From Bacteroidaceae bacterium (lineage in GTDB: Bacteria; Bacteroidota; Bacteroidia; Bacteroidales; Bacteroidaceae): a stretch of DNA of 64,000 nucleotides. Within the stretch, counting starts at the first letter, position 1. Every line of letters starts with the position of its first letter. The notes under the pieces were generated by a model. That model was given only the letters and a program-made list of their open reading frames with translations, did no database searches and was not told the DNA's origin. Where the stretch lies: NCBI GenBank assembly GCA_017442855.1, contig JAFSPM010000048.1, positions 1 to 64,000 on the forward strand, written 5' to 3'. A program made the translations under genes and the position numbers. Below are positions 1 to 64,000 of the stretch, piece by piece.

Positions 1-276
1 CTGCCAGAGCAGCAACCCTTCTCCGTCGGGTGTTACCACACCCTTCTCCTCTGCCTGCCACTGAAGTTCCTGGTCTTGTGCACGCAAGAACTCCTGCGAT
101 GCCGGTATGGGCTGACGCATGTTCATCAATGCCCGCATCATGCATTGCTTCTCTTTCAGGGTTGGGGGTATGGCATACTGCTGGCCATTGTCGGTCATCA
201 GTTGCCGCAAGATGTAGTCAAGGTTCTCTAATCTGTCTAACATGGCGCTTTCAATCACAACGTTTTCCATAGTCAT
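1..276 (-). CDS. Macrodomain protein (ADP-ribosyl hydrolase family), N-terminal part only
   Basis: The gene starts at 276 on the minus strand and runs off the left edge after about 92 codons. Its sequence aligns with the N-terminal helical part of the zinc-macrodomain protein at 32450-33202: both share MRALMN-RQP-PAS-EF and end this region with an aromatic residue followed by Gln, just before the GDITRL macrodomain motif. The catalytic macrodomain lies outside the window, so activity cannot be judged. It begins 14 bases after the stop of the hydrolase at 291-1823 and is probably its operon partner. A second start (ATG at 270) is possible. Whether a sirtuin follows it is not visible. Confidence 0.8.
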   Translation of the reverse strand, partial: MTMENVVIESAMLDRLENLDYILRQLMTDNGQQYAIPPTLKEKQCMMRALMNMRQPIPASQEFLRAQDQELQWQAEEKGVVTPDGEGLLLWQ

Positions 277-290
277 ATGAAGGTCATTGA

Positions 291-1823
291 TTATTGCGTC
301 ACTTCCTTAATCCAGGTGAACAACTCATCCAAGGCATAGTCGCCGCTATGCGGACGGTTCCAAGCCAAGAGGAAGTTCACATTCTTACCCTCATTCTGCA
401 AGCGAGTGGCAAAGTTAATAGGAACTGGGAAAGCGGTATCGCGGTCGCGAGCCCCATGACGGATATACCAGTGCTGTGCCACAGTAGTTTGCGCATCTCC
501 CAAGAAACTCATGGGGTTCATCAGGCGTACATTCTGGCGAACGTCGTCTGTCAGTATAGCACCATTTTTCAGGGCAGTGAAGTCGGTGTAGTTCACCTTA
601 CTGCCCCTCGCATCGCCAAATTCATCGTTCTCACCACTTGCACTGTTTAGACCATCAATCAGACTGTCGAAAGCAGGTACTCCCTTTAGCGGCTGGGTAG
701 AAACCACATAGTTCAGGTATTTCTGCATATCAAGGTCAGTAATATATTCTCCGACTTGCCGGCCACCCATAGCGCCACCACGCATCGGTCTCATTCCGCC
801 TTGCGGCATTTGAGGCATACCACCTTCAGGTCTCATGCCTTGAGGCATCGCACCGCCTTGCATATTGGATTGCACACCACCATTGATTGGAGGAGCAAAC
901 ATACCACCCGCCGAGTTACTGAACAAGAATCCCAAACTGTCAGGAATAGCTGCACCTGCATTCTTCGCGATCTGCGCACTACGAATCAGTTCGCTCTTGA
1001 TATATTCCAAGTAATTGTCAGCATTCAACGGTGTGCCATCTGGCTTACGCAAGTTAAGACTATTGATATAAGCTGGGAATGCAGTCGCTAACTCCTGACT
1101 CAGCGCCTTATGTGTAGCGTCAAGCCCTAGGCGGGAGTCGGTCTGCCCATAGAGCCATTCGTAGGCCATATCAGCATGCTCCAAGTCGATGATGGGGCAA
1201 TAGCACACTGAAGCAAATACATCATCTCGCTCATCGGCCGCACCCATTTGCTTCAGCATCTGAGCATAGGCAGGATTGTTGCCCGTGGCACCCATCAGAG
1301 CCGACATCGCCCCACCCGCACTGGTTCCGTCGGTAATGATGCGTTCTGCGTCACCAAGCATCGCCTTGTCAAAATGACGCAAATAACGGATGGCAGCTTT
1401 CAAATCAAGGATTGCTTTCGGTGCACGACCTGTATATATACCGTCTTGTAAAGAATTACGTCCTCGTGAACCAGGAATCACCACCACATAGACTTCTTTC
1501 AAAGCCCGTCCGGTAGCATCGCCAGCCTGTGGCTCTGAAGCTGGAGAAGCCATGTAACCACCCACGTATGTACGCAGGAAGATAGGTGTCTGCTGGGTAG
1601 CTCCATCTGGCACAAAGACATTCATAAACTGGTAGTTGGCATCTTCTACGTTGGTCACATAGAACAGCCGTTCATAGGCCGTATAGCTCACTTCTGAGCC
1701 ATCATAGAATTTCATTGATGACCGTTTACCTGCATTTGCATCAAATTGCAATGCCGATTGTGCCGATGCTCCAAGCGTAATACTGGCACTTAAAATAAGC
1801 ATGACTACTTTTTTCATCTTCAT
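291..1823 (-). CDS. Secreted alpha/beta hydrolase, tannase/feruloyl-esterase-like
   Basis: About 510 residues with a Sec signal peptide ending near GASAQ. The nucleophile elbow GTSAGG (Ser about residue 168 from the chosen start) and a C-terminal His in RPHSGDY fit a serine esterase of the subtype-B tannase/feruloyl esterase group. A Gly/Met/Pro-rich low-complexity stretch occupies roughly residues 320-375 and is unusual for the family. I chose the ATG at 1823 because AAAGGAA lies just upstream and a signal peptide begins there; an in-frame ATG at 1871 gives an unlikely charged leader. It probably cleaves an aryl or sugar ester in the periplasm; the substrate is unknown. Two further esterase families sit within 5 kb. 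Confidence 0.75.
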   Translation of the reverse strand: MKMKKVVMLILSASITLGASAQSALQFDANAGKRSSMKFYDGSEVSYTAYERLFYVTNVEDANYQFMNVFVPDGATQQTPIFLRTYVGGYMASPASEPQAGDATGRALKEVYVVVIPGSRGRNSLQDGIYTGRAPKAILDLKAAIRYLRHFDKAMLGDAERIITDGTSAGGAMSALMGATGNNPAYAQMLKQMGAADERDDVFASVCYCPIIDLEHADMAYEWLYGQTDSRLGLDATHKALSQELATAFPAYINSLNLRKPDGTPLNADNYLEYIKSELIRSAQIAKNAGAAIPDSLGFLFSNSAGGMFAPPINGGVQSNMQGGAMPQGMRPEGGMPQMPQGGMRPMRGGAMGGRQVGEYITDLDMQKYLNYVVSTQPLKGVPAFDSLIDGLNSASGENDEFGDARGSKVNYTDFTALKNGAILTDDVRQNVRLMNPMSFLGDAQTTVAQHWYIRHGARDRDTAFPVPINFATRLQNEGKNVNFLLAWNRPHSGDYALDELFTWIKEVTQ

Positions 1824-2067
1824 ATATCTTTCCTTTATTCTATTTCGATTATCTATCGCCAACAAACCCATCGCCTATGAAATCTGTTATAAGGCCAAAA
1901 AGTTTTATGACCGGAGGCGTGGGATGAAAGACGAAGTAGTGTTCAGACGATGCTAAGATTATGCTTTTTTTATAGAAATGCAAAAAGGACACCTGTAAAT
2001 AGTAATTGTGATTTATGGTATCTCATAGATGTTATCTGGTTTACTTATTATTTACATTGAAGATTAT
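1824..2067. other. Divergent intergenic region, left part
   Basis: This is the start of a 338-base gap between the minus-strand hydrolase and the plus-strand EFR1 gene. No minus-strand TAnnTTTG box was found for the hydrolase. Plus-strand positions 1872-1956 are open for about 25 codons ending at a TAA near 1956; I do not recognise the translation and do not call it a gene. Confidence 0.5.
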
Positions 2068-2097
2068 CTTCCGTAGAAAGTGAAAAATCTGCGGAAG
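2068..2097. promoter_or_regulatory. Inverted-repeat operator upstream of EFR1 gene
   Basis: CTTCCGTAGA (2068-2077) and TCTGCGGAAG (2088-2097) form 10-base arms, one G:T pair apart from perfect, with a 10-base spacer AAGTGAAAAA. The right arm ends 7 bases before the -33 TTTG. The same element in the same position occurs at 13366-13395. It could be an AraC or other activator site; as RNA it also resembles a hairpin followed by T-rich sequence, so a terminator for upstream reads cannot be excluded. Confidence 0.7.
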
Positions 2098-2104
2098 TTT
2101 TTAT

Positions 2105-2135
2105 TTTGTGTCCATCGGATTACAGCCTACCTTTG
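2105..2135 (+). promoter_or_regulatory. Bacteroidetes-type promoter for the EFR1-esterase operon
   Basis: TTTG at 2105-2108 and TACCTTTG at 2128-2135 are separated by 19 bases, matching the Bacteroidetes sigma-ABfr consensus. The start codon follows 26 bases later. Confidence 0.8.
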
Positions 2136-2161
2136 CATCCAGAAACAATAACTAAATAATT

Positions 2162-3076
2162 ATGACTATGGACAGAAGAAACGCAATTAAACTGATGAGT
2201 TTATCCTTAGCCTCTATAGCTATGGCAAGTGTGGCACCTAAGGCTCACGCAGCTATTTTAAGAGACCGTGCCAGTAGCAAGAAACGCCTGGTGTTCTACT
2301 TTACAGCAACTGGTAACTCACTCTTTATTGCACGTCAGTTCTCAGACAATCCTCTGAGCATTCCTCAGGAACTGAAGAAGGAATCGCAGAACTACGAGGC
2401 TGACGAAATCGGTTTTGTATTCCCTGACTACACCGCAGCAGCACCACTGATTGTGCGCGATTTTATCGAGAAAAACAATTTCAAGGCTTCATACTTCTTT
2501 ACCATCGTAACCTATGGTCATTACTGCGCTAACGTGGCTGAGTGGTGGAAGGACTTTGCCGCAAAGAAGGGCGTTGATTTCAACTACGTCAACACCATAT
2601 TGATGGTTGATAATTACCTACCTGTGTTCGATATTAACGAAGAACTCAAACTGGAGAAACATACCGACGAGAACCTGGCTATATTGCTGGAACATGTGGC
2701 TGCACACAAGTCATACGTACAGGAAGCACAGCAGGAAGAAGGCAGACCTCCTATGGATTTTGCCGCATTAGAGGGAAGACGCCAGTTCCAGTATGCCGTA
2801 AAGGCTCAAGATGCCATGGATCTGGACAGAAACAAGTGTATCCAGTGTATGAAGTGCGAACTGGTTTGTCCGCAAAAGAACTTCTCGCTTGGCAACTTCG
2901 GTGTTCAGTACTCTGGCACCTGCCAGCACTGCCTGGCCTGCGTGCATGCTTGTCCGCAGAAGGCATTGACACTGAAATCGCCTATGCCTAATTTCCCTGG
3001 CGAGCGTAACCCGAATGCCCGCTACCGTCACCCGAGGGTTACCTTACAAGACATCGTCAGGTCAAACCGCCAGTAA
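2162..3076 (+). CDS. Tat-exported EFR1 family flavodoxin/ferredoxin protein
   Basis: 304 residues. The N-terminus has a twin-arginine motif (RRNAIK) and a hydrophobic stretch ending AKAHA-like, so a Tat signal is likely, which suits export of a prefolded FMN/Fe-S protein. The flavodoxin-like half begins with the FMN phosphate loop TATGNS (residues 48-53). The C-terminal half has two [4Fe-4S] motifs, CIQCMKCELVCP and CQHCLACVHACP. It is likely a periplasmic electron carrier. It heads an operon with two esterases (3088, 4089). Close paralogs are at 6664 and 20375, all ending in a conserved NARYRxP-VTLQDI-R-N-Q tail. ATG at 2168 is an alternative start. Electron partners are inferred, not shown. 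Confidence 0.85.
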   Translation: MTMDRRNAIKLMSLSLASIAMASVAPKAHAAILRDRASSKKRLVFYFTATGNSLFIARQFSDNPLSIPQELKKESQNYEADEIGFVFPDYTAAAPLIVRDFIEKNNFKASYFFTIVTYGHYCANVAEWWKDFAAKKGVDFNYVNTILMVDNYLPVFDINEELKLEKHTDENLAILLEHVAAHKSYVQEAQQEEGRPPMDFAALEGRRQFQYAVKAQDAMDLDRNKCIQCMKCELVCPQKNFSLGNFGVQYSGTCQHCLACVHACPQKALTLKSPMPNFPGERNPNARYRHPRVTLQDIVRSNRQ

Positions 3077-3087
3077 TACTTAGCCAT

Positions 3088-4092
3088 ATGAAGAAAACCA
3101 TTATCACAGTGATGCTGATGGGTATATCAGCGTTGGGCTCTGTGGCTTGTTCTGAAAACACAGGAGCCATGAAGGTTGCCGATGTTGCCGACGATAAAGG
3201 CGAGGCACCCGCAGATTATCAGATACAGAAAACTACTCCTGTACCCAGCAGCTTCTTCGACAAAGCCAGTCAGCAGGGCAAAGTGGAAAGGTTGGAATAC
3301 ACCTCGAAGGATTATACCAAGAGCAACAAGCCTGCCACGAAGAAGCCTGCGTACGTGTATCTGCCTTACGGCTACGACCCCTCGCAACAGTATGACGTGA
3401 TTTATCTGATTCACGGATGGGGAGGCAGAGCCGAAGAGTATTTCGGCGTTGAGAGCCGTCCGCAGATGAAGAATCTCTTTGACAATATGATTGAACAGGG
3501 TCTATGCAAACCTTTCATTGCCGTTTCCCCCACCTGGGACAAGGACAATGCTCGCAAGGGCTGGGGTGAGTCGTGCGAGGAAGCCTCGGTATTCTCTCAG
3601 GAGTATGTAAACGACCTGATTCCTTCTGTTGAGGGCAAGTATTCCACATACGCCAAAACTACCGACATGGAGGGCATACTCGCCTCTCGCGAGCATCGTG
3701 CCTTCGGAGGTTTCTCATTGGGTAGCATTACCACCTGGTTTATCTTTGAGCAGACTTTCCCCACCCAGAAGTATTTCCTGCCCATGAGTGGCGACAACTG
3801 GCATGTGGAGATGTTTGGCGGTCAGACAAAGCCCAAGGAAACGGCAGCGTTTCTGGCATCACTGGTCAACGCATCGCCCTACAAGGACAACTTCTATGTA
3901 TGGTATGCCGTAGGTGATGAAGATTCACGATTCTACCAAACGCACAATCAGGCACTGGCTATGGCTGCAATACCGGATACCTTCAATGAAAAGAACTTCT
4001 CTTATCACCAGAAGCCCGGTGGGCGCCACGACTTCTTTGCCGTTTGGGAGTTCTGCTATCATGCCATTCCACAATTTTTCCCGAAAAAATGA
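3088..4092 (+). CDS. Lipoprotein esterase, CE1/esterase-D-like (family 1)
   Basis: 334 residues, signal peptide with a plausible lipobox (SVAC, Cys21), so it is probably membrane anchored. The core shows AYVYLPYGY, the oxyanion segment LIHGWGG and the nucleophile GFSLGS (Ser about 210), with a late His in GGRHDF. These are features of the putative-esterase/feruloyl-esterase (CE1) fold. It is very close to the gene at 14542, and a 30-codon fragment of a third copy lies at 7551. It follows the EFR1 gene by 11 bases and overlaps the next esterase by ATGA, so the three are co-transcribed. The ester substrate is unknown; acetyl or feruloyl groups on plant polymers are reasonable guesses. Confidence 0.85.
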   Translation: MKKTIITVMLMGISALGSVACSENTGAMKVADVADDKGEAPADYQIQKTTPVPSSFFDKASQQGKVERLEYTSKDYTKSNKPATKKPAYVYLPYGYDPSQQYDVIYLIHGWGGRAEEYFGVESRPQMKNLFDNMIEQGLCKPFIAVSPTWDKDNARKGWGESCEEASVFSQEYVNDLIPSVEGKYSTYAKTTDMEGILASREHRAFGGFSLGSITTWFIFEQTFPTQKYFLPMSGDNWHVEMFGGQTKPKETAAFLASLVNASPYKDNFYVWYAVGDEDSRFYQTHNQALAMAAIPDTFNEKNFSYHQKPGGRHDFFAVWEFCYHAIPQFFPKK

Positions 4093-5084
4093 TTAGAATG
4101 AGTACAATGGCTTTGTTAATGGCTTGTGCATTCAGCTTTCTGGAATGCAGGTCGGCAGTGGAGGATACGCCTGTTTCCTCTGCTCCACTGACGACAGACA
4201 TAGAACAGTCAACCAGCGCTTTTACGGGCGACAGCAAAGTGACTGACGTGATGAACGACCCGGCTTTCCAGGGACACGGCAACCTGCTTTTTCCAGTAAA
4301 CAGGAATTACTGGAGCGGCGAGCGACTGAAGGATCTGCGACTAACCTGGTACAACTATGTGAATGTTCCGAAGACGGTGGAGATAGTGAACTACCTGAAA
4401 GGTCAAGCGCAGGCGGGTGAGCCATTCTTTATTGATATTTATACGGAGGCAGAGAAGAAAGCCGACCCTGCCAAACGCAACACAGGACTGTTTTTCTTCA
4501 AGGGTAAGCCGGGGGCGAGGTTTGCCATCTGCAATGCCGGAGGAGGAATGGTGTTTGTGGGGGCTATGCACGACAGCTTTCCACATGCATTGGAGCTTTC
4601 GAAGAAGGGATACAATGCCTTTGCACTGATCTATCGTCCTGGAGGACAGACAGCGTGCGAGGATTTGGCTCGTGCCATCAGCTATATCTTTGCTCATGCC
4701 GAGGAGCTGGGTGTGTCGACCGACTGCTACTCGCTCTGGGGAGGATCGGCTGGTGCCAGAATGGCGGCTTGGCTGGGTTCATACGGTCCTGTTACCTTTG
4801 GTGGCGACAAACTGCCTCAGGCGGGAACGGTGGTGATGCAATATACAGGGCTGAATGAATATACCGAGAATGATCCTCCCACCTATGTTTGCGTGGGCGA
4901 CAACGATGGCATAGCCAACTGGCGCACCATGAAGAGCCGCATCGACAGGATGAGTGCCTTAGGCATACCAACCGAGTTTCATGTATATCCCGGCTTGCCT
5001 CACGGCTTCGGCTTGGGTATCGGTACGGTGGCCGAGGGTTGGATTGACGATGCCGTGAGGTTCTGGGAGAAACAGATGAATTGA
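4089..5084 (+). CDS. Exported alpha/beta hydrolase (family 2), BD-FAE/acetyl-esterase-like
   Basis: About 331 residues from the ATG at 4089, which overlaps the previous stop (ATGA). A short hydrophobic leader ends near FLEC, a possible lipobox. The nucleophile elbow is GGSAGA (Ser about 220), an oxyanion region is seen at NAGGG, and the terminal His is in GLPHGFG, all typical of alpha/beta hydrolases of the acetyl-xylan or BD-FAE type. It is a close paralog of the gene at 18089. An upstream in-frame ATG at 4044 would overlap the previous gene by 49 bases and lacks a signal peptide, so I rejected it. Two different esterase folds in one operon suggest successive deacylation of one substrate. 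Confidence 0.82.
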   Translation: MIRMSTMALLMACAFSFLECRSAVEDTPVSSAPLTTDIEQSTSAFTGDSKVTDVMNDPAFQGHGNLLFPVNRNYWSGERLKDLRLTWYNYVNVPKTVEIVNYLKGQAQAGEPFFIDIYTEAEKKADPAKRNTGLFFFKGKPGARFAICNAGGGMVFVGAMHDSFPHALELSKKGYNAFALIYRPGGQTACEDLARAISYIFAHAEELGVSTDCYSLWGGSAGARMAAWLGSYGPVTFGGDKLPQAGTVVMQYTGLNEYTENDPPTYVCVGDNDGIANWRTMKSRIDRMSALGIPTEFHVYPGLPHGFGLGIGTVAEGWIDDAVRFWEKQMN

Positions 5085-5124
5085 AAGCTACACCTACGCT
5101 CTATCCTCAAGGATATTTCCCGAA

Positions 5125-5598
5125 TTATCGGTTTCGGCCAGAATAATGGATATGCACCAGCTTCCACTGGCCGTTTTCCTTGTGGAAGAACTGTGATTCG
5201 CGACCTTTGGTATTGTGGGAACTGCCGTCGTTGCGAATGGCATCAAACTTCCAGTTGAACTCTGCCCAGGCAGCATCGCCATAAACGGTGATGGTCAGCT
5301 CTTCTTTCTGCAAATCACGCTTGGTAAAGTTCACACCAAACACGCCATGCACGAAATTGTCACGGATTTCATTATAAGTGGAATAGCGTCCTGACGGACC
5401 GATAAACGATACCTCATCGCCATGACTCCATATCTGGTTCACCAGCTCCAGGTCATCATCGTTGATAGTCTTCACATAGGCATCGATAATCTTACTGATC
5501 TCGGCCTTTTCCGCCTCTACATCCACTTGCTTGGCTGTGCAACTTACCAGCATTACACCCAGGGCTATGCCCAACATCAAAGGAACTAATTTCTTCAT
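5125..5598 (-). CDS. NTF2-like (SnoaL/DUF4440) lipoprotein
   Basis: 157 residues with a lipoprotein signal (LVSC, Cys20). The mature part has the cone-shaped NTF2-like pattern: an N-terminal helix with KIIDAYVKTINDDD, a DxxxFIGPSGR segment and C-terminal strands ending W-LVHIHYS. Members act as small isomerases, binding proteins or unknown folds; no catalytic set is evident. It is convergent with the esterase at 4089. A minus-strand -7 box TATATTTG lies at 5637-5644. A second exported NTF2-like protein is at 15687. Confidence 0.75.
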   Translation of the reverse strand: MKKLVPLMLGIALGVMLVSCTAKQVDVEAEKAEISKIIDAYVKTINDDDLELVNQIWSHGDEVSFIGPSGRYSTYNEIRDNFVHGVFGVNFTKRDLQKEELTITVYGDAAWAEFNWKFDAIRNDGSSHNTKGRESQFFHKENGQWKLVHIHYSGRNR

Positions 5599-5636
5599 AT
5601 CACAATCTTATTGGTTATTCTTTAAAAACTTAGGTG

Positions 5637-5695
5637 CAAATATACTAATTCTCACACCAAAATAATTATGATTTGGAAGATTATTCATATCTTCG
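5637..5695. promoter_or_regulatory. Divergent promoter region, NTF2 lipoprotein / AraC regulator
   Basis: On the minus strand TATATTTG (5637-5644) serves the lipoprotein. On the plus strand TATCTTCG (5688-5695) is a one-base variant of the -7 box and could serve the AraC gene at 5755. Neither has a -33 TTTG at exactly 19 bases. Confidence 0.5.
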
Positions 5696-5754
5696 CAGTA
5701 GATAATTAGAATATGAGCAAGCTAAACATTCTTCAATAAGTGATACCAGCGGAA

Positions 5755-6564
5755 ATGGAGTTTGACGACATACATATTATCATTGACAATCATTTCAACA
5801 GGATGTTGCATGATGACATGCATCCATACGTGGCTCATGCGTATTGTTCTACTGGCAAATGCCTGATGAAATACAATGAGCAGGATTTCATTTTCCAGCA
5901 AGGCGACCTGATGATTCTGCCCACCATGAGGCTGGTGCAATCCATCACGCCAGATGATGGGTTTTGCGTAACAGTTATCTATGTGCACACTGATTTCCGC
6001 ACGCTATGCATTCCCAACAGCAACTATGGAGTCAGAGGAGGTATGGCATTGATAAACAACCCTATCATGTCGTTACAGCCATGGGAGCAGGACGTTTGCC
6101 AACGGGACATAAACAACATCTGTTTCCGACATGCAGGTGAGAGGAACGAGTTTTACACCGACATCATGGTAAATGCCGTACAAGCCTTAATCCTCGATTG
6201 TTATCAGTTTCATGCACACAGAAACACTGGCAAGCAGATTTCGACCTATCATGCTGACATCATGAGCAAATTTATTAACCTGCTGGAAGAAGGAGCCTAT
6301 CGCGAGCATCGTGATCTTGGCTATTATGCTTCCGAACTGTGTATCACAGCTAAGTATTTCTCCGACTTGTGCAAGCGTATAAGCGGACATTCTGCAAGCC
6401 TATTGATCAACCGTTATACCACCTTAGAGATTAGGCGACTACTAAAAGATACTACGCTGAGCATAGCAGAAATAAGCGAACGACTTCATTTCTCGTCTCC
6501 CTCCCATTTCAGTCTGTTTTTCTACAAACAGACAGGCGTTTTGCCTTCAGATTATCGCAAATAA
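5755..6564 (+). CDS. AraC family transcriptional regulator
   Basis: About 269 residues. The N-terminal half looks like a small cupin-type sensor (YCSTGKCLMKYNEQDFIFQQGD-type strand pattern), and the C-terminal 100 residues hold the double helix-turn-helix of AraC proteins, ending SPSHFSLFFYKQTGVLPSDYRK-like. I chose ATG 5755 rather than 5740 because the paralog at 21291 begins at the equivalent MDFD/MEFD position. It lies between two EFR1 cassettes and is a good candidate to bind the shared operator at 2068 and 13366. The effector is unknown. Confidence 0.85.
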   Translation: MEFDDIHIIIDNHFNRMLHDDMHPYVAHAYCSTGKCLMKYNEQDFIFQQGDLMILPTMRLVQSITPDDGFCVTVIYVHTDFRTLCIPNSNYGVRGGMALINNPIMSLQPWEQDVCQRDINNICFRHAGERNEFYTDIMVNAVQALILDCYQFHAHRNTGKQISTYHADIMSKFINLLEEGAYREHRDLGYYASELCITAKYFSDLCKRISGHSASLLINRYTTLEIRRLLKDTTLSIAEISERLHFSSPSHFSLFFYKQTGVLPSDYRK

Positions 6565-6579
6565 AGCAGCTTTAAGCAT

Positions 6580-6639
6580 TTTATGTGAAAAAAAAGGGAA
6601 ATTGTGTTATTTGTGGTTTGGTTTTTACCCTTATCTTTG
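6580..6639 (+). promoter_or_regulatory. Promoter with degenerate operator, second EFR1 gene
   Basis: TTTG (6610-6613) and TATCTTTG (6632-6639) are 18 bases apart. Upstream, GTGAAAAA and GGGAAATT followed by TTATTTGTGG echo the spacer, right arm and -33 region of the operator at 2068/13366, but the left arm is not preserved. Confidence 0.6.
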
Positions 6640-6663
6640 CAAAAACAAACAATTGATACCAAT

Positions 6664-7548
6664 ATGGAAACCAAACTGAACCGTCGCGATGCCATTAGGC
6701 GCATGTTTAAGATTACGGCCGCCATTACCCTCAGTGCTGCCACGTTGCCAACCTTTATCTCTTGCACCCCAGAGGGCAAGAAAAGGATTGTGTTCTTCTT
6801 TACCGGCACAGGCAATAGTTTGTGGGTAGCAAGTCAGCTGACAGACATCCCATTGAGTATTCCTCAGGTAATGAAAAACTTAAATATCACCTACGAGGCT
6901 GATGAGATAGGTATCGTATGCCCCGTTTATCGTGGTCGCGTGCCACAGATGGTGCAACGGTTCATGCGTGAAGCCAAGCTAAAAGCTAACTATTTCTTTG
7001 GAATTGTTACCTACGGAAGTCGCCCGACTGACTCGACTGACGCTTGGGATAAGCTGGCACAGGAAAATGGTATCCATTTCGACTACCTGAATTGTGTGCA
7101 CATGATTGACAACTTCCTGCCTTCGTTTGACATGAATCAGCAGAAAGAAATGGAAAAACCTACCGAAGAAGATTTGGGCAAAGTTATTGCCGACCTGAAT
7201 GAGCACAAGCAATGGAAGTGGCCTGTAACAGAACAAGACCGAGAGTTTCGTGCGATGGTAGTACGTATGCGAGGCGATCATTTCCCTGCAGAGAGCAGCC
7301 GTATCTTTGTGGTGAATAGAGACCGTTGTGTAGGTTGTGGTTTCTGCACCCGTGTATGCCCCCGAGGCAACTGGAGTTTCGGCAATCAAGGCATAGCAGT
7401 TACTGGTGACTGTGAAAAATGTTTGGCTTGTATCCATAACTGTCCGCAGAAGGCCATCACCATGAACGAGGGCGACCGCAATCCTGATGCCCGTTATCGT
7501 CACCCGAAAGTTACCTTGCAGGACATTATAAGGTCAAACCGTCAGTAA
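6664..7548 (+). CDS. Tat-exported EFR1 family flavodoxin/ferredoxin lipoprotein
   Basis: 294 residues from ATG 6664, which follows the promoter; an in-frame ATG at 6604 lies upstream of the -7 box and is not credible. The leader contains NRRDAIRRM (twin arginine) and a lipobox-like FISC. Then come the FMN loop TGTGNS and two [4Fe-4S] motifs, CVGCGFCTRVCP and CEKCLACIHNCP. It is a paralog of the genes at 2162 and 20375. Immediately after its stop lies a fragment of a family-1 esterase, so it once had the same downstream neighbour as the gene at 2162. Confidence 0.85.
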   Translation: METKLNRRDAIRRMFKITAAITLSAATLPTFISCTPEGKKRIVFFFTGTGNSLWVASQLTDIPLSIPQVMKNLNITYEADEIGIVCPVYRGRVPQMVQRFMREAKLKANYFFGIVTYGSRPTDSTDAWDKLAQENGIHFDYLNCVHMIDNFLPSFDMNQQKEMEKPTEEDLGKVIADLNEHKQWKWPVTEQDREFRAMVVRMRGDHFPAESSRIFVVNRDRCVGCGFCTRVCPRGNWSFGNQGIAVTGDCEKCLACIHNCPQKAITMNEGDRNPDARYRHPKVTLQDIIRSNRQ

Positions 7549-7550
7549 TT

Positions 7551-7640
7551 TATGTTTGGTATGCTGTGGGAGATGAGGACGTTCGCTTCTACCATACACA
7601 TAATCGGGCATTGGCAATGGCGGCCATTTTTTCCGAATGA
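7551..7640 (+). pseudogene. Remnant of family-1 esterase
   Basis: Thirty codons reading YVWYAVGDED-RFY-TH then NRALAMAAI and a premature TGA match the segment near residue 270-300 of the esterases at 3088 and 14542, base for base over most of the length. The fragment starts two bases after the EFR1 stop, with neither the start of the esterase nor its last 30 or so codons. It is a deletion scar: the cassette EFR1-esterase was once present here and the esterase was lost. The open frame is too short to fold alone. Confidence 0.85.
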
Positions 7641-7726
7641 TAATTGATAATAGCATTTAGATGAATAAACCGTGAAAATGGTAAAAATAACCGTAAAAAC
7701 GACAATGCGTTAGTTCATTATTTTCG

Positions 7727-7734
7727 TAAGTTTG
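7727..7734 (+). promoter_or_regulatory. -7 box for NapH-like gene
   Basis: TAAGTTTG lies 21 bases before the start codon. Upstream, ACCGT occurs at 7669-7673 and 7690-7694, 21 bases apart, in an A-rich context that might be an activator site. No good -33 TTTG was seen. Confidence 0.55.
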
Positions 7735-7755
7735 CAAAAAAATACATTTATTATT

Positions 7756-9342
7756 ATGGTACGTAAAATCAGATTAACGCTGGCCACCATCTTCTATGTG
7801 TGCATCACCCTGATGTTTTTGGACTTCACGGGCGTGACGCACACCTATTTCTCATGGTTGGCTAAACTACAGTTCCTGCCTGCCGTGCTGGCACTGAACG
7901 TGGGGATTATTCTATTACTCATCGTCCTGACGCTGCTCTTCGGGCGTATCTATTGCTCGGTCATCTGCCCGATGGGTGTGTTCCAGGACATCATTGCCTG
8001 GCTCGGCAAGAAGGCTCGCCCCAAGAAGGAGCGCAAGATGCCTTACAACTACTCTAAGGCTAAGAGCGCACTCCGCTATTCCGTTCTGGGCGTATTCGTA
8101 TTGGCGATTATCGCAGGTGTAGGCTCATTCGTTGCCTTGCTGGCTCCGTATAGCTCATACGGCCGTATCGCCAGCAACATCTTCCAGCCCATCTACCGCT
8201 TAGGCAACAACGTACTGGCATCCATCGCAGAGAAATACGACAGCTATGCCATCTATGATGTGGATGTGTGGATAAAGAGTCTACCGACATTCATCATCGC
8301 CATCGTTACTTTGGTGATTATCTTCATCCTGGCATGGAGGAACGGACGTACCTATTGCAACACCATCTGCCCGGTGGGAACGGTGTTGGGATTCTTTGCC
8401 CGCTTCTCGTTCTTCCATGTCACCTTCGATGCCGAGAAGTGCAAGAACTGTAGCATGTGCTCTCGCAACTGTAAGGCTTCCTGTATCGACTACAAGACAC
8501 ATACCGTTGACTACAGCCGTTGCGTGACCTGCGGCAACTGCTTGGAGAAATGTAAGTTCGGGGCACTGAGCTATAAGTTCGCCGTACCAAGCATGAAGAC
8601 TGCATTCCCCAAGCCTGTAGTGGTAGAGAAGCCTGCTCCTAAAGCTGCTGGCAAGGCAGAGGCTCCGAAGGCAGAGGAAAAGGCTGAGGTGGCTGACAAG
8701 AGCCTGCGTACTTTCCTCACTATCCTGGGTACTGGTGCCGCTACGGCTGTCATGAAGGGTCAGACCATTCCTGAGGCTACGGATAAGAAGGTGGATGGTG
8801 GCTTGGCAGAGATAGAGGACAAGGTGGCTCCGAAGCGTGCCACGAAGATCGTGCCTCCCGGTGCCAGGGGCTTGAAGAACATGGCTCAGCACTGTACGGG
8901 ATGTCAGCTTTGCGTATCGGCCTGTCCGAATGGCGTGCTGCGACCCAGCACCGACCTGATGACGCTGATGCAACCCGTGTCGAGCTACGAGCGAGGCTAT
9001 TGCCGTCCTGAATGCGTGCGTTGTTCCGAGGTTTGTCCTGCAGGTGCCATCAAGCTGATTGATGTGGCTGAGAAATCGTCTATCCAGATTGGTCATGCTG
9101 TATGGACGCGCGAGTTGTGCGTTCCCATCAAAGACGGTCAGGAGTGCGGCAACTGTGCCCGTCATTGTCCGTCTGGAGCTATCCAGATGGTTCCAATGGA
9201 TGCGAATGACCCAAAGTCAAAGAAGATTCCTGTGGTGAACGAGGAGCTCTGCATCGGTTGCGGCGCTTGCGAGAACCTGTGCCCGTCTCGTCCTATCAGT
9301 GCCATCCACGTAGAAGGTCACGAAGTACACAGAATTATCTAA
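7756..9342 (+). CDS. Membrane polyferredoxin, NapH-NapG-like fusion
   Basis: 528 residues. Four membrane segments occupy about residues 7-240. Two NapH/NosR-type CxxxCP loops, YCSVICPMG and YCNTICPVG, follow the second and fourth. Next come [4Fe-4S] motifs CKNCSMCSRNC and CVTCGNCLEKC. After an Ala/Lys/Glu-rich linker a second hydrophobic stretch (SLRTFLTILGTGAATAVM) resembles a Tat signal without its second Arg, and the C-terminal part has NapG-like motifs CTGCQLCVSACP, CVRCSEVCP, CGNCARHCP and CIGCGACENLCP. The order matches NapH joined to NapG, which pass electrons from quinol to periplasm. I infer it feeds the exported EFR1 and AKR proteins beside it. ATG 7732 is upstream of the -7 box region and less likely. 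Confidence 0.85.
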   Translation: MVRKIRLTLATIFYVCITLMFLDFTGVTHTYFSWLAKLQFLPAVLALNVGIILLLIVLTLLFGRIYCSVICPMGVFQDIIAWLGKKARPKKERKMPYNYSKAKSALRYSVLGVFVLAIIAGVGSFVALLAPYSSYGRIASNIFQPIYRLGNNVLASIAEKYDSYAIYDVDVWIKSLPTFIIAIVTLVIIFILAWRNGRTYCNTICPVGTVLGFFARFSFFHVTFDAEKCKNCSMCSRNCKASCIDYKTHTVDYSRCVTCGNCLEKCKFGALSYKFAVPSMKTAFPKPVVVEKPAPKAAGKAEAPKAEEKAEVADKSLRTFLTILGTGAATAVMKGQTIPEATDKKVDGGLAEIEDKVAPKRATKIVPPGARGLKNMAQHCTGCQLCVSACPNGVLRPSTDLMTLMQPVSSYERGYCRPECVRCSEVCPAGAIKLIDVAEKSSIQIGHAVWTRELCVPIKDGQECGNCARHCPSGAIQMVPMDANDPKSKKIPVVNEELCIGCGACENLCPSRPISAIHVEGHEVHRII

Positions 9343-9355
9343 AAAAAAGAAGGTT

Positions 9356-10780
9356 ATGTCAGAAAACAAGAACAATATAAGCAGGCGCGGCTTCCTGAAA
9401 GCGATGGGAGCAGGCGCAACGGTGGCAGCTGGAGCCGCTTTGGAGAGCTGTGCCAACAGGAAAAACGCTGAGTTTGACCCAGCAGGACACCATACTACGG
9501 AAGTGCCTGTAGGACAGATGACCTATCGTACCAATCCCAAACAGGGTGACAAGGTGTCTTTGTTAGGCTATGGCTGTATGCGCTGGCCTACTCTACCCCA
9601 GCCAGATGCCAATGGCAATATTATTGACCAGGAACAGGTGAATACTTTGGTGGATTATGCCATAGAGCATGGCGTGAACTATTTCGACACGGCACCTGTA
9701 TATGTGCAAGGGCAGTCGGAAAGGGCTACTGCCGAGGCATTGAAAAAATACCCTCGTGATTCATATTTTTTGGCTACCAAGCTATCAAGCCATCGTTTTT
9801 CTGGACAAGGATTACCTACGGAAGAAATGTATAAAAGGTCAATGGACATGTATCGCAATTCGTTCATCAACTTGCAGACAGACTATATTGACTACTACCT
9901 GTTGCATGGTGTGGGCTTTGGTGGTGGTATGCCTTCTGTAGCTGAGCGATTTTTTGACACTGGCATCCTTGACTTTTTAGTGAAGGAGAAAGAAGCAGGC
10001 AAGATTCGCAATTTAGGCTTCTCCTTCCACGGTGACGTGGCAGTATTCGACTATATGTTGCAACTACATGATGAAGGCAGGTATCATTGGGATTTCGTGC
10101 AGATTCAGATGAACTATCAAGACTGGATTGTGGGCATGGGTGCCAGTGTTCCGGCTTCACGCCTTTATGAGTCGCTGGCCCAGCGCAATATTCCTGTGGT
10201 AATCATGGAGCCATTGTTGGGAGGTCGCCTTTCTAATCTGCCTAACCACATCGTGGCCCGCCTAAAGGAACGTAATCCTGAGAATAGCGTGGCATCATGG
10301 GCATTCCGCTTCTGCGGTTCACAGCCTGCCGTATTGAGTTGTCTGAGCGGTATGACTTATATGGAGCATCTGCAAGACAACATCCGCAGTTTTGCACCAT
10401 TGGTAGAACTGACGGATGAGGAGAAGCAGTTCCTTTATGACACGGCTGAGTTGATACACCAGTATCCAACCATTCAATGCAACAGCTGTAACTATTGTAT
10501 GCCTTGCCCATACGGTCTTGACATTCCTTCTGTCTTTGTACATTATAATAAATGTGTGAATGAGGGTAATATTGCGGAAAGTCGTACAGATGAAAACTAC
10601 AAGAAAGCCCGTCAGGCATTTCTCGTGGGCTATGACCGCAGTGTGCCAAAACTCCGTCAGGCAAGTCATTGCACCGGATGCCGCCAGTGCGTGCCTGAAT
10701 GCCCGCAACGCATTAACATCCCAGCTGAGATGCAACGCATAGACAAGTATGTGGAGAGTTTGAAACAGAACACGTTATAA
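9356..10780 (+). CDS. Tat-exported aldo/keto reductase with C-terminal [4Fe-4S] domain
   Basis: 474 residues. A textbook Tat motif SRRGFLK (residues 9-15) precedes a lipobox-like LESC (Cys32). The AKR barrel shows YFDTAP-Y, LATKLS and YLLHG, matching the Asp/Tyr/Lys/His tetrad. The C-terminal 100 residues have two Cys clusters, CNSCNYCMPCP and CTGCRQCVPECP, as in ferredoxin-linked AKRs of anaerobes. It follows the NapH-NapG-like gene by 13 bases, so membrane electrons could reach its Fe-S clusters. A periplasmic AKR needs a source of NADP(H); export with bound cofactor is possible. The substrate is unknown. Confidence 0.85.
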   Translation: MSENKNNISRRGFLKAMGAGATVAAGAALESCANRKNAEFDPAGHHTTEVPVGQMTYRTNPKQGDKVSLLGYGCMRWPTLPQPDANGNIIDQEQVNTLVDYAIEHGVNYFDTAPVYVQGQSERATAEALKKYPRDSYFLATKLSSHRFSGQGLPTEEMYKRSMDMYRNSFINLQTDYIDYYLLHGVGFGGGMPSVAERFFDTGILDFLVKEKEAGKIRNLGFSFHGDVAVFDYMLQLHDEGRYHWDFVQIQMNYQDWIVGMGASVPASRLYESLAQRNIPVVIMEPLLGGRLSNLPNHIVARLKERNPENSVASWAFRFCGSQPAVLSCLSGMTYMEHLQDNIRSFAPLVELTDEEKQFLYDTAELIHQYPTIQCNSCNYCMPCPYGLDIPSVFVHYNKCVNEGNIAESRTDENYKKARQAFLVGYDRSVPKLRQASHCTGCRQCVPECPQRINIPAEMQRIDKYVESLKQNTL

Positions 10781-10796
10781 ACTATGTCTTTGAACA

Positions 10797-10829
10797 AATA
10801 GAGGCAGGGTAATCCCTGCCTCTATTTTT
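10797..10829 (+). terminator. Intrinsic terminator after Fe-S AKR
   Basis: AATAGAGGCAGGG pairs with CCCTGCCTCTATT around a TAAT loop and is followed by TTTTA. Confidence 0.9.
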
Positions 10830-10884
10830 ATGTCCACTTAATAGAAAGAGAAACTAATTATGTAGTTATAATTAAATTTAACTT

Positions 10885-10974
10885 ACAAATTACGAAAATT
10901 CATAGATACGACATTAGTATCATTATGTATCTCGTTCGTAATTTGTTCGTGATTTCGTAAGAAAAGTTACGAAA
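10885..10974. promoter_or_regulatory. Nested inverted and direct repeats of TTACGAA, upstream of DUF6078 gene
   Basis: ACAAATTACGAA (10885-10896) is perfectly inverted at 10935-10946, with an inner pair AGATAC (10904-10909) / GTATCT (10927-10932). A second inverted pair TTTCGTAA (10953-10960) / TTACGAAA (10967-10974) follows. GTTCGTAATTT and GTTCGTGATTT are adjacent 11-base direct repeats (10934-10955). This sits in the 298-base gap 10781-11078, which has no gene. It may be a multi-site operator. Confidence 0.6.
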
Positions 10975-11022
10975 ACAGCAAAAAAAGCTGGCAAAACACT
11001 TGCATTTGGGCATAAAATTTTG

Positions 11023-11030
11023 TATATTTG
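11023..11030 (+). promoter_or_regulatory. -7 box for DUF6078 gene
   Basis: TATATTTG lies 49 bases before the start codon; CTTG at 10999-11002 is 20 bases upstream and is a weak -33 candidate. Confidence 0.55.
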
Positions 11031-11078
11031 TGTGCCTTTTACGAGAGGGCATATTATTAACAAAACCAACAAAAATTC

Positions 11079-11510
11079 ATGTCTGAAAACAACCATTCTG
11101 GCAGACCCAAAGACTATGCGGTCTGCTTCCGAAAGGACTGCCCATTGGCACAGAGCTGCCTCCGTCAGCTAACTGCCGACGAACCTTGTCAAGACGAACG
11201 TTACATACGCCTTGTCAATCCCTACTTAGTGAAAGATGCTACTGAGAGCTGCCCCTTTTACCGGTCGAACAAGAAGGTAAGGGTGGCTTATGGCATCAGC
11301 CGCATCTTTGACAATCTGCCCTACTCTAAGCACGACTATGTCTTCCACAGCGTACAAGGCTGTTTCGGCAAGAGTAGCTATTACCGCGTCTATCACAAGC
11401 AGCGTCCCATCTGGCCCAACGAACAGGAGTATATCCAGCAGGTATTTGCCAGAAACGGCATCACGGAGCCTGTGCAGTTCGAAGAATACCGTGATATCTA
11501 CAACTGGTAA
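11079..11510 (+). CDS. DUF6078 family protein
   Basis: 143 residues, no signal peptide or membrane segment. It has an N-terminal Cys cluster CFRKDCPLAQSC and a later CPFY, which could bind a metal, followed by a basic region with SRIFDNLP and a GCFGKSSYYRVYHKQRPIWP-type block. The pattern matches the uncharacterised DUF6078 family common in Bacteroidales. No function is known to me. It has its own promoter and a large repeat-bearing gap on each side. Confidence 0.7.
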   Translation: MSENNHSGRPKDYAVCFRKDCPLAQSCLRQLTADEPCQDERYIRLVNPYLVKDATESCPFYRSNKKVRVAYGISRIFDNLPYSKHDYVFHSVQGCFGKSSYYRVYHKQRPIWPNEQEYIQQVFARNGITEPVQFEEYRDIYNW

Positions 11511-11517
11511 ATGGTAT

Positions 11518-11737
11518 TTCACTAATGGTTCCACTATCTCCTTTCAGCGCTTGAAATAGCTTGCACGGATGGTTTGTGTATCTGGCAACGACGGTTCGGG
11601 TTAACGGCACCATAGGTGCCTGCCTTTGGAACCAGCAGTTCCAACGTTGAGAACTGACAGTGCAAACGGTGCAGACCGTGAGTTTCAATGGCGCAAACTG
11701 CCAGTTCCACGCTTTAAAACTGGTTGGAACTAAACCT
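11518..11737. repeat. Degenerate 22-bp periodic array of dyads, about ten units
   Basis: Units begin at 11518, 11540, 11562, 11584, 11606, 11628, 11650, 11672, 11694 and 11716, an exact 22-base step. Each has a 15-base interrupted dyad and a 7-base linker. Examples are GGCACCATAGGTGCC, GGAACCAGCAGTTCC and CAAACTGCCAGTTCC. Position 4 is A in nine of ten units, position 5 C in eight, and positions 11-12 GT in eight or nine. Units differ in sequence but keep the AC-N5-GT frame. A 22-base step is not a codon multiple, so coding is not the cause. Confidence 0.75.
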
Positions 11738-11846
11738 ATATTGATAATCAAACTATTAAATAATCTTATAAAGCATACTGTTAAGTTAATAATCATACGT
11801 ACTCATGACGAGACACGCACTCTGACCTTGAGTCTTATTCCTCCTT

Positions 11847-11886
11847 GCAAGCGCAAATCCGATGCTCTCATCGGTTTTGCGCTTGC
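11847..11886. terminator. Long hairpin at the 3' end of dinB
   Basis: GCAAGCGCAAATCCGATG and CATCGGTTTTGCGCTTGC pair over 18 positions with one T:T mismatch around CTCT. It lies 40 bases beyond the dinB stop and may end dinB transcription, although no T-run follows on the minus strand. Confidence 0.5.
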
Positions 11887-11925
11887 TTCGTTCGTCATTT
11901 GCCTTAATATAATAAAAATGTAGGC

Positions 11926-13002
11926 TCACGGCTCAAACTCTAGTTCCAGCTCTACCCAAGATTGCTGCTTCTGAACTGTGGCATTCTTTTGATTTGATAC
12001 TCCCAGGCCCAGCAAACGGATGGGATGTGAATGGAACTCAACGCTCTGCATCAGCTGCTTAGCCAAAGGAAGAATCTCGTCTTTAGTACGGAGGATGTGG
12101 TCAACAGTGATGCTGCGGGTAATCTGCTGAAAGTCCAGGAACTTCACTTTCAACGTCAGTGTGCGCCCTTCGAAGTTGTTCTTCTCGATGCGCCTGACCA
12201 GTTCCAGCACAGTATGATACAGGTGGATAGTGACAGCAGAATTCTCACTGATGTCCGACTCAAACGTCTGCTCACAGCTAACAGACTTGCGCTCCCACTC
12301 AGAGATAACGGGTCGATTGTCTATCCCTCGCGAGAAATCGTAGAACACCTGACCCATCTTACCAAACTCCTGCGTTAGCCGAGTGAGTGACATGTTTCTC
12401 AGATTCAAACCCGTAAAGATACCCATGCGGTGCATCTTTTCAGCCGTCTTCTGACCAACGCCCCAAATTTTCTCCACCTTCAGCTGTGCGATGAAGTCCA
12501 AAGCTCTGTCAGGATGTATCACCATTAGACCATCTGGCTTTCTCCAATCAGATGCTATCTTCGCCAGAAACTTGCAATAGCTCACACCTGCCGATGCTGT
12601 CAGTCCCGTCGTCTCACGGATGCGCTGCTTGATTTCACGGGCAATATCTACACCCAGCTCAATGCCCTTCTTATTATCCGTTACATCGAGGAATGCTTCA
12701 TCAAGCGAGATTGGCTCAATCAAGTCGGTATAGTCGTGGAATATCTCGTGCAACTTAGCTGACACCTCCTTATACCGATGGAAACGCGGCTCCACGATAA
12801 TCAGCCCAGGACAAAGGCGCTTGGCCACCAGAATGGACTGTGCCGAATGTACCCCATACTTTCTGGCCTCGTAGCTGGCTGTCGATACCACGCCACGTTC
12901 AGCATCGTGACCAACCGCAATCGGCTTGCCCCTCAGTTCCGGCTGGTCGCGCTGTTCCACAGCCGCAAAGAACTGGTCCATATCCACGTGGATGACCTTC
13001 AT
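11926..13002 (-). CDS. dinB: DNA polymerase IV (Y family)
   Basis: 358 residues, the usual length. The metal-binding residues are visible: Asp7 in HVDMDQFF and Asp101-Glu102 in SLDEAFLDV. The thumb helix-hairpin-helix (KIWGVGQKTAEKM) and a little-finger domain follow. It does error-prone synthesis past lesions. An EFR1 gene fragment lies 22 bases upstream on the same strand, so its native promoter may be within or beyond that relic. Confidence 0.95.
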   Translation of the reverse strand: MKVIHVDMDQFFAAVEQRDQPELRGKPIAVGHDAERGVVSTASYEARKYGVHSAQSILVAKRLCPGLIIVEPRFHRYKEVSAKLHEIFHDYTDLIEPISLDEAFLDVTDNKKGIELGVDIAREIKQRIRETTGLTASAGVSYCKFLAKIASDWRKPDGLMVIHPDRALDFIAQLKVEKIWGVGQKTAEKMHRMGIFTGLNLRNMSLTRLTQEFGKMGQVFYDFSRGIDNRPVISEWERKSVSCEQTFESDISENSAVTIHLYHTVLELVRRIEKNNFEGRTLTLKVKFLDFQQITRSITVDHILRTKDEILPLAKQLMQSVEFHSHPIRLLGLGVSNQKNATVQKQQSWVELELEFEP

Positions 13003-13024
13003 CGCTTCAGCATATCCTTCTGTT

Positions 13025-13135
13025 TTACGTCAGGATGGTGATACTGCCAACAGGACACATCTTAGCACCTATCGTCTTCGCTATCTTTCGAGCCGTTGCA
13101 AGGCTGTTGCCCGTACCTGAAAAACAGATAATCAT
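13025..13135 (-). pseudogene. Truncated EFR1 flavodoxin N-terminus
   Basis: A 36-codon frame begins MIICFSGTGNSLATARK, the N-terminal strand and FMN loop of cytosolic-type EFR1 proteins, then ends at a TAA after about one flavodoxin strand and helix. The rest of the flavodoxin domain and both Fe-S motifs are absent. It lies 22 bases upstream of dinB on the same strand. It is a relic, or at most a leader peptide for dinB. Confidence 0.8.
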
Positions 13136-13212
13136 ATTACTTTGATATAACAATTTAATTATGCGTTGGCTAAATTACAAAAAATAATCCAATCTCTGCG
13201 TACTTCTTGTTT

Positions 13213-13263
13213 TTTTATGACAGCGTAGAACAACGCCAGCGCACCCGTCGGATAGATGACTGA
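13213..13263 (+). pseudogene. Relic of an aldo/keto reductase C-terminus
   Basis: Sixteen codons read FYDSVEQRQRTRRIDD and stop. This matches YTDVEQRQRTRQIDEL at the end of the minus-strand AKR fragment at 20099-20287. Upstream codons lose similarity. It lies 200 bases before an intact AKR gene, in the 330-base gap 13136-13465. Confidence 0.75.
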
Positions 13264-13310
13264 TAATCGATAAACGACAAAACATGTCGTAAATTGCTTA
13301 TGTTGAAGAG

Positions 13311-13356
13311 CTGCCCTGCAAGTGGAGACCATCCAACTACAGGGCAGTTTGTTTTT
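13311..13356 (+). terminator. Intrinsic terminator upstream of AKR operon
   Basis: CTGCCCTG (13311-13318) pairs with CAGGGCAG (13340-13347) and TTTGTTTTT follows. It insulates the AKR promoter from upstream reads and may have ended the decayed AKR gene. Confidence 0.85.
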
Positions 13357-13365
13357 AGAGAATAA

Positions 13366-13395
13366 CTTCCGCAGAAAGTGAAAAATCTGCGGAAA
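13366..13395. promoter_or_regulatory. Inverted-repeat operator upstream of AKR operon
   Basis: TTCCGCAGA (13367-13375) and TCTGCGGAA (13386-13394) are perfect 9-base arms with the spacer AAGTGAAAAA. The element, the following TTTTTATTTTGTG and its distance to the -33 box are almost identical to 2068-2110. Confidence 0.75.
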
Positions 13396-13402
13396 TTTTT
13401 AT

Positions 13403-13433
13403 TTTGTGGCCTATATGTAATGACATAATTTTG
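13403..13433 (+). promoter_or_regulatory. Promoter of AKR-esterase operon
   Basis: TTTG (13403-13406) and TAATTTTG (13426-13433) with 19 bases between them. Confidence 0.8.
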
Positions 13434-13465
13434 CAACAGAAATAAAAACATTTAAATAAAAAGAT

Positions 13466-14500
13466 ATGAACAAGAAAATGACGAGACGCGAAGCATTGAG
13501 GAACCTCGGAATGTTGGCAGGCGCATTCGCCTTCTCATCCAATGTATTGGCTTGTGCTAATGCACAAAGTAAACAATCTGCAGACAAGACTACTCCGGCA
13601 CCTGTAGGTGCTTTGGCTGCAATTCCTGCCGTACCAGTAGCCACACTAAGCAATGGTGTGAAACTACCACGCTTGGGATTAGGAACATTCCTGCAACCCG
13701 ACAATGATGTTTGCAAGGCATCCTGCCTGGCAGCCTTGAAAGCTGGTTATCGACACATTGACACCGCTCATGCCTATCAAGATGAGGAAGGCGTAGGGCG
13801 AGCAATCAAGGAGAGTGGCATCCCTCGTGAGGAAATCTGCCTGGTAAGCAAGTTGTGGGTATCTGATTATGGTGCTAATGGTAAAACATTGAAGGCTATC
13901 GATGAGATGTTGGGGCGACTGCAAACTGATTATGTTGATGTGCTTTATGTTCATCAGCCAGTAGGCGAAGTGGTGGCAGCTTGGAAGGAAATGGAACAGG
14001 CTTATAAGCAAGGCAAGGTGAAAGCTCTTGGCATCAGTAACTTCGACTATCCTGACCCCGAGTGCGATGCCATCTTTGATGAGATTGTAAAGAACTCAGA
14101 GATCAAGCCCCACATCATGCAAGTAGAGTGCCATCCATACGCACAGCGTTTAGATGTGAAGGCCAAAATTGCGCCATATAACATGCAGTTAGAATGTTGG
14201 TACCCATTGGGTGGTAAATGGAGCAACGGCTTGATTCTCAAAAACGAGACTATCAACAAGATTGCAGCTGCTCGTGGCAAGAGTGCCGCTCAGATTATCT
14301 TGCGCTGGCACATGCAGGAAGGACATAGCGCGATTCCTGGTTCTACCAATCCTGCTCATATCGAGGAGAACATCAATATCTTTGACTTTGAGTTGACAGC
14401 TGATGAGATGGCACAGATTCGTGCCCTCAACAAAGAACAGCGTCTCTACAACGCAACCTATCAGCAAACAAAGGGCTTTGCAAATGGTCCGAGTATGTAA
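13466..14500 (+). CDS. Tat-exported aldo/keto reductase
   Basis: 344 residues. The leader has TRREALR (twin arginine) and the lipobox-like VLAC (Cys30), then an Ala/Pro linker. The AKR tetrad is complete: Asp99 and Tyr104 in HIDTAHAY, Lys129 in SKLW and His163 in YVHQP. The C-terminus has the cofactor-binding AIPGSTNP. It lacks the Fe-S extension seen at 9356. It is first in an operon running through an esterase and sharing its operator with the EFR1 gene at 2162. As with 9356, a periplasmic AKR raises the question of NADP(H) supply. Confidence 0.85.
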   Translation: MNKKMTRREALRNLGMLAGAFAFSSNVLACANAQSKQSADKTTPAPVGALAAIPAVPVATLSNGVKLPRLGLGTFLQPDNDVCKASCLAALKAGYRHIDTAHAYQDEEGVGRAIKESGIPREEICLVSKLWVSDYGANGKTLKAIDEMLGRLQTDYVDVLYVHQPVGEVVAAWKEMEQAYKQGKVKALGISNFDYPDPECDAIFDEIVKNSEIKPHIMQVECHPYAQRLDVKAKIAPYNMQLECWYPLGGKWSNGLILKNETINKIAAARGKSAAQIILRWHMQEGHSAIPGSTNPAHIEENINIFDFELTADEMAQIRALNKEQRLYNATYQQTKGFANGPSM

Positions 14501-14541
14501 TTAACAAGGTAAATATAGGTTGTGATTTTCTGGTTAACTAA

Positions 14542-15576
14542 ATGTATTTTGGGATGATTAAAAACATGCAAAACATGAGGACTACTTTTATGACCATGAT
14601 GATGTTGATGGCATCAACTGTCAGCTGCTCTGCCAATACCGAGCAGGGATATAATGTAATTGGCGATGAGGAATTGGCGCCAAACACATCTTCCGATTTT
14701 GAGATTATGAAGACCAAGGAGGTGCCCTCCTCATTTTTCAACAAGGCTTCAAAACAAGGCACAGTTGAGCTGTTGGAATATACCTCTAAGGATTATACTA
14801 AAGCAAGCAAGCCCACTACCCACAAGCCTGCGTATGTGTATCTGCCATACGGCTATGATGCTAACCAGCAATATAACATCATTTACCTAATACACGGCTG
14901 GGGAGGCAGGGCAGAGCAATATTTCGCTATCGATGACTGGCCACAGATGAAGAACCTGTTTGACAACATGATAGAGCAAGGATTGTGCAAACCGTTCATT
15001 GCCGTTTCTCCCACTTGGGACAAGGACAACCGTTCAAAGGGCTGGGGTGAGTCTTGCCAAGAGGCGGAAGTGTTCTCGCAAGAGTACCTGAACGACCTGA
15101 TCCCTGCAGTTGAGGGTCACTACTCCACTTATGCCAAGACCACTGACTTACAGGGCATTCTCTCCTCTCGCGACCATCGGGCTATTGGAGGTTTCTCTTT
15201 GGGTAGCATTACCACGTGGTTTATCTTCGAGCAGGCATTCCCCTACCAGCGTTACTTCCTGCCAATGAGTGGAGACAACTGGCATGTGGAGATGTTTGGC
15301 GGACAAACCAAGCCTAAAGAGACGGCTGAGTTCTTGGCCTCTTTAGTGAACGCTTCTCCATATAAAGGGGATGGCTTTTATGTATGGTATGCTGTGGGCG
15401 ATGAAGACGTTCGCTTCTATCAAACGCACAACCAGGCATTGGCGATGGCGGCTATCCCAGAGATATTCAATGAGAAAAACTTCTCTTATCACCAGAAGCC
15501 TGGTGGCCACCACGACTTCAACGCCGTCTGGGAGTTCTGTTATCACGCAATTCCCTTCTTCTTTCCAAAGAAATAA
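14542..15576 (+). CDS. Lipoprotein esterase, CE1/esterase-D-like (family 1)
   Basis: Up to 344 residues and nearly the same protein as the one at 3088, with LIHGWGG, nucleophile GFSLGS and a late GGHHDF. The signal ends at a lipobox STVSC. Starts at 14542, 14554, 14566 and 14575 are all in frame; the last gives the most compact signal peptide and may be the true one. It lies 41 bases after the AKR gene, so it is likely in the same operon. In the left cassette its paralog follows an EFR1 gene instead, which shows partners have been shuffled. Confidence 0.83.
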   Translation: MYFGMIKNMQNMRTTFMTMMMLMASTVSCSANTEQGYNVIGDEELAPNTSSDFEIMKTKEVPSSFFNKASKQGTVELLEYTSKDYTKASKPTTHKPAYVYLPYGYDANQQYNIIYLIHGWGGRAEQYFAIDDWPQMKNLFDNMIEQGLCKPFIAVSPTWDKDNRSKGWGESCQEAEVFSQEYLNDLIPAVEGHYSTYAKTTDLQGILSSRDHRAIGGFSLGSITTWFIFEQAFPYQRYFLPMSGDNWHVEMFGGQTKPKETAEFLASLVNASPYKGDGFYVWYAVGDEDVRFYQTHNQALAMAAIPEIFNEKNFSYHQKPGGHHDFNAVWEFCYHAIPFFFPKK

Positions 15577-15581
15577 CCACA

Positions 15582-15648
15582 TTCCGACATTTGTGTAAAA
15601 GTCACCGCCTTTTTTATTTTCAAGGTGTCCTGAATCACGCTAACTTTG
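15582..15648 (+). promoter_or_regulatory. Promoter with degenerate operator for NTF2-like gene
   Basis: The -7 box is TAACTTTG (15641-15648). At the positions expected from 13366, TTCCG, GTG-AAAA, TC--CG and TTTTTTATTTT are retained, while the arms no longer pair and the -33 reads TTTC. Confidence 0.6.
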
Positions 15649-15686
15649 CAAAAGAAAACAATAATAACTAAAAAACAATAAGCATT

Positions 15687-16190
15687 ATGAAGAAAAATTT
15701 ATTGAAGTCACTGTTCGTTGCAGCAGTTATGATAATAGGTATGAGTACCGCTACTTACGCACAGTTCCAGAATTTTGAGAACAAAACCCACACAGCTGAG
15801 GCACAGCCATTCGCTGACCTTTCGCAGAAGATTTGGGATTTGATGGCAGCAAAAGATGCTGATGCCTTGAAAGAGATATTCCATCCAAATGCCATGTTCG
15901 TTCACATGGGAGGCTACTGGGGTACAGAACAGGAGTTAGGCATCATCGGTGGTGGGATGATTTTCTACAAACAGGCTGACGTATATGGAGTGGATGTTAA
16001 ACAGATTAACGAAAACAACTGGGCTGTGTATAGCACCATCGTTCTGGATGCTGAGGTAGGTGGCAGGAACGTGATAACTCCGTTCTTTGTTACTCAGACT
16101 TTCACCAAGGAAAACGGCAAATGGCTGCTCACTTCTTTCGTATTCACTACCCGTATGGGTGGTCCTGGCGCTGATCGTGCTAATCATTAA
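15687..16190 (+). CDS. Exported NTF2-like (SnoaL/DUF4440) protein
   Basis: 167 residues with a Sec signal ending TYAQ. The fold pattern is NTF2-like: helix LSQKIWDLMAAKDADALKEIF-type, then MFVHMGGYWG and C-terminal strands with W-LTSFVFTTR. It differs from the lipoprotein at 5125 but belongs to the same fold class. It lies 12 bases before the FMN-reductase lipoprotein. Function is unknown; a role as an exported isomerase or ligand binder in the redox pathway is a guess. Confidence 0.72.
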   Translation: MKKNLLKSLFVAAVMIIGMSTATYAQFQNFENKTHTAEAQPFADLSQKIWDLMAAKDADALKEIFHPNAMFVHMGGYWGTEQELGIIGGGMIFYKQADVYGVDVKQINENNWAVYSTIVLDAEVGGRNVITPFFVTQTFTKENGKWLLTSFVFTTRMGGPGADRANH

Positions 16191-16202
16191 TAAAAAATTA
16201 AG

Positions 16203-16880
16203 ATGAAGAAATTCCTTCTTTTCATAGCAGTTGCAAGCACCCTGATGATACTGGGTGCTTGCAATTCTTCTGACAACCAGCAAAACAATGAACTGGGCGA
16301 GCAGTATCAGATTAAATTCTCTGCAGAGACCATTAATCCCAAACCCAACAAAAGAGTGTTGATTATTTCAGCGAGTCCACGCAAGGCAGGAAATACAGAC
16401 CTGTTAGCCGATGAGTTCATGCGTGGTGCGAAAGAAGTAGGTGCACAAGTGGAGAAAATATTCCTGGGCGACTACGACATCAAGTTTTACACCGAGCCTG
16501 ATGCAGCACCTGGTGAACCTATCCAATGGCCACAGGACGATGCACAAATGATTACCAACAAAATGGTGGATGCTGATGTGATTGTATTGGCAAGTCCTGT
16601 GTATTTCATGAACATCAACGGACAGATGAAAGCTTTGATAGATCGCACCTTCAGCCGTTTTATGGAAATCAAGGACAAGGAGTTTTTCTACATCACGGCT
16701 TGTGCGGATCCTTTGGAAAGCACTGCCATGCGTGCAATCGACGGCTTCCGCGGCTTCGTGATGTGTCTGCCCAACCCCACCGAAAGGGGCATGGTAATGG
16801 CAATTGGCATGGGACGCAAGGGAGGCGTGAAAGGCAGTCAGTTTATGACCCAAGCATACGAGTTAGGAAAAAAAATATAA
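16203..16880 (+). CDS. FMN reductase / flavodoxin-fold lipoprotein
   Basis: 225 residues with a lipobox LGAC (Cys20). The mature part has the NADPH-dependent FMN reductase signature ISASPRKAGNTD, then ADVIVLASPVYF with the Pro-x-Tyr typical of the flavin pocket, and a late GMGRKGG. Being anchored outside the cytoplasm is unusual for this family but agrees with the other exported redox proteins here. No Tat motif is present, so FMN would be bound after Sec export, or the signal is unusual. Confidence 0.8.
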   Translation: MKKFLLFIAVASTLMILGACNSSDNQQNNELGEQYQIKFSAETINPKPNKRVLIISASPRKAGNTDLLADEFMRGAKEVGAQVEKIFLGDYDIKFYTEPDAAPGEPIQWPQDDAQMITNKMVDADVIVLASPVYFMNINGQMKALIDRTFSRFMEIKDKEFFYITACADPLESTAMRAIDGFRGFVMCLPNPTERGMVMAIGMGRKGGVKGSQFMTQAYELGKKI

Positions 16881-16890
16881 TAAATATAAT

Positions 16891-18051
16891 ATGAACAGAT
16901 TTGACTATTCTTATCCTATCCGTGTATATTTCGGACAGGGATGTTTTGAAGAATCATTGCGCAAAGAGCTAAAGAGCACAGGCAAGAACATTTTGCTGGC
17001 ATACGGTGGCAGTTCTTTGAAGCGCACGGGACTCTACGACAAGATTATGAGCATCTTGCAAGATGAAGGCAAAAGAGTTATTGATTTCAGTGGCATCATG
17101 CCGAATCCTACCTATGCAAAGACGCAGGAAGGCGCGAAGCTGGTGAAAGAACATCATATTGACTTTATATTAGCAGTTGGAGGGGGCTCTGTCTCTGACT
17201 GCTGCAAAGTTGTCTCTGCTCAAGCTTTATTAGACGAGGATATTTGGGAAATGGAATATACCCACCATCGTTATCCTAACCAGTTTGTTCCTATGGGAGT
17301 AATCGTTACGGCTTCTGGCACAGGCTCGGAGCAAAACAACGGTGCCGTGATTACCAACGAGGAGAAGCAAATGAAAAGTCCTTTATGGGGCAGCTTCGCC
17401 AATTTTGCCATTTTAGATCCAGACCTGACCAAGACCGTGCCGATGAAGCAGGTTATCAGCGGTGCTTTCGACACTTTGAGCCATTGCATGGAGACCTATT
17501 TTGGCAAGCCTTCGCAGAACAACGTCTCAGATGAAATAAACGAAGCAATCATGCGGAATGTAATACGGAACATGAGAGCCATCAAACAAAACCCTGAGAA
17601 TGACTATGCCCGGGGCGAACTGATGTGGAATTCTGCTATGGGTGAGAATGGATTACTAAAATTAGGAAAAGACACAGACTTCCAGTGCCACATGATTGAG
17701 CATCAACTGGGCGCCTATACAGATTGCAATCATGGACAGGGATTGGCAGCTATCCATCCGGCATTCTACAGGTTCCTTATTCCTTACAATATGGAGAAAT
17801 TCGTAAGGTTTGCCGAAGAAGTTTGGTACATTGAAACCACCAATAAAACTGACGAGGAGATTGCCTTAGACGGCATTGATGCCCTCTCAGACTTCATTAC
17901 CGAAATGGGGCTGCCAGGTTCGTTATCAGATATGGGCATCACAGATGACGAAATCTTACGCAAGGTGGCCGACACAACCATTATAACACCAGGTTGCGCC
18001 AAGCAGCTTACTCCTGATGAGATTTACACCATTCTGCAAGAAAGCAAATAA
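16891..18051 (+). CDS. Iron/zinc-containing alcohol dehydrogenase, YqhD/BdhA-like
   Basis: 386 residues, cytosolic. The metal ligands of the family are present at Asp194, His198 (DTLSHCMET), His267 and His281 (HMIEHQLGAYTDCNHGQG), the same numbering as in E. coli YqhD as I remember it. The NADP-binding GGGSVSDCCK and TASGTGSEQNN motifs are seen. YqhD relatives reduce short aldehydes with NADPH, so it may remove an aldehyde released or made by the exported enzymes. It starts 10 bases after the FMN reductase stop, clearly in one operon. Confidence 0.88.
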   Translation: MNRFDYSYPIRVYFGQGCFEESLRKELKSTGKNILLAYGGSSLKRTGLYDKIMSILQDEGKRVIDFSGIMPNPTYAKTQEGAKLVKEHHIDFILAVGGGSVSDCCKVVSAQALLDEDIWEMEYTHHRYPNQFVPMGVIVTASGTGSEQNNGAVITNEEKQMKSPLWGSFANFAILDPDLTKTVPMKQVISGAFDTLSHCMETYFGKPSQNNVSDEINEAIMRNVIRNMRAIKQNPENDYARGELMWNSAMGENGLLKLGKDTDFQCHMIEHQLGAYTDCNHGQGLAAIHPAFYRFLIPYNMEKFVRFAEEVWYIETTNKTDEEIALDGIDALSDFITEMGLPGSLSDMGITDDEILRKVADTTIITPGCAKQLTPDEIYTILQESK

Positions 18052-18088
18052 TACAATTATTATTCACCTTTCAAGAATTAGATAAGTG

Positions 18089-19087
18089 ATGAAAGTATTA
18101 ATAACCATCATGGCTATGTATCTGTTTACAGCCTGTAGCAGCAACTATGTACAAGCAGAGGCACCTATAGATTATAAAAACACTTCCATACTGATGGAAA
18201 ACGGCACAACAACATCAAAACTATATACAAGGAATAGCAGCATCAGTGAAGTGATGAGCGATCCTGCATTTGGCAACTATGGCAGGTTGCTCTTTCCAGT
18301 AAACACCAGCTACTGGAGTGGTAACACTTTAGAACAGTTACGCCTTACTTGGTACAACCATATTGACCCTGACAAGACGGTGGAGATAGTGAATTACCTG
18401 AAATCGCAAGCAGAAGTTGGTGAGCCGTTCTTCATCGACATCTATACAGAGGAAGAGAAGAAAGCCGACCCTCGCAAGCGAGATACGGGCTTGTTCTTCT
18501 TCAAAGGCAAAGCAGGCGCACCTTTTGCCATCTGTAATGCCGGTGGCGGTGGCGTTTTCGTGGGAGCCATGCACGACAGTTTTCCCCATGCCTTGGAGAT
18601 TTCCAAAAAGGGTTATAACGCCTTTGCACTCATCTACAGAGCAGGTAATGGCGCAATGGAAGACTTAGCAAGGGCCATTGACTATATTTTCACTCATGCC
18701 GATGAATTGGGCGTTGGCACTGAATGCTATTCAGTATGGGGAGGTTCTGCAGGAGCTCGAATGGCGGCATCAATGGGCAGCTACGGACCTGCCAACTTTG
18801 GGGGTATTACCACACAAAGAGCAGGAACTGTCGTGATGCAATATACAGGGCACAGCGACTATACCCGCAACGACCCTCCTACTTACGTTTGTGTGGGAGA
18901 GAACGATGGCATCGCCAGTTGGCGCACAATGAAAAACCGTATTGACAAGTTGACTGCTTTGGGCATTCCCACTGAGTTTCATGTCTATCCTGGTTTGCCT
19001 CACGGCTTCGGCCTTGGCATCGGCACTGTAGCCAATGGCTGGATTGACGATGCCATCCGCTTTTGGGAAAAGCAGATGAAATTTTGA
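18089..19087 (+). CDS. Lipoprotein alpha/beta hydrolase (family 2), BD-FAE/acetyl-esterase-like
   Basis: About 332 residues with lipobox FTAC (Cys16). It is a close paralog of the gene at 4089: the FPVN--YWSG, GLFFFKGK, ICNAGGG, GGSAGARMAA and GLPHGFGLGIGTVA blocks are shared. The start is the ATG at 18089; a GTG three bases earlier is the nominal frame start. It follows the alcohol dehydrogenase by 37 bases. The esterase pair of the left cassette is thus also present here but separated by three redox genes. Confidence 0.82.
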   Translation: MKVLITIMAMYLFTACSSNYVQAEAPIDYKNTSILMENGTTTSKLYTRNSSISEVMSDPAFGNYGRLLFPVNTSYWSGNTLEQLRLTWYNHIDPDKTVEIVNYLKSQAEVGEPFFIDIYTEEEKKADPRKRDTGLFFFKGKAGAPFAICNAGGGGVFVGAMHDSFPHALEISKKGYNAFALIYRAGNGAMEDLARAIDYIFTHADELGVGTECYSVWGGSAGARMAASMGSYGPANFGGITTQRAGTVVMQYTGHSDYTRNDPPTYVCVGENDGIASWRTMKNRIDKLTALGIPTEFHVYPGLPHGFGLGIGTVANGWIDDAIRFWEKQMKF

Positions 19088-19113
19088 TTTCTCGTTTTTT
19101 TGTTTTAACTTTG
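19083..19113 (+). promoter_or_regulatory. Promoter for cytosolic AKR
   Basis: TTTG (19083-19086) overlaps the end of the esterase gene and TAACTTTG (19106-19113) lies 19 bases on. No copy of the shared operator is seen. Confidence 0.75.
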
Positions 19114-19168
19114 AGTCAGAAGAGAACAAAACGGATTAAACGGTATATATTCATTAAAAGAGATAGCT

Positions 19169-20014
19169 ATGGAGACAATTAAGTTAAGCAATGGCATTGA
19201 GATGCCAAAACTGGGATATGGTGTATTCTTGGTACCACCACAGGAATGCGAGCGTTGCGTCAGTGACGCATTGGAAGTAGGTTATCGCCTGATTGATACG
19301 GCACAGGCATACGCCAACGAAGAAGGTGTTGGCAATGCGATAGCGAAATCTGGTATCAAGCGCAAGGATATTTTTTTGGTGACAAAGGTGTGGATTAGCA
19401 ATGCTGGCGAGGAAAAGGCAGCTAAGTCAATTGATGAGAGCCTGCGTAAACTGCAGACCGACTATATCGACCTCTTGCTCATCCACCAAGCCTACGGTGA
19501 TGTGTTCGGCTCCTGGCGAGCTATGGAGAACGCCTATCGTGACGGTAAGGTGAAAGCTATTGGCGTTTCTAACTTCCAGGAGGCTCGTTTCTTCGACTTT
19601 GCCCACTATGTGGATATCAAACCTATGGTGAACCAGCTGCAATGCAATGCCCTGATTCAGCAGCGAGGCATCGAGCCACTGTTGACAGACTATGGCACTC
19701 GCATGATGGCATGGGGGCCTTTGGGCGGTCAAGGCGTTGATGGTATCCGAGAAAGTGAGGTTTTGGCAACAATCGGTGCCCGTTATGGCAAGACGGCTTC
19801 ACAAGTAGCACTGCGTTGGCTCACCCAACGAGACATCGTGGCTATTCCAAAGAGTACCCACAAAGAGCGCATGGCACAGAACCTGAATATCTTCGACTTC
19901 AAACTGTCTGATGAAGAGATGCAGCAGATTGCTACCATGAACCAGCACGATGCCGGCACCGTGAACTTCACAGACATGAATTTCGTAAAATACCTCATTG
20001 AGACCTACGGCTAA
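19169..20014 (+). CDS. Cytosolic aldo/keto reductase
   Basis: 281 residues, no signal. Tetrad residues are Asp43 and Tyr48 (LIDTAQAY), Lys73 (TKVW) and His106 (LIHQA), with NQLQCN and the cofactor motif AIPKST. It is of the 2,5-diketo-gluconate/prostaglandin-F-synthase type used for small carbonyls. Unlike the AKRs at 9356 and 13466 it stays in the cytoplasm and can use NADPH directly. It has its own promoter. Confidence 0.88.
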   Translation: METIKLSNGIEMPKLGYGVFLVPPQECERCVSDALEVGYRLIDTAQAYANEEGVGNAIAKSGIKRKDIFLVTKVWISNAGEEKAAKSIDESLRKLQTDYIDLLLIHQAYGDVFGSWRAMENAYRDGKVKAIGVSNFQEARFFDFAHYVDIKPMVNQLQCNALIQQRGIEPLLTDYGTRMMAWGPLGGQGVDGIRESEVLATIGARYGKTASQVALRWLTQRDIVAIPKSTHKERMAQNLNIFDFKLSDEEMQQIATMNQHDAGTVNFTDMNFVKYLIETYG

Positions 20015-20039
20015 CCCAAATAGAAGCTGCAAATAATAG

Positions 20040-20073
20040 TTGCCCCGTGTAGAATTACTTCCACACGGGGCAA
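20040..20073. terminator. Bidirectional terminator between AKR and inverted AKR fragment
   Basis: TTGCCCCGTGT (20040-20050) pairs with ACACGGGGCAA (20063-20073). T-runs are weak on both sides. Its position between convergent 3' ends supports a terminator. Confidence 0.7.
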
Positions 20074-20098
20074 ATTGTATCGATCAAGAAAAAACTGC

Positions 20099-20287
20099 TT
20101 ACAGCTCATCTATCTGACGAGTACGCTGACGCTGTTCCACATCAGTATAGCGACTTTGGAAAGTACGTGTACCTTTGTCGAGTGCACGAATCTGGTTCAT
20201 CTCGCTTTCTGAAAGTTCAAAGTCGAAGATGTCAATATTTTCCTTGATGTGGTCAGGATTCTTGGAGCCAGGAATCACAGCTATGCG
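20099..20287 (-). pseudogene. C-terminal fragment of an aldo/keto reductase, minus strand
   Basis: Reading the minus strand from 20287 gives RIAVIPGSKNPDHIKENID, then an FDFELSE block and a tail VEQRQRTRQIDEL with a stop at 20099. This is the last 60 or so residues of an AKR, including the cofactor-binding IPGS motif. The upstream part of the gene is missing: at about 20285 the sequence switches into a second AKR fragment running the other way. No start codon is available, so it is not expressed as a protein. Confidence 0.88.
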
Positions 20288-20372
20288 TGGCCTGAATAAA
20301 GAACAAAGATTCTATAACAGTCCCTATTCAAATTTAAGAGGATTTGTATCTAACAGAGCTCTGGAGGACTAA
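20283..20372 (+). pseudogene. C-terminal fragment of an aldo/keto reductase, plus strand
   Basis: RGLNKEQRFYNSPYSNLRGF and a short tail end in a stop at 20370-20372. The start of this matches RALNKEQRLYNATYQQTKGF at the end of the gene at 13466. It abuts the minus-strand AKR fragment within 5 bases, so two broken AKR genes point away from each other from one junction. It lies 2 bases before the EFR1 gene, which may keep it as that gene's leader. Confidence 0.82.
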
Positions 20373-20374
20373 CC

Positions 20375-21244
20375 ATGAAAAGACGAGATTTTATCAGATT
20401 TATGGCAGCAACAATGACAGCAACATTCGTGGGAGCCAACGTATTGTCAGCCTGTACCACAGAGCGAGGCAAGAAAAGACTGGTATTCTTCTTCACAGGT
20501 ACAGGCAACAGCCTTTATGCAGCGAAACAGTTCTCAGACAATCCTCTCAGCATCCCACAGGTGATGAAAAGTGACAACCTTGTATTTGACGCTGATGAAA
20601 TAGGACTGGTTTATCCGATATATGGCCATCAGCCTCCTGGTATCGTGCGTGACTTTTTGGAGAAAGCAACCCTGAACGCTCCTTATAAGTTTGCCGTCGC
20701 TACTTTTGGCGCACGCAAATGTAATACTGTAGAAATTCTCGACCACATTGCCTCCAAGGCAGGGATAAAGTTTGACTATATCACCACTATACACATGGTG
20801 GATAACTTCCTTGTAGGCTTCGACATGAACGAGGAAATCAAGTTGGAGAAGCATGAGGATGAGCAATTGGCTCAGGCGGTGGCTGATGTAAATGAGCAGA
20901 AGCACTGGTTCCAGCCTTTTACGGAAGAAGAGAAAAAACTTCATGATGAACGCTACGGCAATGACTATGATAGGCGCATGACCATGAACAGCAACGGTGC
21001 GTTCAAGATTGACCGTGACGCTTGTGTAGGTTGTGGGTTCTGCACGAGGGTATGTCCTCATAAGAACTACAAATTTACTTCACAAGGCATCACCACTGAT
21101 GGCAACTGCGAGATGTGCTTCTCTTGCATACAGAACTGTCCACAGAAAGCCATCAAACTGAATATGCACGAGGTGAATCCGAATGCAAGATATCGTAATC
21201 CGCACATCACCATTAATGAAATTGTTCGTGCCAACATGCAATAA
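20375..21244 (+). CDS. Tat-exported EFR1 family flavodoxin/ferredoxin lipoprotein
   Basis: 289 residues. The leader MKRRDFIRFM is a clear twin-arginine motif and LSAC a lipobox. The FMN loop TGTGNS and [4Fe-4S] motifs CVGCGFCTRVCP and CEMCFSCIQNCP are intact. GGAGG at 20363-20367 is an unusually good ribosome-binding site for this region. No TAnnTTTG promoter lies between it and the AKR fragments, and a terminator stands at 20040, so expression after the rearrangement is uncertain. Paralogs are at 2162 and 6664. Confidence 0.85.
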   Translation: MKRRDFIRFMAATMTATFVGANVLSACTTERGKKRLVFFFTGTGNSLYAAKQFSDNPLSIPQVMKSDNLVFDADEIGLVYPIYGHQPPGIVRDFLEKATLNAPYKFAVATFGARKCNTVEILDHIASKAGIKFDYITTIHMVDNFLVGFDMNEEIKLEKHEDEQLAQAVADVNEQKHWFQPFTEEEKKLHDERYGNDYDRRMTMNSNGAFKIDRDACVGCGFCTRVCPHKNYKFTSQGITTDGNCEMCFSCIQNCPQKAIKLNMHEVNPNARYRNPHITINEIVRANMQ

Positions 21245-21260
21245 TTCGTTTTATTTTCCA

Positions 21261-21268
21261 TATCTTTG
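21261..21268 (+). promoter_or_regulatory. -7 box for second AraC regulator
   Basis: TATCTTTG lies 22 bases before ATG 21291. This excludes the upstream in-frame ATG at 21183, which is inside the EFR1 gene. Confidence 0.7.
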
Positions 21269-21290
21269 CGAAGAAGAGAAACGCAAGGAT

Positions 21291-22100
21291 ATGGATTTTG
21301 ATACGAGCAATATTATCATTGAGAACGACCTGAACGGACTGTTAGAAGAACGGTTGGCGAATTACGTAGGTCATTTCTATTGTACAGAGGGAAGTTGTGT
21401 CATTAAATTCAACGAGAAGGAATTGGTGTTCAGCCAAGGTGACTGTATGATCATCACTGTCCCAAGCATGGTTTCTCGCATAGAGCCAGGGGAAGGCTTC
21501 AAGACGAAAGCAATTTATACTTCCATACCTTTCCTGGAATCTTGCGCTCCGCGTAACAACTACGCTATCAAGGGCACTTTGTTGCTCTATGTAGATCCTA
21601 TCTGGCACCTCAACGAAAGCGAGAAAAAGATTTGCCAGCATAATTTCCAACAAGTGGAAGAGCGACTCGCCGATACCGACCATGCCTTTCATCGGGATCT
21701 TATGATGAGTGTGGTACAAACCTTTTTCCTGGATTTTTATAATTTCCAAGTACGTATCTATGGCAATAACGACATCAAGGAACAACAGTCTTCTCTCATG
21801 ATGCGCTTCATCGACATGCTCAGGAACGGCGAGTATCGAGAACATAGGGAACTAAGCTATTTCGCTGATAAGCTTTGTGTTACTCCCAAGTATTTATCAG
21901 AGGTTTCAAAGAAAACCAGTGGGTTCAGTGCCAACTATTGGATTAACAGGTTTACAATTATAGAAATCAACCGATTGCTGAAAAACAGATCACTATCATT
22001 TGTTGAAATCTCTGAGATGTTCAACTTCTCATCTCCCGCTTATTTCTCACGCTATGTGCAAAACTATTTGGGTGAATCACCATCGGCTCATAGACAATAA
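21291..22100 (+). CDS. AraC family transcriptional regulator
   Basis: 269 residues, a paralog of the gene at 5755 along its whole length: MDFD start, a FYCTEGSCVIKFNEKELVF-type sensor strand set, and a C-terminal double helix-turn-helix ending SPAYFSRYVQNYLGESPSAHRQ-like. It is followed after 9 bases by an outer-membrane protein gene. With two related regulators in one region, each may serve one cassette, or both may compete for the shared operator. Confidence 0.85.
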   Translation: MDFDTSNIIIENDLNGLLEERLANYVGHFYCTEGSCVIKFNEKELVFSQGDCMIITVPSMVSRIEPGEGFKTKAIYTSIPFLESCAPRNNYAIKGTLLLYVDPIWHLNESEKKICQHNFQQVEERLADTDHAFHRDLMMSVVQTFFLDFYNFQVRIYGNNDIKEQQSSLMMRFIDMLRNGEYREHRELSYFADKLCVTPKYLSEVSKKTSGFSANYWINRFTIIEINRLLKNRSLSFVEISEMFNFSSPAYFSRYVQNYLGESPSAHRQ

Positions 22101-22109
22101 ATATAGAAT

Positions 22110-23324
22110 ATGATGTATCGCTACCTTCTCACTCTCGCGTCACTCATGACGTTTCTCATGACCTTTGCCCAGGAATCGGGCAGTAGGTTCAGTTTCTACG
22201 GACAGGTGAGGAATGATTTCTATTACCAGAACCGACAAGCACAAGAGTCGTCAGAAGGTTTTGTGATGCTGTTCCCTTTAGACAAGGTTTATGACGAAAC
22301 GGGCAAAGACATCAACCGAGCCAGTTCTGCCAATCTTTTCAATTTCCACACCAGCTTAGGTGTAAATATCACGGGTCCTACATTTGGCAAGGTAAGCACC
22401 AGTGGAACCCTTGAGATAGATTTCAGGGGCAGTTTGAACGGCTCTGGAGGCATTTTACGACTGCGTAATGCAGTGATGCGTTTCCGCTGGGGTAACTGGT
22501 GGCTTTCAATGGGACAGCTGGGACATGACTTGGGACACTCGCTTTATAATGAAACAGTTAGTCTGAATGTAGGAGCGCCCTACCAGCCTACTGGTCGTGT
22601 ACCGCAAATAAAGATTCAGTATAATGATCCTGCCAAATATCTGGTAGCTTTCTCTTTGCTGTGGCAAGCACAAGGAGGCTCAATAGGCCCTAATGGAAGA
22701 AGCCGTGAGTACCTGCGTAACAGTGGTATCCCTGAGATGTCTCTGAAAGCAGAGATCCACAATACTGAAGGTTCGGTCTTGGGTACTGTTATCCATTTTG
22801 CCTCTATACGTCCTCGCTTGGAGTCGGATGAAGGTTATAAAGTAGATGAACGGGTCAGTGGCTTCAACCTTCAGCTCTACGGGCGCTATCGCAAGGGTTT
22901 GTTCACGGTTGCCGGCAAGACAATGCTGAACCAGAACTTTACACAATCGAATACTTTAGGTGGTTATGGCGTTACCAGCAAAGACCCTGTGACTGGTGAA
23001 CAGCAATATGCCCCTCTGCGTTTCTGGCAAAACTGGGTAAATGTGCTGTATGGCCGCAAGTGGCGAGGCGGTTTCTTCGGCGGTTACATCAAGAATTTTG
23101 GTGCCTCTGAGCCAGTTACAGGACTTATCGGAACAGGAACCAACATCGACCAGATGTTTACAATATCTGCGATGCTGAACTACAACATCCCCAACTGGCG
23201 CTTCGGCTTTGAGTATAGCCTCACCGAAGCATTCTACGGCACAAACGATGCCTACGGCAAGGTACGAAACACACATGGCATTGTGAATCATCGTCCCTAT
23301 GCCACCGTCATGTTCATGTTCTAA
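22110..23324 (+). CDS. Outer-membrane beta-barrel protein, porin-like
   Basis: 404 residues with a Sec signal ending TFAQ. The mature part alternates aromatic and polar residues in many short strands (FSFYGQVRNDFYY at the start) and ends MFMF, the terminal Phe needed for barrel insertion. No TonB plug is present, so it is a porin-like barrel, not a SusC protein. It is cotranscribed with the AraC gene and may bring in the substrate of this region. The exact family is not recognised. Confidence 0.72.
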   Translation: MMYRYLLTLASLMTFLMTFAQESGSRFSFYGQVRNDFYYQNRQAQESSEGFVMLFPLDKVYDETGKDINRASSANLFNFHTSLGVNITGPTFGKVSTSGTLEIDFRGSLNGSGGILRLRNAVMRFRWGNWWLSMGQLGHDLGHSLYNETVSLNVGAPYQPTGRVPQIKIQYNDPAKYLVAFSLLWQAQGGSIGPNGRSREYLRNSGIPEMSLKAEIHNTEGSVLGTVIHFASIRPRLESDEGYKVDERVSGFNLQLYGRYRKGLFTVAGKTMLNQNFTQSNTLGGYGVTSKDPVTGEQQYAPLRFWQNWVNVLYGRKWRGGFFGGYIKNFGASEPVTGLIGTGTNIDQMFTISAMLNYNIPNWRFGFEYSLTEAFYGTNDAYGKVRNTHGIVNHRPYATVMFMF

Positions 23325-23399
23325 GTACCTTATTGATTCCAATTTTTTCTCATTTTCGAGCCAGAAAAAAAGGCTAGTACACGAGCAGAAATTAACTGC

Positions 23400-23432
23400 C
23401 TTATTCAAGTTACCTGTAGTTATTTGAATAAG
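23400..23432. promoter_or_regulatory. Inverted repeat upstream of GH35-like gene
   Basis: CTTATTCAA (23400-23408) and TTGAATAAG (23424-23432) are perfect arms; the right arm overlaps the 12-base palindrome AATAAGCTTATT (23427-23438). It ends about 20 bases before the -33 box, so an operator is more likely than a terminator. Confidence 0.55.
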
Positions 23433-23452
23433 CTTATTATATGTTTAGATAA

Positions 23453-23484
23453 TTTGCAAATTAAAGCAGACTTTCTTATTTTTG
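23453..23484 (+). promoter_or_regulatory. Promoter of GH35-like gene
   Basis: TTTG (23453-23456) and TATTTTTG (23477-23484), spacer 20 bases. Confidence 0.75.
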
Positions 23485-23514
23485 CATCAAATAATATGTT
23501 AATACAAAAGGATT

Positions 23515-25272
23515 ATGAAAGCAATTAAATACCTATTGGCAGGGGTGGCACTGCTGACTGCCATCAGTATGGCGGCACAAGATGCCAACTTCCCTCGTAT
23601 GCAAAACAATGGACAAGGTACACAACTAATCATTGACGGCAAGCCTTTCCTGATGTTAGGAGGCGAGCTGCACAACTCTACAGCTGGTAGTGCCCACTAC
23701 ATCGCTCCTATATGGAAGCAGATGGCTGACAAGAACCTGAATACGGTTATCGCTACCGTATCGTGGGAACTGTTTGAGCCTGTAGAGGGACAATATGAGT
23801 ATAAGTTGGTGGATAGCATCATCGAGGGGGCTCGCAAGGAAAACCTCAAACTGGTACTTATCTGGTTTGCTTCTTGGAAAAATACTGAATCTACCTACGC
23901 TCCTGAATGGGTGAAGAAAGACAGTAAGCGCTTCCCTCGTGCCAAAACCAGCGAGGGCGAAACCATGAATATGCTCTCTCCTATGGGTGAGAACACCATG
24001 CGTGCCGATGCTAAGGCCTATGCAGCTTTGATGCGCCACATCAAGGAGGTGGACAGTCAACACCATACAGTGGTGATGATGCAGGTGGAGAACGAACTGG
24101 GTATGTTCAACATGCGTAAGTTTGGCAGTGCCAAAGGCAACGACAGTCAGCGTGACTATAGCGAAGCTGCCAACAAGGCTTTCAAGGGCCAAGTGCCAGC
24201 TGAGTTGATAGCTTACCTGAAGGCACACAAGAACGAACTGCATCCTGAGTTGCAGAAGGTATGGAAGGAGAATGGCTATAAGGAGAAAGGCACTTGGGAA
24301 GAGGTGTTTGGCAAAGGACAACCCAAGCCCGACTTTGAGCGTGGTTCTACAGAATGGCAGACTACCTTCCCCTACTACACCGAAGAACTGTTCAGTGCGT
24401 GGAATTATGCCAAGTATGTGGGCGAAGTAACCCGTCAGGGCAAGGCTGAATATCCTATTCCTATGTATGTCAACGCCTGGATGAAACAGGAAACTGGCGC
24501 AGAGCCTGGCAAGTATCCTTCTGGTGCCCCATTTGCCCATACTTTCGACATTTGGCGTGCTGCTGCTCCTGCAGTTGATCTCTTTGCACCCGATATCTAC
24601 ATTGTTGATCATTTCGATTGGGTAGCACAACAATATAAATTTTCAGGCAACCCGCTATTTATCCCTGAAACCACTGTTGACCCCAGTGCTGCAGCTCGTG
24701 CCTTTTATGCATTTGGTAAATACGACGCCTTGTGCTACGCACCTTTCGGTATAGATGGCAACTGGTATTTCAACAATGCTGCCGAAGGCGATAATTCTAT
24801 TCAGTTGGCATACGGAGCCTTGAAGAACATCATGCCTGAGATTTTGAAGTACCAATATACTGAGCAGATGGACGGTTTGTTCATCAATAAAAACAAAGCT
24901 GTCGACAAGGTGGATATGGGCAAATACACCATTTCTATCATGCGCTCATCCACACAAGGTGCAGAAAATCTATTTGGTATGTCAATGGAAGAAGTAAAAC
25001 AGTCGGATGTAGCTGCCGGATTGCTGATAATACAGACAGGCGAAGACGAATTCTTGATGGCAGGTGGCATTGGGGGACTCTCAGTAGTCATCAATAAGAG
25101 CAGTAAAAGCAAAGCCCAGCATATCTCCTACGCCTCTGTCGATAAGATTACCTACGACGCTAATGGCAATGAACTGCGTCATCGCCTCAACGGGGACGAA
25201 ACCAGCTTCAGCGTAGCCACTATCCCTGTGGGTCAGGTGGGCATCTTCCGTATCAAGATGTTTGAGTACTAA
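23515..25272 (+). CDS. Exported GH35-like glycosidase with DUF5597-type C-terminus
   Basis: 585 residues with a Sec signal ending SMAAQ. The N-terminal barrel has GGELHNSTAGSAHY, a catalytic acid candidate Glu194 in QVENELG and a nucleophile candidate Glu385 in FIPETT, the clan GH-A pattern of GH35/GH42 beta-galactosidases. The C-terminal part matches the DUF5597 region found with such enzymes. It probably cleaves a beta-galactoside or related linkage in the periplasm. It has its own promoter. A degenerate copy of its last 69 bases occurs at 34073-34145. Confidence 0.8.
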   Translation: MKAIKYLLAGVALLTAISMAAQDANFPRMQNNGQGTQLIIDGKPFLMLGGELHNSTAGSAHYIAPIWKQMADKNLNTVIATVSWELFEPVEGQYEYKLVDSIIEGARKENLKLVLIWFASWKNTESTYAPEWVKKDSKRFPRAKTSEGETMNMLSPMGENTMRADAKAYAALMRHIKEVDSQHHTVVMMQVENELGMFNMRKFGSAKGNDSQRDYSEAANKAFKGQVPAELIAYLKAHKNELHPELQKVWKENGYKEKGTWEEVFGKGQPKPDFERGSTEWQTTFPYYTEELFSAWNYAKYVGEVTRQGKAEYPIPMYVNAWMKQETGAEPGKYPSGAPFAHTFDIWRAAAPAVDLFAPDIYIVDHFDWVAQQYKFSGNPLFIPETTVDPSAAARAFYAFGKYDALCYAPFGIDGNWYFNNAAEGDNSIQLAYGALKNIMPEILKYQYTEQMDGLFINKNKAVDKVDMGKYTISIMRSSTQGAENLFGMSMEEVKQSDVAAGLLIIQTGEDEFLMAGGIGGLSVVINKSSKSKAQHISYASVDKITYDANGNELRHRLNGDETSFSVATIPVGQVGIFRIKMFEY

Positions 25273-25279
25273 AGGATTT

Positions 25280-25345
25280 AATAGCTGGAATTCTTTTCAG
25301 CTATTATTAACAAATAAAGGCAGACCAATTGGTCTGCCTTTATTT
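25280..25345 (+). terminator. Two consecutive hairpins, terminator
   Basis: AATAGCTG/CAGCTATT (25280-25305) is followed by AAATAAAGGCAGACC/GGTCTGCCTTTATTT (25312-25345), a perfect 15-base stem ending in T-rich sequence. The second also suits the convergent HxlR gene. Confidence 0.9.
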
Positions 25346-25371
25346 ATTATTTCATAATGAAGCAAATAACT

Positions 25372-25761
25372 CTACTGCTCCTCCTCTTTAAATTTCTTAC
25401 CTTTGCTGCTCTTACGATGAGCCACAATATATTCACGATGCTTGTCGGCCCAGGCAGTAAGCGATACGATGAAAGGCACAAGTTCCTTGCCTAATTCCGT
25501 GAGCTGATATTCTACATGCAAAGGAACCTCGGGGAAAACTTCACGTTGGATAAGAGCATCGTCTTCCAATGCCCGTAGCGTATTTGACAACACTTTCGTT
25601 GACACATCAGGAATAGCACGGCTCAACTCTCCAAAACGGATAGAACCTTTCTCACTAACTACCAATATTACCAAGAACGCCCATTTATTGCCAAAACGGG
25701 CTACTACGTTACGAACGGGACATACCTCAAAGATGCTGTTTTTCTCTTCTTTCTTAAGCAT
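25372..25761 (-). CDS. HxlR family transcriptional regulator
   Basis: 129 residues with the single winged-helix domain of HxlR proteins (FGNKWAFLVI, FGELSRAIPDVSTKVL, then the wing). Cys14 sits in CPVR, the position of the redox-sensing Cys in HypR-type members, so sensing of reactive electrophiles or oxidants is plausible. The C-terminal tail is basic. It is divergent from the ABM lipoprotein at 25992 and likely controls it and the following genes. Confidence 0.85.
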   Translation of the reverse strand: MLKKEEKNSIFEVCPVRNVVARFGNKWAFLVILVVSEKGSIRFGELSRAIPDVSTKVLSNTLRALEDDALIQREVFPEVPLHVEYQLTELGKELVPFIVSLTAWADKHREYIVAHRKSSKGKKFKEEEQ

Positions 25762-25852
25762 GACAGTTGTGCGTTAAGTTCATAATTATCAGTCCAAAGA
25801 TAAGAGAAAAAAATTACACATCCAAATAATCTTATAATAAAAGTTAAAGTCA

Positions 25853-25949
25853 TTTTTGTAACAGGCTGATAACACCAATATAGACTTTTTTGTAACTACC
25901 CTACCTTTTTATCACCTCTTGACAAGCATTTCCTTTTTACGTAATTTTG
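25853..25949 (+). promoter_or_regulatory. Divergent control region: direct repeats and promoter for ABM gene
   Basis: TTTTTGTAAC occurs at 25853-25862 and 25887-25896, 34 bases apart, about three helical turns. The -7 box TAATTTTG is at 25942-25949 with a -33-like TTGA ending near 25922. The repeats are candidate HxlR sites. Confidence 0.55.
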
Positions 25950-25991
25950 CATCAAGAAACTAATTAAAAGTAAATATAAATAAATAAAAGT

Positions 25992-26684
25992 ATGAAAAGG
26001 ATAATGTATGGTTTGGCAATGATGAGCCTTATTGGTATGGCATCATGCGCACAGAAAGCTGCACAGCAGCAGGAAGAGGCAGCTCCTGAAGCAGCTGCAA
26101 GTAACAACGAAATTCGCATCAACTGCCTGTTTAAGGTGGCTCCTGAGAATGTGGCTAACATCGTGAACCTGAGCAAGGAACTGGTGGCTGCTTCTCGCAA
26201 CGATAGTGGTAACATTGACTATGACATTTATCAGAGTCAGATGGATCCTACACAACTGATGATATTTGAGACTTGGAAAGACCAAGCATCTCTTGATGTT
26301 CACTCTAACGCAGCTCACTTTACCCGCATTGTACCTCAGTTGGCTGGTGCTGCTGTAGGCGAGATGGCTATCCAGTCTTTCACTGCTGACAGCAAGGGTG
26401 ATGGCATTCGCATCAACTGCTTATTTAAGGTTGCTCCTGACAATTTGGTAAAGATTTTGGGACTTTCTAAGGAATTGGTGGAAATTTCCCGCAAGGATGC
26501 TGGTGTAATTGACTATGATATCTATCAGAGCCAGACGGACAAGACACAGCTGATGATATTCGAGACTTGGAAGGATCAGCCTTCATTGGACGTTCACTCT
26601 AATGCAGATCATTTTACCCGCATTGTACCTCAATTGGCTGAAGCCGCAATAGGTGAGATGGCCATCCAAACATTCAAGAAGTGA
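25992..26684 (+). CDS. Lipoprotein with two tandem ABM (antibiotic biosynthesis monooxygenase) domains
   Basis: 230 residues with lipobox MASC (Cys19) and an Ala/Glu-rich linker. Two copies of a 98-residue ABM-type ferredoxin-like domain follow, starting IRINCLFKVAP at about residues 41 and 139; they share most residues, including YDIYQSQ and MIFETWKDQ. ABM proteins bind small aromatic or quinone compounds and some oxidise them without cofactors; a two-domain chain would mimic the usual dimer. The near-identical halves (294-base period) mark a recent internal duplication. Confidence 0.82.
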   Translation: MKRIMYGLAMMSLIGMASCAQKAAQQQEEAAPEAAASNNEIRINCLFKVAPENVANIVNLSKELVAASRNDSGNIDYDIYQSQMDPTQLMIFETWKDQASLDVHSNAAHFTRIVPQLAGAAVGEMAIQSFTADSKGDGIRINCLFKVAPDNLVKILGLSKELVEISRKDAGVIDYDIYQSQTDKTQLMIFETWKDQPSLDVHSNADHFTRIVPQLAEAAIGEMAIQTFKK

Positions 26685-26717
26685 TTTATCATTTGCTAAC
26701 AGATAGTTTTTGAGAGG

Positions 26718-26762
26718 ATGGCAGGCAGGCGTGATAAAACGCACTCGTGCCATTTTTCTTTT
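26718..26762 (+). terminator. Possible imperfect terminator after ABM gene
   Basis: GGCAGGCAGGCGTG and CGCACTCGTGCC form an imperfect stem followed by ATTTTTCTTTT. No promoter is evident before the next gene, so it may only reduce transcription. Confidence 0.4.
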
Positions 26763-26785
26763 AGCTGAATTCACACTTTTATATT

Positions 26786-27655
26786 ATGAGTGCAGAATTA
26801 AAGACCCGCTTTCATGTAGATATATCTAAATGCATCGGCTGCGGACGCTGTGTAAATGTTTGTACGGGCATGGTGCTGAAAATGTCAGACGGAATGCCTG
26901 TTATGCAGCCTTATGAGAAATTCGGATGGAGCGGATGCTGGCGATGCCAGCATTGCATAGCAGTATGCCCCGAAGGTGCCATCTCTATTTTCGGGAAGAA
27001 AACGTCCGACCTGCCTTCCAAACCAGACAATATCATAGCAGAACAGCTGGAGAGACTGGTGAGTTACAGGCGTTCATGCAGAAGATACCTGATGAAAAAT
27101 GTGGCTCCGTCAATCATCGACAGAATCATGGATGCCATGCAGCAGGTTCCCACAGGAGGCAATGCCCAGCAAGTGGAATACACAGTAATTGATGATATGA
27201 ACCGCTTGGAAGAGATTTGGGATATCGCCTATGCCCGTATGGAGGAGAATGCGAAGCGAGGCTACTATAGCAGCGGTTTCTCATCACGTCTGTACCAAAC
27301 TATGAAGCGGTCGGAGAATAGTCTTCGCAAGGATGATATGTTGTTTTGCGGAGCACCTCACCTCTTTGTGGCTCATCAGAAGGCGTCGGGCAAATGGGTC
27401 AGCGATGCCATTGCTGACTGCAACATCGCAACCGCTTATTTTGAACTGCTTTGCAATGCTCATGGGTTGGGTACCGTCATCATGAGTTATGCGGCCAGCG
27501 TATTGCAGGACGTTCCGCAAGCACGGGCTATGCTGGGCATTCCAGAAGACCACTACATGAATCTCATCGTAGGTTTCGGCTATCCTGAGATTCCTTACGC
27601 CAGAGGCGTGAAGAAAGACCGGTTCAGCAAGATTCACAGATGGAGCAAACGTTAA
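26786..27655 (+). CDS. Nitroreductase family protein with N-terminal ferredoxin domain
   Basis: 289 residues. Two [4Fe-4S] motifs, CIGCGRCVNVC and CWRCQHCIAVCP, come first, then a nitroreductase fold with YRRSCRRY, a VPTGGNAQQVEYT flavin segment and a C-terminal VGFGYPEIPYARG block. Such proteins reduce nitro, quinone or unsaturated compounds with electrons from ferredoxin. It is cytosolic. Coming after an HxlR-controlled ABM gene it fits a response to aromatic electrophiles. Confidence 0.87.
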   Translation: MSAELKTRFHVDISKCIGCGRCVNVCTGMVLKMSDGMPVMQPYEKFGWSGCWRCQHCIAVCPEGAISIFGKKTSDLPSKPDNIIAEQLERLVSYRRSCRRYLMKNVAPSIIDRIMDAMQQVPTGGNAQQVEYTVIDDMNRLEEIWDIAYARMEENAKRGYYSSGFSSRLYQTMKRSENSLRKDDMLFCGAPHLFVAHQKASGKWVSDAIADCNIATAYFELLCNAHGLGTVIMSYAASVLQDVPQARAMLGIPEDHYMNLIVGFGYPEIPYARGVKKDRFSKIHRWSKR

Positions 27656-27666
27656 TGTAATTTTAT

Positions 27667-28428
27667 ATGATCAAAAGAACTATACTGTTATTATTTGTGT
27701 CAATGGCGATGAATGCCTTTGCACAGGTTACGAGAGAGATCCCGATGGACGCATCCCATCTGGAAGGAGTGAACGGTATGCCAATGTCGTTTGAGATGTT
27801 CGACGGCTATCAGGTACTGCATGTAGTTCCTGAAGAGAATGCTCCTATGGCTATGACGTTAGCTGACTTAGGACTGGATGCCAATCAAACAGATAATGGT
27901 CCTGTCAAGGCGATGTCATCCAATAAGCCACCTCAGTTTGTTAAGGTGAAGGATGTGGATTTCCACAATGGTACCATCGAACTGAAGGTATGGAGTCACA
28001 TTGTTGACGGAGCTCCTGAGCTGGCGCGTGGCTTCATGGGAGTGATGTTCCGTATCAATGCTGACTATTCAAGAAATGAATATATGTATATTCGTCCTCT
28101 TAATGCGATGGTTGATGACCAAGTGAGGCGTAACCATACGTTACAATATGCTTCAAACCCAGGCTTGAACTTCGTGCTGTCACGACAGAAATTTCCAGAG
28201 AAATATGAGTCGTATGCAGAGATGGCACTCGACTGTTGGATTCTGTTGCGTATTGTGGTGAAAGACTCAATAGCTAAATTGTATATCAATAACCACGAAC
28301 AACCTTCTCTGGTGGTAACAGACCTGTGGCAAGGTCCCGATTTGCGTGGTTCTGTAGGCATCAGTGTAGGCACGGAACTGGGTACTGAAGGCTATTTCCG
28401 TGACTTGAAGATTACGACCGAAGATTGA
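27667..28428 (+). CDS. Exported protein with LamG/DUF1080-like beta-sandwich
   Basis: 253 residues with a Sec signal ending AFAQ. The pattern of strands (FHNGTIELKVWSHI, RGFMGVMFRIN, YMYIRPLN, RIVVKDSIAKLYINN, GSVGISVGT) is that of concanavalin-like domains found in DUF1080 proteins. It starts 11 bases after the nitroreductase. No catalytic residues are identified; sugar binding is a guess. A true DUF1080 protein is at 62473. Confidence 0.6.
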   Translation: MIKRTILLLFVSMAMNAFAQVTREIPMDASHLEGVNGMPMSFEMFDGYQVLHVVPEENAPMAMTLADLGLDANQTDNGPVKAMSSNKPPQFVKVKDVDFHNGTIELKVWSHIVDGAPELARGFMGVMFRINADYSRNEYMYIRPLNAMVDDQVRRNHTLQYASNPGLNFVLSRQKFPEKYESYAEMALDCWILLRIVVKDSIAKLYINNHEQPSLVVTDLWQGPDLRGSVGISVGTELGTEGYFRDLKITTED

Positions 28429-28500
28429 ATTTTGCAAATAGTCTTTTTATATACATTCAATGAGCAAGAATCTATATTGTCGCTCAGCCAGTGAAGTCAG

Positions 28501-28580
28501 TCACCGTGGTGACTGTGTTTACTCATCGTTGTGATTTTGTTAAGTCATCGCCTTGATTAAAAATCTTCATCGGTGTGACT
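28501..28580. repeat. 22-bp periodic array, four units
   Basis: TCACCGTGGTGACT, TCATCGTTGTGATT, TCATCGCCTTGATT and TCATCGGTGTGACT start at 28501, 28523, 28545 and 28567, exactly 22 bases apart. Each keeps TCA-N6-TGA dyad symmetry; the first is a perfect palindrome core. The array occupies the 339-base gap before the peptide/radical SAM operon, about 140 bases upstream of its -7 box. Confidence 0.75.
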
Positions 28581-28695
28581 AAATTTCTATGGCTGTTGTA
28601 ACATTGTATAGTTAATCATTGTTAATGTAAAAATGGCAAGCGCTTCAAATCGTCAATCTTGCACTATTTGTAACCATGAAACAAAAAAGTAACCT

Positions 28696-28727
28696 CTTGT
28701 GCATTATAATTCAACATCTTATCTTTG
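28696..28727 (+). promoter_or_regulatory. Promoter of the peptide/radical SAM/macrodomain/sirtuin operon
   Basis: CTTG (28696-28699) and TATCTTTG (28720-28727), spacer 20 bases. It is the last recognisable promoter before 34085. Confidence 0.7.
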
Positions 28728-28767
28728 CAATGGAAAAAACAAATGTATGAACTTAAATATTTATTTT

Positions 28768-29520
28768 ATGAAAAGATTTGTATCATTCTTGATGATGGCA
28801 TCTTTACTGATAATAGGTGCCAATGCACAGAAGAAAATCATGTTTGACCTCTCACACAGTCAATGCACTGACGTATATGAAGGTCATGAAACCTATCCTT
28901 TAGTGGTACCTGCTTATACAGAGATGGCACAGCAGTTGGGTGCCGAATTAGTGGTAAATGAAGAGGCAGAGATTACTCCTCAACTACTGAAAGGCATTGA
29001 TGTATTGGTAATGTTATCACCCTTGAGCAACAAATTGCAGAAAGACTTGACGGAGGTAGAGAAGAAAACTTTGGTTGACTTTGTAAAGAAAGGTGGCTCA
29101 CTCATATTCTTCGTTGATGACAACCATCGTGTTGATTTAAGCCGTTATGGGGCCAACGATGTTACGAGAGCGTTTGGCATTGAGTTCGGCGAGGATGTAG
29201 CCCTACCAGGTAATGTGGGAGCCGTTTCTTTCAAGAATGAAATTTTCAAGGATCGTTACGAGATTCCATACAGCGGTGCTTGCGTAATGACAGGCGGAAT
29301 ACCTGCCAGTGTCTGCATGGAAGATGGCTGGCTGCACAGTAGCTATGTAAAGCTCGACAATGGAGGCAAGTTCTTTGCCGGTGGCGACACAATGGTAGGC
29401 CTGCTCTTAGGTTATGATGATGGTGTTCGCAAAGTAAGGAACGGTATGGAAACCCGCTGGTGGGGCAAAGATAGTCGTGCTTTTATGACCGATTTGTTGG
29501 AATGGGCTTTGGAAAAATAA
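28768..29520 (+). CDS. Exported GATase-like (DUF4350-type) protein
   Basis: About 250 residues with a Sec signal ending ANAQ. The Rossmann-like pattern (KIMFDLSHSQC, then IDVLVMLSPLS, VKKGGSLIFFVDD, and GGKFFAGGDTMVG) resembles DUF4350/class-I glutamine-amidotransferase-like domains, without a clear catalytic Cys-His pair. I chose ATG 28768 because it begins the signal peptide; an in-frame ATG at 28699 lies upstream of the -7 box. It is the first gene of the operon with the Cys-repeat peptide. Function unknown. Confidence 0.65.
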   Translation: MKRFVSFLMMASLLIIGANAQKKIMFDLSHSQCTDVYEGHETYPLVVPAYTEMAQQLGAELVVNEEAEITPQLLKGIDVLVMLSPLSNKLQKDLTEVEKKTLVDFVKKGGSLIFFVDDNHRVDLSRYGANDVTRAFGIEFGEDVALPGNVGAVSFKNEIFKDRYEIPYSGACVMTGGIPASVCMEDGWLHSSYVKLDNGGKFFAGGDTMVGLLLGYDDGVRKVRNGMETRWWGKDSRAFMTDLLEWALEK

Positions 29521-29555
29521 CAACCCTATTTATTAACTTTCAAATAAAAGAAATT

Positions 29556-29768
29556 ATGAAGAGAATTGATTTCAATTTCGCTCATAGCGCCCAGGGCGTT
29601 ATGCTGAACGAAGAGAAGCCAGCTGCATGTGGTGCAGCTTGTGGTGCAGGTGACAAACCAGCTGAAGAGAAGCCAGCTGCTTGCGGTAGCGCTTGTGGCG
29701 CAGGCGACAAACCAGCTGAAGAGAAACCCGCAGCTTGCGGTAGCGCATGCGGTGCAGGTGAGAAGTAA
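29556..29768 (+). CDS. Cys-repeat peptide, likely RiPP precursor
   Basis: 70 residues. A leader of about 18 residues (MKRIDFNFAHSAQGVMLN) is followed by three copies of an 18-residue unit, EEKPAACGSACGAGDKPA, the last cut short as AGEK. Each unit has two Cys in ACG-xACG spacing, six in all. The DNA units are 54 bases (29610, 29664, 29718). The gene ends 9 bases before a radical SAM/SPASM gene. Small repeat peptides rich in Cys-Gly beside such enzymes are typical RiPP precursors, and I recall an ACGX-repeat class of this kind. A metal-binding peptide is the main alternative. ATG 29556 is used; an in-frame ATG at 29502 lies inside the previous gene. Confidence 0.8.
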   Translation: MKRIDFNFAHSAQGVMLNEEKPAACGAACGAGDKPAEEKPAACGSACGAGDKPAEEKPAACGSACGAGEK

Positions 29769-29777
29769 TCAGTCATT

Positions 29778-30815
29778 ATGGAGTATTTTGCTTTCCAATG
29801 GCATATTACGGATGAGTGCGACCAACGTTGCAAGCATTGTTACATCTTTTCCGAAGGGCATCCCAAACTGATTGAGATGCCTTGGGAAAGGTTGGTTTCG
29901 GTGCTTGCCAACGTGGAGCGCATGTGTCGGAAGATGAGCCGCCTACCATATTTATATATTACAGGTGGCGACCCTATTTTGCATAGTCGCTTTTGGGATT
30001 TTCTGGAGTTAGTGCATAGCCGCAACATTCCTTTCACCATTATGGGCAATCCGTTCCACCTGACGGATGAGGTATGCCAACGCCTCAAGAGCTTAGGATG
30101 CCGCAAGTACCAGCTAAGCATTGACGGACTGCGCGAGACACATGACTATTTCCGTAAACCCGGCTCGTTTGACAGGACTCTGGAAGCCATTGCCACCATC
30201 CGCAAAGCGGGAATGCATTGTGCCATCATGACTACGGTATCGGGTACGAACATTAACGAGATACCTGATATTATTGATTTGGTAGTGGAACATCATGCAG
30301 ACATCTTCGCGTTTGGCAGGTACTGCCCCACCAGTGAGGACAAGGCTACACCTGATAAAGGCTGGCATATCGAGCCACTGAAATATCGAGACTTATTAGA
30401 GAAATGCTGGGCGAAGTACGAACAATACAAGAACTCAGATACGACTTTTAACCTGAAGGATCATCTGTGGACGCTCTTCCTCTACGAGAAAGGATTGTTT
30501 AAGATTCCTGAGGGGCTTAATGATGATATCATTTATGATGGTTGCAATTGTGGTAACTGCCACTTCACTATTTCTGCAGAGGGAAGACTGATGGCTTGCC
30601 GACGTTTCGAAAGTTATGTGGGAACAGTGGAAGAAGAGTTGTGCGATGTGTTTAATGGTGAGAAAATGGAGCAATATCGACTGCATGAAAAGTTTGAGAA
30701 ATGTCGCAAATGCGAGCTGTTACGTTTTTGTAGAGGTTGTCCGGCAGTAGCTTTTGGATATACACATAATTTCTATGCATCTGATCCTCAATGCTGGAAG
30801 GAGATTGACAGTTAA
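29778..30815 (+). CDS. Radical SAM/SPASM peptide maturase
   Basis: 345 residues. The radical SAM motif is Cys14-x3-Cys18-x2-Cys21 (CDQRCKHC), followed by the GGDP motif at YITGGDPILH. The C-terminal SPASM region has many Cys (CNCGNC, MACRRF, CRKCELLRFCRGCP, DPQC) for auxiliary clusters. Such enzymes make thioether or other crosslinks in peptides encoded nearby; the Cys-repeat peptide 9 bases upstream is the obvious substrate. No B12 or RRE domain is evident by eye. It is co-transcribed with a flavin/ferredoxin protein that could supply electrons. Confidence 0.9.
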   Translation: MEYFAFQWHITDECDQRCKHCYIFSEGHPKLIEMPWERLVSVLANVERMCRKMSRLPYLYITGGDPILHSRFWDFLELVHSRNIPFTIMGNPFHLTDEVCQRLKSLGCRKYQLSIDGLRETHDYFRKPGSFDRTLEAIATIRKAGMHCAIMTTVSGTNINEIPDIIDLVVEHHADIFAFGRYCPTSEDKATPDKGWHIEPLKYRDLLEKCWAKYEQYKNSDTTFNLKDHLWTLFLYEKGLFKIPEGLNDDIIYDGCNCGNCHFTISAEGRLMACRRFESYVGTVEEELCDVFNGEKMEQYRLHEKFEKCRKCELLRFCRGCPAVAFGYTHNFYASDPQCWKEIDS

Positions 30816-30832
30816 TCATTATTCAATAAAAA

Positions 30833-31447
30833 GTGGACGCAATAACTTGTATTAAAAAGCTTGGGTATGTTGGAACCCTTACCTTTGCAACGGTAGATAA
30901 AAACGGACATCCTCAAGTTCGCAGTATCAGTGCCATTCATTATGAGTCAGACGCAATCTATTTCTATACTGCGCGAGGAAAGAATTTCTGCCAGCAGTTG
31001 ATGGCAGACGGCCACGTGCAGATTCTAGCGCTTACCAAATATAAGGAGATGATACGTCTCTCTGCCGTTGCCAAACCTGTACCTGACGACGAACAGGAAT
31101 ATTGGAAGGATGTGATATTCAAGGAGCAGCCCTATTTGGCTAATGTCTATCCAGGCGATACCAGAAGCATAGGTATTATTTTCTATATCCGTGATGCTCA
31201 AATAGAATATTTCTTCTTAGGTTGTCATCCTATAGATAGAGAATACTTAACGATGGGAAATGCTGTGCCAGAACATAAAGGTTTTGTAATTACAGATAGT
31301 TGCATTGCTTGTGGCACATGTCAGACAGTATGTCCACAGGGTTGTATTGAAGAGGGAGAGACATACCACATACAACCTAATCATTGTCTGCATTGCGGCA
31401 ATTGTTTTGAAAACTGCCCTGTTGAAGCTATTGTTAGATTGGACTAG
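30833..31447 (+). CDS. Pyridoxamine-phosphate-oxidase-like flavoprotein with C-terminal ferredoxin domain
   Basis: 204 residues starting at a GTG codon. The N-terminal part is a split-barrel flavin-binding domain (GTLTFATVDKNGHPQVR, then IYFYTARGKNFCQQL). The C-terminal 55 residues carry two [4Fe-4S] motifs, CIACGTCQTVCPQGC and CLHCGNCFENCP. The pairing suggests an electron-transfer protein with flavin or F420-like chemistry; it could serve the radical SAM enzyme 17 bases upstream. A shorter PPOX protein without the ferredoxin part is at 34360. Confidence 0.82.
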   Translation: MDAITCIKKLGYVGTLTFATVDKNGHPQVRSISAIHYESDAIYFYTARGKNFCQQLMADGHVQILALTKYKEMIRLSAVAKPVPDDEQEYWKDVIFKEQPYLANVYPGDTRSIGIIFYIRDAQIEYFFLGCHPIDREYLTMGNAVPEHKGFVITDSCIACGTCQTVCPQGCIEEGETYHIQPNHCLHCGNCFENCPVEAIVRLD

Positions 31448-31449
31448 TT

Positions 31450-32415
31450 ATGAAAGCTATTATAATAGAGAAATGTTGCGAGGCAGAAGACTTGCATGTA
31501 AGTGAATTACCTAAACCAACTGCCAAACCTGGTTGGGTATTAGTGAAGGTGCATGCAGCTGGCTTAAACCATTCAGAAGCACTGCTGAGAATGTTTGAGG
31601 CCGACAATGATTATATCAATACGCCCATAGTACCAGGCATAGAGTGTGTGGGTGAGATAGCCGATGCTTCTGATTCTCAATTCCAAAAAGGCGATAAGGT
31701 GATTGCCTTAATGGGAGGTATGGGGCGCAGCTTTAATGGTAGCTATGCTGAATATGCTTTGCTACCCGAAAGTCATGTATTCAAAGTTGATACAAACCTC
31801 GACTGGATTTCATTGGCAGCTGTCCCTGAAACTTATTTTACAGCCTACGGTTCTTTGTTTGAATGCCTATACCTTACTGCTGAAGACACACTGTTAGTAC
31901 GTGGAGCAACCAGTACTGTAGGACAAGCTGCTATCCAGTTGGCAAAAGCAGTTGGTGCAAAGGTGATTGCAGCTTGCCGTAAGGAAGAATCTTTCGAAAA
32001 GTTGAAAGGCATCGGAGCTGACTATTGTATCATCGACGAAGGACAACTCAGCCAACAGTCATTACCCTATAAACCAAACAAGATTTTAGAGTTAATAGGT
32101 CCAAAGACATTACGTGACTCGTTGCTTACCGTCACACACCCTGGTTATGTATGCAGCACTGGTGTTTTGGGCAATGTGTACTCCATTACTCAGTTCGACC
32201 CAATCAAATATATACCAAACGGAGTATTCCTCACAGGGTTCTATTCCAATTTCCCAACTTATCAATCTATAAACAACCTATTTGACTTGATTAACAAGGC
32301 ACAGCTAAAACCGCTCTATGCCAAGGTGTTCACTTTAGATCAAATTGTAGAGGCACATACCTTGTTAGAGAAAGGTGGTGCCGGAGGTAAAATCATATTG
32401 AAAATTGATTATTAG
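31450..32415 (+). CDS. MDR-family oxidoreductase, quinone-oxidoreductase-like
   Basis: 321 residues, cytosolic. The GroES-like start has GLNHSEALLR and PGIECVGEI, and the Rossmann part has TSTVGQAAIQLAKAVGAKV. The catalytic zinc Cys is replaced (LNHSE), which places it among the NADPH quinone reductases or enoyl reductases and not the zinc alcohol dehydrogenases. It starts 2 bases after the previous stop. It probably detoxifies or reduces a conjugated carbonyl. Confidence 0.85.
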   Translation: MKAIIIEKCCEAEDLHVSELPKPTAKPGWVLVKVHAAGLNHSEALLRMFEADNDYINTPIVPGIECVGEIADASDSQFQKGDKVIALMGGMGRSFNGSYAEYALLPESHVFKVDTNLDWISLAAVPETYFTAYGSLFECLYLTAEDTLLVRGATSTVGQAAIQLAKAVGAKVIAACRKEESFEKLKGIGADYCIIDEGQLSQQSLPYKPNKILELIGPKTLRDSLLTVTHPGYVCSTGVLGNVYSITQFDPIKYIPNGVFLTGFYSNFPTYQSINNLFDLINKAQLKPLYAKVFTLDQIVEAHTLLEKGGAGGKIILKIDY

Positions 32416-32449
32416 ATAAATCGTTTTTGAGTCTTGAACATTATACTAT

Positions 32450-33202
32450 ATGTGGGATAGGATTGAAAATATTGATTTTGTATTGAAATACTTGTTGGTG
32501 GAACAAGGAGCCCCCCCCAAGTTGCCAGATAATCTAGAAACAAAACAAAGATTAATGCGGGCATTGATGAACGTGCGCCAACCTGTGCCCGCATCAGATG
32601 AGTTCATAGCAGCACAAGATGCCGAACTGAAGCTACAGGCTAAGGATAAGGGTATTGTTAAGATTGACCAGCCTGGTATTTCCATATGGCAAGGTGACAT
32701 CACCCGTTTGCAAGTGGATGCCATTGTGAATGCGGCCAACTCAAAATTGCTGGGGTGCTGGCAGCCCCTGCATGCTTGTATTGACAACTGCATCCATTCC
32801 GCTGCCGGTATTCAGCTAAGACAGGAATGCCATGAGCTGATGCAAGCTCAGGGACATGAAGAGCCTACAGGGTGGGCAAAGATGACCAAGGGTTATAACC
32901 TACCAGCGAAATATGTGATTCATACTGTAGGGCCAATCATCCCTGACGGACACCCTACCCCATTACAAGAGGAGCTGTTGGCTTCTTGCTACCGTTCATG
33001 TCTGGAAGTGGCTGAGCTACATAAGCTACAAAGCATCGCTTTTTGCTGTATTTCTACTGGTGTGTTTCATTTTCCTAACCAAAGAGCTGCTGAGATAGCT
33101 GTGGAAACTGTGAAAAAATATCCCTTGACGTCACTCAAAACTATCGTTTTCAATGTATTTATAGACAAAGACTATGACATCTATCATCGACTTATTCAGT
33201 AA
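32450..33202 (+). CDS. Zinc-type macrodomain protein-ADP-ribose hydrolase
   Basis: 250 residues. After an N-terminal helical region comes a macrodomain: GDITRLQVDAIVNAANS (Asn94), then GCWQPLHACIDNCIHSAAG, in which Cys103, His108 and Cys110 match the metal ligands of zinc macrodomains from Staphylococcus and Streptococcus SirTM operons, and the ISTGVFHFP loop (201-209). This class removes ADP-ribose from proteins modified by the adjacent sirtuin. An unbroken run of eight C at 32511-32518 lies in codons 21-23 and could slip. The SirTM gene starts 7 bases after its stop. A paralog begins at 276. Confidence 0.9.
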   Translation: MWDRIENIDFVLKYLLVEQGAPPKLPDNLETKQRLMRALMNVRQPVPASDEFIAAQDAELKLQAKDKGIVKIDQPGISIWQGDITRLQVDAIVNAANSKLLGCWQPLHACIDNCIHSAAGIQLRQECHELMQAQGHEEPTGWAKMTKGYNLPAKYVIHTVGPIIPDGHPTPLQEELLASCYRSCLEVAELHKLQSIAFCCISTGVFHFPNQRAAEIAVETVKKYPLTSLKTIVFNVFIDKDYDIYHRLIQ

Positions 33203-33209
33203 AAAGACA

Positions 33210-34085
33210 ATGTCACAACCAACGTTTAAGCATCGTATTGAACAAGTGAGGAAACTTTTGTACGAAGCTGACCATGTATTGATTGGTGCAGGCTCGGGGC
33301 TTTCAGCAGCAGCTGGCTTGGACTATGGGGGCGCGGAGTTCAAGCAGGAGTTTCATGAGTGGATAGAGCGTTATGGATTTGAAGACCTTTATTCTTCTTC
33401 ATTCTATCCATTCCCAACAGAAGAGGAAAGATGGGCATATTGGGCGAGGCATATCTGGTTTACTCGCTATCGCGTCAAAGGTATGGAGCTTTATCACCAG
33501 CTTTTTGATTTGGTTAAAGACAAGAATTATTTTGTCATCACTACCAATGTGGATGCACAGTTTGAGAAATCGGGCTTCTCGAAAGATAGAATTTTTGCCA
33601 CACAAGGCGACTATGCCTATTTTCAAGCTAAGGGTGGAGAAAACAAAAAGTTGATTTATAATGAGGAATGGGTGAAGCAAGCGATGGATGCAACCATTAA
33701 TTGCAAGGTACCCACATCATTGATACCCCATCATCCAGATACTGGTGAGGCACTGAGTCCTAATTTACGTTGTGACAGTTTTTTTGTAGAGGATGAACAT
33801 TGGCACCAACAAGCTGATAAATATCAAGATTTCGTACTGACAGGCAGTAAGAAGAACATGCTGTTATTAGAGTTTGGTGTGGGCTTCAACACGCCAATTA
33901 TCATCCGTTTCCCCTTCGAGCAAATGGCTGGAAACTTTGAAGGAACAACCCTTGTACGCTTCAATCGCGACTACCCACAACTTACAACACCATATGTGAC
34001 AAGATACATTGCCTTTCAAGAGAAACTAAACCAGTCTTTGTTGCAGGCCATTGCCTCAATGGCAACTATGTCAGCTTCTGCTTAG
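33210..34085 (+). CDS. SirTM-type sirtuin (class M), putative protein ADP-ribosyltransferase
   Basis: 291 residues from ATG 33210; an upstream in-frame ATG at 33174 would overlap the macrodomain gene by 29 bases. The NAD motif GAGSG (26-30), the class-M block YGFEDLYSSSFYPF, EEERWAYWARHI and TTNVD (111-115) are present. The usual catalytic His is Gln132 (TQGD), the class-M hallmark; Asn113 and Gln132 keep the spacing I recall for the Streptococcus enzyme. Where related proteins often have a Cys pair it reads HHPDTG, so the structural zinc may be lost. No GcvH-like or lipoate ligase gene adjoins it. Its last codons run into a GH35 relic. Confidence 0.88.
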   Translation: MSQPTFKHRIEQVRKLLYEADHVLIGAGSGLSAAAGLDYGGAEFKQEFHEWIERYGFEDLYSSSFYPFPTEEERWAYWARHIWFTRYRVKGMELYHQLFDLVKDKNYFVITTNVDAQFEKSGFSKDRIFATQGDYAYFQAKGGENKKLIYNEEWVKQAMDATINCKVPTSLIPHHPDTGEALSPNLRCDSFFVEDEHWHQQADKYQDFVLTGSKKNMLLLEFGVGFNTPIIIRFPFEQMAGNFEGTTLVRFNRDYPQLTTPYVTRYIAFQEKLNQSLLQAIASMATMSASA

Positions 34086-34145
34086 CCTCTATCCCTGCTA
34101 GTCAGGCAGGTAAGCATTTACCGCATTAAGATGTTTGACTACTAA
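34073..34145 (+). pseudogene. Relic of the GH35-like gene 3' end
   Basis: The 73 bases resemble the last 69 bases of the gene at 23515-25272: both have TATCCCTG, GTCAGG and AAGATGTTTGA-TACTAA. A net gain of 4 bases shifts the frame; after the shift it reads YRIKMFDY and stops. It overlaps the last codons of the SirTM gene. A second GH35 copy must once have ended here. Confidence 0.8.
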
Positions 34146-34215
34146 AATTCATACAACTGCCTGCCAACAATAATAGGGAAGCTTGTTATTACAATGCCTA
34201 AAACTCGCTATTACT

Positions 34216-34340
34216 ATTGGGAGAACTTGCTACCACCGACGGCAATAGTTGCCATGGGTTATCGCAATATCTCCCATAGGGGTATAGGAGATACTGCGAT
34301 GAGTAATAGCAGATACTGGAACGGGTGATAGCAAATACTG
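34216..34340. repeat. 22-bp periodic array, clearest in the last three units
   Basis: TATAGGAGATACTG (34283), AATAGCAGATACTG (34305) and GATAGCAAATACTG (34327) are spaced by exactly 22 bases. Weaker units fall at 34260, 34238 (with the dyad GGCAATAGTTGCC) and 34216, stepping by 22-23. It lies in the 214-base gap between the GH35 relic and the PPOX gene; no gene is seen there. Confidence 0.65.
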
Positions 34341-34359
34341 CGACGACCCGTAGAAATGC

Positions 34360-34758
34360 TTAGAATGAAATTACTTTAGGAGCTTCCGTAAACGAATAGA
34401 AAGTAGCGGTGGCATCAGTGACGTAGAGCACTGCCATATTGCCATCGTCAGCTTTGTACATTGATTTCAGTTCGGGGTTCAGTTCCAAGAACTGCTCCTT
34501 GATGGCCAACGAATCATCGTTCACCAACTTGCCACATAATCGCATCCACTCGGCACCATTGGCCTTCATGGCGCATACCTCAAATTTGGGATTGGCATCC
34601 AACTGCTTGAACACATTCTTTACTTTACCCGTCATGAAATACAGACGTCCGTCAAGTATCTCCATTGCGCCAAAGGGGCGTACACGGGGCTGATCTCCAT
34701 CGCAAGTAGCCAGGAAAAAAGCACCACACTCTTTCAAATAAGCTAAAACTTCGTTCAT
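34360..34758 (-). CDS. Pyridoxamine-phosphate-oxidase-like (PPOX) protein
   Basis: 132 residues forming a single split barrel: FFLATCDGDQPRVRPFGAME, LYFMTGKVKNVFKQL, then W-RL-GKLV and a final strand. Such small proteins bind FMN or related cofactors and reduce unknown substrates. It has no ferredoxin extension. No clear promoter box was found upstream. It lies 52 bases downstream of the SGNH hydrolase on the same strand and may be read with it. Confidence 0.82.
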   Translation of the reverse strand: MNEVLAYLKECGAFFLATCDGDQPRVRPFGAMEILDGRLYFMTGKVKNVFKQLDANPKFEVCAMKANGAEWMRLCGKLVNDDSLAIKEQFLELNPELKSMYKADDGNMAVLYVTDATATFYSFTEAPKVISF

Positions 34759-34810
34759 AATTGTTTATTTTATTGTGTTATCTTTTACATGAGTCGCACT
34801 GGATTATTAG

Positions 34811-35635
34811 TTATTGTGCCAGGAATCTGACTTGCAGTGGAGCGATGCGACGATAGCCATCTTCATTCATGTGCAGCTTATCTTTCTGATAGAACAGTTC
34901 GTAATTATGTTCATCAACGTCCTGCAGACTGAACTGGTCTAACACGGGAACTCCATGATATGCACAACATGCCTTCTGGGCATCCACATAGTGGGCAAAG
35001 GTTTGTCCGGTAAGGTTTGGAGCCGTTGAGAAGGGGTTGTGACCTGCATCTTGACCGAAGAAGCGCAGAGAGGTGAAGAAGTAAATCTTGGCTTGTGGAT
35101 TCTTTTCACGTAACCGCTTGATGCAGTAATTGATGCCACCGCATTGGGTATTGAGTTTACCCTCATCGTAGTTGTCCAAGGCTGTATAATCCAGCGGGTT
35201 GCCACAAGGACGACTATTGACGTAGTCATTGGTGGATGCCCAAAGTACGTAGATATCATATACTCCTGCCTCATCAACCTGTTTCTGGAGCGAGCAACCC
35301 TGTTCTATAGAAAAGCCAGCACCTCCAACGCCGTAAGTGACTACCTCTGTTCCTAATTGGTTGGCCCATTGCTGCTTGGCAGCGTCAGACTCCTTATTGA
35401 CAGATAGCGATCCACCAAATACAGCAATACGTTTTCCATAGTTGGCAAAACCCTTATAAGGACTTTCTTTGGCAGCTTCAGCATCAGGAAACAAGTGATG
35501 TTTCTCTGGTTCTGGACGAAGGGAAGCTAAATAAGCCTGAATCTGTTCTGGAGTAGGCGGAGTTCTCTGTTCTTGCGCTTGTAGCACAGATGACAGAAGC
35601 AAAAAAGCAGGAAGAAGAAGTAATAATTTTCTCAT
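34811..35635 (-). CDS. Secreted SGNH/GDSL-type hydrolase
   Basis: 274 residues with a Sec signal ending LQAQ. The block-I motif reads GGSLS where many members have GDSLS. Block II GVGGAG, block III STND and block V DKLHMNEDGY (Asp and His) are present, so the catalytic set is complete. Such enzymes remove acetyl or other acyl groups from sugars. A minus-strand -7 box TAATTTTG lies at 35662-35669. It adds a fourth esterase type to the window. Confidence 0.82.
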   Translation of the reverse strand: MRKLLLLLPAFLLLSSVLQAQEQRTPPTPEQIQAYLASLRPEPEKHHLFPDAEAAKESPYKGFANYGKRIAVFGGSLSVNKESDAAKQQWANQLGTEVVTYGVGGAGFSIEQGCSLQKQVDEAGVYDIYVLWASTNDYVNSRPCGNPLDYTALDNYDEGKLNTQCGGINYCIKRLREKNPQAKIYFFTSLRFFGQDAGHNPFSTAPNLTGQTFAHYVDAQKACCAYHGVPVLDQFSLQDVDEHNYELFYQKDKLHMNEDGYRRIAPLQVRFLAQ

Positions 35636-35661
35636 CTTGATTATGATTTAGTATTCTTCTG

Positions 35662-35669
35662 CAAAATTA
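35662..35669 (-). promoter_or_regulatory. -7 box for SGNH hydrolase
   Basis: TAATTTTG on the minus strand, 26 bases upstream of the start codon. Confidence 0.65.
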
Positions 35670-35768
35670 CTGAAAAAAGTATGCAGAACAAAAAATGTAG
35701 CTTTTTTTATTCAAAAAAGGGTGAAGTTACAAGAGTTGCTTTTGATTTGGGAAAAAACTTATAAGCAT

Positions 35769-38684
35769 CTATAAGTGTATGTCCTTTGTGTCAAAATATT
35801 GCAACATTCGGCGATAGATAGGATGCTGGCGCAGGAGCTGCGGCACTCCTATAAGGAACAACTGCTTTCTGGCACGCGTCAAGGCGACATTGAGCTTGCG
35901 GTCGATAAGGTGACCATTATCTTCGGTGAGGTTGCTAAGTTGCTCTAACTGCCAAGGACGGTTAACGCAGAAACTATAGATGATGACATCGCGCTCGCTT
36001 CCCTGATAGCGTTCAACGGTATCAATGGTGATGTCGTTCAATGCAGGGATGGAGAGCTTGGCCAACTCGCTTCTGATCAGGGCTATCTGACTGCGATAGG
36101 GGGTGATGATGCCTAAGGTATGTTGAGCATCAAAGTCATCAGTCTGTTGGTAGATAGTTGCCGCTATCTCTGCAGCAATCACAGCCTCGCTGTGATTCAC
36201 CTTATGGGAGTACTGTGGGGACTCTGGGTCCGAAGGGATGAACCGTGTACGCTGTGTCATCGTTTCTGTCTGATGGGGCAAGCCAACGGGTTGTAGTCTG
36301 CCCTCATAGAAAGCATCGTTAGCAAACTTGGCCACATCGGGGTGCATGCGGCCTTGCTTGGTCAACATGTCAACAGACATATTATCAATATTTCTATAGA
36401 GTCGCTCGAAGAGGGAGTCTTTGAGATTGGTGAGCCCCATGGCACGCAGCAGAGGGTTCTTGACTTCAGAAACGGATGATGGTTGCAGCACCACTGCTGG
36501 CAATTGTTTGTGGTCGCCTATGAGGATGAACTTATCGATGGCATCCCTACCCTCACCATCTTTCATGCAGAGCAGACCCAACAGCTGGGGCTCAAGTATC
36601 TGGGTAGCCTCATCAATCAGGGCAACATCAAAATGCTTGATATTGAATAAGGAGGTGCGGGCTGAAAGCGTAGAGACTGTGCCGACAAAGATACTGCAAC
36701 GCTCCAACAACTGCAACACCTCACGACGATTGGTACAGGTAGTGACCTGCTGCTCGAGGAGGTGCGAACGATAGGGCTCAGCACAAGCTGCAGACGTGCC
36801 AATGCGGAGATAATCAACACTCAACTTACCCAGCATCTTGCAAATCTCATCCACTGCCCTATTGGTATAGCTTAATAATAGTATTTGTTTGCCTCGCTGA
36901 TGGAAGGCATCTACCATGCTTCGCAGTGCCATAGAGGTCTTGCCTGTGCCAGGAGGGCCTACCAGCAAGAAGTAGTCTTTAGCAGCTAACGCTTTCTGGG
37001 TAATGCGTTGAAAATCATCTTTCGCTTGCCGGATAGCTTTATCATAACGGGCATCATGCATAGGTTGCCGTTGTCCCAATAGCAAGTCACGCCGCTTTTG
37101 TGAAGCTTGCAAGAAAAGTCCCAAGCCTTGATACATGGAACGGAAGGTGGTATCCATGAAATCGTGCTCAAAGGCATAGAGAGTTTCAGCCGGCAACACC
37201 TTATGATTCCGTTGGGATTGGCGAAGGGTTATTTTCCAATTACCATCAGGATAGATTTCTTCAATCGAACCTTTGAACAACAGTCGGTTGGTGACATTGG
37301 CATCGAGAGTATCCCGTTGGTAGAGAACAACAGCATCTCCTTCCCGGAAGTTTGGTTTCGCTCGATTCTTAAATTCAACATCACCTTTTTTAGTTCCTAA
37401 AATCAAGTAGGGATTAAGAATGTCATCGGCATGATTCTCAAGGAGGTGGAGATCTATCACTATTTCACCTGCATCAATCTTCTCATCAAAGGTGTCAAGC
37501 CACTGGGCAGCCTGCCCTTTCCGACCTTCATAATCGGAAGCACCTGCTGTTTTAGCTGTATATAGTTCACGAGTAATGAAATTGTAAAGCGTATAGAAGT
37601 AGCTGCGTTCCAACGCAGTAAGCCGTTGCAGGTTATGTTGGAAGGCGGCAATCTGCGGCTCTTGGTATTGTGTCCACAACTTGCTGCTTAGCCGTAGCTC
37701 ATTGAGAGTTGATGGGTTGACTTGAGCAAGTACGTCAGCTGTATAGTCTTCATCATCATGCGCTTGTACTTGGTAATCCATCGCCACAATACAATTGCGC
37801 AGGTTGATGATGCGGTGTACCATCGTCCACGAAGGACTGGCAGGATAAAGCATGGGATAACGAGTGTAAAGCAAGTATGCTTTAACGCGCCGATGGTCAA
37901 TGCCCATCGTATATTCCAACATGGCCTGGTAAAGCAGCATTTGCACCAGGTTGTTCTCACGAGGCAGCACGTGTCCGGGCATGGTAAACTCATCGGCCTT
38001 ACCTGATTTCATCTCAATGAATGCATGCATATCTCGTTGCATATAGTCGAGACGTCCCTGTATGCCCAATGCCTCGCAGATGTATGAGGGTTCCAGCACT
38101 GCATCTGATTTATCCAACTGATAGCCAGGCTCACGGAAGGTTACATCAACCGTTTGCTGGATGTTTCGGAAGTGTTGCTGGCAGGCTTGTGCCAATTCGC
38201 GCTCCTTGGCGGTATCCTTCAAGGCAATGCAGGCAGAGATGCTGACAGGATGTTGGCGGAATGCCTTCATCATACTTTCCTTATAATCGGGGGCATCATT
38301 GTTGATCCATTCATCGAGGAAGGTGTTGGCAATGTTACCCAAGATAAGCGGAACAGTATTCTCAGATGGGGTAAGTTTGGAAAAGATGTAATTGGCAGGA
38401 TGGGCGCCATAGTTCTTATAGCATTCTGCCAACGAACTCGCATCCATCAGATAATCGGGTTCCAATACAATAAATCGAGGTATGAGAGCACCAGTTTCAT
38501 CAATGCTTACATCCAGGAGGTTAAGCTGTGCTTGTGGCCACAGCAGCACTGTAGCATTAAACTCAGCATTGACATCAACGACAGCATAACGTACCTTCAA
38601 CAGCTCTTTAGCCATTGGCTCGCCAGACTGCACATATAGGTATTGGTCGTCTTTGTGCAGGAATGTGACCCTTATGCGTTTCAT
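35769..38684 (-). CDS. Dna2-like protein: PD-(D/E)xK-type nuclease region plus SF1 helicase
   Basis: 971 residues. Around residues 205-235 the pattern GIQGRLDYM...AFIEMKSGK matches a RecB/Dna2-type PD-(D/E)xK nuclease core. The C-terminal half is an SF1B (Upf1/Dna2-like) helicase: Walker A GPPGTGKTS, Walker B LIDEATQ, GDHKQLPAV, and motifs V-VI with ERYQGSERDVIIYS and NVALTRARKQL. It overlaps tatC by 4 bases (ATGA) and is the last gene of that operon. It likely processes DNA ends or replication structures. Its position after tatA-tatC is probably just operon economy. Confidence 0.83.
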   Translation of the reverse strand: MKRIRVTFLHKDDQYLYVQSGEPMAKELLKVRYAVVDVNAEFNATVLLWPQAQLNLLDVSIDETGALIPRFIVLEPDYLMDASSLAECYKNYGAHPANYIFSKLTPSENTVPLILGNIANTFLDEWINNDAPDYKESMMKAFRQHPVSISACIALKDTAKERELAQACQQHFRNIQQTVDVTFREPGYQLDKSDAVLEPSYICEALGIQGRLDYMQRDMHAFIEMKSGKADEFTMPGHVLPRENNLVQMLLYQAMLEYTMGIDHRRVKAYLLYTRYPMLYPASPSWTMVHRIINLRNCIVAMDYQVQAHDDEDYTADVLAQVNPSTLNELRLSSKLWTQYQEPQIAAFQHNLQRLTALERSYFYTLYNFITRELYTAKTAGASDYEGRKGQAAQWLDTFDEKIDAGEIVIDLHLLENHADDILNPYLILGTKKGDVEFKNRAKPNFREGDAVVLYQRDTLDANVTNRLLFKGSIEEIYPDGNWKITLRQSQRNHKVLPAETLYAFEHDFMDTTFRSMYQGLGLFLQASQKRRDLLLGQRQPMHDARYDKAIRQAKDDFQRITQKALAAKDYFLLVGPPGTGKTSMALRSMVDAFHQRGKQILLLSYTNRAVDEICKMLGKLSVDYLRIGTSAACAEPYRSHLLEQQVTTCTNRREVLQLLERCSIFVGTVSTLSARTSLFNIKHFDVALIDEATQILEPQLLGLLCMKDGEGRDAIDKFILIGDHKQLPAVVLQPSSVSEVKNPLLRAMGLTNLKDSLFERLYRNIDNMSVDMLTKQGRMHPDVAKFANDAFYEGRLQPVGLPHQTETMTQRTRFIPSDPESPQYSHKVNHSEAVIAAEIAATIYQQTDDFDAQHTLGIITPYRSQIALIRSELAKLSIPALNDITIDTVERYQGSERDVIIYSFCVNRPWQLEQLSNLTEDNGHLIDRKLNVALTRARKQLFLIGVPQLLRQHPIYRRMLQYFDTKDIHL

Positions 38685-40669
38685 TGGTTGAAACGACCAT
38701 AGTCGTAACGGATACCACTGATATCAATAGAAGATTGTGCAGCGGCTTTGGCAGCTTCTTCGGCAGCAGCCTTGGCAGCTTCTTCGGCAGCTTTGGCAGT
38801 TTCCTCAGCGATGCGAGCAGCCTCTTGAGCAGCTTTTACAGCTTGCTCAGCAGCCCTACGTGCGTTCTCTGCCGCCATTCGGGCCTGCTCGACAATGCTA
38901 TTGGCAGATGAAGGGATATCAGGGACAGATGGAATGCTTTCTGCAAGAGAAGCTACATCTTTTGACGTATTGGCCAATGCCTCAGCTGCTTCTTCCTCTG
39001 CCATCTCACGATGAGTCTCTGCATAGTACTTGCTGAGATCAGGCATTGCCTCTGGATCATCGTAATAAGGCTCATTTAAAACATCGGGCTTATTGACGGG
39101 CTCCTGTATATAAGTTTCCGCTAATGGACTTTCTGTAGAGGCATCCACTGACGGTGTTTCTACTGCAGGTTCAGCTGGAGTCCTTACTGCTTCAGCATCA
39201 ACAGTAACTTTTTCAACTGGTGCTTCTTCTGTTACAGATTCGACAGCAGGTGTTGATGAAACAGGTTCATCAACAGATGTTTGTTCCTGTGCAATTTCAG
39301 GGGTCGGAGAATTCTCAGAGGCAGGTTCTGCAGCAGTTTCCCTTTCTACAGGTGTATTCTCAGCCGTTTCTTTATTCTCAGCGGACAATTCTTCAGCCTT
39401 TTGTTCCTCAGCAGGCGTTTCTTCAACGACATCAACTTCTGGGCCTTCTTCCCAATAGATTTCATCGTTGATGATAACCATGCGAGGTTCACGTTTCTTC
39501 TTTTTCACTACGGTCGCCTCTTTAGCTTCGGCCAAAGCATCTTTAACAGAAGGATCGGTATTGGCCGTCAGTTCCTTAGTAGTGCCTTCTGCAGCTTCCC
39601 CTGTTTCAGCAGCAGTACCTGCCACACCTGCAGCTGCTGCCTTGTCGATGCGTTCTTGCAGGGCCTTGTTCTTAGCTTCCACCTTCGCCTGTTCTGCCGC
39701 TTCGCGCTGGAGACGCAACGTCTCGTGGATATCTCTATCCTCTGGCTTTATCTCTTTGGCCTCAGCAGCTGGTGCATCAGGGTCGCCACCGCCATCGGGT
39801 TTCTTCTCCAAGGCAGGTTTCGGACCATCTGTTTTTTTATCAGTAACCTTATTATTAGTATTTTCCTCCTCTTCGTCATCTTCGTCCTTGCTCTCTTTAA
39901 TCATAAAAATACTCAGTTCGTAGAGGGCATAAAGAGGCAAGGCCACAGCAGTCAGCGTGAACGGATCACCCGTAGGAGTGATGATAGCTGCTGCGATAAC
40001 AATCACAACGATGGCATGACGACGATACTCACGCAAAGTACTGCGTGTCAACAAGCCAAAGAGCGAGAGCAACCAAGTTACCAAAGGCAACTCAAAAGCA
40101 ATACCCATGGCCAGTATCAGCATCATGAAATTGTCAATGTAGGAGTTCAACGAGATAAGGGTGTCGATGTTGTCACTCAAATCGTAGGTGGAGAGAAAAC
40201 GCAAAGCCAGCGGATATACCATGAAATAACCCACGGCCATGCCGACATAGAACATGACGTTACCCAACAGCAACGCCTTGCGCACGCCAGCTGCCTCGTT
40301 AGGATAGAGGGCAGGACGGATAAAAAGCCAGATTTCCCAAAAGATATAGGGAACCAGGATAACGATGGAAAGTACGAATGATGTGGTGAGATGCACAAAG
40401 AAAGGTGCAGCTAAGTTGATGTTCTGCAGTTTGATGTCAAACCGCTGGGTAAAGAAGTCACCCGTCAGATTGAACATCTCACCTATCTTTCGCAAGAATC
40501 CGTAGAAGACAAAGTTGTCGTGGCACGGTCCCATGATGACAGGGTCGAAAATGTATGGCATGGCAATGAAGAAACCTATCGCCAACAAAAACCAAAATCC
40601 CACTATTCGGGCCAGTGCCCATCGTAACACATCAAGGTGTTCCCAAAACGTCAATTCTCTGTCTTCCAT
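38681..40669 (-). CDS. tatC: TatC, twin-arginine translocase subunit, with very long C-terminal tail
   Basis: 662 residues, more than twice the family's usual length. Residues 1-275 are a normal TatC with six membrane segments, starting FWEHLDVLRW and with the conserved PYIFWEIWLFIRPALYPNE block. The remaining 385 residues are a hydrophilic tail, first Asp/Glu/Lys rich, then Pro/Thr/Glu/Ala rich, ending in an Ala-rich predicted coiled coil (repeats like AAEEAAKAA). It recognises Tat signals such as the five encoded in this window. tatA is 13 bases upstream. Confidence 0.92.
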   Translation of the reverse strand: MEDRELTFWEHLDVLRWALARIVGFWFLLAIGFFIAMPYIFDPVIMGPCHDNFVFYGFLRKIGEMFNLTGDFFTQRFDIKLQNINLAAPFFVHLTTSFVLSIVILVPYIFWEIWLFIRPALYPNEAAGVRKALLLGNVMFYVGMAVGYFMVYPLALRFLSTYDLSDNIDTLISLNSYIDNFMMLILAMGIAFELPLVTWLLSLFGLLTRSTLREYRRHAIVVIVIAAAIITPTGDPFTLTAVALPLYALYELSIFMIKESKDEDDEEEENTNNKVTDKKTDGPKPALEKKPDGGGDPDAPAAEAKEIKPEDRDIHETLRLQREAAEQAKVEAKNKALQERIDKAAAAGVAGTAAETGEAAEGTTKELTANTDPSVKDALAEAKEATVVKKKKREPRMVIINDEIYWEEGPEVDVVEETPAEEQKAEELSAENKETAENTPVERETAAEPASENSPTPEIAQEQTSVDEPVSSTPAVESVTEEAPVEKVTVDAEAVRTPAEPAVETPSVDASTESPLAETYIQEPVNKPDVLNEPYYDDPEAMPDLSKYYAETHREMAEEEAAEALANTSKDVASLAESIPSVPDIPSSANSIVEQARMAAENARRAAEQAVKAAQEAARIAEETAKAAEEAAKAAAEEAAKAAAQSSIDISGIRYDYGRFNQ

Positions 40670-40682
40670 TAAATATCAACTA

Positions 40683-40904
40683 TCAGTTATCTTTAGCCTT
40701 AGTATCCTTGTCTTCCAGTTCCTTGGTAGCGTCGCTAATTTCGCTCTTAGCCTCATTGACACCGTCTTTGAAGCTCTTAACGCCCTTACCAAGACCCTTC
40801 ATGAGTTCTGGAATCTTCTTGCCACCAAACAACAACAGGATGATCAATGCGATAATGATCCACTCTGAGCCCGAAGGCATAAACATTAACAGTAAATTTT
40901 CCAT
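40683..40904 (-). CDS. tatA: TatA/E-type twin-arginine translocase subunit
   Basis: 73 residues: one N-terminal membrane helix ([13 protein letters not shown]), a Phe-Gly hinge, then an amphipathic helix ([20 protein letters not shown]) and a charged tail. These are the TatA features; no separate TatB is seen, so one protein may serve both roles. It is read with murF-alr upstream and tatC downstream. Confidence 0.92.
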
Positions 40905-40938
40905 AATTCTTATTGTTTTTAAATTGTTAATAATATTC

Positions 40939-43419
40939 TTAATCTTGGAAATATATTCGTTTCACACGGTTGCTTACACTGGTTAGCACCTCGTACGGGA
41001 TGGTGTCCAGCGCATCGCTCAATACGGTTACTGGCAGATGGTCGCCAAAGATTTCCACCTTATCACCTTCCTTGCAATCGATGTCGGTAACATCAATCAT
41101 GCACACATCCATGCAGATATTGCCCACGTAGGGAGCCTTCTGGCCATTGACCAGACAGTAGCAGTTGCCGTTGCCCAAATGACGGTTCAAACCATCGGCA
41201 TAGCCGATAGGTATGGCGGCAATGCGTGACGGACGGTTGAGATGTCCTTTGCGGCTATAGCCCACTGTCTCATCAGCCGGCACATCATGTGTCTGCAAGA
41301 TGGTGGTTTTGAGAGTACATACATTGTGCATCACAGCATTGGTAATGGGGTTGATACCATACAAGCCCAACCCCAGACGCACCATATCCAACTGGCTGCC
41401 TGAGAAGCGCTCGATACCTGCCGAGTTGCAGATGTGTCGCAAAATCTTATGTGGAAAAGCAGCCTGTAGTTCATTGGCAGCTTTCAGGAAAGTATTAATC
41501 TGACGACAGGTAAATGCATCAAATTGCTCGGAGTCACTGCCCACAAAATGGGAGAATACCGAGCGTACAATCAGGGCATTCTGACTCTTCAGCCGGTTAA
41601 TCAGTGCAGGTATATCGGAAGTGTCGAAACCCAAGCGATGCATACCTGTATCCAGTTTGACATGTATCGGGAAGTTGGTGATACCTTCTTTCTCAGCAGC
41701 TTCAATCAAGGCTTCCAGCCAATGGAAGCTATATACCTCAGGTTCCAGCTTATAGTCGAACATGGTCTTGAAAGCGGTCATCTCCGGGTTCATAATGAGG
41801 ATGTTGGCATGGATGCCAGCCTTACGGAGTTCTGCTCCCTCATCAGCCACCGCCACCGCCAAATAATCCACCCGATGATCCTGTAAGGTACGTGCCACTT
41901 CGATGGCACCAGCTCCATAGGCCGATGCTTTCACCATGCACACCATCTTAGTAGTAGGTTTCAGCAAACTGCGATAATAGTTGAAGTTTTCAACCAAGGC
42001 ACCGAGGTTGACCTCTAAGATGGTTTCATGTACTTTCTTCTCGATGGCCTCGGTCAGTTCGTCGAAGCCAAACTTACGGGCACCCTTGATGAGGATAATC
42101 TCATGATCCAGCCTCAGCCTGTGCTCATTGATGGCCTCCAGCAAATCGTTGGTAGAGGAAAAGAAAGCACGTTCGATAGAAAACTCATCAGCACATGAGG
42201 CAATCTCCTCACCTACTCCAATAATGCGTTGTATGTCCTTGCTGATTAGCAATTGTGCCACCTGACGGTAAAGAATAGGAGCCTTTTTGCCTGTTTCCAA
42301 TATATCACTCAATATTAAAGTGCGCTTCAACTGTTTGTCTTGCGAACGGCGATACTGAAAATCCAGAGCCAGTTCCAAGGAAGTGAGATCGGAATTGTAG
42401 CTATCATTAATCAGCAGACAGTTATTCTTGCCCTCCTTTACCTCCAGTCGCATAGCTACTGGCTCCAAATGAGCCATACGTTCAGCAACCTGCTCTGGTG
42501 GAATCATCAAGTAGCAGCAAACACCTAAGCAGTTCAGGCAGTTTTCTATAGAGGCATCATCGATGAAAGGCAACGTAAACTGATTCACCATGTCAAGGTA
42601 ACGATAAGTGATTTGCGTACTATCCTCACCTTTTTCTACTTTACTAATAAATAAGGGGCGGTCGGCATCCTTACGGCTCCATGCCATCGAACGGGTAGCA
42701 AGCAGGGAATTACTCACGCAATTGTTAATGAAATCATCATCACCGTTATATATCACCACATCGCTGTCTCTGAAGAGTGTCAGTTTCTCCATGCATTTTA
42801 CCTGGCGCGAGAAGAAATTCTCCTGATGTGCTCCTCCAATATTGGTAAGTACACCGATGGTAGGTTGAATGATGTCACGCAACGCCTCCATCTCACCTGG
42901 CTGAGAGATGCCGGCTTCAAAGATGGCGAGTTCAGTACCTTCGTGCAGTTGCCATACTGATAGAGGTACACCTATCTGGGAGTTATAACTGCGTGGTGAA
43001 CGCACTACTACCTTATCAGGGCTCAACAACTGGTGCAGCCATTCCTTCACGACCGTCTTACCATTACTGCCAGTAACACCAATCACAGGGATATTGAACT
43101 GTTTTCTGATGCACTGCGCTAATTTCTGTAAGGCACTGAGCGTATCAGGCACCAACAAGATGTTGGCATCTTTGATGTTGAGGGCTTCTACCTCAGCATA
43201 ATCGGAGCGAGCAACTACAAAGTTTCTCACGCCACGCTGGTATAGTTCATTGATATAGTGTGTACCGCTGTTGCGCTTTGTTGTCAAGGCAAAGAACAGG
43301 GTTGCCTCAGGAAAGCTGAGGGAACGGCTGTCGGTCAACAGCCAATCGATGGTAGCAGGGGTATCGCCTACCCTTTGTGCACCTATTTCTAACGCAATCT
43401 GTTCAATTTGGTAAGACAT
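40939..43419 (-). CDS. murF-alr: Bifunctional MurF / alanine racemase
   Basis: 826 residues. The first 450 or so are a Mur ligase ([18 protein letters not shown] loop, then [10 protein letters not shown]), adding D-Ala-D-Ala to UDP-MurNAc-tripeptide. The rest is alanine racemase with the PLP lysine in [10 protein letters not shown], the Tyr-containing VGYSRKG and GYADG. The fusion couples D-Ala supply to its use and is usual in Bacteroidales. It overlaps the upstream GSCFA gene by 31 bases. Confidence 0.94.
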
Positions 43420-44384
43420 GATTCTTTTTCTTTATCGAAGTCAAAGTAAGGATATTTTTCTGAAAGTGCTTCTATTTTTAACACAATTTGTTGTAAAAAT
43501 CGTGCATAATCCTCGGATTCTGGATGCAAAGGACGATGTTCCATCATATTTTTAATTTCTTTAACACTTTTCATCGTCATCAAAGTATCTGGGGTGAAAC
43601 ACGCCTCCGAGAAACGTTGCCAAATAAACTCTACAGCCATACGGGAAGGGTGCACCAAGTCGTCGGCATAGAAACGATAATCACGCAACTCATCCATCAG
43701 CAGTTCGTAGGCAGGATAATACAGTATCTTATCAGGAAACAGTTGTTTGAGTTGATCACTCGATAACAACAAAGTGGCTTTGCTCAGCTGGTTTTCGTGC
43801 AAGCCATCACGTATGTGACGAATGGGACTGACGGTAAACAACACCCTCATGGCAGGGTTCACTTGCCAAATAGCTTGCAGCAAAGATTTATATGTATCCA
43901 CGATCTCTCCTATCGGCAACCGTCTTCTGTTAAACAGCTTTTCAGGCAGCTTATGACAATTGGCCACTACCTTTCCTGTTTCTCTCCATTCATATACATA
44001 GGCAGAGCCAAATGTAATGAACAGGCAAGTAGTCTGTTTCAAGCTATCGCGACAAGCAACGAGTGAATGTCGGATGTTATCCCATAAACCCTCTTTTGTG
44101 GGTGCCGAGAAATCTCCATGAAAAGAAAGGCTATGCCAACATCCCTCGTGAAAAATAAAATCATCCTCCGTTGGAAATTTATTTTCCAGTAATAAACGAA
44201 GCGAGGAGGCGATGCTCATGGGGTTGTAGAGCACTCCAAAAGGATTGATCTGGCAACGCAACTTGGTCTCTTGCAAGCGTTCACCTATCTCGGTAGCGAA
44301 ACAAGAACCCATGAGTAGCAGGACATCATGGTAATCCAGCTGAGGGGAGATTTTACTTGTTTCTACGCTTGTAAAGAGGTTCAT
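43389..44384 (-). CDS. GSCFA domain protein
   Basis: About 331 residues from ATG 44384, just after a promoter. The name-giving motif is present as MGSCFATEIGERL, followed by NPFGVLYNP, the FITFGSAYVY segment and TVSPIRHIRDG. GSCFA proteins have an SGNH-like fold and unknown function. An in-frame ATG at 44471 is upstream of the -7 box. The gene overlaps murF-alr, so it is in the cell-wall operon; a role on peptidoglycan or capsule ester groups is inferred from position only. Confidence 0.88.
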   Translation of the reverse strand: MNLFTSVETSKISPQLDYHDVLLLMGSCFATEIGERLQETKLRCQINPFGVLYNPMSIASSLRLLLENKFPTEDDFIFHEGCWHSLSFHGDFSAPTKEGLWDNIRHSLVACRDSLKQTTCLFITFGSAYVYEWRETGKVVANCHKLPEKLFNRRRLPIGEIVDTYKSLLQAIWQVNPAMRVLFTVSPIRHIRDGLHENQLSKATLLLSSDQLKQLFPDKILYYPAYELLMDELRDYRFYADDLVHPSRMAVEFIWQRFSEACFTPDTLMTMKSVKEIKNMMEHRPLHPESEDYARFLQQIVLKIEALSEKYPYFDFDKEKESCLTKLNRLR

Positions 44385-44409
44385 ATTGTTTTTTTTCCTG
44401 TTCTTCGTG

Positions 44410-44450
44410 CAAAGATAATGTTTATTTATGTATTTTTGCATCCAAGGAGG
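44410..44450. promoter_or_regulatory. Divergent promoters for GSCFA operon and dxs, with strong dxs RBS
   Basis: On the minus strand TATCTTTG (44410-44417) serves GSCFA. On the plus strand TATTTTTG (44431-44438) serves dxs, and AAGGAGG (44444-44450) lies 6 bases before its ATG, a Shine-Dalgarno site much better than most here. The dxs leader is only about 10-15 bases. Confidence 0.75.
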
Positions 44451-44456
44451 TAAAAT

Positions 44457-46358
44457 ATGAACGAAGAACAACCAACATATAGTCTACTTGAACAAATAAA
44501 CGACCCGGAGGACCTGCGGAAAATTCCTGTAAAACAGCTTCCACAAGTTTGCAAGGAATTGAGGAACGACATCATTAGAGAAGTTTCACGCAATCCTGGG
44601 CATTTTGGTTCGAGCTTAGGTACTGTAGAACTGACCGTAGCCTTACACTATGTATTCCATACGCCCGAAGATCTGATTATTTGGGACGTTGGTCATCAAG
44701 CATACGGGCACAAGATTCTGACTGGCAGACGCGAGGCTTTTGCTACCAATCGTCAGTTTAAGGGCATTCGTCCTTTCCCCTCTCCAGAAGAAAGCATTTA
44801 TGACACCTTTGCCTGCGGACATGCATCAAATTCAATTTCCGCTGCTTTGGGTATGGCGGTGGCCGCTCAGCTCAAAGGAGAGGAAGGCAAGCATGTGGTA
44901 GCAGTGATTGGCGATGGAAGCATGAGTGGCGGATTGGCTTTTGAGGGACTCAACAATGCCTCTTCCATGCCCAATGACCTGCTGATTATCCTCAACGACA
45001 ACAACATGTCGATTGATAACAGCGTGGGTGGCATGAAGCATTACTTGTTGAACCTGACCACCACTACCAGCTACAACCAGTTACGTTATAAGGTTGCTAG
45101 GGCGATGGAGAAGATAGGAATGCTCAACGACGAACGTCGCAAGATGTTTATCCGTTTGGGCAATAGTCTCAAATCTATCGCTGCTAATCAGCAGAATGTC
45201 TTCGAAGGTATGAATATTCGCTATTTCGGACCTATTGATGGACATAACGTAGAGGAAATTATACGAGTGCTGAATAATATCAAGGATATGAAAGGCCCCA
45301 AACTGCTGCACCTGCATACCAAGAAGGGTAAAGGCTTTAAGCCTGCAGAGGAGGATCCTGCTTTCTGGCATGCCACCAGCAAGTTCAACCCTGAGACGGG
45401 CGAACGAATTCCTGAAAACACAGACAATTTACCCCCTAAATACCAGGATGTTTTTGGCGAGACCTTGGTAGAGCTGGCTAAGCAGAATGACAAGATTGTG
45501 GGCATCACGCCAGCCATGTTACAAGGTACCAGCTTGAGTAAGCTCAAGGAGGTATTTCCTGAACGCACTTTCGATGTGGGTATTGCCGAAGGACATGCCG
45601 TGACTTTTAGCGGAGGCTTGGCAAAAGAGGGTATGCAACCGTTCTGTGCTATCTATTCTTCGTTCTTGCAACGTGCATACGACCATATTGTTCACGATGT
45701 AGCATATCTGAATTTGCCTGTGGTATTCTGTATCGACAGAGCTGGCATCGTTGGCGAGGATGGTCCTACGCATCACGGTATGCTCGACATGGCGGCTTTA
45801 CGTCCTATTCCCAACTTGACCATCGCCTCCCCAATAAATGAGGTAGAATTACGACATTTGATGTACACAGGTCAGTTACCCAACAAGGGACCGTTTGTGA
45901 TTCGCTATCCAAGAGGACGAGGCATATATACCGACTGGCATCAGCCTATGGAAGAGTTGCCTGTCGGAAAAGGCAAGAAACTGAAAGAAGGCAAAGACAT
46001 AGCAGTCATTACCATTGGACCTATTGGCAATGTAGCTGTTGAAGCCATCGTCAAAGCTGAAAAAGATAAGGGGTTGAGCATCGCTCACTATGATTTGCGA
46101 TTCCTTAAGCCTATAGACACGGAGATGTTGGATGAGATAGGAAAGAAGTTCCATCGCGTTGTCACCGTGGAAGATGGCATCCTTAATGGAGGTATGGGAA
46201 GTGCCGTATTGGAATATATGTCTAACCATGACTATACGCCTACGGTGAAACGCATAGGCATACCTGATTCATTCATTGAGCATGGTACGCCTGAGGATCT
46301 CTATCATCTGTGTGGAATGGATGAGGAGGGTATTTACAAAACATTGATGAGTATATGA
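44457..46358 (+). CDS. dxs: 1-deoxy-D-xylulose-5-phosphate synthase
   Basis: 633 residues, normal length. The thiamine-diphosphate motif [17 protein letters not shown]...NDNNMSID is clear, as are [10 protein letters not shown] and the transketolase-like [18 protein letters not shown]. It condenses pyruvate and glyceraldehyde-3-phosphate at the start of the non-mevalonate isoprenoid pathway. It overlaps trkA by 4 bases (ATGA). Confidence 0.97.
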
Positions 46359-47695
46359 AAATCATTATTGCAGGAGCAGGGGCAGTAGGTACTCACTTAG
46401 CCAAATTGCTATCGCGAGAGAAACAGGACATCTACTTGATGGACGAGAGCGAGGAGAAGCTCAGCACCCTGGGTAATAACTTCGACCTCATGACAGTGGT
46501 TGCCTCTCCTATATCTATTCAGTCTTTGAAGGATGTGGGGGCTTCTGATGCCGACCTGTTTATTGCTGTAACTCCTGACGAAGCCACCAACTCAATGGCC
46601 TGTATGCTGGCTCGTAGCTTGGGTGCCAAAAAGACGGTGGCTCGCATCGATAAATATGAATATATCGAGCCCAAGAACCAAGAATTCTTCAGACGCATGG
46701 GCATCGGTTCCTTGATTTATCCTGAGCACCTGGCAGCTAAGGAAATCGTATCATCCATTCGTATGAGTTGGGTACGCCAATGGTGGGAGTTCAGCAATGG
46801 CGCACTGATTCTCGTGGGTGCCAAGATGCGCGAAAAAGCAGAGATTCTAAATATCCCATTAAAGGATTTGGGCGCTACTGACCTGCCCTATCATGTTGTA
46901 GCCATCAAACGTGGCAACGAAACCATTATACCAGGTGGTAATGACGAGATCAAACTCTATGATATCGTTTATTTTACCACTACCAGAAAATATGTGCCCT
47001 ATGTACGTAAGATTGCTGGCAAGGAAGACTATCCTGATGTACGTACCGTGATGATCATGGGTGGCAGTCGCATCGCCATACGAACAGCGATGTATGCCCC
47101 AGATTATATGCAGGTGAAGATTATTGAGCAAAATCCGGAGCGTTGTCATTACCTCACTACTGTATTGAGCGATAAGACAATGATTATCAATAGTGATGGA
47201 CGCGACTTAGACTTGCTGAAGCAAGAGGGATTGCATAATACTGATGCTTTTGTAGCACTGACAGGCAATAGCGAGACCAATATCCTGGCTTGTCTGGCAG
47301 CCAAACGAATGGGCGTGGAAAAGACGGTGGCCGAAGTGGAAAATATCGACTATATCAGTATGGCGGAAAGTCTTGACATTGGTACCGTCATCAACAAGAA
47401 ACTGATTGCCGCCTCACACATCTACCAGATGATGCTGGATGCCGACGTGAGCAATGTGAAGTGCCTGACCTTTGCTGATGCAGATGTGGCAGAGTTTACC
47501 GTCAAAGAAGACGCTCGTGCCACCAAATACATGGTGAAAGACCTGGGTCTGCCTCGTGGTGCTACCATCGGTGGTATGGTACGCAATGGTGAAGGTATCT
47601 TGGTAAGAGGTAACACACGCATAGAAGCAGGCGACCATGTGATGGTGTTCTGCCTGAAACAGACAATCCAGAAAATCGAGAAGTTCTTTAACTGA
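46355..47695 (+). CDS. trkA: Trk potassium uptake regulatory subunit
   Basis: 446 residues with two RCK modules. Each begins with a Rossmann dinucleotide site: [17 protein letters not shown] at the start, and [14 protein letters not shown] near residue 232. The TrkA-C domains follow each. It binds NAD(H) or nucleotides in the cytoplasm and gates TrkH. Its stop shares bases with the trkH start (TGATG). Confidence 0.95.
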
Positions 47696-49146
47696 TGATC
47701 AACTACAAAGCCATCATAAGGGTTATTGGCAACTTGTTGCTGTTAGAGACAATGATGTTGCTGTTATCGTCTGGCGTATCGGCTTATTATCATGACGATG
47801 CCTTAAATAGTCTGCTCATTACAGCTGGCTTAACAGGGATCATCGGTTCGCTTATGTCTTTCCTTTTCCGTAAGAGTCCTAATGTGTTTACCCGTCGTGA
47901 TGGATATATTATGGTAACCGCTTCATGGTTAGCTTTTGCCCTATTCGGCATGCTTCCTTTCTACCTGGCAAGTCATATCCCATCTGTTACCAATGCTTTC
48001 TTTGAAGCGATGTCCGGCATCACCAGTACGGGTGCCACCATTCTTGATGACATTGACAGCATGCCTCATGGACTGCTTTTCTGGCGTAGCATCACCCAGT
48101 GGTTCGGTGGTTTGGGTATTATCATCTTCACCATTGCCCTTCTGCCTTTCTTAGGTGTTAGTGGCTTACAGATGTTTGCAGCTGAGGTGAGTGGTCCCAC
48201 CCACAACAAGGTGACTCCTCGCATCGGCATCACCGCTCGTTGGATTTGGAGCATCTATATCGGTATTACTGCATTGCTTTTTATCCTGCTGTTACTGGGA
48301 GGTATGGGAGGCTTCGACAGTATCTGTCATGCATTTACAGCCACAGGAACAGGTGGTTTTTCTACCCATCAGGAAAGTATCGCCTACTACCACTCCTCAT
48401 ACATAGAATATGTGATTATAGCCTTTATGTTCATTTCGGGCATGAACTATAGCCTGCTCATCCTCTTTGTAAGTGGAAGATTTAAGAGGGCACTAAAAGA
48501 CAGTGAATTGAAATGGTACACCATGATTGTCGTTATTGTTACGCTTTTTATCACTGTTATGTTATGGGCAAGTCAAAACATGGAAAGCGAAGATGCGTTT
48601 AGGCACGCCCTCTTTCAGGTGGTATCCCTCCAAACATCAACAGGTTACAGTACCACCGATTACATGCTTTGGCCTTCTGTCCTGTGGGGCATGTTATTAT
48701 TTGTCATGGTGGTGGGAGCATGTGCCGGAAGTACTTCTGGAGGTTTGAAATGTATTCGTATTTTAGTGCTATTTAAAGTGTTGTTAAATGAATTCAAGCA
48801 TATTCTCCACCCCAACGCAGTGCTTCCTATAAGGATAGACAAACAAGTGGCACCTAATTCGTTGCTCAGCACAGTCATGGCCTTCTGCTTAATATACCTT
48901 ATTATTATTTTCGGTAGCACACTCTTCCTTTCCTCTATCGGAGTTGATTTTATGGAAGCCATGGGGTGCTCCGTATCAGCACTTGGCAACATGGGACCTG
49001 CCATTGGCAGTTACGGTCCTTCCAGTACTTGGAACAGCATGCCAGACGCTGGCAAGTGGCTGATGAGTTTCCTAATGTTGCTCGGACGTCTGGAAATCTT
49101 TACCGTCATCCTGCTCTTCACTCCAAATTTCTGGAAACGCAATTGA
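47695..49146 (+). CDS. trkH: Trk potassium uptake channel subunit
   Basis: 483 residues with about ten membrane segments. Four pore-loop repeats are visible, for example MSGITSTGATIL, FTATGTGGFST, LQTSTGYSTTD and SALGNMGPAIG, each with the selectivity Gly. It forms the K+ channel regulated by TrkA, encoded directly upstream. Confidence 0.95.
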   Translation: MINYKAIIRVIGNLLLLETMMLLLSSGVSAYYHDDALNSLLITAGLTGIIGSLMSFLFRKSPNVFTRRDGYIMVTASWLAFALFGMLPFYLASHIPSVTNAFFEAMSGITSTGATILDDIDSMPHGLLFWRSITQWFGGLGIIIFTIALLPFLGVSGLQMFAAEVSGPTHNKVTPRIGITARWIWSIYIGITALLFILLLLGGMGGFDSICHAFTATGTGGFSTHQESIAYYHSSYIEYVIIAFMFISGMNYSLLILFVSGRFKRALKDSELKWYTMIVVIVTLFITVMLWASQNMESEDAFRHALFQVVSLQTSTGYSTTDYMLWPSVLWGMLLFVMVVGACAGSTSGGLKCIRILVLFKVLLNEFKHILHPNAVLPIRIDKQVAPNSLLSTVMAFCLIYLIIIFGSTLFLSSIGVDFMEAMGCSVSALGNMGPAIGSYGPSSTWNSMPDAGKWLMSFLMLLGRLEIFTVILLFTPNFWKRN

Positions 49147-49183
49147 GATTTATTGTGTAGAGATTGCGTGTATTTTCTACATT

Positions 49184-49231
49184 ATTATTACCAACTTATT
49201 AAAATAAGTATTATCTTTGTGAGGTAATAAT
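49184..49231 (+). promoter_or_regulatory. Promoter and palindromes of the arabinose operon
   Basis: The -7 box TATCTTTG is at 49212-49219. ACTTATT-AA-AATAAGT (49194-49209) is a near-perfect palindrome over the -33 region, and ATTATTACC (49184-49192) / GGTAATAAT (49223-49231) flank the whole promoter. Either could bind the Nudix-type AraR encoded at 52090. Confidence 0.65.
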
Positions 49232-49245
49232 CATCATTTAAGGCA

Positions 49246-50391
49246 ATGAAAAATACATTCTTTTTAGCAGGTTTCATGGCGATGGCTTTGTATGCCTGCC
49301 ATTCACAAGAAGAAACTAAGACTGCATTGACACAGTCGGGCTTAGACCCACAAAAGTTCGAAGCAAACGTTGACGGGCAACAGACTCATCTTTTCACGCT
49401 TACCAACAAGAACAACATGGAAGTTTGCATCACCAATTTTGGTGGGCGTATCGTTTCTGTGATTCTTCCAGACAAAGATGGTACGCCAAGAGACCTGGTA
49501 CTGGCTTTCGACAATATTGAGGATTTCCAGAACAACTCCAGCGATTTCGGTGCCAGCATAGGACGTTATGCCAACCGTATAGCAGATGCGAGATTCGAGT
49601 TGGACGGTACAACTTACGAGTTGCTTGCCAATGACGGTGACAACTGCCTGCATGGAGGCCCGAAAGGATGGCAATATAAAGTATTTGAAGGGAAGCAACT
49701 TAGTGATAACCAATTGCAGCTGACGCTTGACTCACCTGATGGCGACATGAATTTCCCAGGCAACTTAAAAGTACAAGTTACTTTTACCTTGACGAATGAC
49801 AATGCTATTGACATCAAGTATAGTGCCACTACCGACAAAAAGACGGTAATCAACATGACCAACCACTCCTATTTCAACTTGAGTGGCGACCCTCAGAATG
49901 ACATATTAGACCATGTACTGTATATCAATGCCGATAACTTCACCCCCGTCAACGCAAAGTTGATTCCATTAGGTAATCTTGAAAATGTGAAAGGAACACC
50001 GATGGACTTTACCACTCCTAAAGCTATTGGTCAGGACATCAACCAGACAGACTTCGAGCAGATTCAATTGGGTCACGGATTCGACCACAACTGGGTATTG
50101 AACACCAATGGTAACATCTCTCAATTAGCAGCGAAGGCTACCTGTCCAACTACAGGCATCAGTGTTGAGGTATATACCAACGAACCTGGCATACAGGTTT
50201 ATACAGGCAACTTCCTGAATGGCCAAGTAACGGGAAAGAATGGTATTGCATATAAAAGACGCACGGCTGTTTGTTTAGAGACACAACATTTCCCTGACTC
50301 TCCTAACCAGCCTCAGTTCCCAACTGTTGTACTGGAACCCGGACAGACATATAACAGTGAATGTATTTACAAGTTTACTATAAATAAATAA
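49246..50391 (+). CDS. galM: Aldose 1-epimerase (mutarotase), lipoprotein
   Basis: 381 residues with lipobox LYAC (Cys18). The mutarotase motifs are present: NFGGRIVSV, SIGRYANRIA, CLHGGPKGW, MTNHSYFNLSG (catalytic His) and GFDHNWVL, with a final Glu in VCLETQHFPDSPN. It interconverts alpha and beta sugars in the periplasm, readying L-arabinose for uptake. It ends where the transporter gene begins. Confidence 0.93.
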   Translation: MKNTFFLAGFMAMALYACHSQEETKTALTQSGLDPQKFEANVDGQQTHLFTLTNKNNMEVCITNFGGRIVSVILPDKDGTPRDLVLAFDNIEDFQNNSSDFGASIGRYANRIADARFELDGTTYELLANDGDNCLHGGPKGWQYKVFEGKQLSDNQLQLTLDSPDGDMNFPGNLKVQVTFTLTNDNAIDIKYSATTDKKTVINMTNHSYFNLSGDPQNDILDHVLYINADNFTPVNAKLIPLGNLENVKGTPMDFTTPKAIGQDINQTDFEQIQLGHGFDHNWVLNTNGNISQLAAKATCPTTGISVEVYTNEPGIQVYTGNFLNGQVTGKNGIAYKRRTAVCLETQHFPDSPNQPQFPTVVLEPGQTYNSECIYKFTINK

Positions 50392-52073
50392 TGGAACTAC
50401 TTGACTGGATAGTAATAGCAGCGTTTTGCTGCATATTAGCAGGTATCATTGTTTGGGTACTGAAGAGTAAGCAGAACAACTCTGCCGACTATTTCTTAGG
50501 TGGACGAGATGCTACCTGGATTGCCATTGGTGCCTCTATTTTTGCTTCTAACATTGGCTCAGAACACCTGATTGGCTTGGCAGGTACAGGAGCCTCCAGC
50601 GGTATGGCGATGGCGCATTGGGAAATCCAGGGTTGGATGATCTTGATTTTAGGTTGGGTATTTGTACCTTTCTATAGTCGCAGTATGGTTTATACCATGC
50701 CTGAGTTCTTGGAAAGGCGTTACAACCCACAATCACGCACTATCCTGTCTGTGATTTCTCTCGTCAGCTATGTGTTGACAAAAGTGGCTGTTACCGTATA
50801 TGCAGGAGGCTTGGTATTCCAACAAGTATTTGGAATCGACACTCTTTGGGGTATTGATTTCTTCTGGATAGCTGCTATCGGACTGGTGCTGATTACTGCC
50901 ATATATACAGTGCTGGGAGGAATGAAATCAGTGCTTTATACTTCTGTTCTCCAGACACCCATTCTACTATTGGGCTCTATCATCATCCTTGTACTGGGAC
51001 TGAAAGCCTTAGGGGGATGGGATGAGCTGATGGGTATCTGCAGTGCTGTAACCATCAATGATTATGGCGACCACATGACGAACCTGATTCGTGACAATCG
51101 CGACCCTGAATACCCTTGGTTGGGTGCTTTGATCACCTCGGCCACCATTGGCTTCTGGTATTGGTGTACCGACCAGTTCATCGTACAGCGTGTATTATCT
51201 GGAAAGAACGAAAAGGAAGCCCGTCGAGGCACTATCTTTGGCGCTTACCTAAAGATGCTGCCAGTTTTCATCTTCCTGATTCCAGGTATGATTGCCTATG
51301 CCTTAAATGCAAAAATGGGAGGTGGCTTCCTGCCTTTAGATGCAAATGGCAACACGCTCAGTGATGCAGCCTTCCCCACCCTCGTAGCGAAACTATTGCC
51401 AGCAGGAATGAAAGGTCTTGTGGTTTGTGGCATTCTGGCTGCCTTGATGAGTTCGCTGGCATCGCTTTTCAATTCGTCATCCATGCTGTTCACCATCGAT
51501 TTCTACAAGCGCCTTCGTCCTAACACATCAGAAAAAGCATTGGTGCGTATCGGTCAAATAGCTACAGTAGTCATCGTACTGTTAGGTATTTTATGGATTC
51601 CTATCATGCGTAGCATAGGCAGTGTGCTCTACAACTACCTGCAAGATGTACAATCGGTGCTGGCTCCTAGCATTGCAGCTGCATTCTTGTTGGGTATCAC
51701 CTGGAAACGAGCCTCTGCCAAAGGCGGCATGTGGGGTCTTATCAGTGGTATCATCATTGGTTTAACCCGCTTGGGAGCCAAGGTGTACTACACCAACGTA
51801 CCCGATGCTGCTCAGACTTGGTTCAAGAGCGTATTCTACGACTTCAACTGGCTGTTCTTCAGTGGCTGCATGCTGGTATTCTGTCTGCTGGTAGTCATTG
51901 TAGTGAGTATGTGTACTGAAAAGCCTGACGAGAAGAAAGTTCAAGGTCTGGTATTCGGAACTGCTACCCCTGAACAGATAGCTGCTTCAAGGGCAAGCTG
52001 GAATCATTGGGATGTTATCCATACGATCATCATCCTATCTCTGACGGTTGCTTTCTATATTTATTTCTGGTAA
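50391..52073 (+). CDS. Sodium/solute symporter (SSS family), probable L-arabinose transporter
   Basis: 560 residues with about 14 membrane segments. The SSS signature region shows DYFLGGRDATWIAIGASIFASNIGSEHL and later LFNSSSMLFTIDFYKRL. It is of the SglT-like sugar group. Substrate assignment rests on its place between galM and the araR-araDAB genes; Bacteroides thetaiotaomicron has the same arrangement. It overlaps galM by one base. Confidence 0.88.
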   Translation: MELLDWIVIAAFCCILAGIIVWVLKSKQNNSADYFLGGRDATWIAIGASIFASNIGSEHLIGLAGTGASSGMAMAHWEIQGWMILILGWVFVPFYSRSMVYTMPEFLERRYNPQSRTILSVISLVSYVLTKVAVTVYAGGLVFQQVFGIDTLWGIDFFWIAAIGLVLITAIYTVLGGMKSVLYTSVLQTPILLLGSIIILVLGLKALGGWDELMGICSAVTINDYGDHMTNLIRDNRDPEYPWLGALITSATIGFWYWCTDQFIVQRVLSGKNEKEARRGTIFGAYLKMLPVFIFLIPGMIAYALNAKMGGGFLPLDANGNTLSDAAFPTLVAKLLPAGMKGLVVCGILAALMSSLASLFNSSSMLFTIDFYKRLRPNTSEKALVRIGQIATVVIVLLGILWIPIMRSIGSVLYNYLQDVQSVLAPSIAAAFLLGITWKRASAKGGMWGLISGIIIGLTRLGAKVYYTNVPDAAQTWFKSVFYDFNWLFFSGCMLVFCLLVVIVVSMCTEKPDEKKVQGLVFGTATPEQIAASRASWNHWDVIHTIIILSLTVAFYIYFW

Positions 52074-52089
52074 CTAACACCTCCTGATT

Positions 52090-52770
52090 ATGGAACAACA
52101 ATATTACAAAGAGTATTCCAAGTTCCTATTAGTAACTGACTGTGTGGTTTTCTGTTTCAAGGATAACCAACTGAATGTATTGCTGGTAAAAAAAGACAGC
52201 GAGCCCTCTAAGGGTGAATGGAGTTTGCCCACAGCATTCGTCAACGAAAACGAGAGCGTTGACAACACCGTTCGGCGTGCATTAGCTGCCAAAACAGGAT
52301 TGGAGGATATCTTCATCGAACAAGTTAGATGTTTCGGAGATTTGAATCGTGACCCCTACGCTCGTATCATCTCTATCATGTACTATGCCCTCATCAACAT
52401 TCAACTTTATGACGAGAAGCTAAACAAACGTAATGATGCCAGATGGTTTCCTGTAAAAGAACTTCCAGTCATGATGTATGATCAAAACGAGATGGTGGAA
52501 GTTGCCATCAAGCGCATGAGATATAGGACGATGGAGAAGCCTGTAGGCCTGCGTATGCTTCCTCCCTTATTCACTATCTCCCAACTGCACAAGTTAGTAG
52601 AGGCCATTGAGGACAAACTACGTGACAAGCGTAATTTCCGAAAAGTGGTGGAAGAGGCTTACTATATTGAAAAAACAGATAAAATTGATAAGTCTAGTTC
52701 CAAGCGAGGAGCTGCTCTCTATCGGTTTAACCAGCGGCTGTATCAGCATTACCTGAAACATAAATTATAG
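52090..52770 (+). CDS. araR: Nudix-type transcriptional regulator of arabinose use (AraR, NrtR family)
   Basis: 226 residues. The N-terminal Nudix-like domain ([18 protein letters not shown], then [15 protein letters not shown]) has a degenerate Nudix box: the REx-EE core reads [10 protein letters not shown], so hydrolysis is unlikely and the domain should act as a sensor. The C-terminal winged helix ([32 protein letters not shown] region) binds DNA. Its homolog in B. thetaiotaomicron is the L-arabinose-responsive AraR. It lies inside the operon it should control. Confidence 0.88.
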
Positions 52771-52771
52771 T

Positions 52772-53458
52772 ATGCTTGAAGATTTAAAACGAAAGGTTTT
52801 CAAGGCCAATCTTGACTTGGTGAAACATGGTTTAGTGCTGTTCACCTGGGGCAATGTCTCTGCTATCGACAGAAAAAATAATCTGGTGGTTATCAAGCCC
52901 AGTGGAGTGAGTTATGAAACAATGACGCCAGATGATATGGTAGTCGTAGATATCGAAGGTCATGTAGTAGAAGGCAACTTACGTCCTTCTTCTGATACCC
53001 CTACCCATTTGGTACTCTATAAAGCATTCCCTGAGATTGGCGGAGTGGTACACACCCACTCCACCTATGCCACAGCATGGGCACAGGCTGGTAAAGACAT
53101 TCCCAACATAGGCACTACTCACGCCGACTATTTCCATGACTCCATCCCATGTACAGCAGATTTGACCCGTGAAGAAGTGGAAGGCAATTACGAGTTGGAA
53201 ACGGGACATGTGATTGTGAAAAGGTTTGAAGGCCTCAACCCTGTACATACACCAGGCGTACTGGTGAAGAACCACGGACCTTTTACCTGGGGCAAAGATG
53301 CCAATGAGGCTGTCTATCACGCTGTGGTACTGGAAGAGGTGGCGAAGATGGCTGCAATCGCCTTTTCCATTAACCCCGACCTCACTATGAGCGAACATCT
53401 GGTGGAAAAGCATTTCAGTAGGAAACACGGACCTAACGCTTATTACGGACAGAAATAA
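52772..53458 (+). CDS. araD: L-ribulose-5-phosphate 4-epimerase
   Basis: 228 residues of the class-II aldolase fold. Zinc ligands are seen in VHTHSTYAT, and the substrate residues in TWGNVSA, PSGVSYE and SSDTPTH. It converts L-ribulose-5-phosphate to D-xylulose-5-phosphate. It starts one base after araR ends. Confidence 0.95.
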
Positions 53459-53482
53459 CAAAATATTAAAAATCATAATACT

Positions 53483-55021
53483 ATGGAAGCATTTAAAGAT
53501 CTAGAAATTTGGTGGGTAACAGGAGCACAGCTCCTTTACGGCGGTGACGCAGTGGTAGCTGTTGACGGGCACTCTAAAGAAATGGTAGCTGGCCTTAACG
53601 AGAGTGGCAACATACCCGTAAAAATTGTTTATAAAGGCACTGCCAACAGCAGCAAGGAAGTGGAAGCCGTGATGAAAGCGGCTAACAATGACGACAAATG
53701 TGTGGGTATCATTACCTGGATGCACACTTTCAGTCCAGCTAAGATGTGGATCAAGGGTCTGCAAGACCTTCAAAAACCTCTGCTCCACTTCCACACTCAG
53801 TATAACGCAGAGATTCCTTGGAATGAAATCGATATGGATTTCATGAACCTGAACCAGAGTGCCCATGGAGACATCGAGTTCGGACACATCTGTACTCGTA
53901 TGCGAGTAGCTCGCAAAGTAGTTTGTGGTTATTGGAAGGATGAAGCTGTTCAGCAACAGATTGCCGTATGGGCACGTGTGGCAGCTGGCGTAGCTGATGC
54001 CAAAAATGTTCGCTGCCTGATGTTCGGTATGAACATGAACAATGTAGCCGTGACTGATGGTGATCGCGTGGAGTTTGAGCAGCGTTTAGGTTATCATGTT
54101 GATTATTACCCTGTGAGTTCGCTCATGGAATATTATAAAAAGGTAACTGATGCAGAAGCAGATGCCTTGGTTGAAGAATACAAACAACTCTATACTGTCA
54201 AGATTGATGAAAGTGGTGAAGAGGTGTATTGGGAGAAGGTGAAGAATGCTGCCAAGGCTGAGATAGCCTTACGCCGAGTACTCAAGGACGAAGGTGCTAC
54301 TGCATTCACTACCAACTTTGACGATCTGGGCGATGCCAATATTGACGACCCTAACTTCTGCGGCTTCGACCAGATACCTGGCTTGGCATCACAGCGTCTG
54401 ATGGAAGAAGGATACGGCTTTGGTGCTGAAGGTGACTGGAAAACGGCTTGCCTCTATCGCACCTTGTGGGTTATCCAGCAAGGCATGCCAAAAGGATGTT
54501 CTTTCCTTGAAGACTACACCCTCAACTTTGCAGGCAATCGTTCATCATGCCTCCAGAGCCACATGCTCGAAATTTGTCCGCTCATCGCTACTGACAAGCC
54601 AAAGTTGGAGGTGCATTTCTTGGGTATTGGCATCCGCAAGCAACAGACAGCCCGACTGGTATTCACCTCTAAGGTGGGCAGAGGTATTAAGGCCACTATC
54701 ATCGACCTAGGCAATCGTTTCCGCCTTATCTCTCAAGAAGTGGAGTGCATCGAGCCTCAACCCATGCCTCACTTGCCTGTAGCCAGTGCCCTCTGGGTGC
54801 CACAACCCACCTTCGAGATTGGTGCAGGAGCATGGATCTTAGCTGGTGGTACGCACCACAGTGCATTCTCCTACGACATCACCGAGGAATACTGGGAAGA
54901 CTTTGCTGAGATGACAGGTATTGAGTATGTAAAGATCAACAAAGATACCAAGATCAGCGAGTTCAAGCAGCAACTGAGGAATAACGAGGTATATTATATG
55001 TTGAACAAAGCGTTGAAATAA
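53483..55021 (+). CDS. araA: L-arabinose isomerase
   Basis: 512 residues, near the usual 500. It starts with the typical EIWWVTGAQLLYG, has LHFHTQYN and the metal-site residues near EDYTLNF and GTHHSAFSYD. It converts L-arabinose to L-ribulose in the cytoplasm. It lies between araD and the kinase. Confidence 0.97.
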   Translation: MEAFKDLEIWWVTGAQLLYGGDAVVAVDGHSKEMVAGLNESGNIPVKIVYKGTANSSKEVEAVMKAANNDDKCVGIITWMHTFSPAKMWIKGLQDLQKPLLHFHTQYNAEIPWNEIDMDFMNLNQSAHGDIEFGHICTRMRVARKVVCGYWKDEAVQQQIAVWARVAAGVADAKNVRCLMFGMNMNNVAVTDGDRVEFEQRLGYHVDYYPVSSLMEYYKKVTDAEADALVEEYKQLYTVKIDESGEEVYWEKVKNAAKAEIALRRVLKDEGATAFTTNFDDLGDANIDDPNFCGFDQIPGLASQRLMEEGYGFGAEGDWKTACLYRTLWVIQQGMPKGCSFLEDYTLNFAGNRSSCLQSHMLEICPLIATDKPKLEVHFLGIGIRKQQTARLVFTSKVGRGIKATIIDLGNRFRLISQEVECIEPQPMPHLPVASALWVPQPTFEIGAGAWILAGGTHHSAFSYDITEEYWEDFAEMTGIEYVKINKDTKISEFKQQLRNNEVYYMLNKALK

Positions 55022-55030
55022 TTGATAATT

Positions 55031-56623
55031 ATGAACGCAAAAGAAACTATTCAGGCTGGTAAGGCCATCTTGGGTATAGAGTTAGGTTCCACCCGCATCA
55101 AGGCTATACTGATTGATACGGAAAATCATCCTATCGCTCAGGGTAGTCATACGTGGGAGAACCAACTGGTGGATGGACTATGGACCTACAGCACCGAAGC
55201 CATCTGGAACGGTTTGCAGGATTGTTATGCCGACTTGCGTAAAGAGGTAAAGACACAATATGGTATTGAGATAGAGAATCTTGCAGCTATAGGCATCAGT
55301 GCCATGATGCATGGCTACCTGCCTTTTAATAAACAAGGAGATTTGTTGGTACCATTCCGCACGTGGAGAAACACCAACACAGGGGAAGCTGCTAAAGTGC
55401 TTTCCAAGCTCTTCGTCTATAACATACCCCTTCGCTGGAGCATCTCACACATCTATCAGGCTATACTTAACAATGAGGACCATATCAAGGATATCAGTTT
55501 CCTTACTACCTTGGCCGGTTATATTCACTGGCAACTGACGGGAAAGAAAGTACTTGGCATTGGCGATGCATCAGGCATGATTCCTGTGAATCCTGATACA
55601 AAGAATTACCGTGAGGATATGATGGATAAGTTTGATGAACTGATAGCTCCGAAGAATTTAGGATGGAAACTTCGTGATATCTTGCCCGAAGTGTTAGTAG
55701 CAGGTGCAGATGCTGGTACTCTCACAGAAGAAGGAGCTTTGCGTTTGGATCCATCTGGTCACTTGAAGAAAGGTGTTCCGTTCTGTCCACCAGAAGGTGA
55801 TGCGGGAACAGGCATGGCTGCTACCAATGCTGTGAAGCAGCGTACCGGCAATGTTTCGGCTGGCACTTCTTCATTCTCAATGATAGTATTAGAGAAAGAA
55901 CTGTCAAAGCCCTACGAACCAATTGATATTGTTACTACTCCCGATGGCAGCTTGGTAGGTATGGTGCATTGCAACAACTGTACTTCTGAAATCAACGCAT
56001 GGACCGAATTATTCAAGGAATATCAGGAAATGTTTGGAATACCAGTTGACATGGGAGCTATATATGAAAAGCTGTTTAACAAGGCACTTGAAGGAGATGC
56101 CGATTGTGGCGGATTAGTGGCATACAACTATGTATCAGGCGAGCCTGTTACTGGATTTGCCGAAGGTCGTCCGCTATTCATGCGCTCAGCTACCGATAAG
56201 TTTAACTTGGCCAATTTCATGAGGGTACAGCTCTATGCAGCTATTGGTGTATTGAAGATAGGTAACGATATACTGTTCAAAGAGGAGCAGGTGAAGGTAG
56301 ATCGTATCACAGGACATGGCGGATACTTTAAAACCAAGGGAGTAGGTCAGCGTATGTTAGCCGCTGCACTGGGTTCACCCATCTCTGTCATGGAGACAGC
56401 TGGTGAAGGTGGTGCATGGGGTATTGCACTGTTAGCATCTTATATGGTGCATCATACTCCTCAACAAACACTGGCTGATTTCTTAGACACTCAGGTTTTT
56501 GCAGGAAACGCTGGCGTAGAGGTTTCGCCTACGGTCGAAGACATCGAAGGCTTTAATGCGTATATCGAGAACTATAAACGTGCCTTGCCTGTAGAGGAAG
56601 CTGCCGTTAAATTCAAAAAGTAA
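55031..56623 (+). CDS. araB: FGGY-family ribulokinase
   Basis: 530 residues. The FGGY fold shows [18 protein letters not shown] at the start, [12 protein letters not shown], the ATPase [13 protein letters not shown] and [10 protein letters not shown]. It should phosphorylate L-ribulose, judged by position after araA. It is distant from enterobacterial AraB, so xylulokinase-type naming occurs for such proteins. The start is ATG 55031; the nominal frame opens at a TTG at 55022. Confidence 0.87.
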
Positions 56624-56627
56624 AATT

Positions 56628-58163
56628 ATGAAAAGAACATTCACTTTTATGATTATGGTAGCCACATTGGCTATGGTTAAAGCACAGACAACGGCCGTAT
56701 TGCATGCCGACCAAGGCACACAAATCATTCCGAAAGAGATTTACGGACAGTTCGCTGAGCACCTCGGATCCTGCATATACGGCGGCTTGTGGGTGGGAGA
56801 AGACTCTAACATCCCCAACACCAACGGTTATCGCACTGATGTGCTAAATGCACTGAAAGCCCTCAAAGTACCTGTGTTACGTTGGCCGGGTGGTTGCTTT
56901 GCCGACGAATACCACTGGATGGATGGCATCGGACCTAAAGAGAACCGTCCCAAGATGGTGAATAACAACTGGGGTGGTACCATCGAAGACAACAGTTTCG
57001 GTACCAACGAATTCCTGAATCTCTGCGAACTATTGGGAACAGAGCCCTACATCAGTGGTAACGTAGGCAGTGGCACAGTAGAAGAAATGGCAAAGTGGGT
57101 GGAATATATGACCTCAGAGGGTGACTCCCCCATGGCCCGACTGCGTCGTCAGAACGGTCGCGATCATGCTTGGCGGGTGAAATATCTGGGCGTAGGCAAT
57201 GAGAGTTGGGGATGCGGTGGCAGTATGCGCCCAGAATACTATGCCGATGTGTATCGACGCTATGCTACCTATTGTCGCAATTACGATGGCAACCGCTTGT
57301 TCAAGATTGCCAGTGGTGCCAGCGACTACGACTACAATTGGACCAAGGTTCTGATGGAGAACATAGGTAATCGCATGGACGGTATCTCACTGCATTACTA
57401 CACCGTATTAGGATGGAACGGCAGTAAAGGCTCTGCCACCCAATTCAATGACGACGAGTTTTATTGGACCTTGGGTAAATGCCGTGAGATAGAGGATGTC
57501 ATCAAGCGCCATATTGCCATCATGGATTTCTACGACCCTAACAAGCGTGTGGCACTGATGCTCGATGAATGGGGCACTTGGTGGGATGTGGAGCCTGGCA
57601 CCAATCCTGGTCACTTGTTCCAGCAAAATTCCCTGCGTGATGCTTTCGTAGCATCGCTCACCTTCGACATCTTCCATAAATATACTGATCGTTTGAAGAT
57701 GGCGAATATCGCTCAGGTGGTGAACGTACTGCAATCGATGATCTTGACCAACGATAAGCAGATGACCCTTACCCCCACCTATCATGTGTTCCGCATGTAT
57801 AATGTGCACCAAGATGCTACTTATCTGCCACTTGACATCCAAACGGCTACAAAGAAAGTAGATGGCAATCGTACTATACCCATGCTCAGTGGTACAGCAT
57901 CACGCGACCAGCAAGACAGAATCCACATCTCTTTGTCGAACGTGGATTTGCAAAATGCACAAGAGGTAAGTATCAGCTTGCAGGGAGTGGACGCCAAAAA
58001 GGTGACAGGTGAGATACTTACCTCGGCCAACATTACTGACCACAACACCTTTGACAAACCCAATCAGGTGAAGCCTGTTGCATTCAATGGTGCCAGCATC
58101 AGTGGTAATACGCTGAAAGTGAAGCTCCCTGCCAAATCCATCGTTACCTTGGAATTGCAGTGA
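56628..58163 (+). CDS. abfA: Exported GH51 alpha-L-arabinofuranosidase
   Basis: 511 residues with a Sec signal ending VKAQ. The GH51 catalytic pair is visible: acid/base Glu192 in GVGNESWG and nucleophile Glu314 in MLDEWGTWW. The barrel starts with [23 protein letters not shown] and a C-terminal beta domain follows. It frees L-arabinose from arabinan or arabinoxylan oligomers in the periplasm, feeding the operon in which it lies, 4 bases after araB. Confidence 0.94.
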
Positions 58164-58220
58164 TGAGAAATAAGAGCAAAATTATTACCCATTTTAGATA
58201 TAAAAAATATGTAAACATAT

Positions 58221-58251
58221 TTTGTTCTACTCTCTACTTTTAGTACCTTTG
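58221..58251 (+). promoter_or_regulatory. Internal promoter for tkt-rpiB
   Basis: TTTG (58221-58224) and TACCTTTG (58244-58251) with a 19-base spacer, in the 109-base gap after the GH51 gene. It lets the pentose-phosphate genes be expressed without arabinose. Confidence 0.8.
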
Positions 58252-58272
58252 CCAAAAATAATAATATCAGAT

Positions 58273-60285
58273 ATGAACGATAAGAAAGTAATGAATCTGG
58301 CAGCTGATAACATCCGTATCTTGGCTGCATCAATGGTAGAAAAGGCAAAATCAGGCCATCCAGGCGGTGCTATGGGTGGTGCAGACTTTATCAACGTGCT
58401 CTTTTCTGAGTTCCTCATTGACGATCCTGACGATGGTGCTTGGATGTCACGCGACCGCTTCTACCTGGACCCTGGTCACATGTCACCTATGCTTTATGCC
58501 CAGCTTATGCTGAAAGGACGTTTCACCATGGACGAGCTGAAAGAGTTCCGTCAGTGGGGCAGTCCAACACACGGTCATCCGGAGCGCAACCTGCAGCGTG
58601 GCATTGAAAATACTTCTGGTCCGTTAGGTCAGGGACACACCTATGCTGTGGGTGCAGCCATTGCAGCCAAGTTCTTGCAGGCACGTTATGGTGAAGTGAT
58701 GAACCACACCATTTATGCCTACATTTCTGATGGTGGCGTGCAAGAAGAAATCTCACAAGGCGCTGGTCGTGTGGCAGGCACACTGGGTTTGGACAATCTT
58801 ATCATGTTCTACGATGCCAATGACGTACAGCTTTCTACTGAGACAGAAGATGTCACCATAGAAGATACTGCCAAGAAATACGAAGCCTGGGGATGGAAGG
58901 TCATCACCATTGACGGTAATGACGTAGATGCTATCCGCAAGGCCCTGACAGAAGCTAAGGCTGAGCAAAACCGCCCTACCCTTATTATCGGTCACACCAT
59001 CATGGGTAAGGGTGCACGCCGTGCCGACAATACCAGCTACGAAGCTTGCTGTGCCACTCATGGTGCTCCATTGGGTGGCGATGCATATATCAACACCATC
59101 AAGAACTTAGGTGGTGACCCAGCCGATCCATTCAAAGTGGCTCCTGAAGTAGCTGAGCTGTATGCTAAGCGAGATGCCGAGCTCCGCCAGATTGTAGCAG
59201 AGAAACGTGCCCTGCACGCTGCTTGGGCAAAGGAGAACCCAGAGTTGGCTAAGAAGCTCGACTTCTACTTCTCTGGCAAGGCTCCGAAGATTGATTGGAT
59301 GAAGGTACAGCAAAAGAAAAATGTAGCTACCCGCAACGCATCGGCTACCGTACTGAGTGTATTGGCAGAACAGGTGGGCAACATGGTGGTATCATCAGCC
59401 GACCTGAGCAATTCCGATAAGACCGATGGTTTCCTGAAGAAGACACATGCCTTTAAGAAGGGTGATTTCAGTGGAGCCTTCTTCCAGGCAGGTGTGGCAG
59501 AGCTCACCATGGCTTGCATCATGATGGGTATGTGGATGCACGGAGGTGTGATACCTGCTTGCGCTACCTTCTTCGTATTCTCCGACTATATGAAGCCAGC
59601 CATCCGTATGGCAGCTTTGATGCAGATACCTATCAAGTTCATTTGGACACACGATGCCTTCCGCGTGGGCGAAGACGGTCCTACCCACCAGCCAGTAGAG
59701 CAAGAGGCTCAGCTGCGACTGATGGAACGCCTGAAGAACCACAGTGGCAAGAGCTCCATGCTGGTGCTTCGCCCTGCCGATGCAGACGAAACAACGGTGG
59801 CTTGGCGCATGGCTATGGAAAATACCGACAGTCCTACGGGCTTGATCTTCTCTCGTCAGAACGTCGAAAGCTTACCTGCAAACAACGACTATGAAGAAGC
59901 CATGAAGGGGGCTTATATCGTGGCTGGCTCCGACAAGAATCCTGATGTGGTACTGGTGGCTTCTGGCTCAGAAGTTTCTACTCTCATGGCAGCGGCCAAA
60001 CTGTTACGCATCGACGGTATAAAAGTACGTGTTGTCTCTGCTCCGTCAGAGGGAAAATTCCACGACCAGACTGTAGCTTATCAGGAATCCATCATCCCTG
60101 CCCGATTGAAGAAATTCGGTCTCACAGCTGGTCTGCCTATAACAATAGCCGGACTGGTAGGCAACAATGCCAAGATCTGGGGTATGGAAAGTTTTGGCTT
60201 CTCAGCTCCTTACAAGGTGCTTGACGAGAAACTGGGCTTCACTGCCGACAATGTTTATCGTCAGGTAAAAGAGATGATGTTATAA
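58273..60285 (+). CDS. tkt: Transketolase
   Basis: 670 residues from ATG 58273. The thiamine site has ISDGGVQEEISQGAGRVAGTLGLDNLIMFYDAND split over the GDG-like motif, and the second half has [22 protein letters not shown]. An in-frame ATG at 58222 lies upstream of the -7 box. It uses D-xylulose-5-phosphate made by AraD. It has its own promoter. Confidence 0.96.
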   Translation: MNDKKVMNLAADNIRILAASMVEKAKSGHPGGAMGGADFINVLFSEFLIDDPDDGAWMSRDRFYLDPGHMSPMLYAQLMLKGRFTMDELKEFRQWGSPTHGHPERNLQRGIENTSGPLGQGHTYAVGAAIAAKFLQARYGEVMNHTIYAYISDGGVQEEISQGAGRVAGTLGLDNLIMFYDANDVQLSTETEDVTIEDTAKKYEAWGWKVITIDGNDVDAIRKALTEAKAEQNRPTLIIGHTIMGKGARRADNTSYEACCATHGAPLGGDAYINTIKNLGGDPADPFKVAPEVAELYAKRDAELRQIVAEKRALHAAWAKENPELAKKLDFYFSGKAPKIDWMKVQQKKNVATRNASATVLSVLAEQVGNMVVSSADLSNSDKTDGFLKKTHAFKKGDFSGAFFQAGVAELTMACIMMGMWMHGGVIPACATFFVFSDYMKPAIRMAALMQIPIKFIWTHDAFRVGEDGPTHQPVEQEAQLRLMERLKNHSGKSSMLVLRPADADETTVAWRMAMENTDSPTGLIFSRQNVESLPANNDYEEAMKGAYIVAGSDKNPDVVLVASGSEVSTLMAAAKLLRIDGIKVRVVSAPSEGKFHDQTVAYQESIIPARLKKFGLTAGLPITIAGLVGNNAKIWGMESFGFSAPYKVLDEKLGFTADNVYRQVKEMML

Positions 60286-60294
60286 ATTTAACTT

Positions 60295-60322
60295 GAGGAA
60301 CGGGGCGCAGGCTCCGTTTCTC
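60295..60322 (+). terminator. Hairpin between tkt and rpiB
   Basis: GAGGAACGGGGC and GCTCCGTTTCTC pair as RNA with two or three G-U pairs. There is no T-run, so it may be a processing or partial termination site. Confidence 0.45.
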
Positions 60323-60339
60323 TAAATAGATAAACTATT

Positions 60340-60783
60340 ATGAAAAAGATTGGACTGTGTTCCGACCATGCTGGCTTCGACATGAAGGAACATGTAAAAG
60401 AGTGGCTGAAAGGCAGGGGGATGGATTTTGTGGACTATGGTACTTATTCCAGCGAGAGCTGCGACTATCCCGATTTCGCCCACAAACTGGGTCAGGCCAT
60501 CCAGAACAATGAGGTAGATGAAGGAATTGCCGTGTGCGGAACAGGCAACGGTATCAGCATGACCCTCAACAAATACCCCAAAGTACGTGCCGGCTTATGC
60601 TGGAATCGTGAGGTAGCTCGCTTGGTTCGTCAACATAATAATGCCAACGTGTTGGCTTTGCCCGGTAGGTTTGTGTCACTCTACGATGCCGACAAGATCC
60701 TTGCTGAATACTTCGACAAAGAGTTCGAAGGCGGCAGACACCAACGCAGGATTGATAAAATTCCAATAGCTGGAACGGTATAA
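60340..60783 (+). CDS. rpiB: Ribose-5-phosphate isomerase B
   Basis: 147 residues of the RpiB/LacAB family: CSDHAGFDMKEHV at the start, the catalytic Cys in AVCGTGNGISM and HNNANVLALPGRF. It interconverts ribose-5-phosphate and ribulose-5-phosphate, completing the pentose-phosphate end of the arabinose cluster. Confidence 0.95.
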   Translation: MKKIGLCSDHAGFDMKEHVKEWLKGRGMDFVDYGTYSSESCDYPDFAHKLGQAIQNNEVDEGIAVCGTGNGISMTLNKYPKVRAGLCWNREVARLVRQHNNANVLALPGRFVSLYDADKILAEYFDKEFEGGRHQRRIDKIPIAGTV

Positions 60784-60788
60784 CAAAT

Positions 60789-60821
60789 AAGGGGATGTGT
60801 GTTTAACATCCCCTTTTCTTT
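60789..60821. terminator. Terminator between rpiB and M28 peptidase
   Basis: AAGGGGATGT (60789-60798) pairs with ACATCCCCTT (60806-60815) and is followed by TTCTTTTT. It serves the plus strand and lies at the 3' end of the convergent peptidase gene. Confidence 0.9.
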
Positions 60822-62327
60822 TTATCTTGCTGTTGCTTCAATCTTATCAACATTTCCAAGTTCCATCAAGGAAAGTGCCATCCACCTGACAGCATCGTGC
60901 GACAGATCGAAGTCGATGTAATCCATTGTGTCACCAGGCACATGATAAGGAATCCTAACAGTAGAGCCGTAAGCGAACGGAGCCACTGTAGGAACACCCT
61001 TGATAAAGAAGTTGGCCTCATCGGTTCGCGGACGGGTCACTATCTCATCCCTACCCACAGCTTCTCTGAACGGACGGTTCACGCTACGCTCCATGGTTGA
61101 TTTAAAGAAATCAAACAGCGAACCGTGTTTCTTGGCTATCCTCACGCCCATGCCATAACCAGCTGCCAAGCAGTCGATATTGATCAGCAGTTTGTGGTTC
61201 TTCTGATCCATAATGGGATGGTTAGCCATATAGTCACTGCCTATCAGCCCCGTCTCTTCACCGCCAAACAAGGTAAAGACAATAGTCCTACGAGGTTTGT
61301 AACCCGATGTAGCCAATGCCTTGGCGGCACCCATGATAATGATAGAGCCGGAAGCATTATCCTGTGCACCCGGACAGAGGTAAGGCTGCAAGCCAATATG
61401 ATCTACATGCGCGCCAATGGTTACATACTCTGGAGCCAAGGTAGGGTCAGTGCCTCGCAAGATACCCACCACATTACATCCCTTGCCCTCAGGATGCCAT
61501 TCAGTAATCGCCTTGATGTCAGCTTTCTTGTTGATGGCAAATGAGATAGGCTTCAAGGTCTTATTCATCTCAGCCTTCACCTTTGCATGATCTTTCCCTG
61601 TACCAGAGAAGATATCGTTGGCCACACTGTCACTTACGTTACAATAAACGAAGTTCTTGTTATAACCAGGGTTAGGATTACCGGCAGTAGAGATATACAA
61701 CATACCAGCCGCTCCATGCTTCGTAGCATTGGTCATCTTGAAGTTGTGGTACTGATAAGGCATCCATGCCTTCTGCAACTTCGGATCTTGTCCCTGATAA
61801 GGCACATCACGCTCGCACACCACAATCTTGCCTTTCACATCCACACCCTTGTAAGAGTCATACCCCAACTCAGGCGCCGTAATGCCATAGCCCACATACA
61901 CCAAGTCGAGTTGCTGCAGGAAACCAGTATCGGAAGTACCACCTACCATATAATTATCCGGATAGTCATACTGCTTTCCTACCCACTGGTCGCCCATAGG
62001 CATGTAAAGCGTAAAAAAACCACCCTCCTGAGGCATTACATACGGATGATCAAAGTTCTGGAAATAAGTACCGTCATCACCTCCAGGCTCCAAGCCCCAT
62101 TCCTTGAACAGGTCAGCTGCATACTGTACAGCCTTGAAGAAACCAATATCACCGGTCAACCTACCACGACATTCCGGAGAGGTCAGGAATGTCATCCATT
62201 CTTGTAAGTCCCTGGTAGAAGTGGCATACATTGCCTTCTGCTGGGGTGTCGGCTCTGCCTGCTGAGCAAAAGCAAACACAGGTGCCATCAAAGACACAAT
62301 AATAAATAATAATACATTCTTTCTCAT
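60822..62327 (-). CDS. Exported M28 family metallopeptidase
   Basis: 501 residues from ATG 62327, with a Sec signal ending AFAQ; an in-frame ATG at 62411 is beyond the -7 box and rejected. A PA-type insert (GYDSYKGVDVKGKIVVCERD) precedes the zinc aminopeptidase core, which has IGAHVDHIG (ligand His/Asp), QDNASGS (bridging Asp) and FGGEETGLIGS (catalytic Glu-Glu). It is a periplasmic aminopeptidase, probably acting on dietary or cell-wall peptides. Confidence 0.9.
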   Translation of the reverse strand: MRKNVLLFIIVSLMAPVFAFAQQAEPTPQQKAMYATSTRDLQEWMTFLTSPECRGRLTGDIGFFKAVQYAADLFKEWGLEPGGDDGTYFQNFDHPYVMPQEGGFFTLYMPMGDQWVGKQYDYPDNYMVGGTSDTGFLQQLDLVYVGYGITAPELGYDSYKGVDVKGKIVVCERDVPYQGQDPKLQKAWMPYQYHNFKMTNATKHGAAGMLYISTAGNPNPGYNKNFVYCNVSDSVANDIFSGTGKDHAKVKAEMNKTLKPISFAINKKADIKAITEWHPEGKGCNVVGILRGTDPTLAPEYVTIGAHVDHIGLQPYLCPGAQDNASGSIIIMGAAKALATSGYKPRRTIVFTLFGGEETGLIGSDYMANHPIMDQKNHKLLINIDCLAAGYGMGVRIAKKHGSLFDFFKSTMERSVNRPFREAVGRDEIVTRPRTDEANFFIKGVPTVAPFAYGSTVRIPYHVPGDTMDYIDFDLSHDAVRWMALSLMELGNVDKIEATAR

Positions 62328-62357
62328 ATAAACAAGGTACTTTTTAATTCTTTGTGC

Positions 62358-62418
62358 CAAAAATACGTTTTTTTTATGATAAAATCGGAATAGCTTATTA
62401 CTTTTTTTCATACATTTG
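62358..62418. promoter_or_regulatory. Divergent -7 boxes, M28 peptidase and DUF1080 gene
   Basis: Minus-strand TATTTTTG at 62358-62365 serves the peptidase. Plus-strand TACATTTG at 62411-62418 lies 54 bases before the DUF1080 start. No -33 TTTG is at the right distance on the plus strand. Confidence 0.6.
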
Positions 62419-62472
62419 TAGAGGAATTTGTTCCAAAAAAAGAATGTGTTTCATTTTTAAACTAATAAACCC

Positions 62473-63318
62473 ATGAAGAAACTATTTGTATTAAGCATCT
62501 TTGCTTTGGCTTGCGGTGCAATGTTTGCTCAGCAGCCACAGGGTCAGCGTCCTCAGCAGCAGCCACAGGATGTTCGTAACGATAAGATCGGTGTAGGCAT
62601 GACCCCAACTATGTCAGAGTATTGGTCACCACAGCCAAAGGTGGTAACTCCGGGTAATCAGGCAACAGCCAGTGCTCCATCTGATGCTATCATTCTGTTC
62701 GATGGTACACAGAAGTCACTCAACGACAACTGGGTAACCAAGAATATGCGTACTCAGGAAGTAAACCCTGCTAAGTGGACAGTAAAGGACGGTGTGATGA
62801 CCGTTAACAAGGACATGCGTAATGGCGGTGGCGACATCCAGACCAAGCAAGAGTTTGGCAGTTTCCAGCTCCACCTCGAATGGTGTGTTCCTGAAATGGA
62901 TGCTAAATTCACCAGCCAGATTCGTGGTAACAGTGGTGTATATCTGCAGAACATGTATGAGGTACAGATCCTTGACTGCTACAACAACGAGACCTATGTA
63001 AACGGTATGACCGGTTCTCTATACAAGCAGACTCCTCCATTGGTAAACGCTATGCGCAAGCCAGGTGAGTGGCAGTACTACGACATTATTTACAATGCTC
63101 CTGTGTTCAATGCTGATGGCACCTATAAGGTACGCCCATACGTAACCGTTATCCACAATGGCGTTGTTTTGCAGAACCATACCGAGATCCTGGGTACTAC
63201 CGAGTACATCGGCTTCCCACAGGTGAAGGCTCACGGCGATGGTCCTATCTTGCTGCAGTGCCACGGTGACCCAAGTCCAAGCATTAGCTTCCGTAACATC
63301 TGGATTCGCAAGATGTAA
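62473..63318 (+). CDS. Exported DUF1080 (3-keto-disaccharide-hydrolase type) protein
   Basis: 281 residues with a Sec signal ending MFAQ and a Gln/Pro-rich linker. The DUF1080 features are clear: AIILFDGTQKSLNDNWV, WTVKDGVMTV, FGSFQLHLEW, GNSGVYLQNMYEVQILD, and PILLQCHGDPSPSISFRNIWIR. The family is a concanavalin-like sandwich; some members act on 3-keto-glycosides, others are uncharacterised. Confidence 0.9.
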   Translation: MKKLFVLSIFALACGAMFAQQPQGQRPQQQPQDVRNDKIGVGMTPTMSEYWSPQPKVVTPGNQATASAPSDAIILFDGTQKSLNDNWVTKNMRTQEVNPAKWTVKDGVMTVNKDMRNGGGDIQTKQEFGSFQLHLEWCVPEMDAKFTSQIRGNSGVYLQNMYEVQILDCYNNETYVNGMTGSLYKQTPPLVNAMRKPGEWQYYDIIYNAPVFNADGTYKVRPYVTVIHNGVVLQNHTEILGTTEYIGFPQVKAHGDGPILLQCHGDPSPSISFRNIWIRKM

Positions 63319-63361
63319 TATCAACTGGTCTAAATTACCCTTTTGATATTCTTAATACCGC

Positions 63362-63397
63362 ACAAAGGCAAAAAAGTTCGTTCTTTTTTGCCTTTGT
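63362..63397 (+). terminator. Terminator after DUF1080 gene
   Basis: ACAAAGGCAAAAAAG (63362-63376) pairs perfectly with CTTTTTTGCCTTTGT (63383-63397) around a 6-base loop. The TTTG in the right arm and TATCTTCG at 63413-63420 could be a weak promoter for the next gene. Confidence 0.85.
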
Positions 63398-63459
63398 TTC
63401 ATTAATAATATCTATCTTCGCAACAGAAATAATAAACAACAATTTAAATATTATACATT

Positions 63460-63837
63460 ATGAAAAAGTTTGCTTTAATGATGGTTTGCCTAATGGGCAT
63501 GCTGTTTGTATCAAACAACGCTAATGCACAGGACAAGAAGAATCCGTTTATCGGTTCATGGACAGCTACCTCAAGCACACCTATTGGTGAGACAGTGATG
63601 ACCATCGTGTTTGAAGAAAATGATGGCAAGATTACAGGTTATATGACTGCCGAGGCTATGGGTGACGAGAAGATTGAATGCGAAGACATCAACACCGAGA
63701 AGGAAGACGAGATTTCTTTCACCTTCTTCGCTGCTATGGCTGGCATGAACATCGACATGTACCTCACCCTTGATGGTGAAGATGCTTGCAAAGGCGCTAT
63801 GATGGGACAGTTCCCTGTTGAAGCGAAACGTAAATAA
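63460..63837 (+). CDS. Small exported protein, unknown
   Basis: 125 residues with a Sec signal ending NANAQ. The mature 100 residues are acidic and read like a small beta-barrel of the lipocalin or calycin kind (NPFIGSWTATSSTPIGETVMTIVFEE-type first strands). No family is recognised and no catalytic residues stand out. Terminators flank it on both sides, so it is a single-gene unit. Confidence 0.7.
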   Translation: MKKFALMMVCLMGMLFVSNNANAQDKKNPFIGSWTATSSTPIGETVMTIVFEENDGKITGYMTAEAMGDEKIECEDINTEKEDEISFTFFAAMAGMNIDMYLTLDGEDACKGAMMGQFPVEAKRK

Positions 63838-63864
63838 ACAGATGTAAGACCATCTTTAATTTAG

Positions 63865-63900
63865 AAGGACACGCTCCTAAAGAGTGTGTCTTTCTTTTTA
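63865..63900 (+). terminator. Terminator after small exported protein
   Basis: GACACGCTC (63868-63876) pairs with GAGTGTGTC (63882-63890), one G-U pair, then TTTCTTTTTATC. Confidence 0.88.
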
Positions 63901-63913
63901 TCTTCTATATGGC

Positions 63914-64000
63914 ATGAAAGACTATCCCGATAAGATGACACCCGAAGAGGTGCGCAGGTTTCAAGACGATGTACTGAATATCGTGTCACAGATTCCACGC
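63914..64000 (+). CDS. MGMT-family (alkyltransferase-like) protein, N-terminal part only
   Basis: The visible 29 codons contain FQDDVLNIVSQIPR, which matches the start of the DNA-binding domain of O6-methylguanine methyltransferases and Atl proteins (normally followed by G-V-TYG). The active-site PCHR or PWHR segment lies beyond the right edge, so methyltransferase and alkyltransferase-like forms cannot be told apart. Confidence 0.65.
   Translation, partial: MKDYPDKMTPEEVRRFQDDVLNIVSQIPR

Follow-up and report, generated by a model that had tools for sequence, protein, structure and literature searches.

The question that this locus raises is what a short, Cys-rich repeat peptide and the radical SAM/SPASM enzyme encoded directly behind it do for the bacterium that carries them. 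The window, meaning the whole 64,000-nucleotide stretch of Bacteroidaceae DNA that was analysed, had been described in a sequence-only reading as encoding a 70-residue peptide with three Cys repeats and, 9 bases further on, a radical SAM/SPASM enzyme, and both statements were confirmed. The open reading frame (29556-29768, plus strand) encodes 70 amino acids, and inspection of the sequence places all six Cys within ACG motifs. Three tandem repeats of 54 nt (18 codons) start at 29610, 29664 and 29718, the third copy having 16 codons before the stop, and the gap from this stop to the ATG of the enzyme gene is 9 bases. An alternative in-frame ATG at 29502 (88 aa) was rejected, as close relatives begin with MKR, that is at 29556. 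Synonymous to non-synonymous codon differences between the repeat copies were 4:1, 8:2 and 8:1, and those between the window peptide and its relatives L002, L004 and L006 were 14:2, 7:2 and 23:5. Since the differences are mostly synonymous, both between copies and between relatives, selection seems to act on the repeats, and the synonymous divergence between the copies, together with the family models described below, rules out a chance repeat.

The peptide scored 62 bits against TIGR04341, the NCBIfam model for ACGX-repeat peptides (curated cut-off 28), with the ACGX repeats present, and 31 of the 32 rows of the peptide alignment (window included) matched this model at E 0.01. The enzyme (29778-30815, plus strand; 345 aa, without an N-terminal extension) scored 565 bits against TIGR04340, the model for the radical SAM enzyme of the ACGX system (curated cut-off 400), and was above the cut-offs of PF04055 and PF13186, as expected of a radical SAM/SPASM protein. 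All 48 rows of the enzyme alignment, comprising the window and 47 of the 80 loci introduced below, matched TIGR04340 at E 1e-10 or better. The radical SAM CX3CX2C cysteines C14, C18 and C21 and the SPASM cysteines C256, C258, C274, C309, C312, C318, C321 and C339 are kept in every one of these rows, and C261 in 47. Judged by these sequence criteria, peptide and enzyme very probably form a RiPP pair. The sequence-only reading of the two as RiPP precursor and maturase was thus upheld in part, namely for the pairing, which both NCBIfam families support; its statement that such peptides partner such enzymes agrees with NCBIfam, which catalogues both as one system. The ACGX pair is therefore an already catalogued, uncharacterised kind, and what is new here is its genomic setting.

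Two enzyme relatives of unusual length were also noted. L093 (G782:C30, 1270-3021, minus strand), from a genome reached via a MAG named Oscillospiraceae, has 583 aa with about 240 extra N-terminal residues and scores 390.8 bits against TIGR04340, just under the cut-off; L088 (G216:C124, 364-1806) has 480 aa with a C-terminal extension, scores 225 bits and adjoins a 319-aa ORF.

To follow the pair across genomes we scanned one genome per species and used the best 80 of 322 enzyme relatives (L002-L081, 64-96% identity). Bacteroidota taxa are named in 79 of the 80 locus titles, and the exception, L070, on a 4.8-kb contig of a MAG named Oscillospiraceae, may be a Bacteroidota fragment binned there by mistake. 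One of the 80, L051, belongs to a cultured carrier, Labilibaculum manganireducens. Carriers of the pair live in gut and sediment; by title keyword, 39 of the 80 loci came from ruminant gut, one from horse gut, three carried 'RUI' and 37 neither. A Cys-Gly repeat peptide frame (at least two CG motifs, of ACGX type by eye) lies within 900 nt upstream of the enzyme in 78 of the 80 loci. The other two, L009 and L036, lie at contig ends, which leave just 47 and 469 nt upstream, and so are uninformative about a missing peptide. At four loci (L049, L060, L073 and L074) a cupin-cluster gene stands between peptide and enzyme, so the two are not necessarily adjacent.

In a sample of 393 genomes of the order the enzyme exceeded the TIGR04340 cut-off in five, the window's own among them (4 of 392 others), and among 395 genomes of the phylum it did so in the window's own only (0 of 394 others). 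None was found in the two same-genus and three same-family genomes of the order sample. The peptide exceeded its cut-off in three of the 393 order genomes (window's own included), all of which have the enzyme; in G652 a peptide is present though not among the TIGR04341 search matches, and in G351 a match below the cut-off (23 bits) falls within a 209-aa frame. Because the enzymes of G652 and G746 are 100% identical to those of loci L141 and L140, the only new positive is G738, in which peptide, HxlR regulator and quinone oxidoreductase adjoin the enzyme. The ACGX system is thus rare and patchy. The sequence-only reading had counted a peptide missing beside an orthologous enzyme as evidence against the pairing, and one such case was found: the enzyme of G776 (L092/L100) scores 485 bits, above the TIGR04340 cut-off, and within the 17.5 kb searched around L092 there is no ACGX-type peptide, HxlR, quinone oxidoreductase or nitroreductase. 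Unlike L009 and L036, this is a real exception and not a contig-end artefact. The TIGR04341 search listed no match elsewhere in G776 either, though it also passed over the G652 peptide. The metallothionein-like repetition would also suit a plain Cys-rich thiol or metal buffer, with the enzyme acting elsewhere or modifying the peptide only partly, but the pairing in 78 of 80 loci and the presence of the enzyme in all three order genomes with an over-cut-off peptide argue against this, and we consider it the least probable of the explanations weighed here.

What surrounds the pair, which the sequence-only reading had left unmentioned, is the informative part of the locus. In the window an HxlR/DUF24 regulator (25372-25761, minus strand; PF01638, E 8.9e-28) is divergent from an operon, and all the following genes are on the plus strand: a protein with two ABM (YgiN/LsrG-like) domains (25992-26684; PF03992 in two stretches), a ferredoxin-nitroreductase fusion (26786-27655; PF00881 and Fer4), a protein of neighbour cluster c15 with no NCBIfam or Pfam match at E 0.01 (27667-28428), and a ThuA/GldG-like protein (28768-29520; PF09822 and PF06283 below their cut-offs) whose cluster occurs in 9 of 81 loci and whose ORF was listed from a GTG at 28699, the ATG at 28768 being the more likely start. 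Behind the RiPP pair come a fusion of a PNPOx-like flavin domain with [4Fe-4S] ferredoxin motifs (30833-31447; PF01243 and Fer4; cluster in 13 of 81 loci), a possible electron donor, and a PIG3-type NAD(P)H:quinone oxidoreductase-like protein (31450-32415) that matches PF08240/PF00107 and reaches 178 bits on TIGR02824, below its cut-off of 297. A single operon from 25992 to 34085 was considered and set aside, since two units are likelier in view of the second predicted promoter (P2, below) and of a hairpin at 28498-28515 that resembles a terminator.

Other features of this genome deserve mention in their own right. On the 3' side of the quinone oxidoreductase gene lie a macro-domain protein (32450-33202, plus strand; PF01661, E 1.2e-39) and a Sir2-like protein (33174-34085, plus strand), the latter recognised by inspection only (GAGSGLSAAAG motif by eye; no Pfam match at E 0.001); genes of each kind occur in 5 of 81 loci, and the two bring to mind the macrodomain-SirTM pairs known from stress operons. 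Of the two other HxlR loci of the window genome, L138 (G000:C48) has macro-domain and Sir2-like homologues, and L137 (G000:C16) has a ThuA-like protein that shares 84% identity with a member of that cluster. Further upstream, positions 2162-22100 hold a run of redox genes, named by ORF inspection, that looks like reductase genes stacked into an island next to the ACGX operon: flavodoxin/ferredoxin-like genes at 2162, 6604 and 20375, a polyferredoxin at 7732, aldo-keto reductases at 9356, 13466 and 19169, an iron alcohol dehydrogenase at 16891, AraC-type regulators at 5740 and 21183, and duplicated esterases.

We then compared the neighbourhoods of the 80 loci and the window, taking all ORFs up to 7 kb from the enzyme and grouping them into BLASTP clusters named from the window's family matches and by eye. 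The DNA within 3 kb of the enzyme (417 kb) held 65 HxlR/DUF24 regulators, 49 quinone oxidoreductases (QOR), 25 nitroreductases (NTR), 14 ABM proteins and 13 PNPOx-ferredoxins, versus 2, 1, 3, 3 and 0, respectively, in the DNA at 3-7 kb (424 kb); these counts are not independent, because the loci share ancestry. Flanks of 4 kb or more on either side were available at 39 of the 81 loci (window included): 36 of these have HxlR (it is absent in L003, L025 and L076), and every one has QOR or NTR. HxlR itself is not common in the order, being found at E 1e-10 in 16 of 60 sampled genomes (own included), and the window genome (2.76 Mb, 80% complete) has three copies. Of nine HxlR loci that lack ACGX, each followed over the 8-13 kb that its contig allowed, one had an NTR and none a QOR. 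Gene order and partners vary across the enzyme tree (85 rows, quick method), in which the position of HxlR changes at least 5 times and QOR and NTR are swapped at least 11 times, and gene content is mostly constant. The HxlR tree, built from 48 linked rows and 15 of 23 outside loci, contains at least 6 label changes, of which starred branches force only 2; as this tree has few columns and long branches, it no more than suggests several recruitments of HxlR to ACGX loci.

The linkage to HxlR and to quinone reductases and nitroreductases argues for a part in defence against reactive chemicals, not for an antibiotic. The leader-plus-core layout of the ACGX peptides would also be at home in a conventional secreted RiPP, antibacterial or signalling, with the neighbours serving self-protection or present by chance. 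Against this stand the HxlR linkage itself, the core Cys number, which varies from 3 to 8 among relatives (6 in the window peptide), and the neighbour clusters found in at least five loci, among which, named by eye, we recognised no exporter, peptidase/protease, immunity or processing genes; a secreted product is accordingly improbable. The interchangeable QOR and NTR partners, one or other of them present in every full-flank locus, could instead mean that the linked reductase uses the modified peptide as its redox cofactor or carrier, much like mycofactocin or PQQ. Enzymes of the QOR and NTR types, however, normally work with NAD(P)H and FMN, and neither a multi-repeat product of variable length nor the lack of recognised processing genes in these clusters fits such a cofactor, so that we regard it as very improbable.

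The regulator offers a clue to what is sensed. The window HxlR (129 aa) scores 96 bits against PF01638 (cut-off 20.8), and its single Cys, Cys14, is N-terminal, within CPVRNV. An N-terminal Cys in CP[IVLMT]R occurs in 64 of 67 linked HxlRs and is the sole Cys in 50. This Cys is a general DUF24 trait, found also in HxlRs that are not linked to ACGX (L085 and L087, for example); it fits redox sensing, yet does not set the ACGX loci apart. According to the accessible part of PMC6943732, HypR, YodB and CatR of Bacillus sense HOCl, quinones and diamide via an N-terminal Cys, and AzoR1 and the nitroreductase YodC detoxify quinones. The portion of PMC7835342 available describes B. subtilis HxlR as a formaldehyde-activated positive regulator acting through a Cys11-Lys13 bridge, and some HxlRs as aldehyde-responsive activators. 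By inspection, the residue two positions past the Cys in the window HxlR is Val, not Lys.

Two predicted promoter/operator regions on the plus strand share one element, GTAAC-N14-[GTAA/ATCA]CCTCTTG, which in each case overlaps a TTG-N-TAnnTTTG promoter. P1 (25892-25949) lies between HxlR and its divergent operon; its element, GTAAC-N14-ATCACCTCTTG at 25892-25921 (2 mismatches), overlaps the promoter CTCTTGAC...TAATTTTG (25916-25949), which by its consensus we take to be of Bacteroidota type. P2 (28670-28727) precedes the unit holding the RiPP pair; its element, GTAAC-N14-GTAACCTCTTG at 28670-28699 (0 mismatches), overlaps TTG...TATCTTTG (28697-28727). This composite element occurs twice in the window, versus 0.03 expected at up to 2 mismatches. 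Across loci, GTWAC-N14-GTAACCTCTTG with at most 2 mismatches was found in 18 of 77 promoter regions (one strand) versus 2 of 158 other intergenic regions (both strands), the controls averaging 186 nt and the promoter regions 227 nt. In the remaining 59 of the 77 the element is beyond 2 mismatches, and some loci have GTTAC-N9-GTAAC instead. Eight of the 18 composite-element loci are in the HxlR tree (L033, L045, L046, L054, L059, L063, L073 and the window), all within one 14-row fork. Exact GTTAC-N5..16-GTAAC occurs in 14 of 76 promoter regions, where shuffles give 0.15, and in 1 of 158 other intergenic regions; with one mismatch allowed, 36 promoter regions have it, versus 5.3 in shuffles and 6 of 158. 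Both motifs are post hoc, since they were found by eye before being tested against shuffles and intergenic regions. The short core RTMACCTCTTG alone is unspecific (17 genome sites versus 6 for a reversed control), and the pattern TTG-N17..22-TAnnTTTG alone occurs 12 times on the window's plus strand. Sigma-70 and terminator scans were at chance level (20 versus 19.8 and 9 versus 7.0), and an exact-palindrome count gave no clear winner. The motif shared by P1, P2 and their relatives is a candidate HxlR operator, and the ACGX operon is probably stress-regulated.

As to the chemistry of the modification, the best-scoring family after the maturase's own was SbtM (173.9 bits), followed by AhbD (121.5), PapB (57.6) and the anaerobic sulfatase maturase (52.6). 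The SbtM score is below the TIGR04082 cut-off of 350 and covers model positions 198-515 only, so that SbtM serves as a comparison of how the enzyme may work and not as its family. All 48 aligned enzyme rows match the SbtM model, on which five further radical SAM proteins from G782 reach 22-75 bits. A search at E 1e-60 in 348 genomes of G782's phylum, which is not proof of absence, found no TIGR04082 member, so that the kinship rests on model scores. According to the accessible text of PMC11002830, SbtM converts Cys to thiooxazole with the loss of four H. In the peptide cores 402 of 403 Cys are followed by Gly, and because Cys-Gly is near absolute and an acid at +4 is not, we tentatively favour an SbtM-like conversion of Cys to thiooxazole, with a loss of 4 Da per ACG. 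The sequence-only reading had named losses of 2 Da per crosslink as the sign of modification; with SbtM the nearest curated family of known chemistry, a loss of 4 Da per Cys is a candidate as well.

The main alternative within the same stress setting is that the enzyme makes ranthipeptide-type thioethers, linking the Cys of each unit (the second, where there are two) to the Asp or Glu four residues on (CX3[DE], -2 Da), which compares with PapB acting on freyrasin. This is suggested by the strong enrichment of CX3[DE] in the peptide cores (202 observed versus 32.5 in shuffles). The residue at +4, however, is Cys and not an acid in 183 of 403 cases, and the acid is missing in 18 of 220; besides, the score on the PapB ranthipeptide maturase family (NF047865) is far below both its cut-off of 340 and the SbtM score. 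In structural comparison anSME, aligned across residues 2-342 of the maturase model, ties with CteB, which aligns only from its residue 92 onward. Taken together, these data make thioethers unlikely.

Our main reading, to which we give a probability of about 50% as a whole, is that the ACGX pair is a RiPP cassette used in a thiol/electrophile-stress response. A one-Cys HxlR would bind at P1 and P2 to GTWAC-N14-GTAACCTCTTG operators, each of which overlaps the promoter's -33 box; both this binding and its sign are inferred. Thiol-reactive compounds, such as quinones, would react with the N-terminal Cys of HxlR and turn the operons on, and the quinone and nitro reductases would then clear these compounds. 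The radical SAM enzyme would modify the peptide at its repeated [AS]-C-G units, perhaps with electrons from the PNPOx-ferredoxin, each Cys-Gly becoming a 5-thiooxazole (-4 H) in SbtM-like fashion. The product, for which we lean towards an intracellular location, would remain in the cell as a multivalent soft nucleophile or as a metal (Cu(I)) buffer.

How does this compare with known systems? In the NCBIfam ACGX system both window proteins are above the curated cut-offs and the repeat type is identical, but the family names state no product or role, and the HxlR/reductase setting is absent from the literature found. Full-text searches naming ACGX or the TIGR04341/TIGR04340 pair found no relevant paper, and in the search listings joining HxlR with RiPP or radical SAM, or radical SAM with RiPP, quinone and electrophile, this setting is not reported. 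The pair thus has a family name without a product or role in the searchable literature, and its setting is new information. The quinone and disulfide-stress regulons of YodB, HypR and CatR are alike in joining an N-terminal-Cys regulator with nitro/quinone reductases; they differ from the window locus, which has a RiPP pair, in that the accessible text of PMC6943732 does not mention a RiPP.

Among maturases, SbtM is the nearest curated family with known chemistry and acts on Cys/Sec (accessible text of PMC11002830), but the window enzyme reaches only 173.9 of the 350 bits and leaves the SbtM positions before 198 unmatched. PapB and CteB share the radical SAM/SPASM fold, Cys-rich substrates and CX3D-type spacing; they differ in the low PapB family score (57.6 versus 340) and in the partial alignment of CteB.

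The captophorins, bufferins and oxazolin work in a similar way only, with repeated x-Cys-Gly, a link to stress and modification at multiple sites. In the accessible parts of PMC13097082, MNIO enzymes place 5-thiooxazoles on EGKCG repeats, giving copper-binding captophorins, and these systems, as also described in the available part of PMC12452194, rely on an O2-using MNIO that has a partner protein, with Sec signals and a copper context. The window peptide's neighbour is not an MNIO but a radical SAM/SPASM enzyme, in an HxlR context. That ACGX peptides are the O2-independent, radical-SAM counterpart of the MNIO captophorins, that is, intracellular Bacteroidota poly-thiooxazoles induced through a one-Cys HxlR and absorbing electrophiles or soft metals instead of serving attack or signalling, is a doubtful possibility. 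If the proposed role is true, radical-SAM RiPPs would provide stress protection in anaerobes, beside the copper buffering reported for MNIO peptides.
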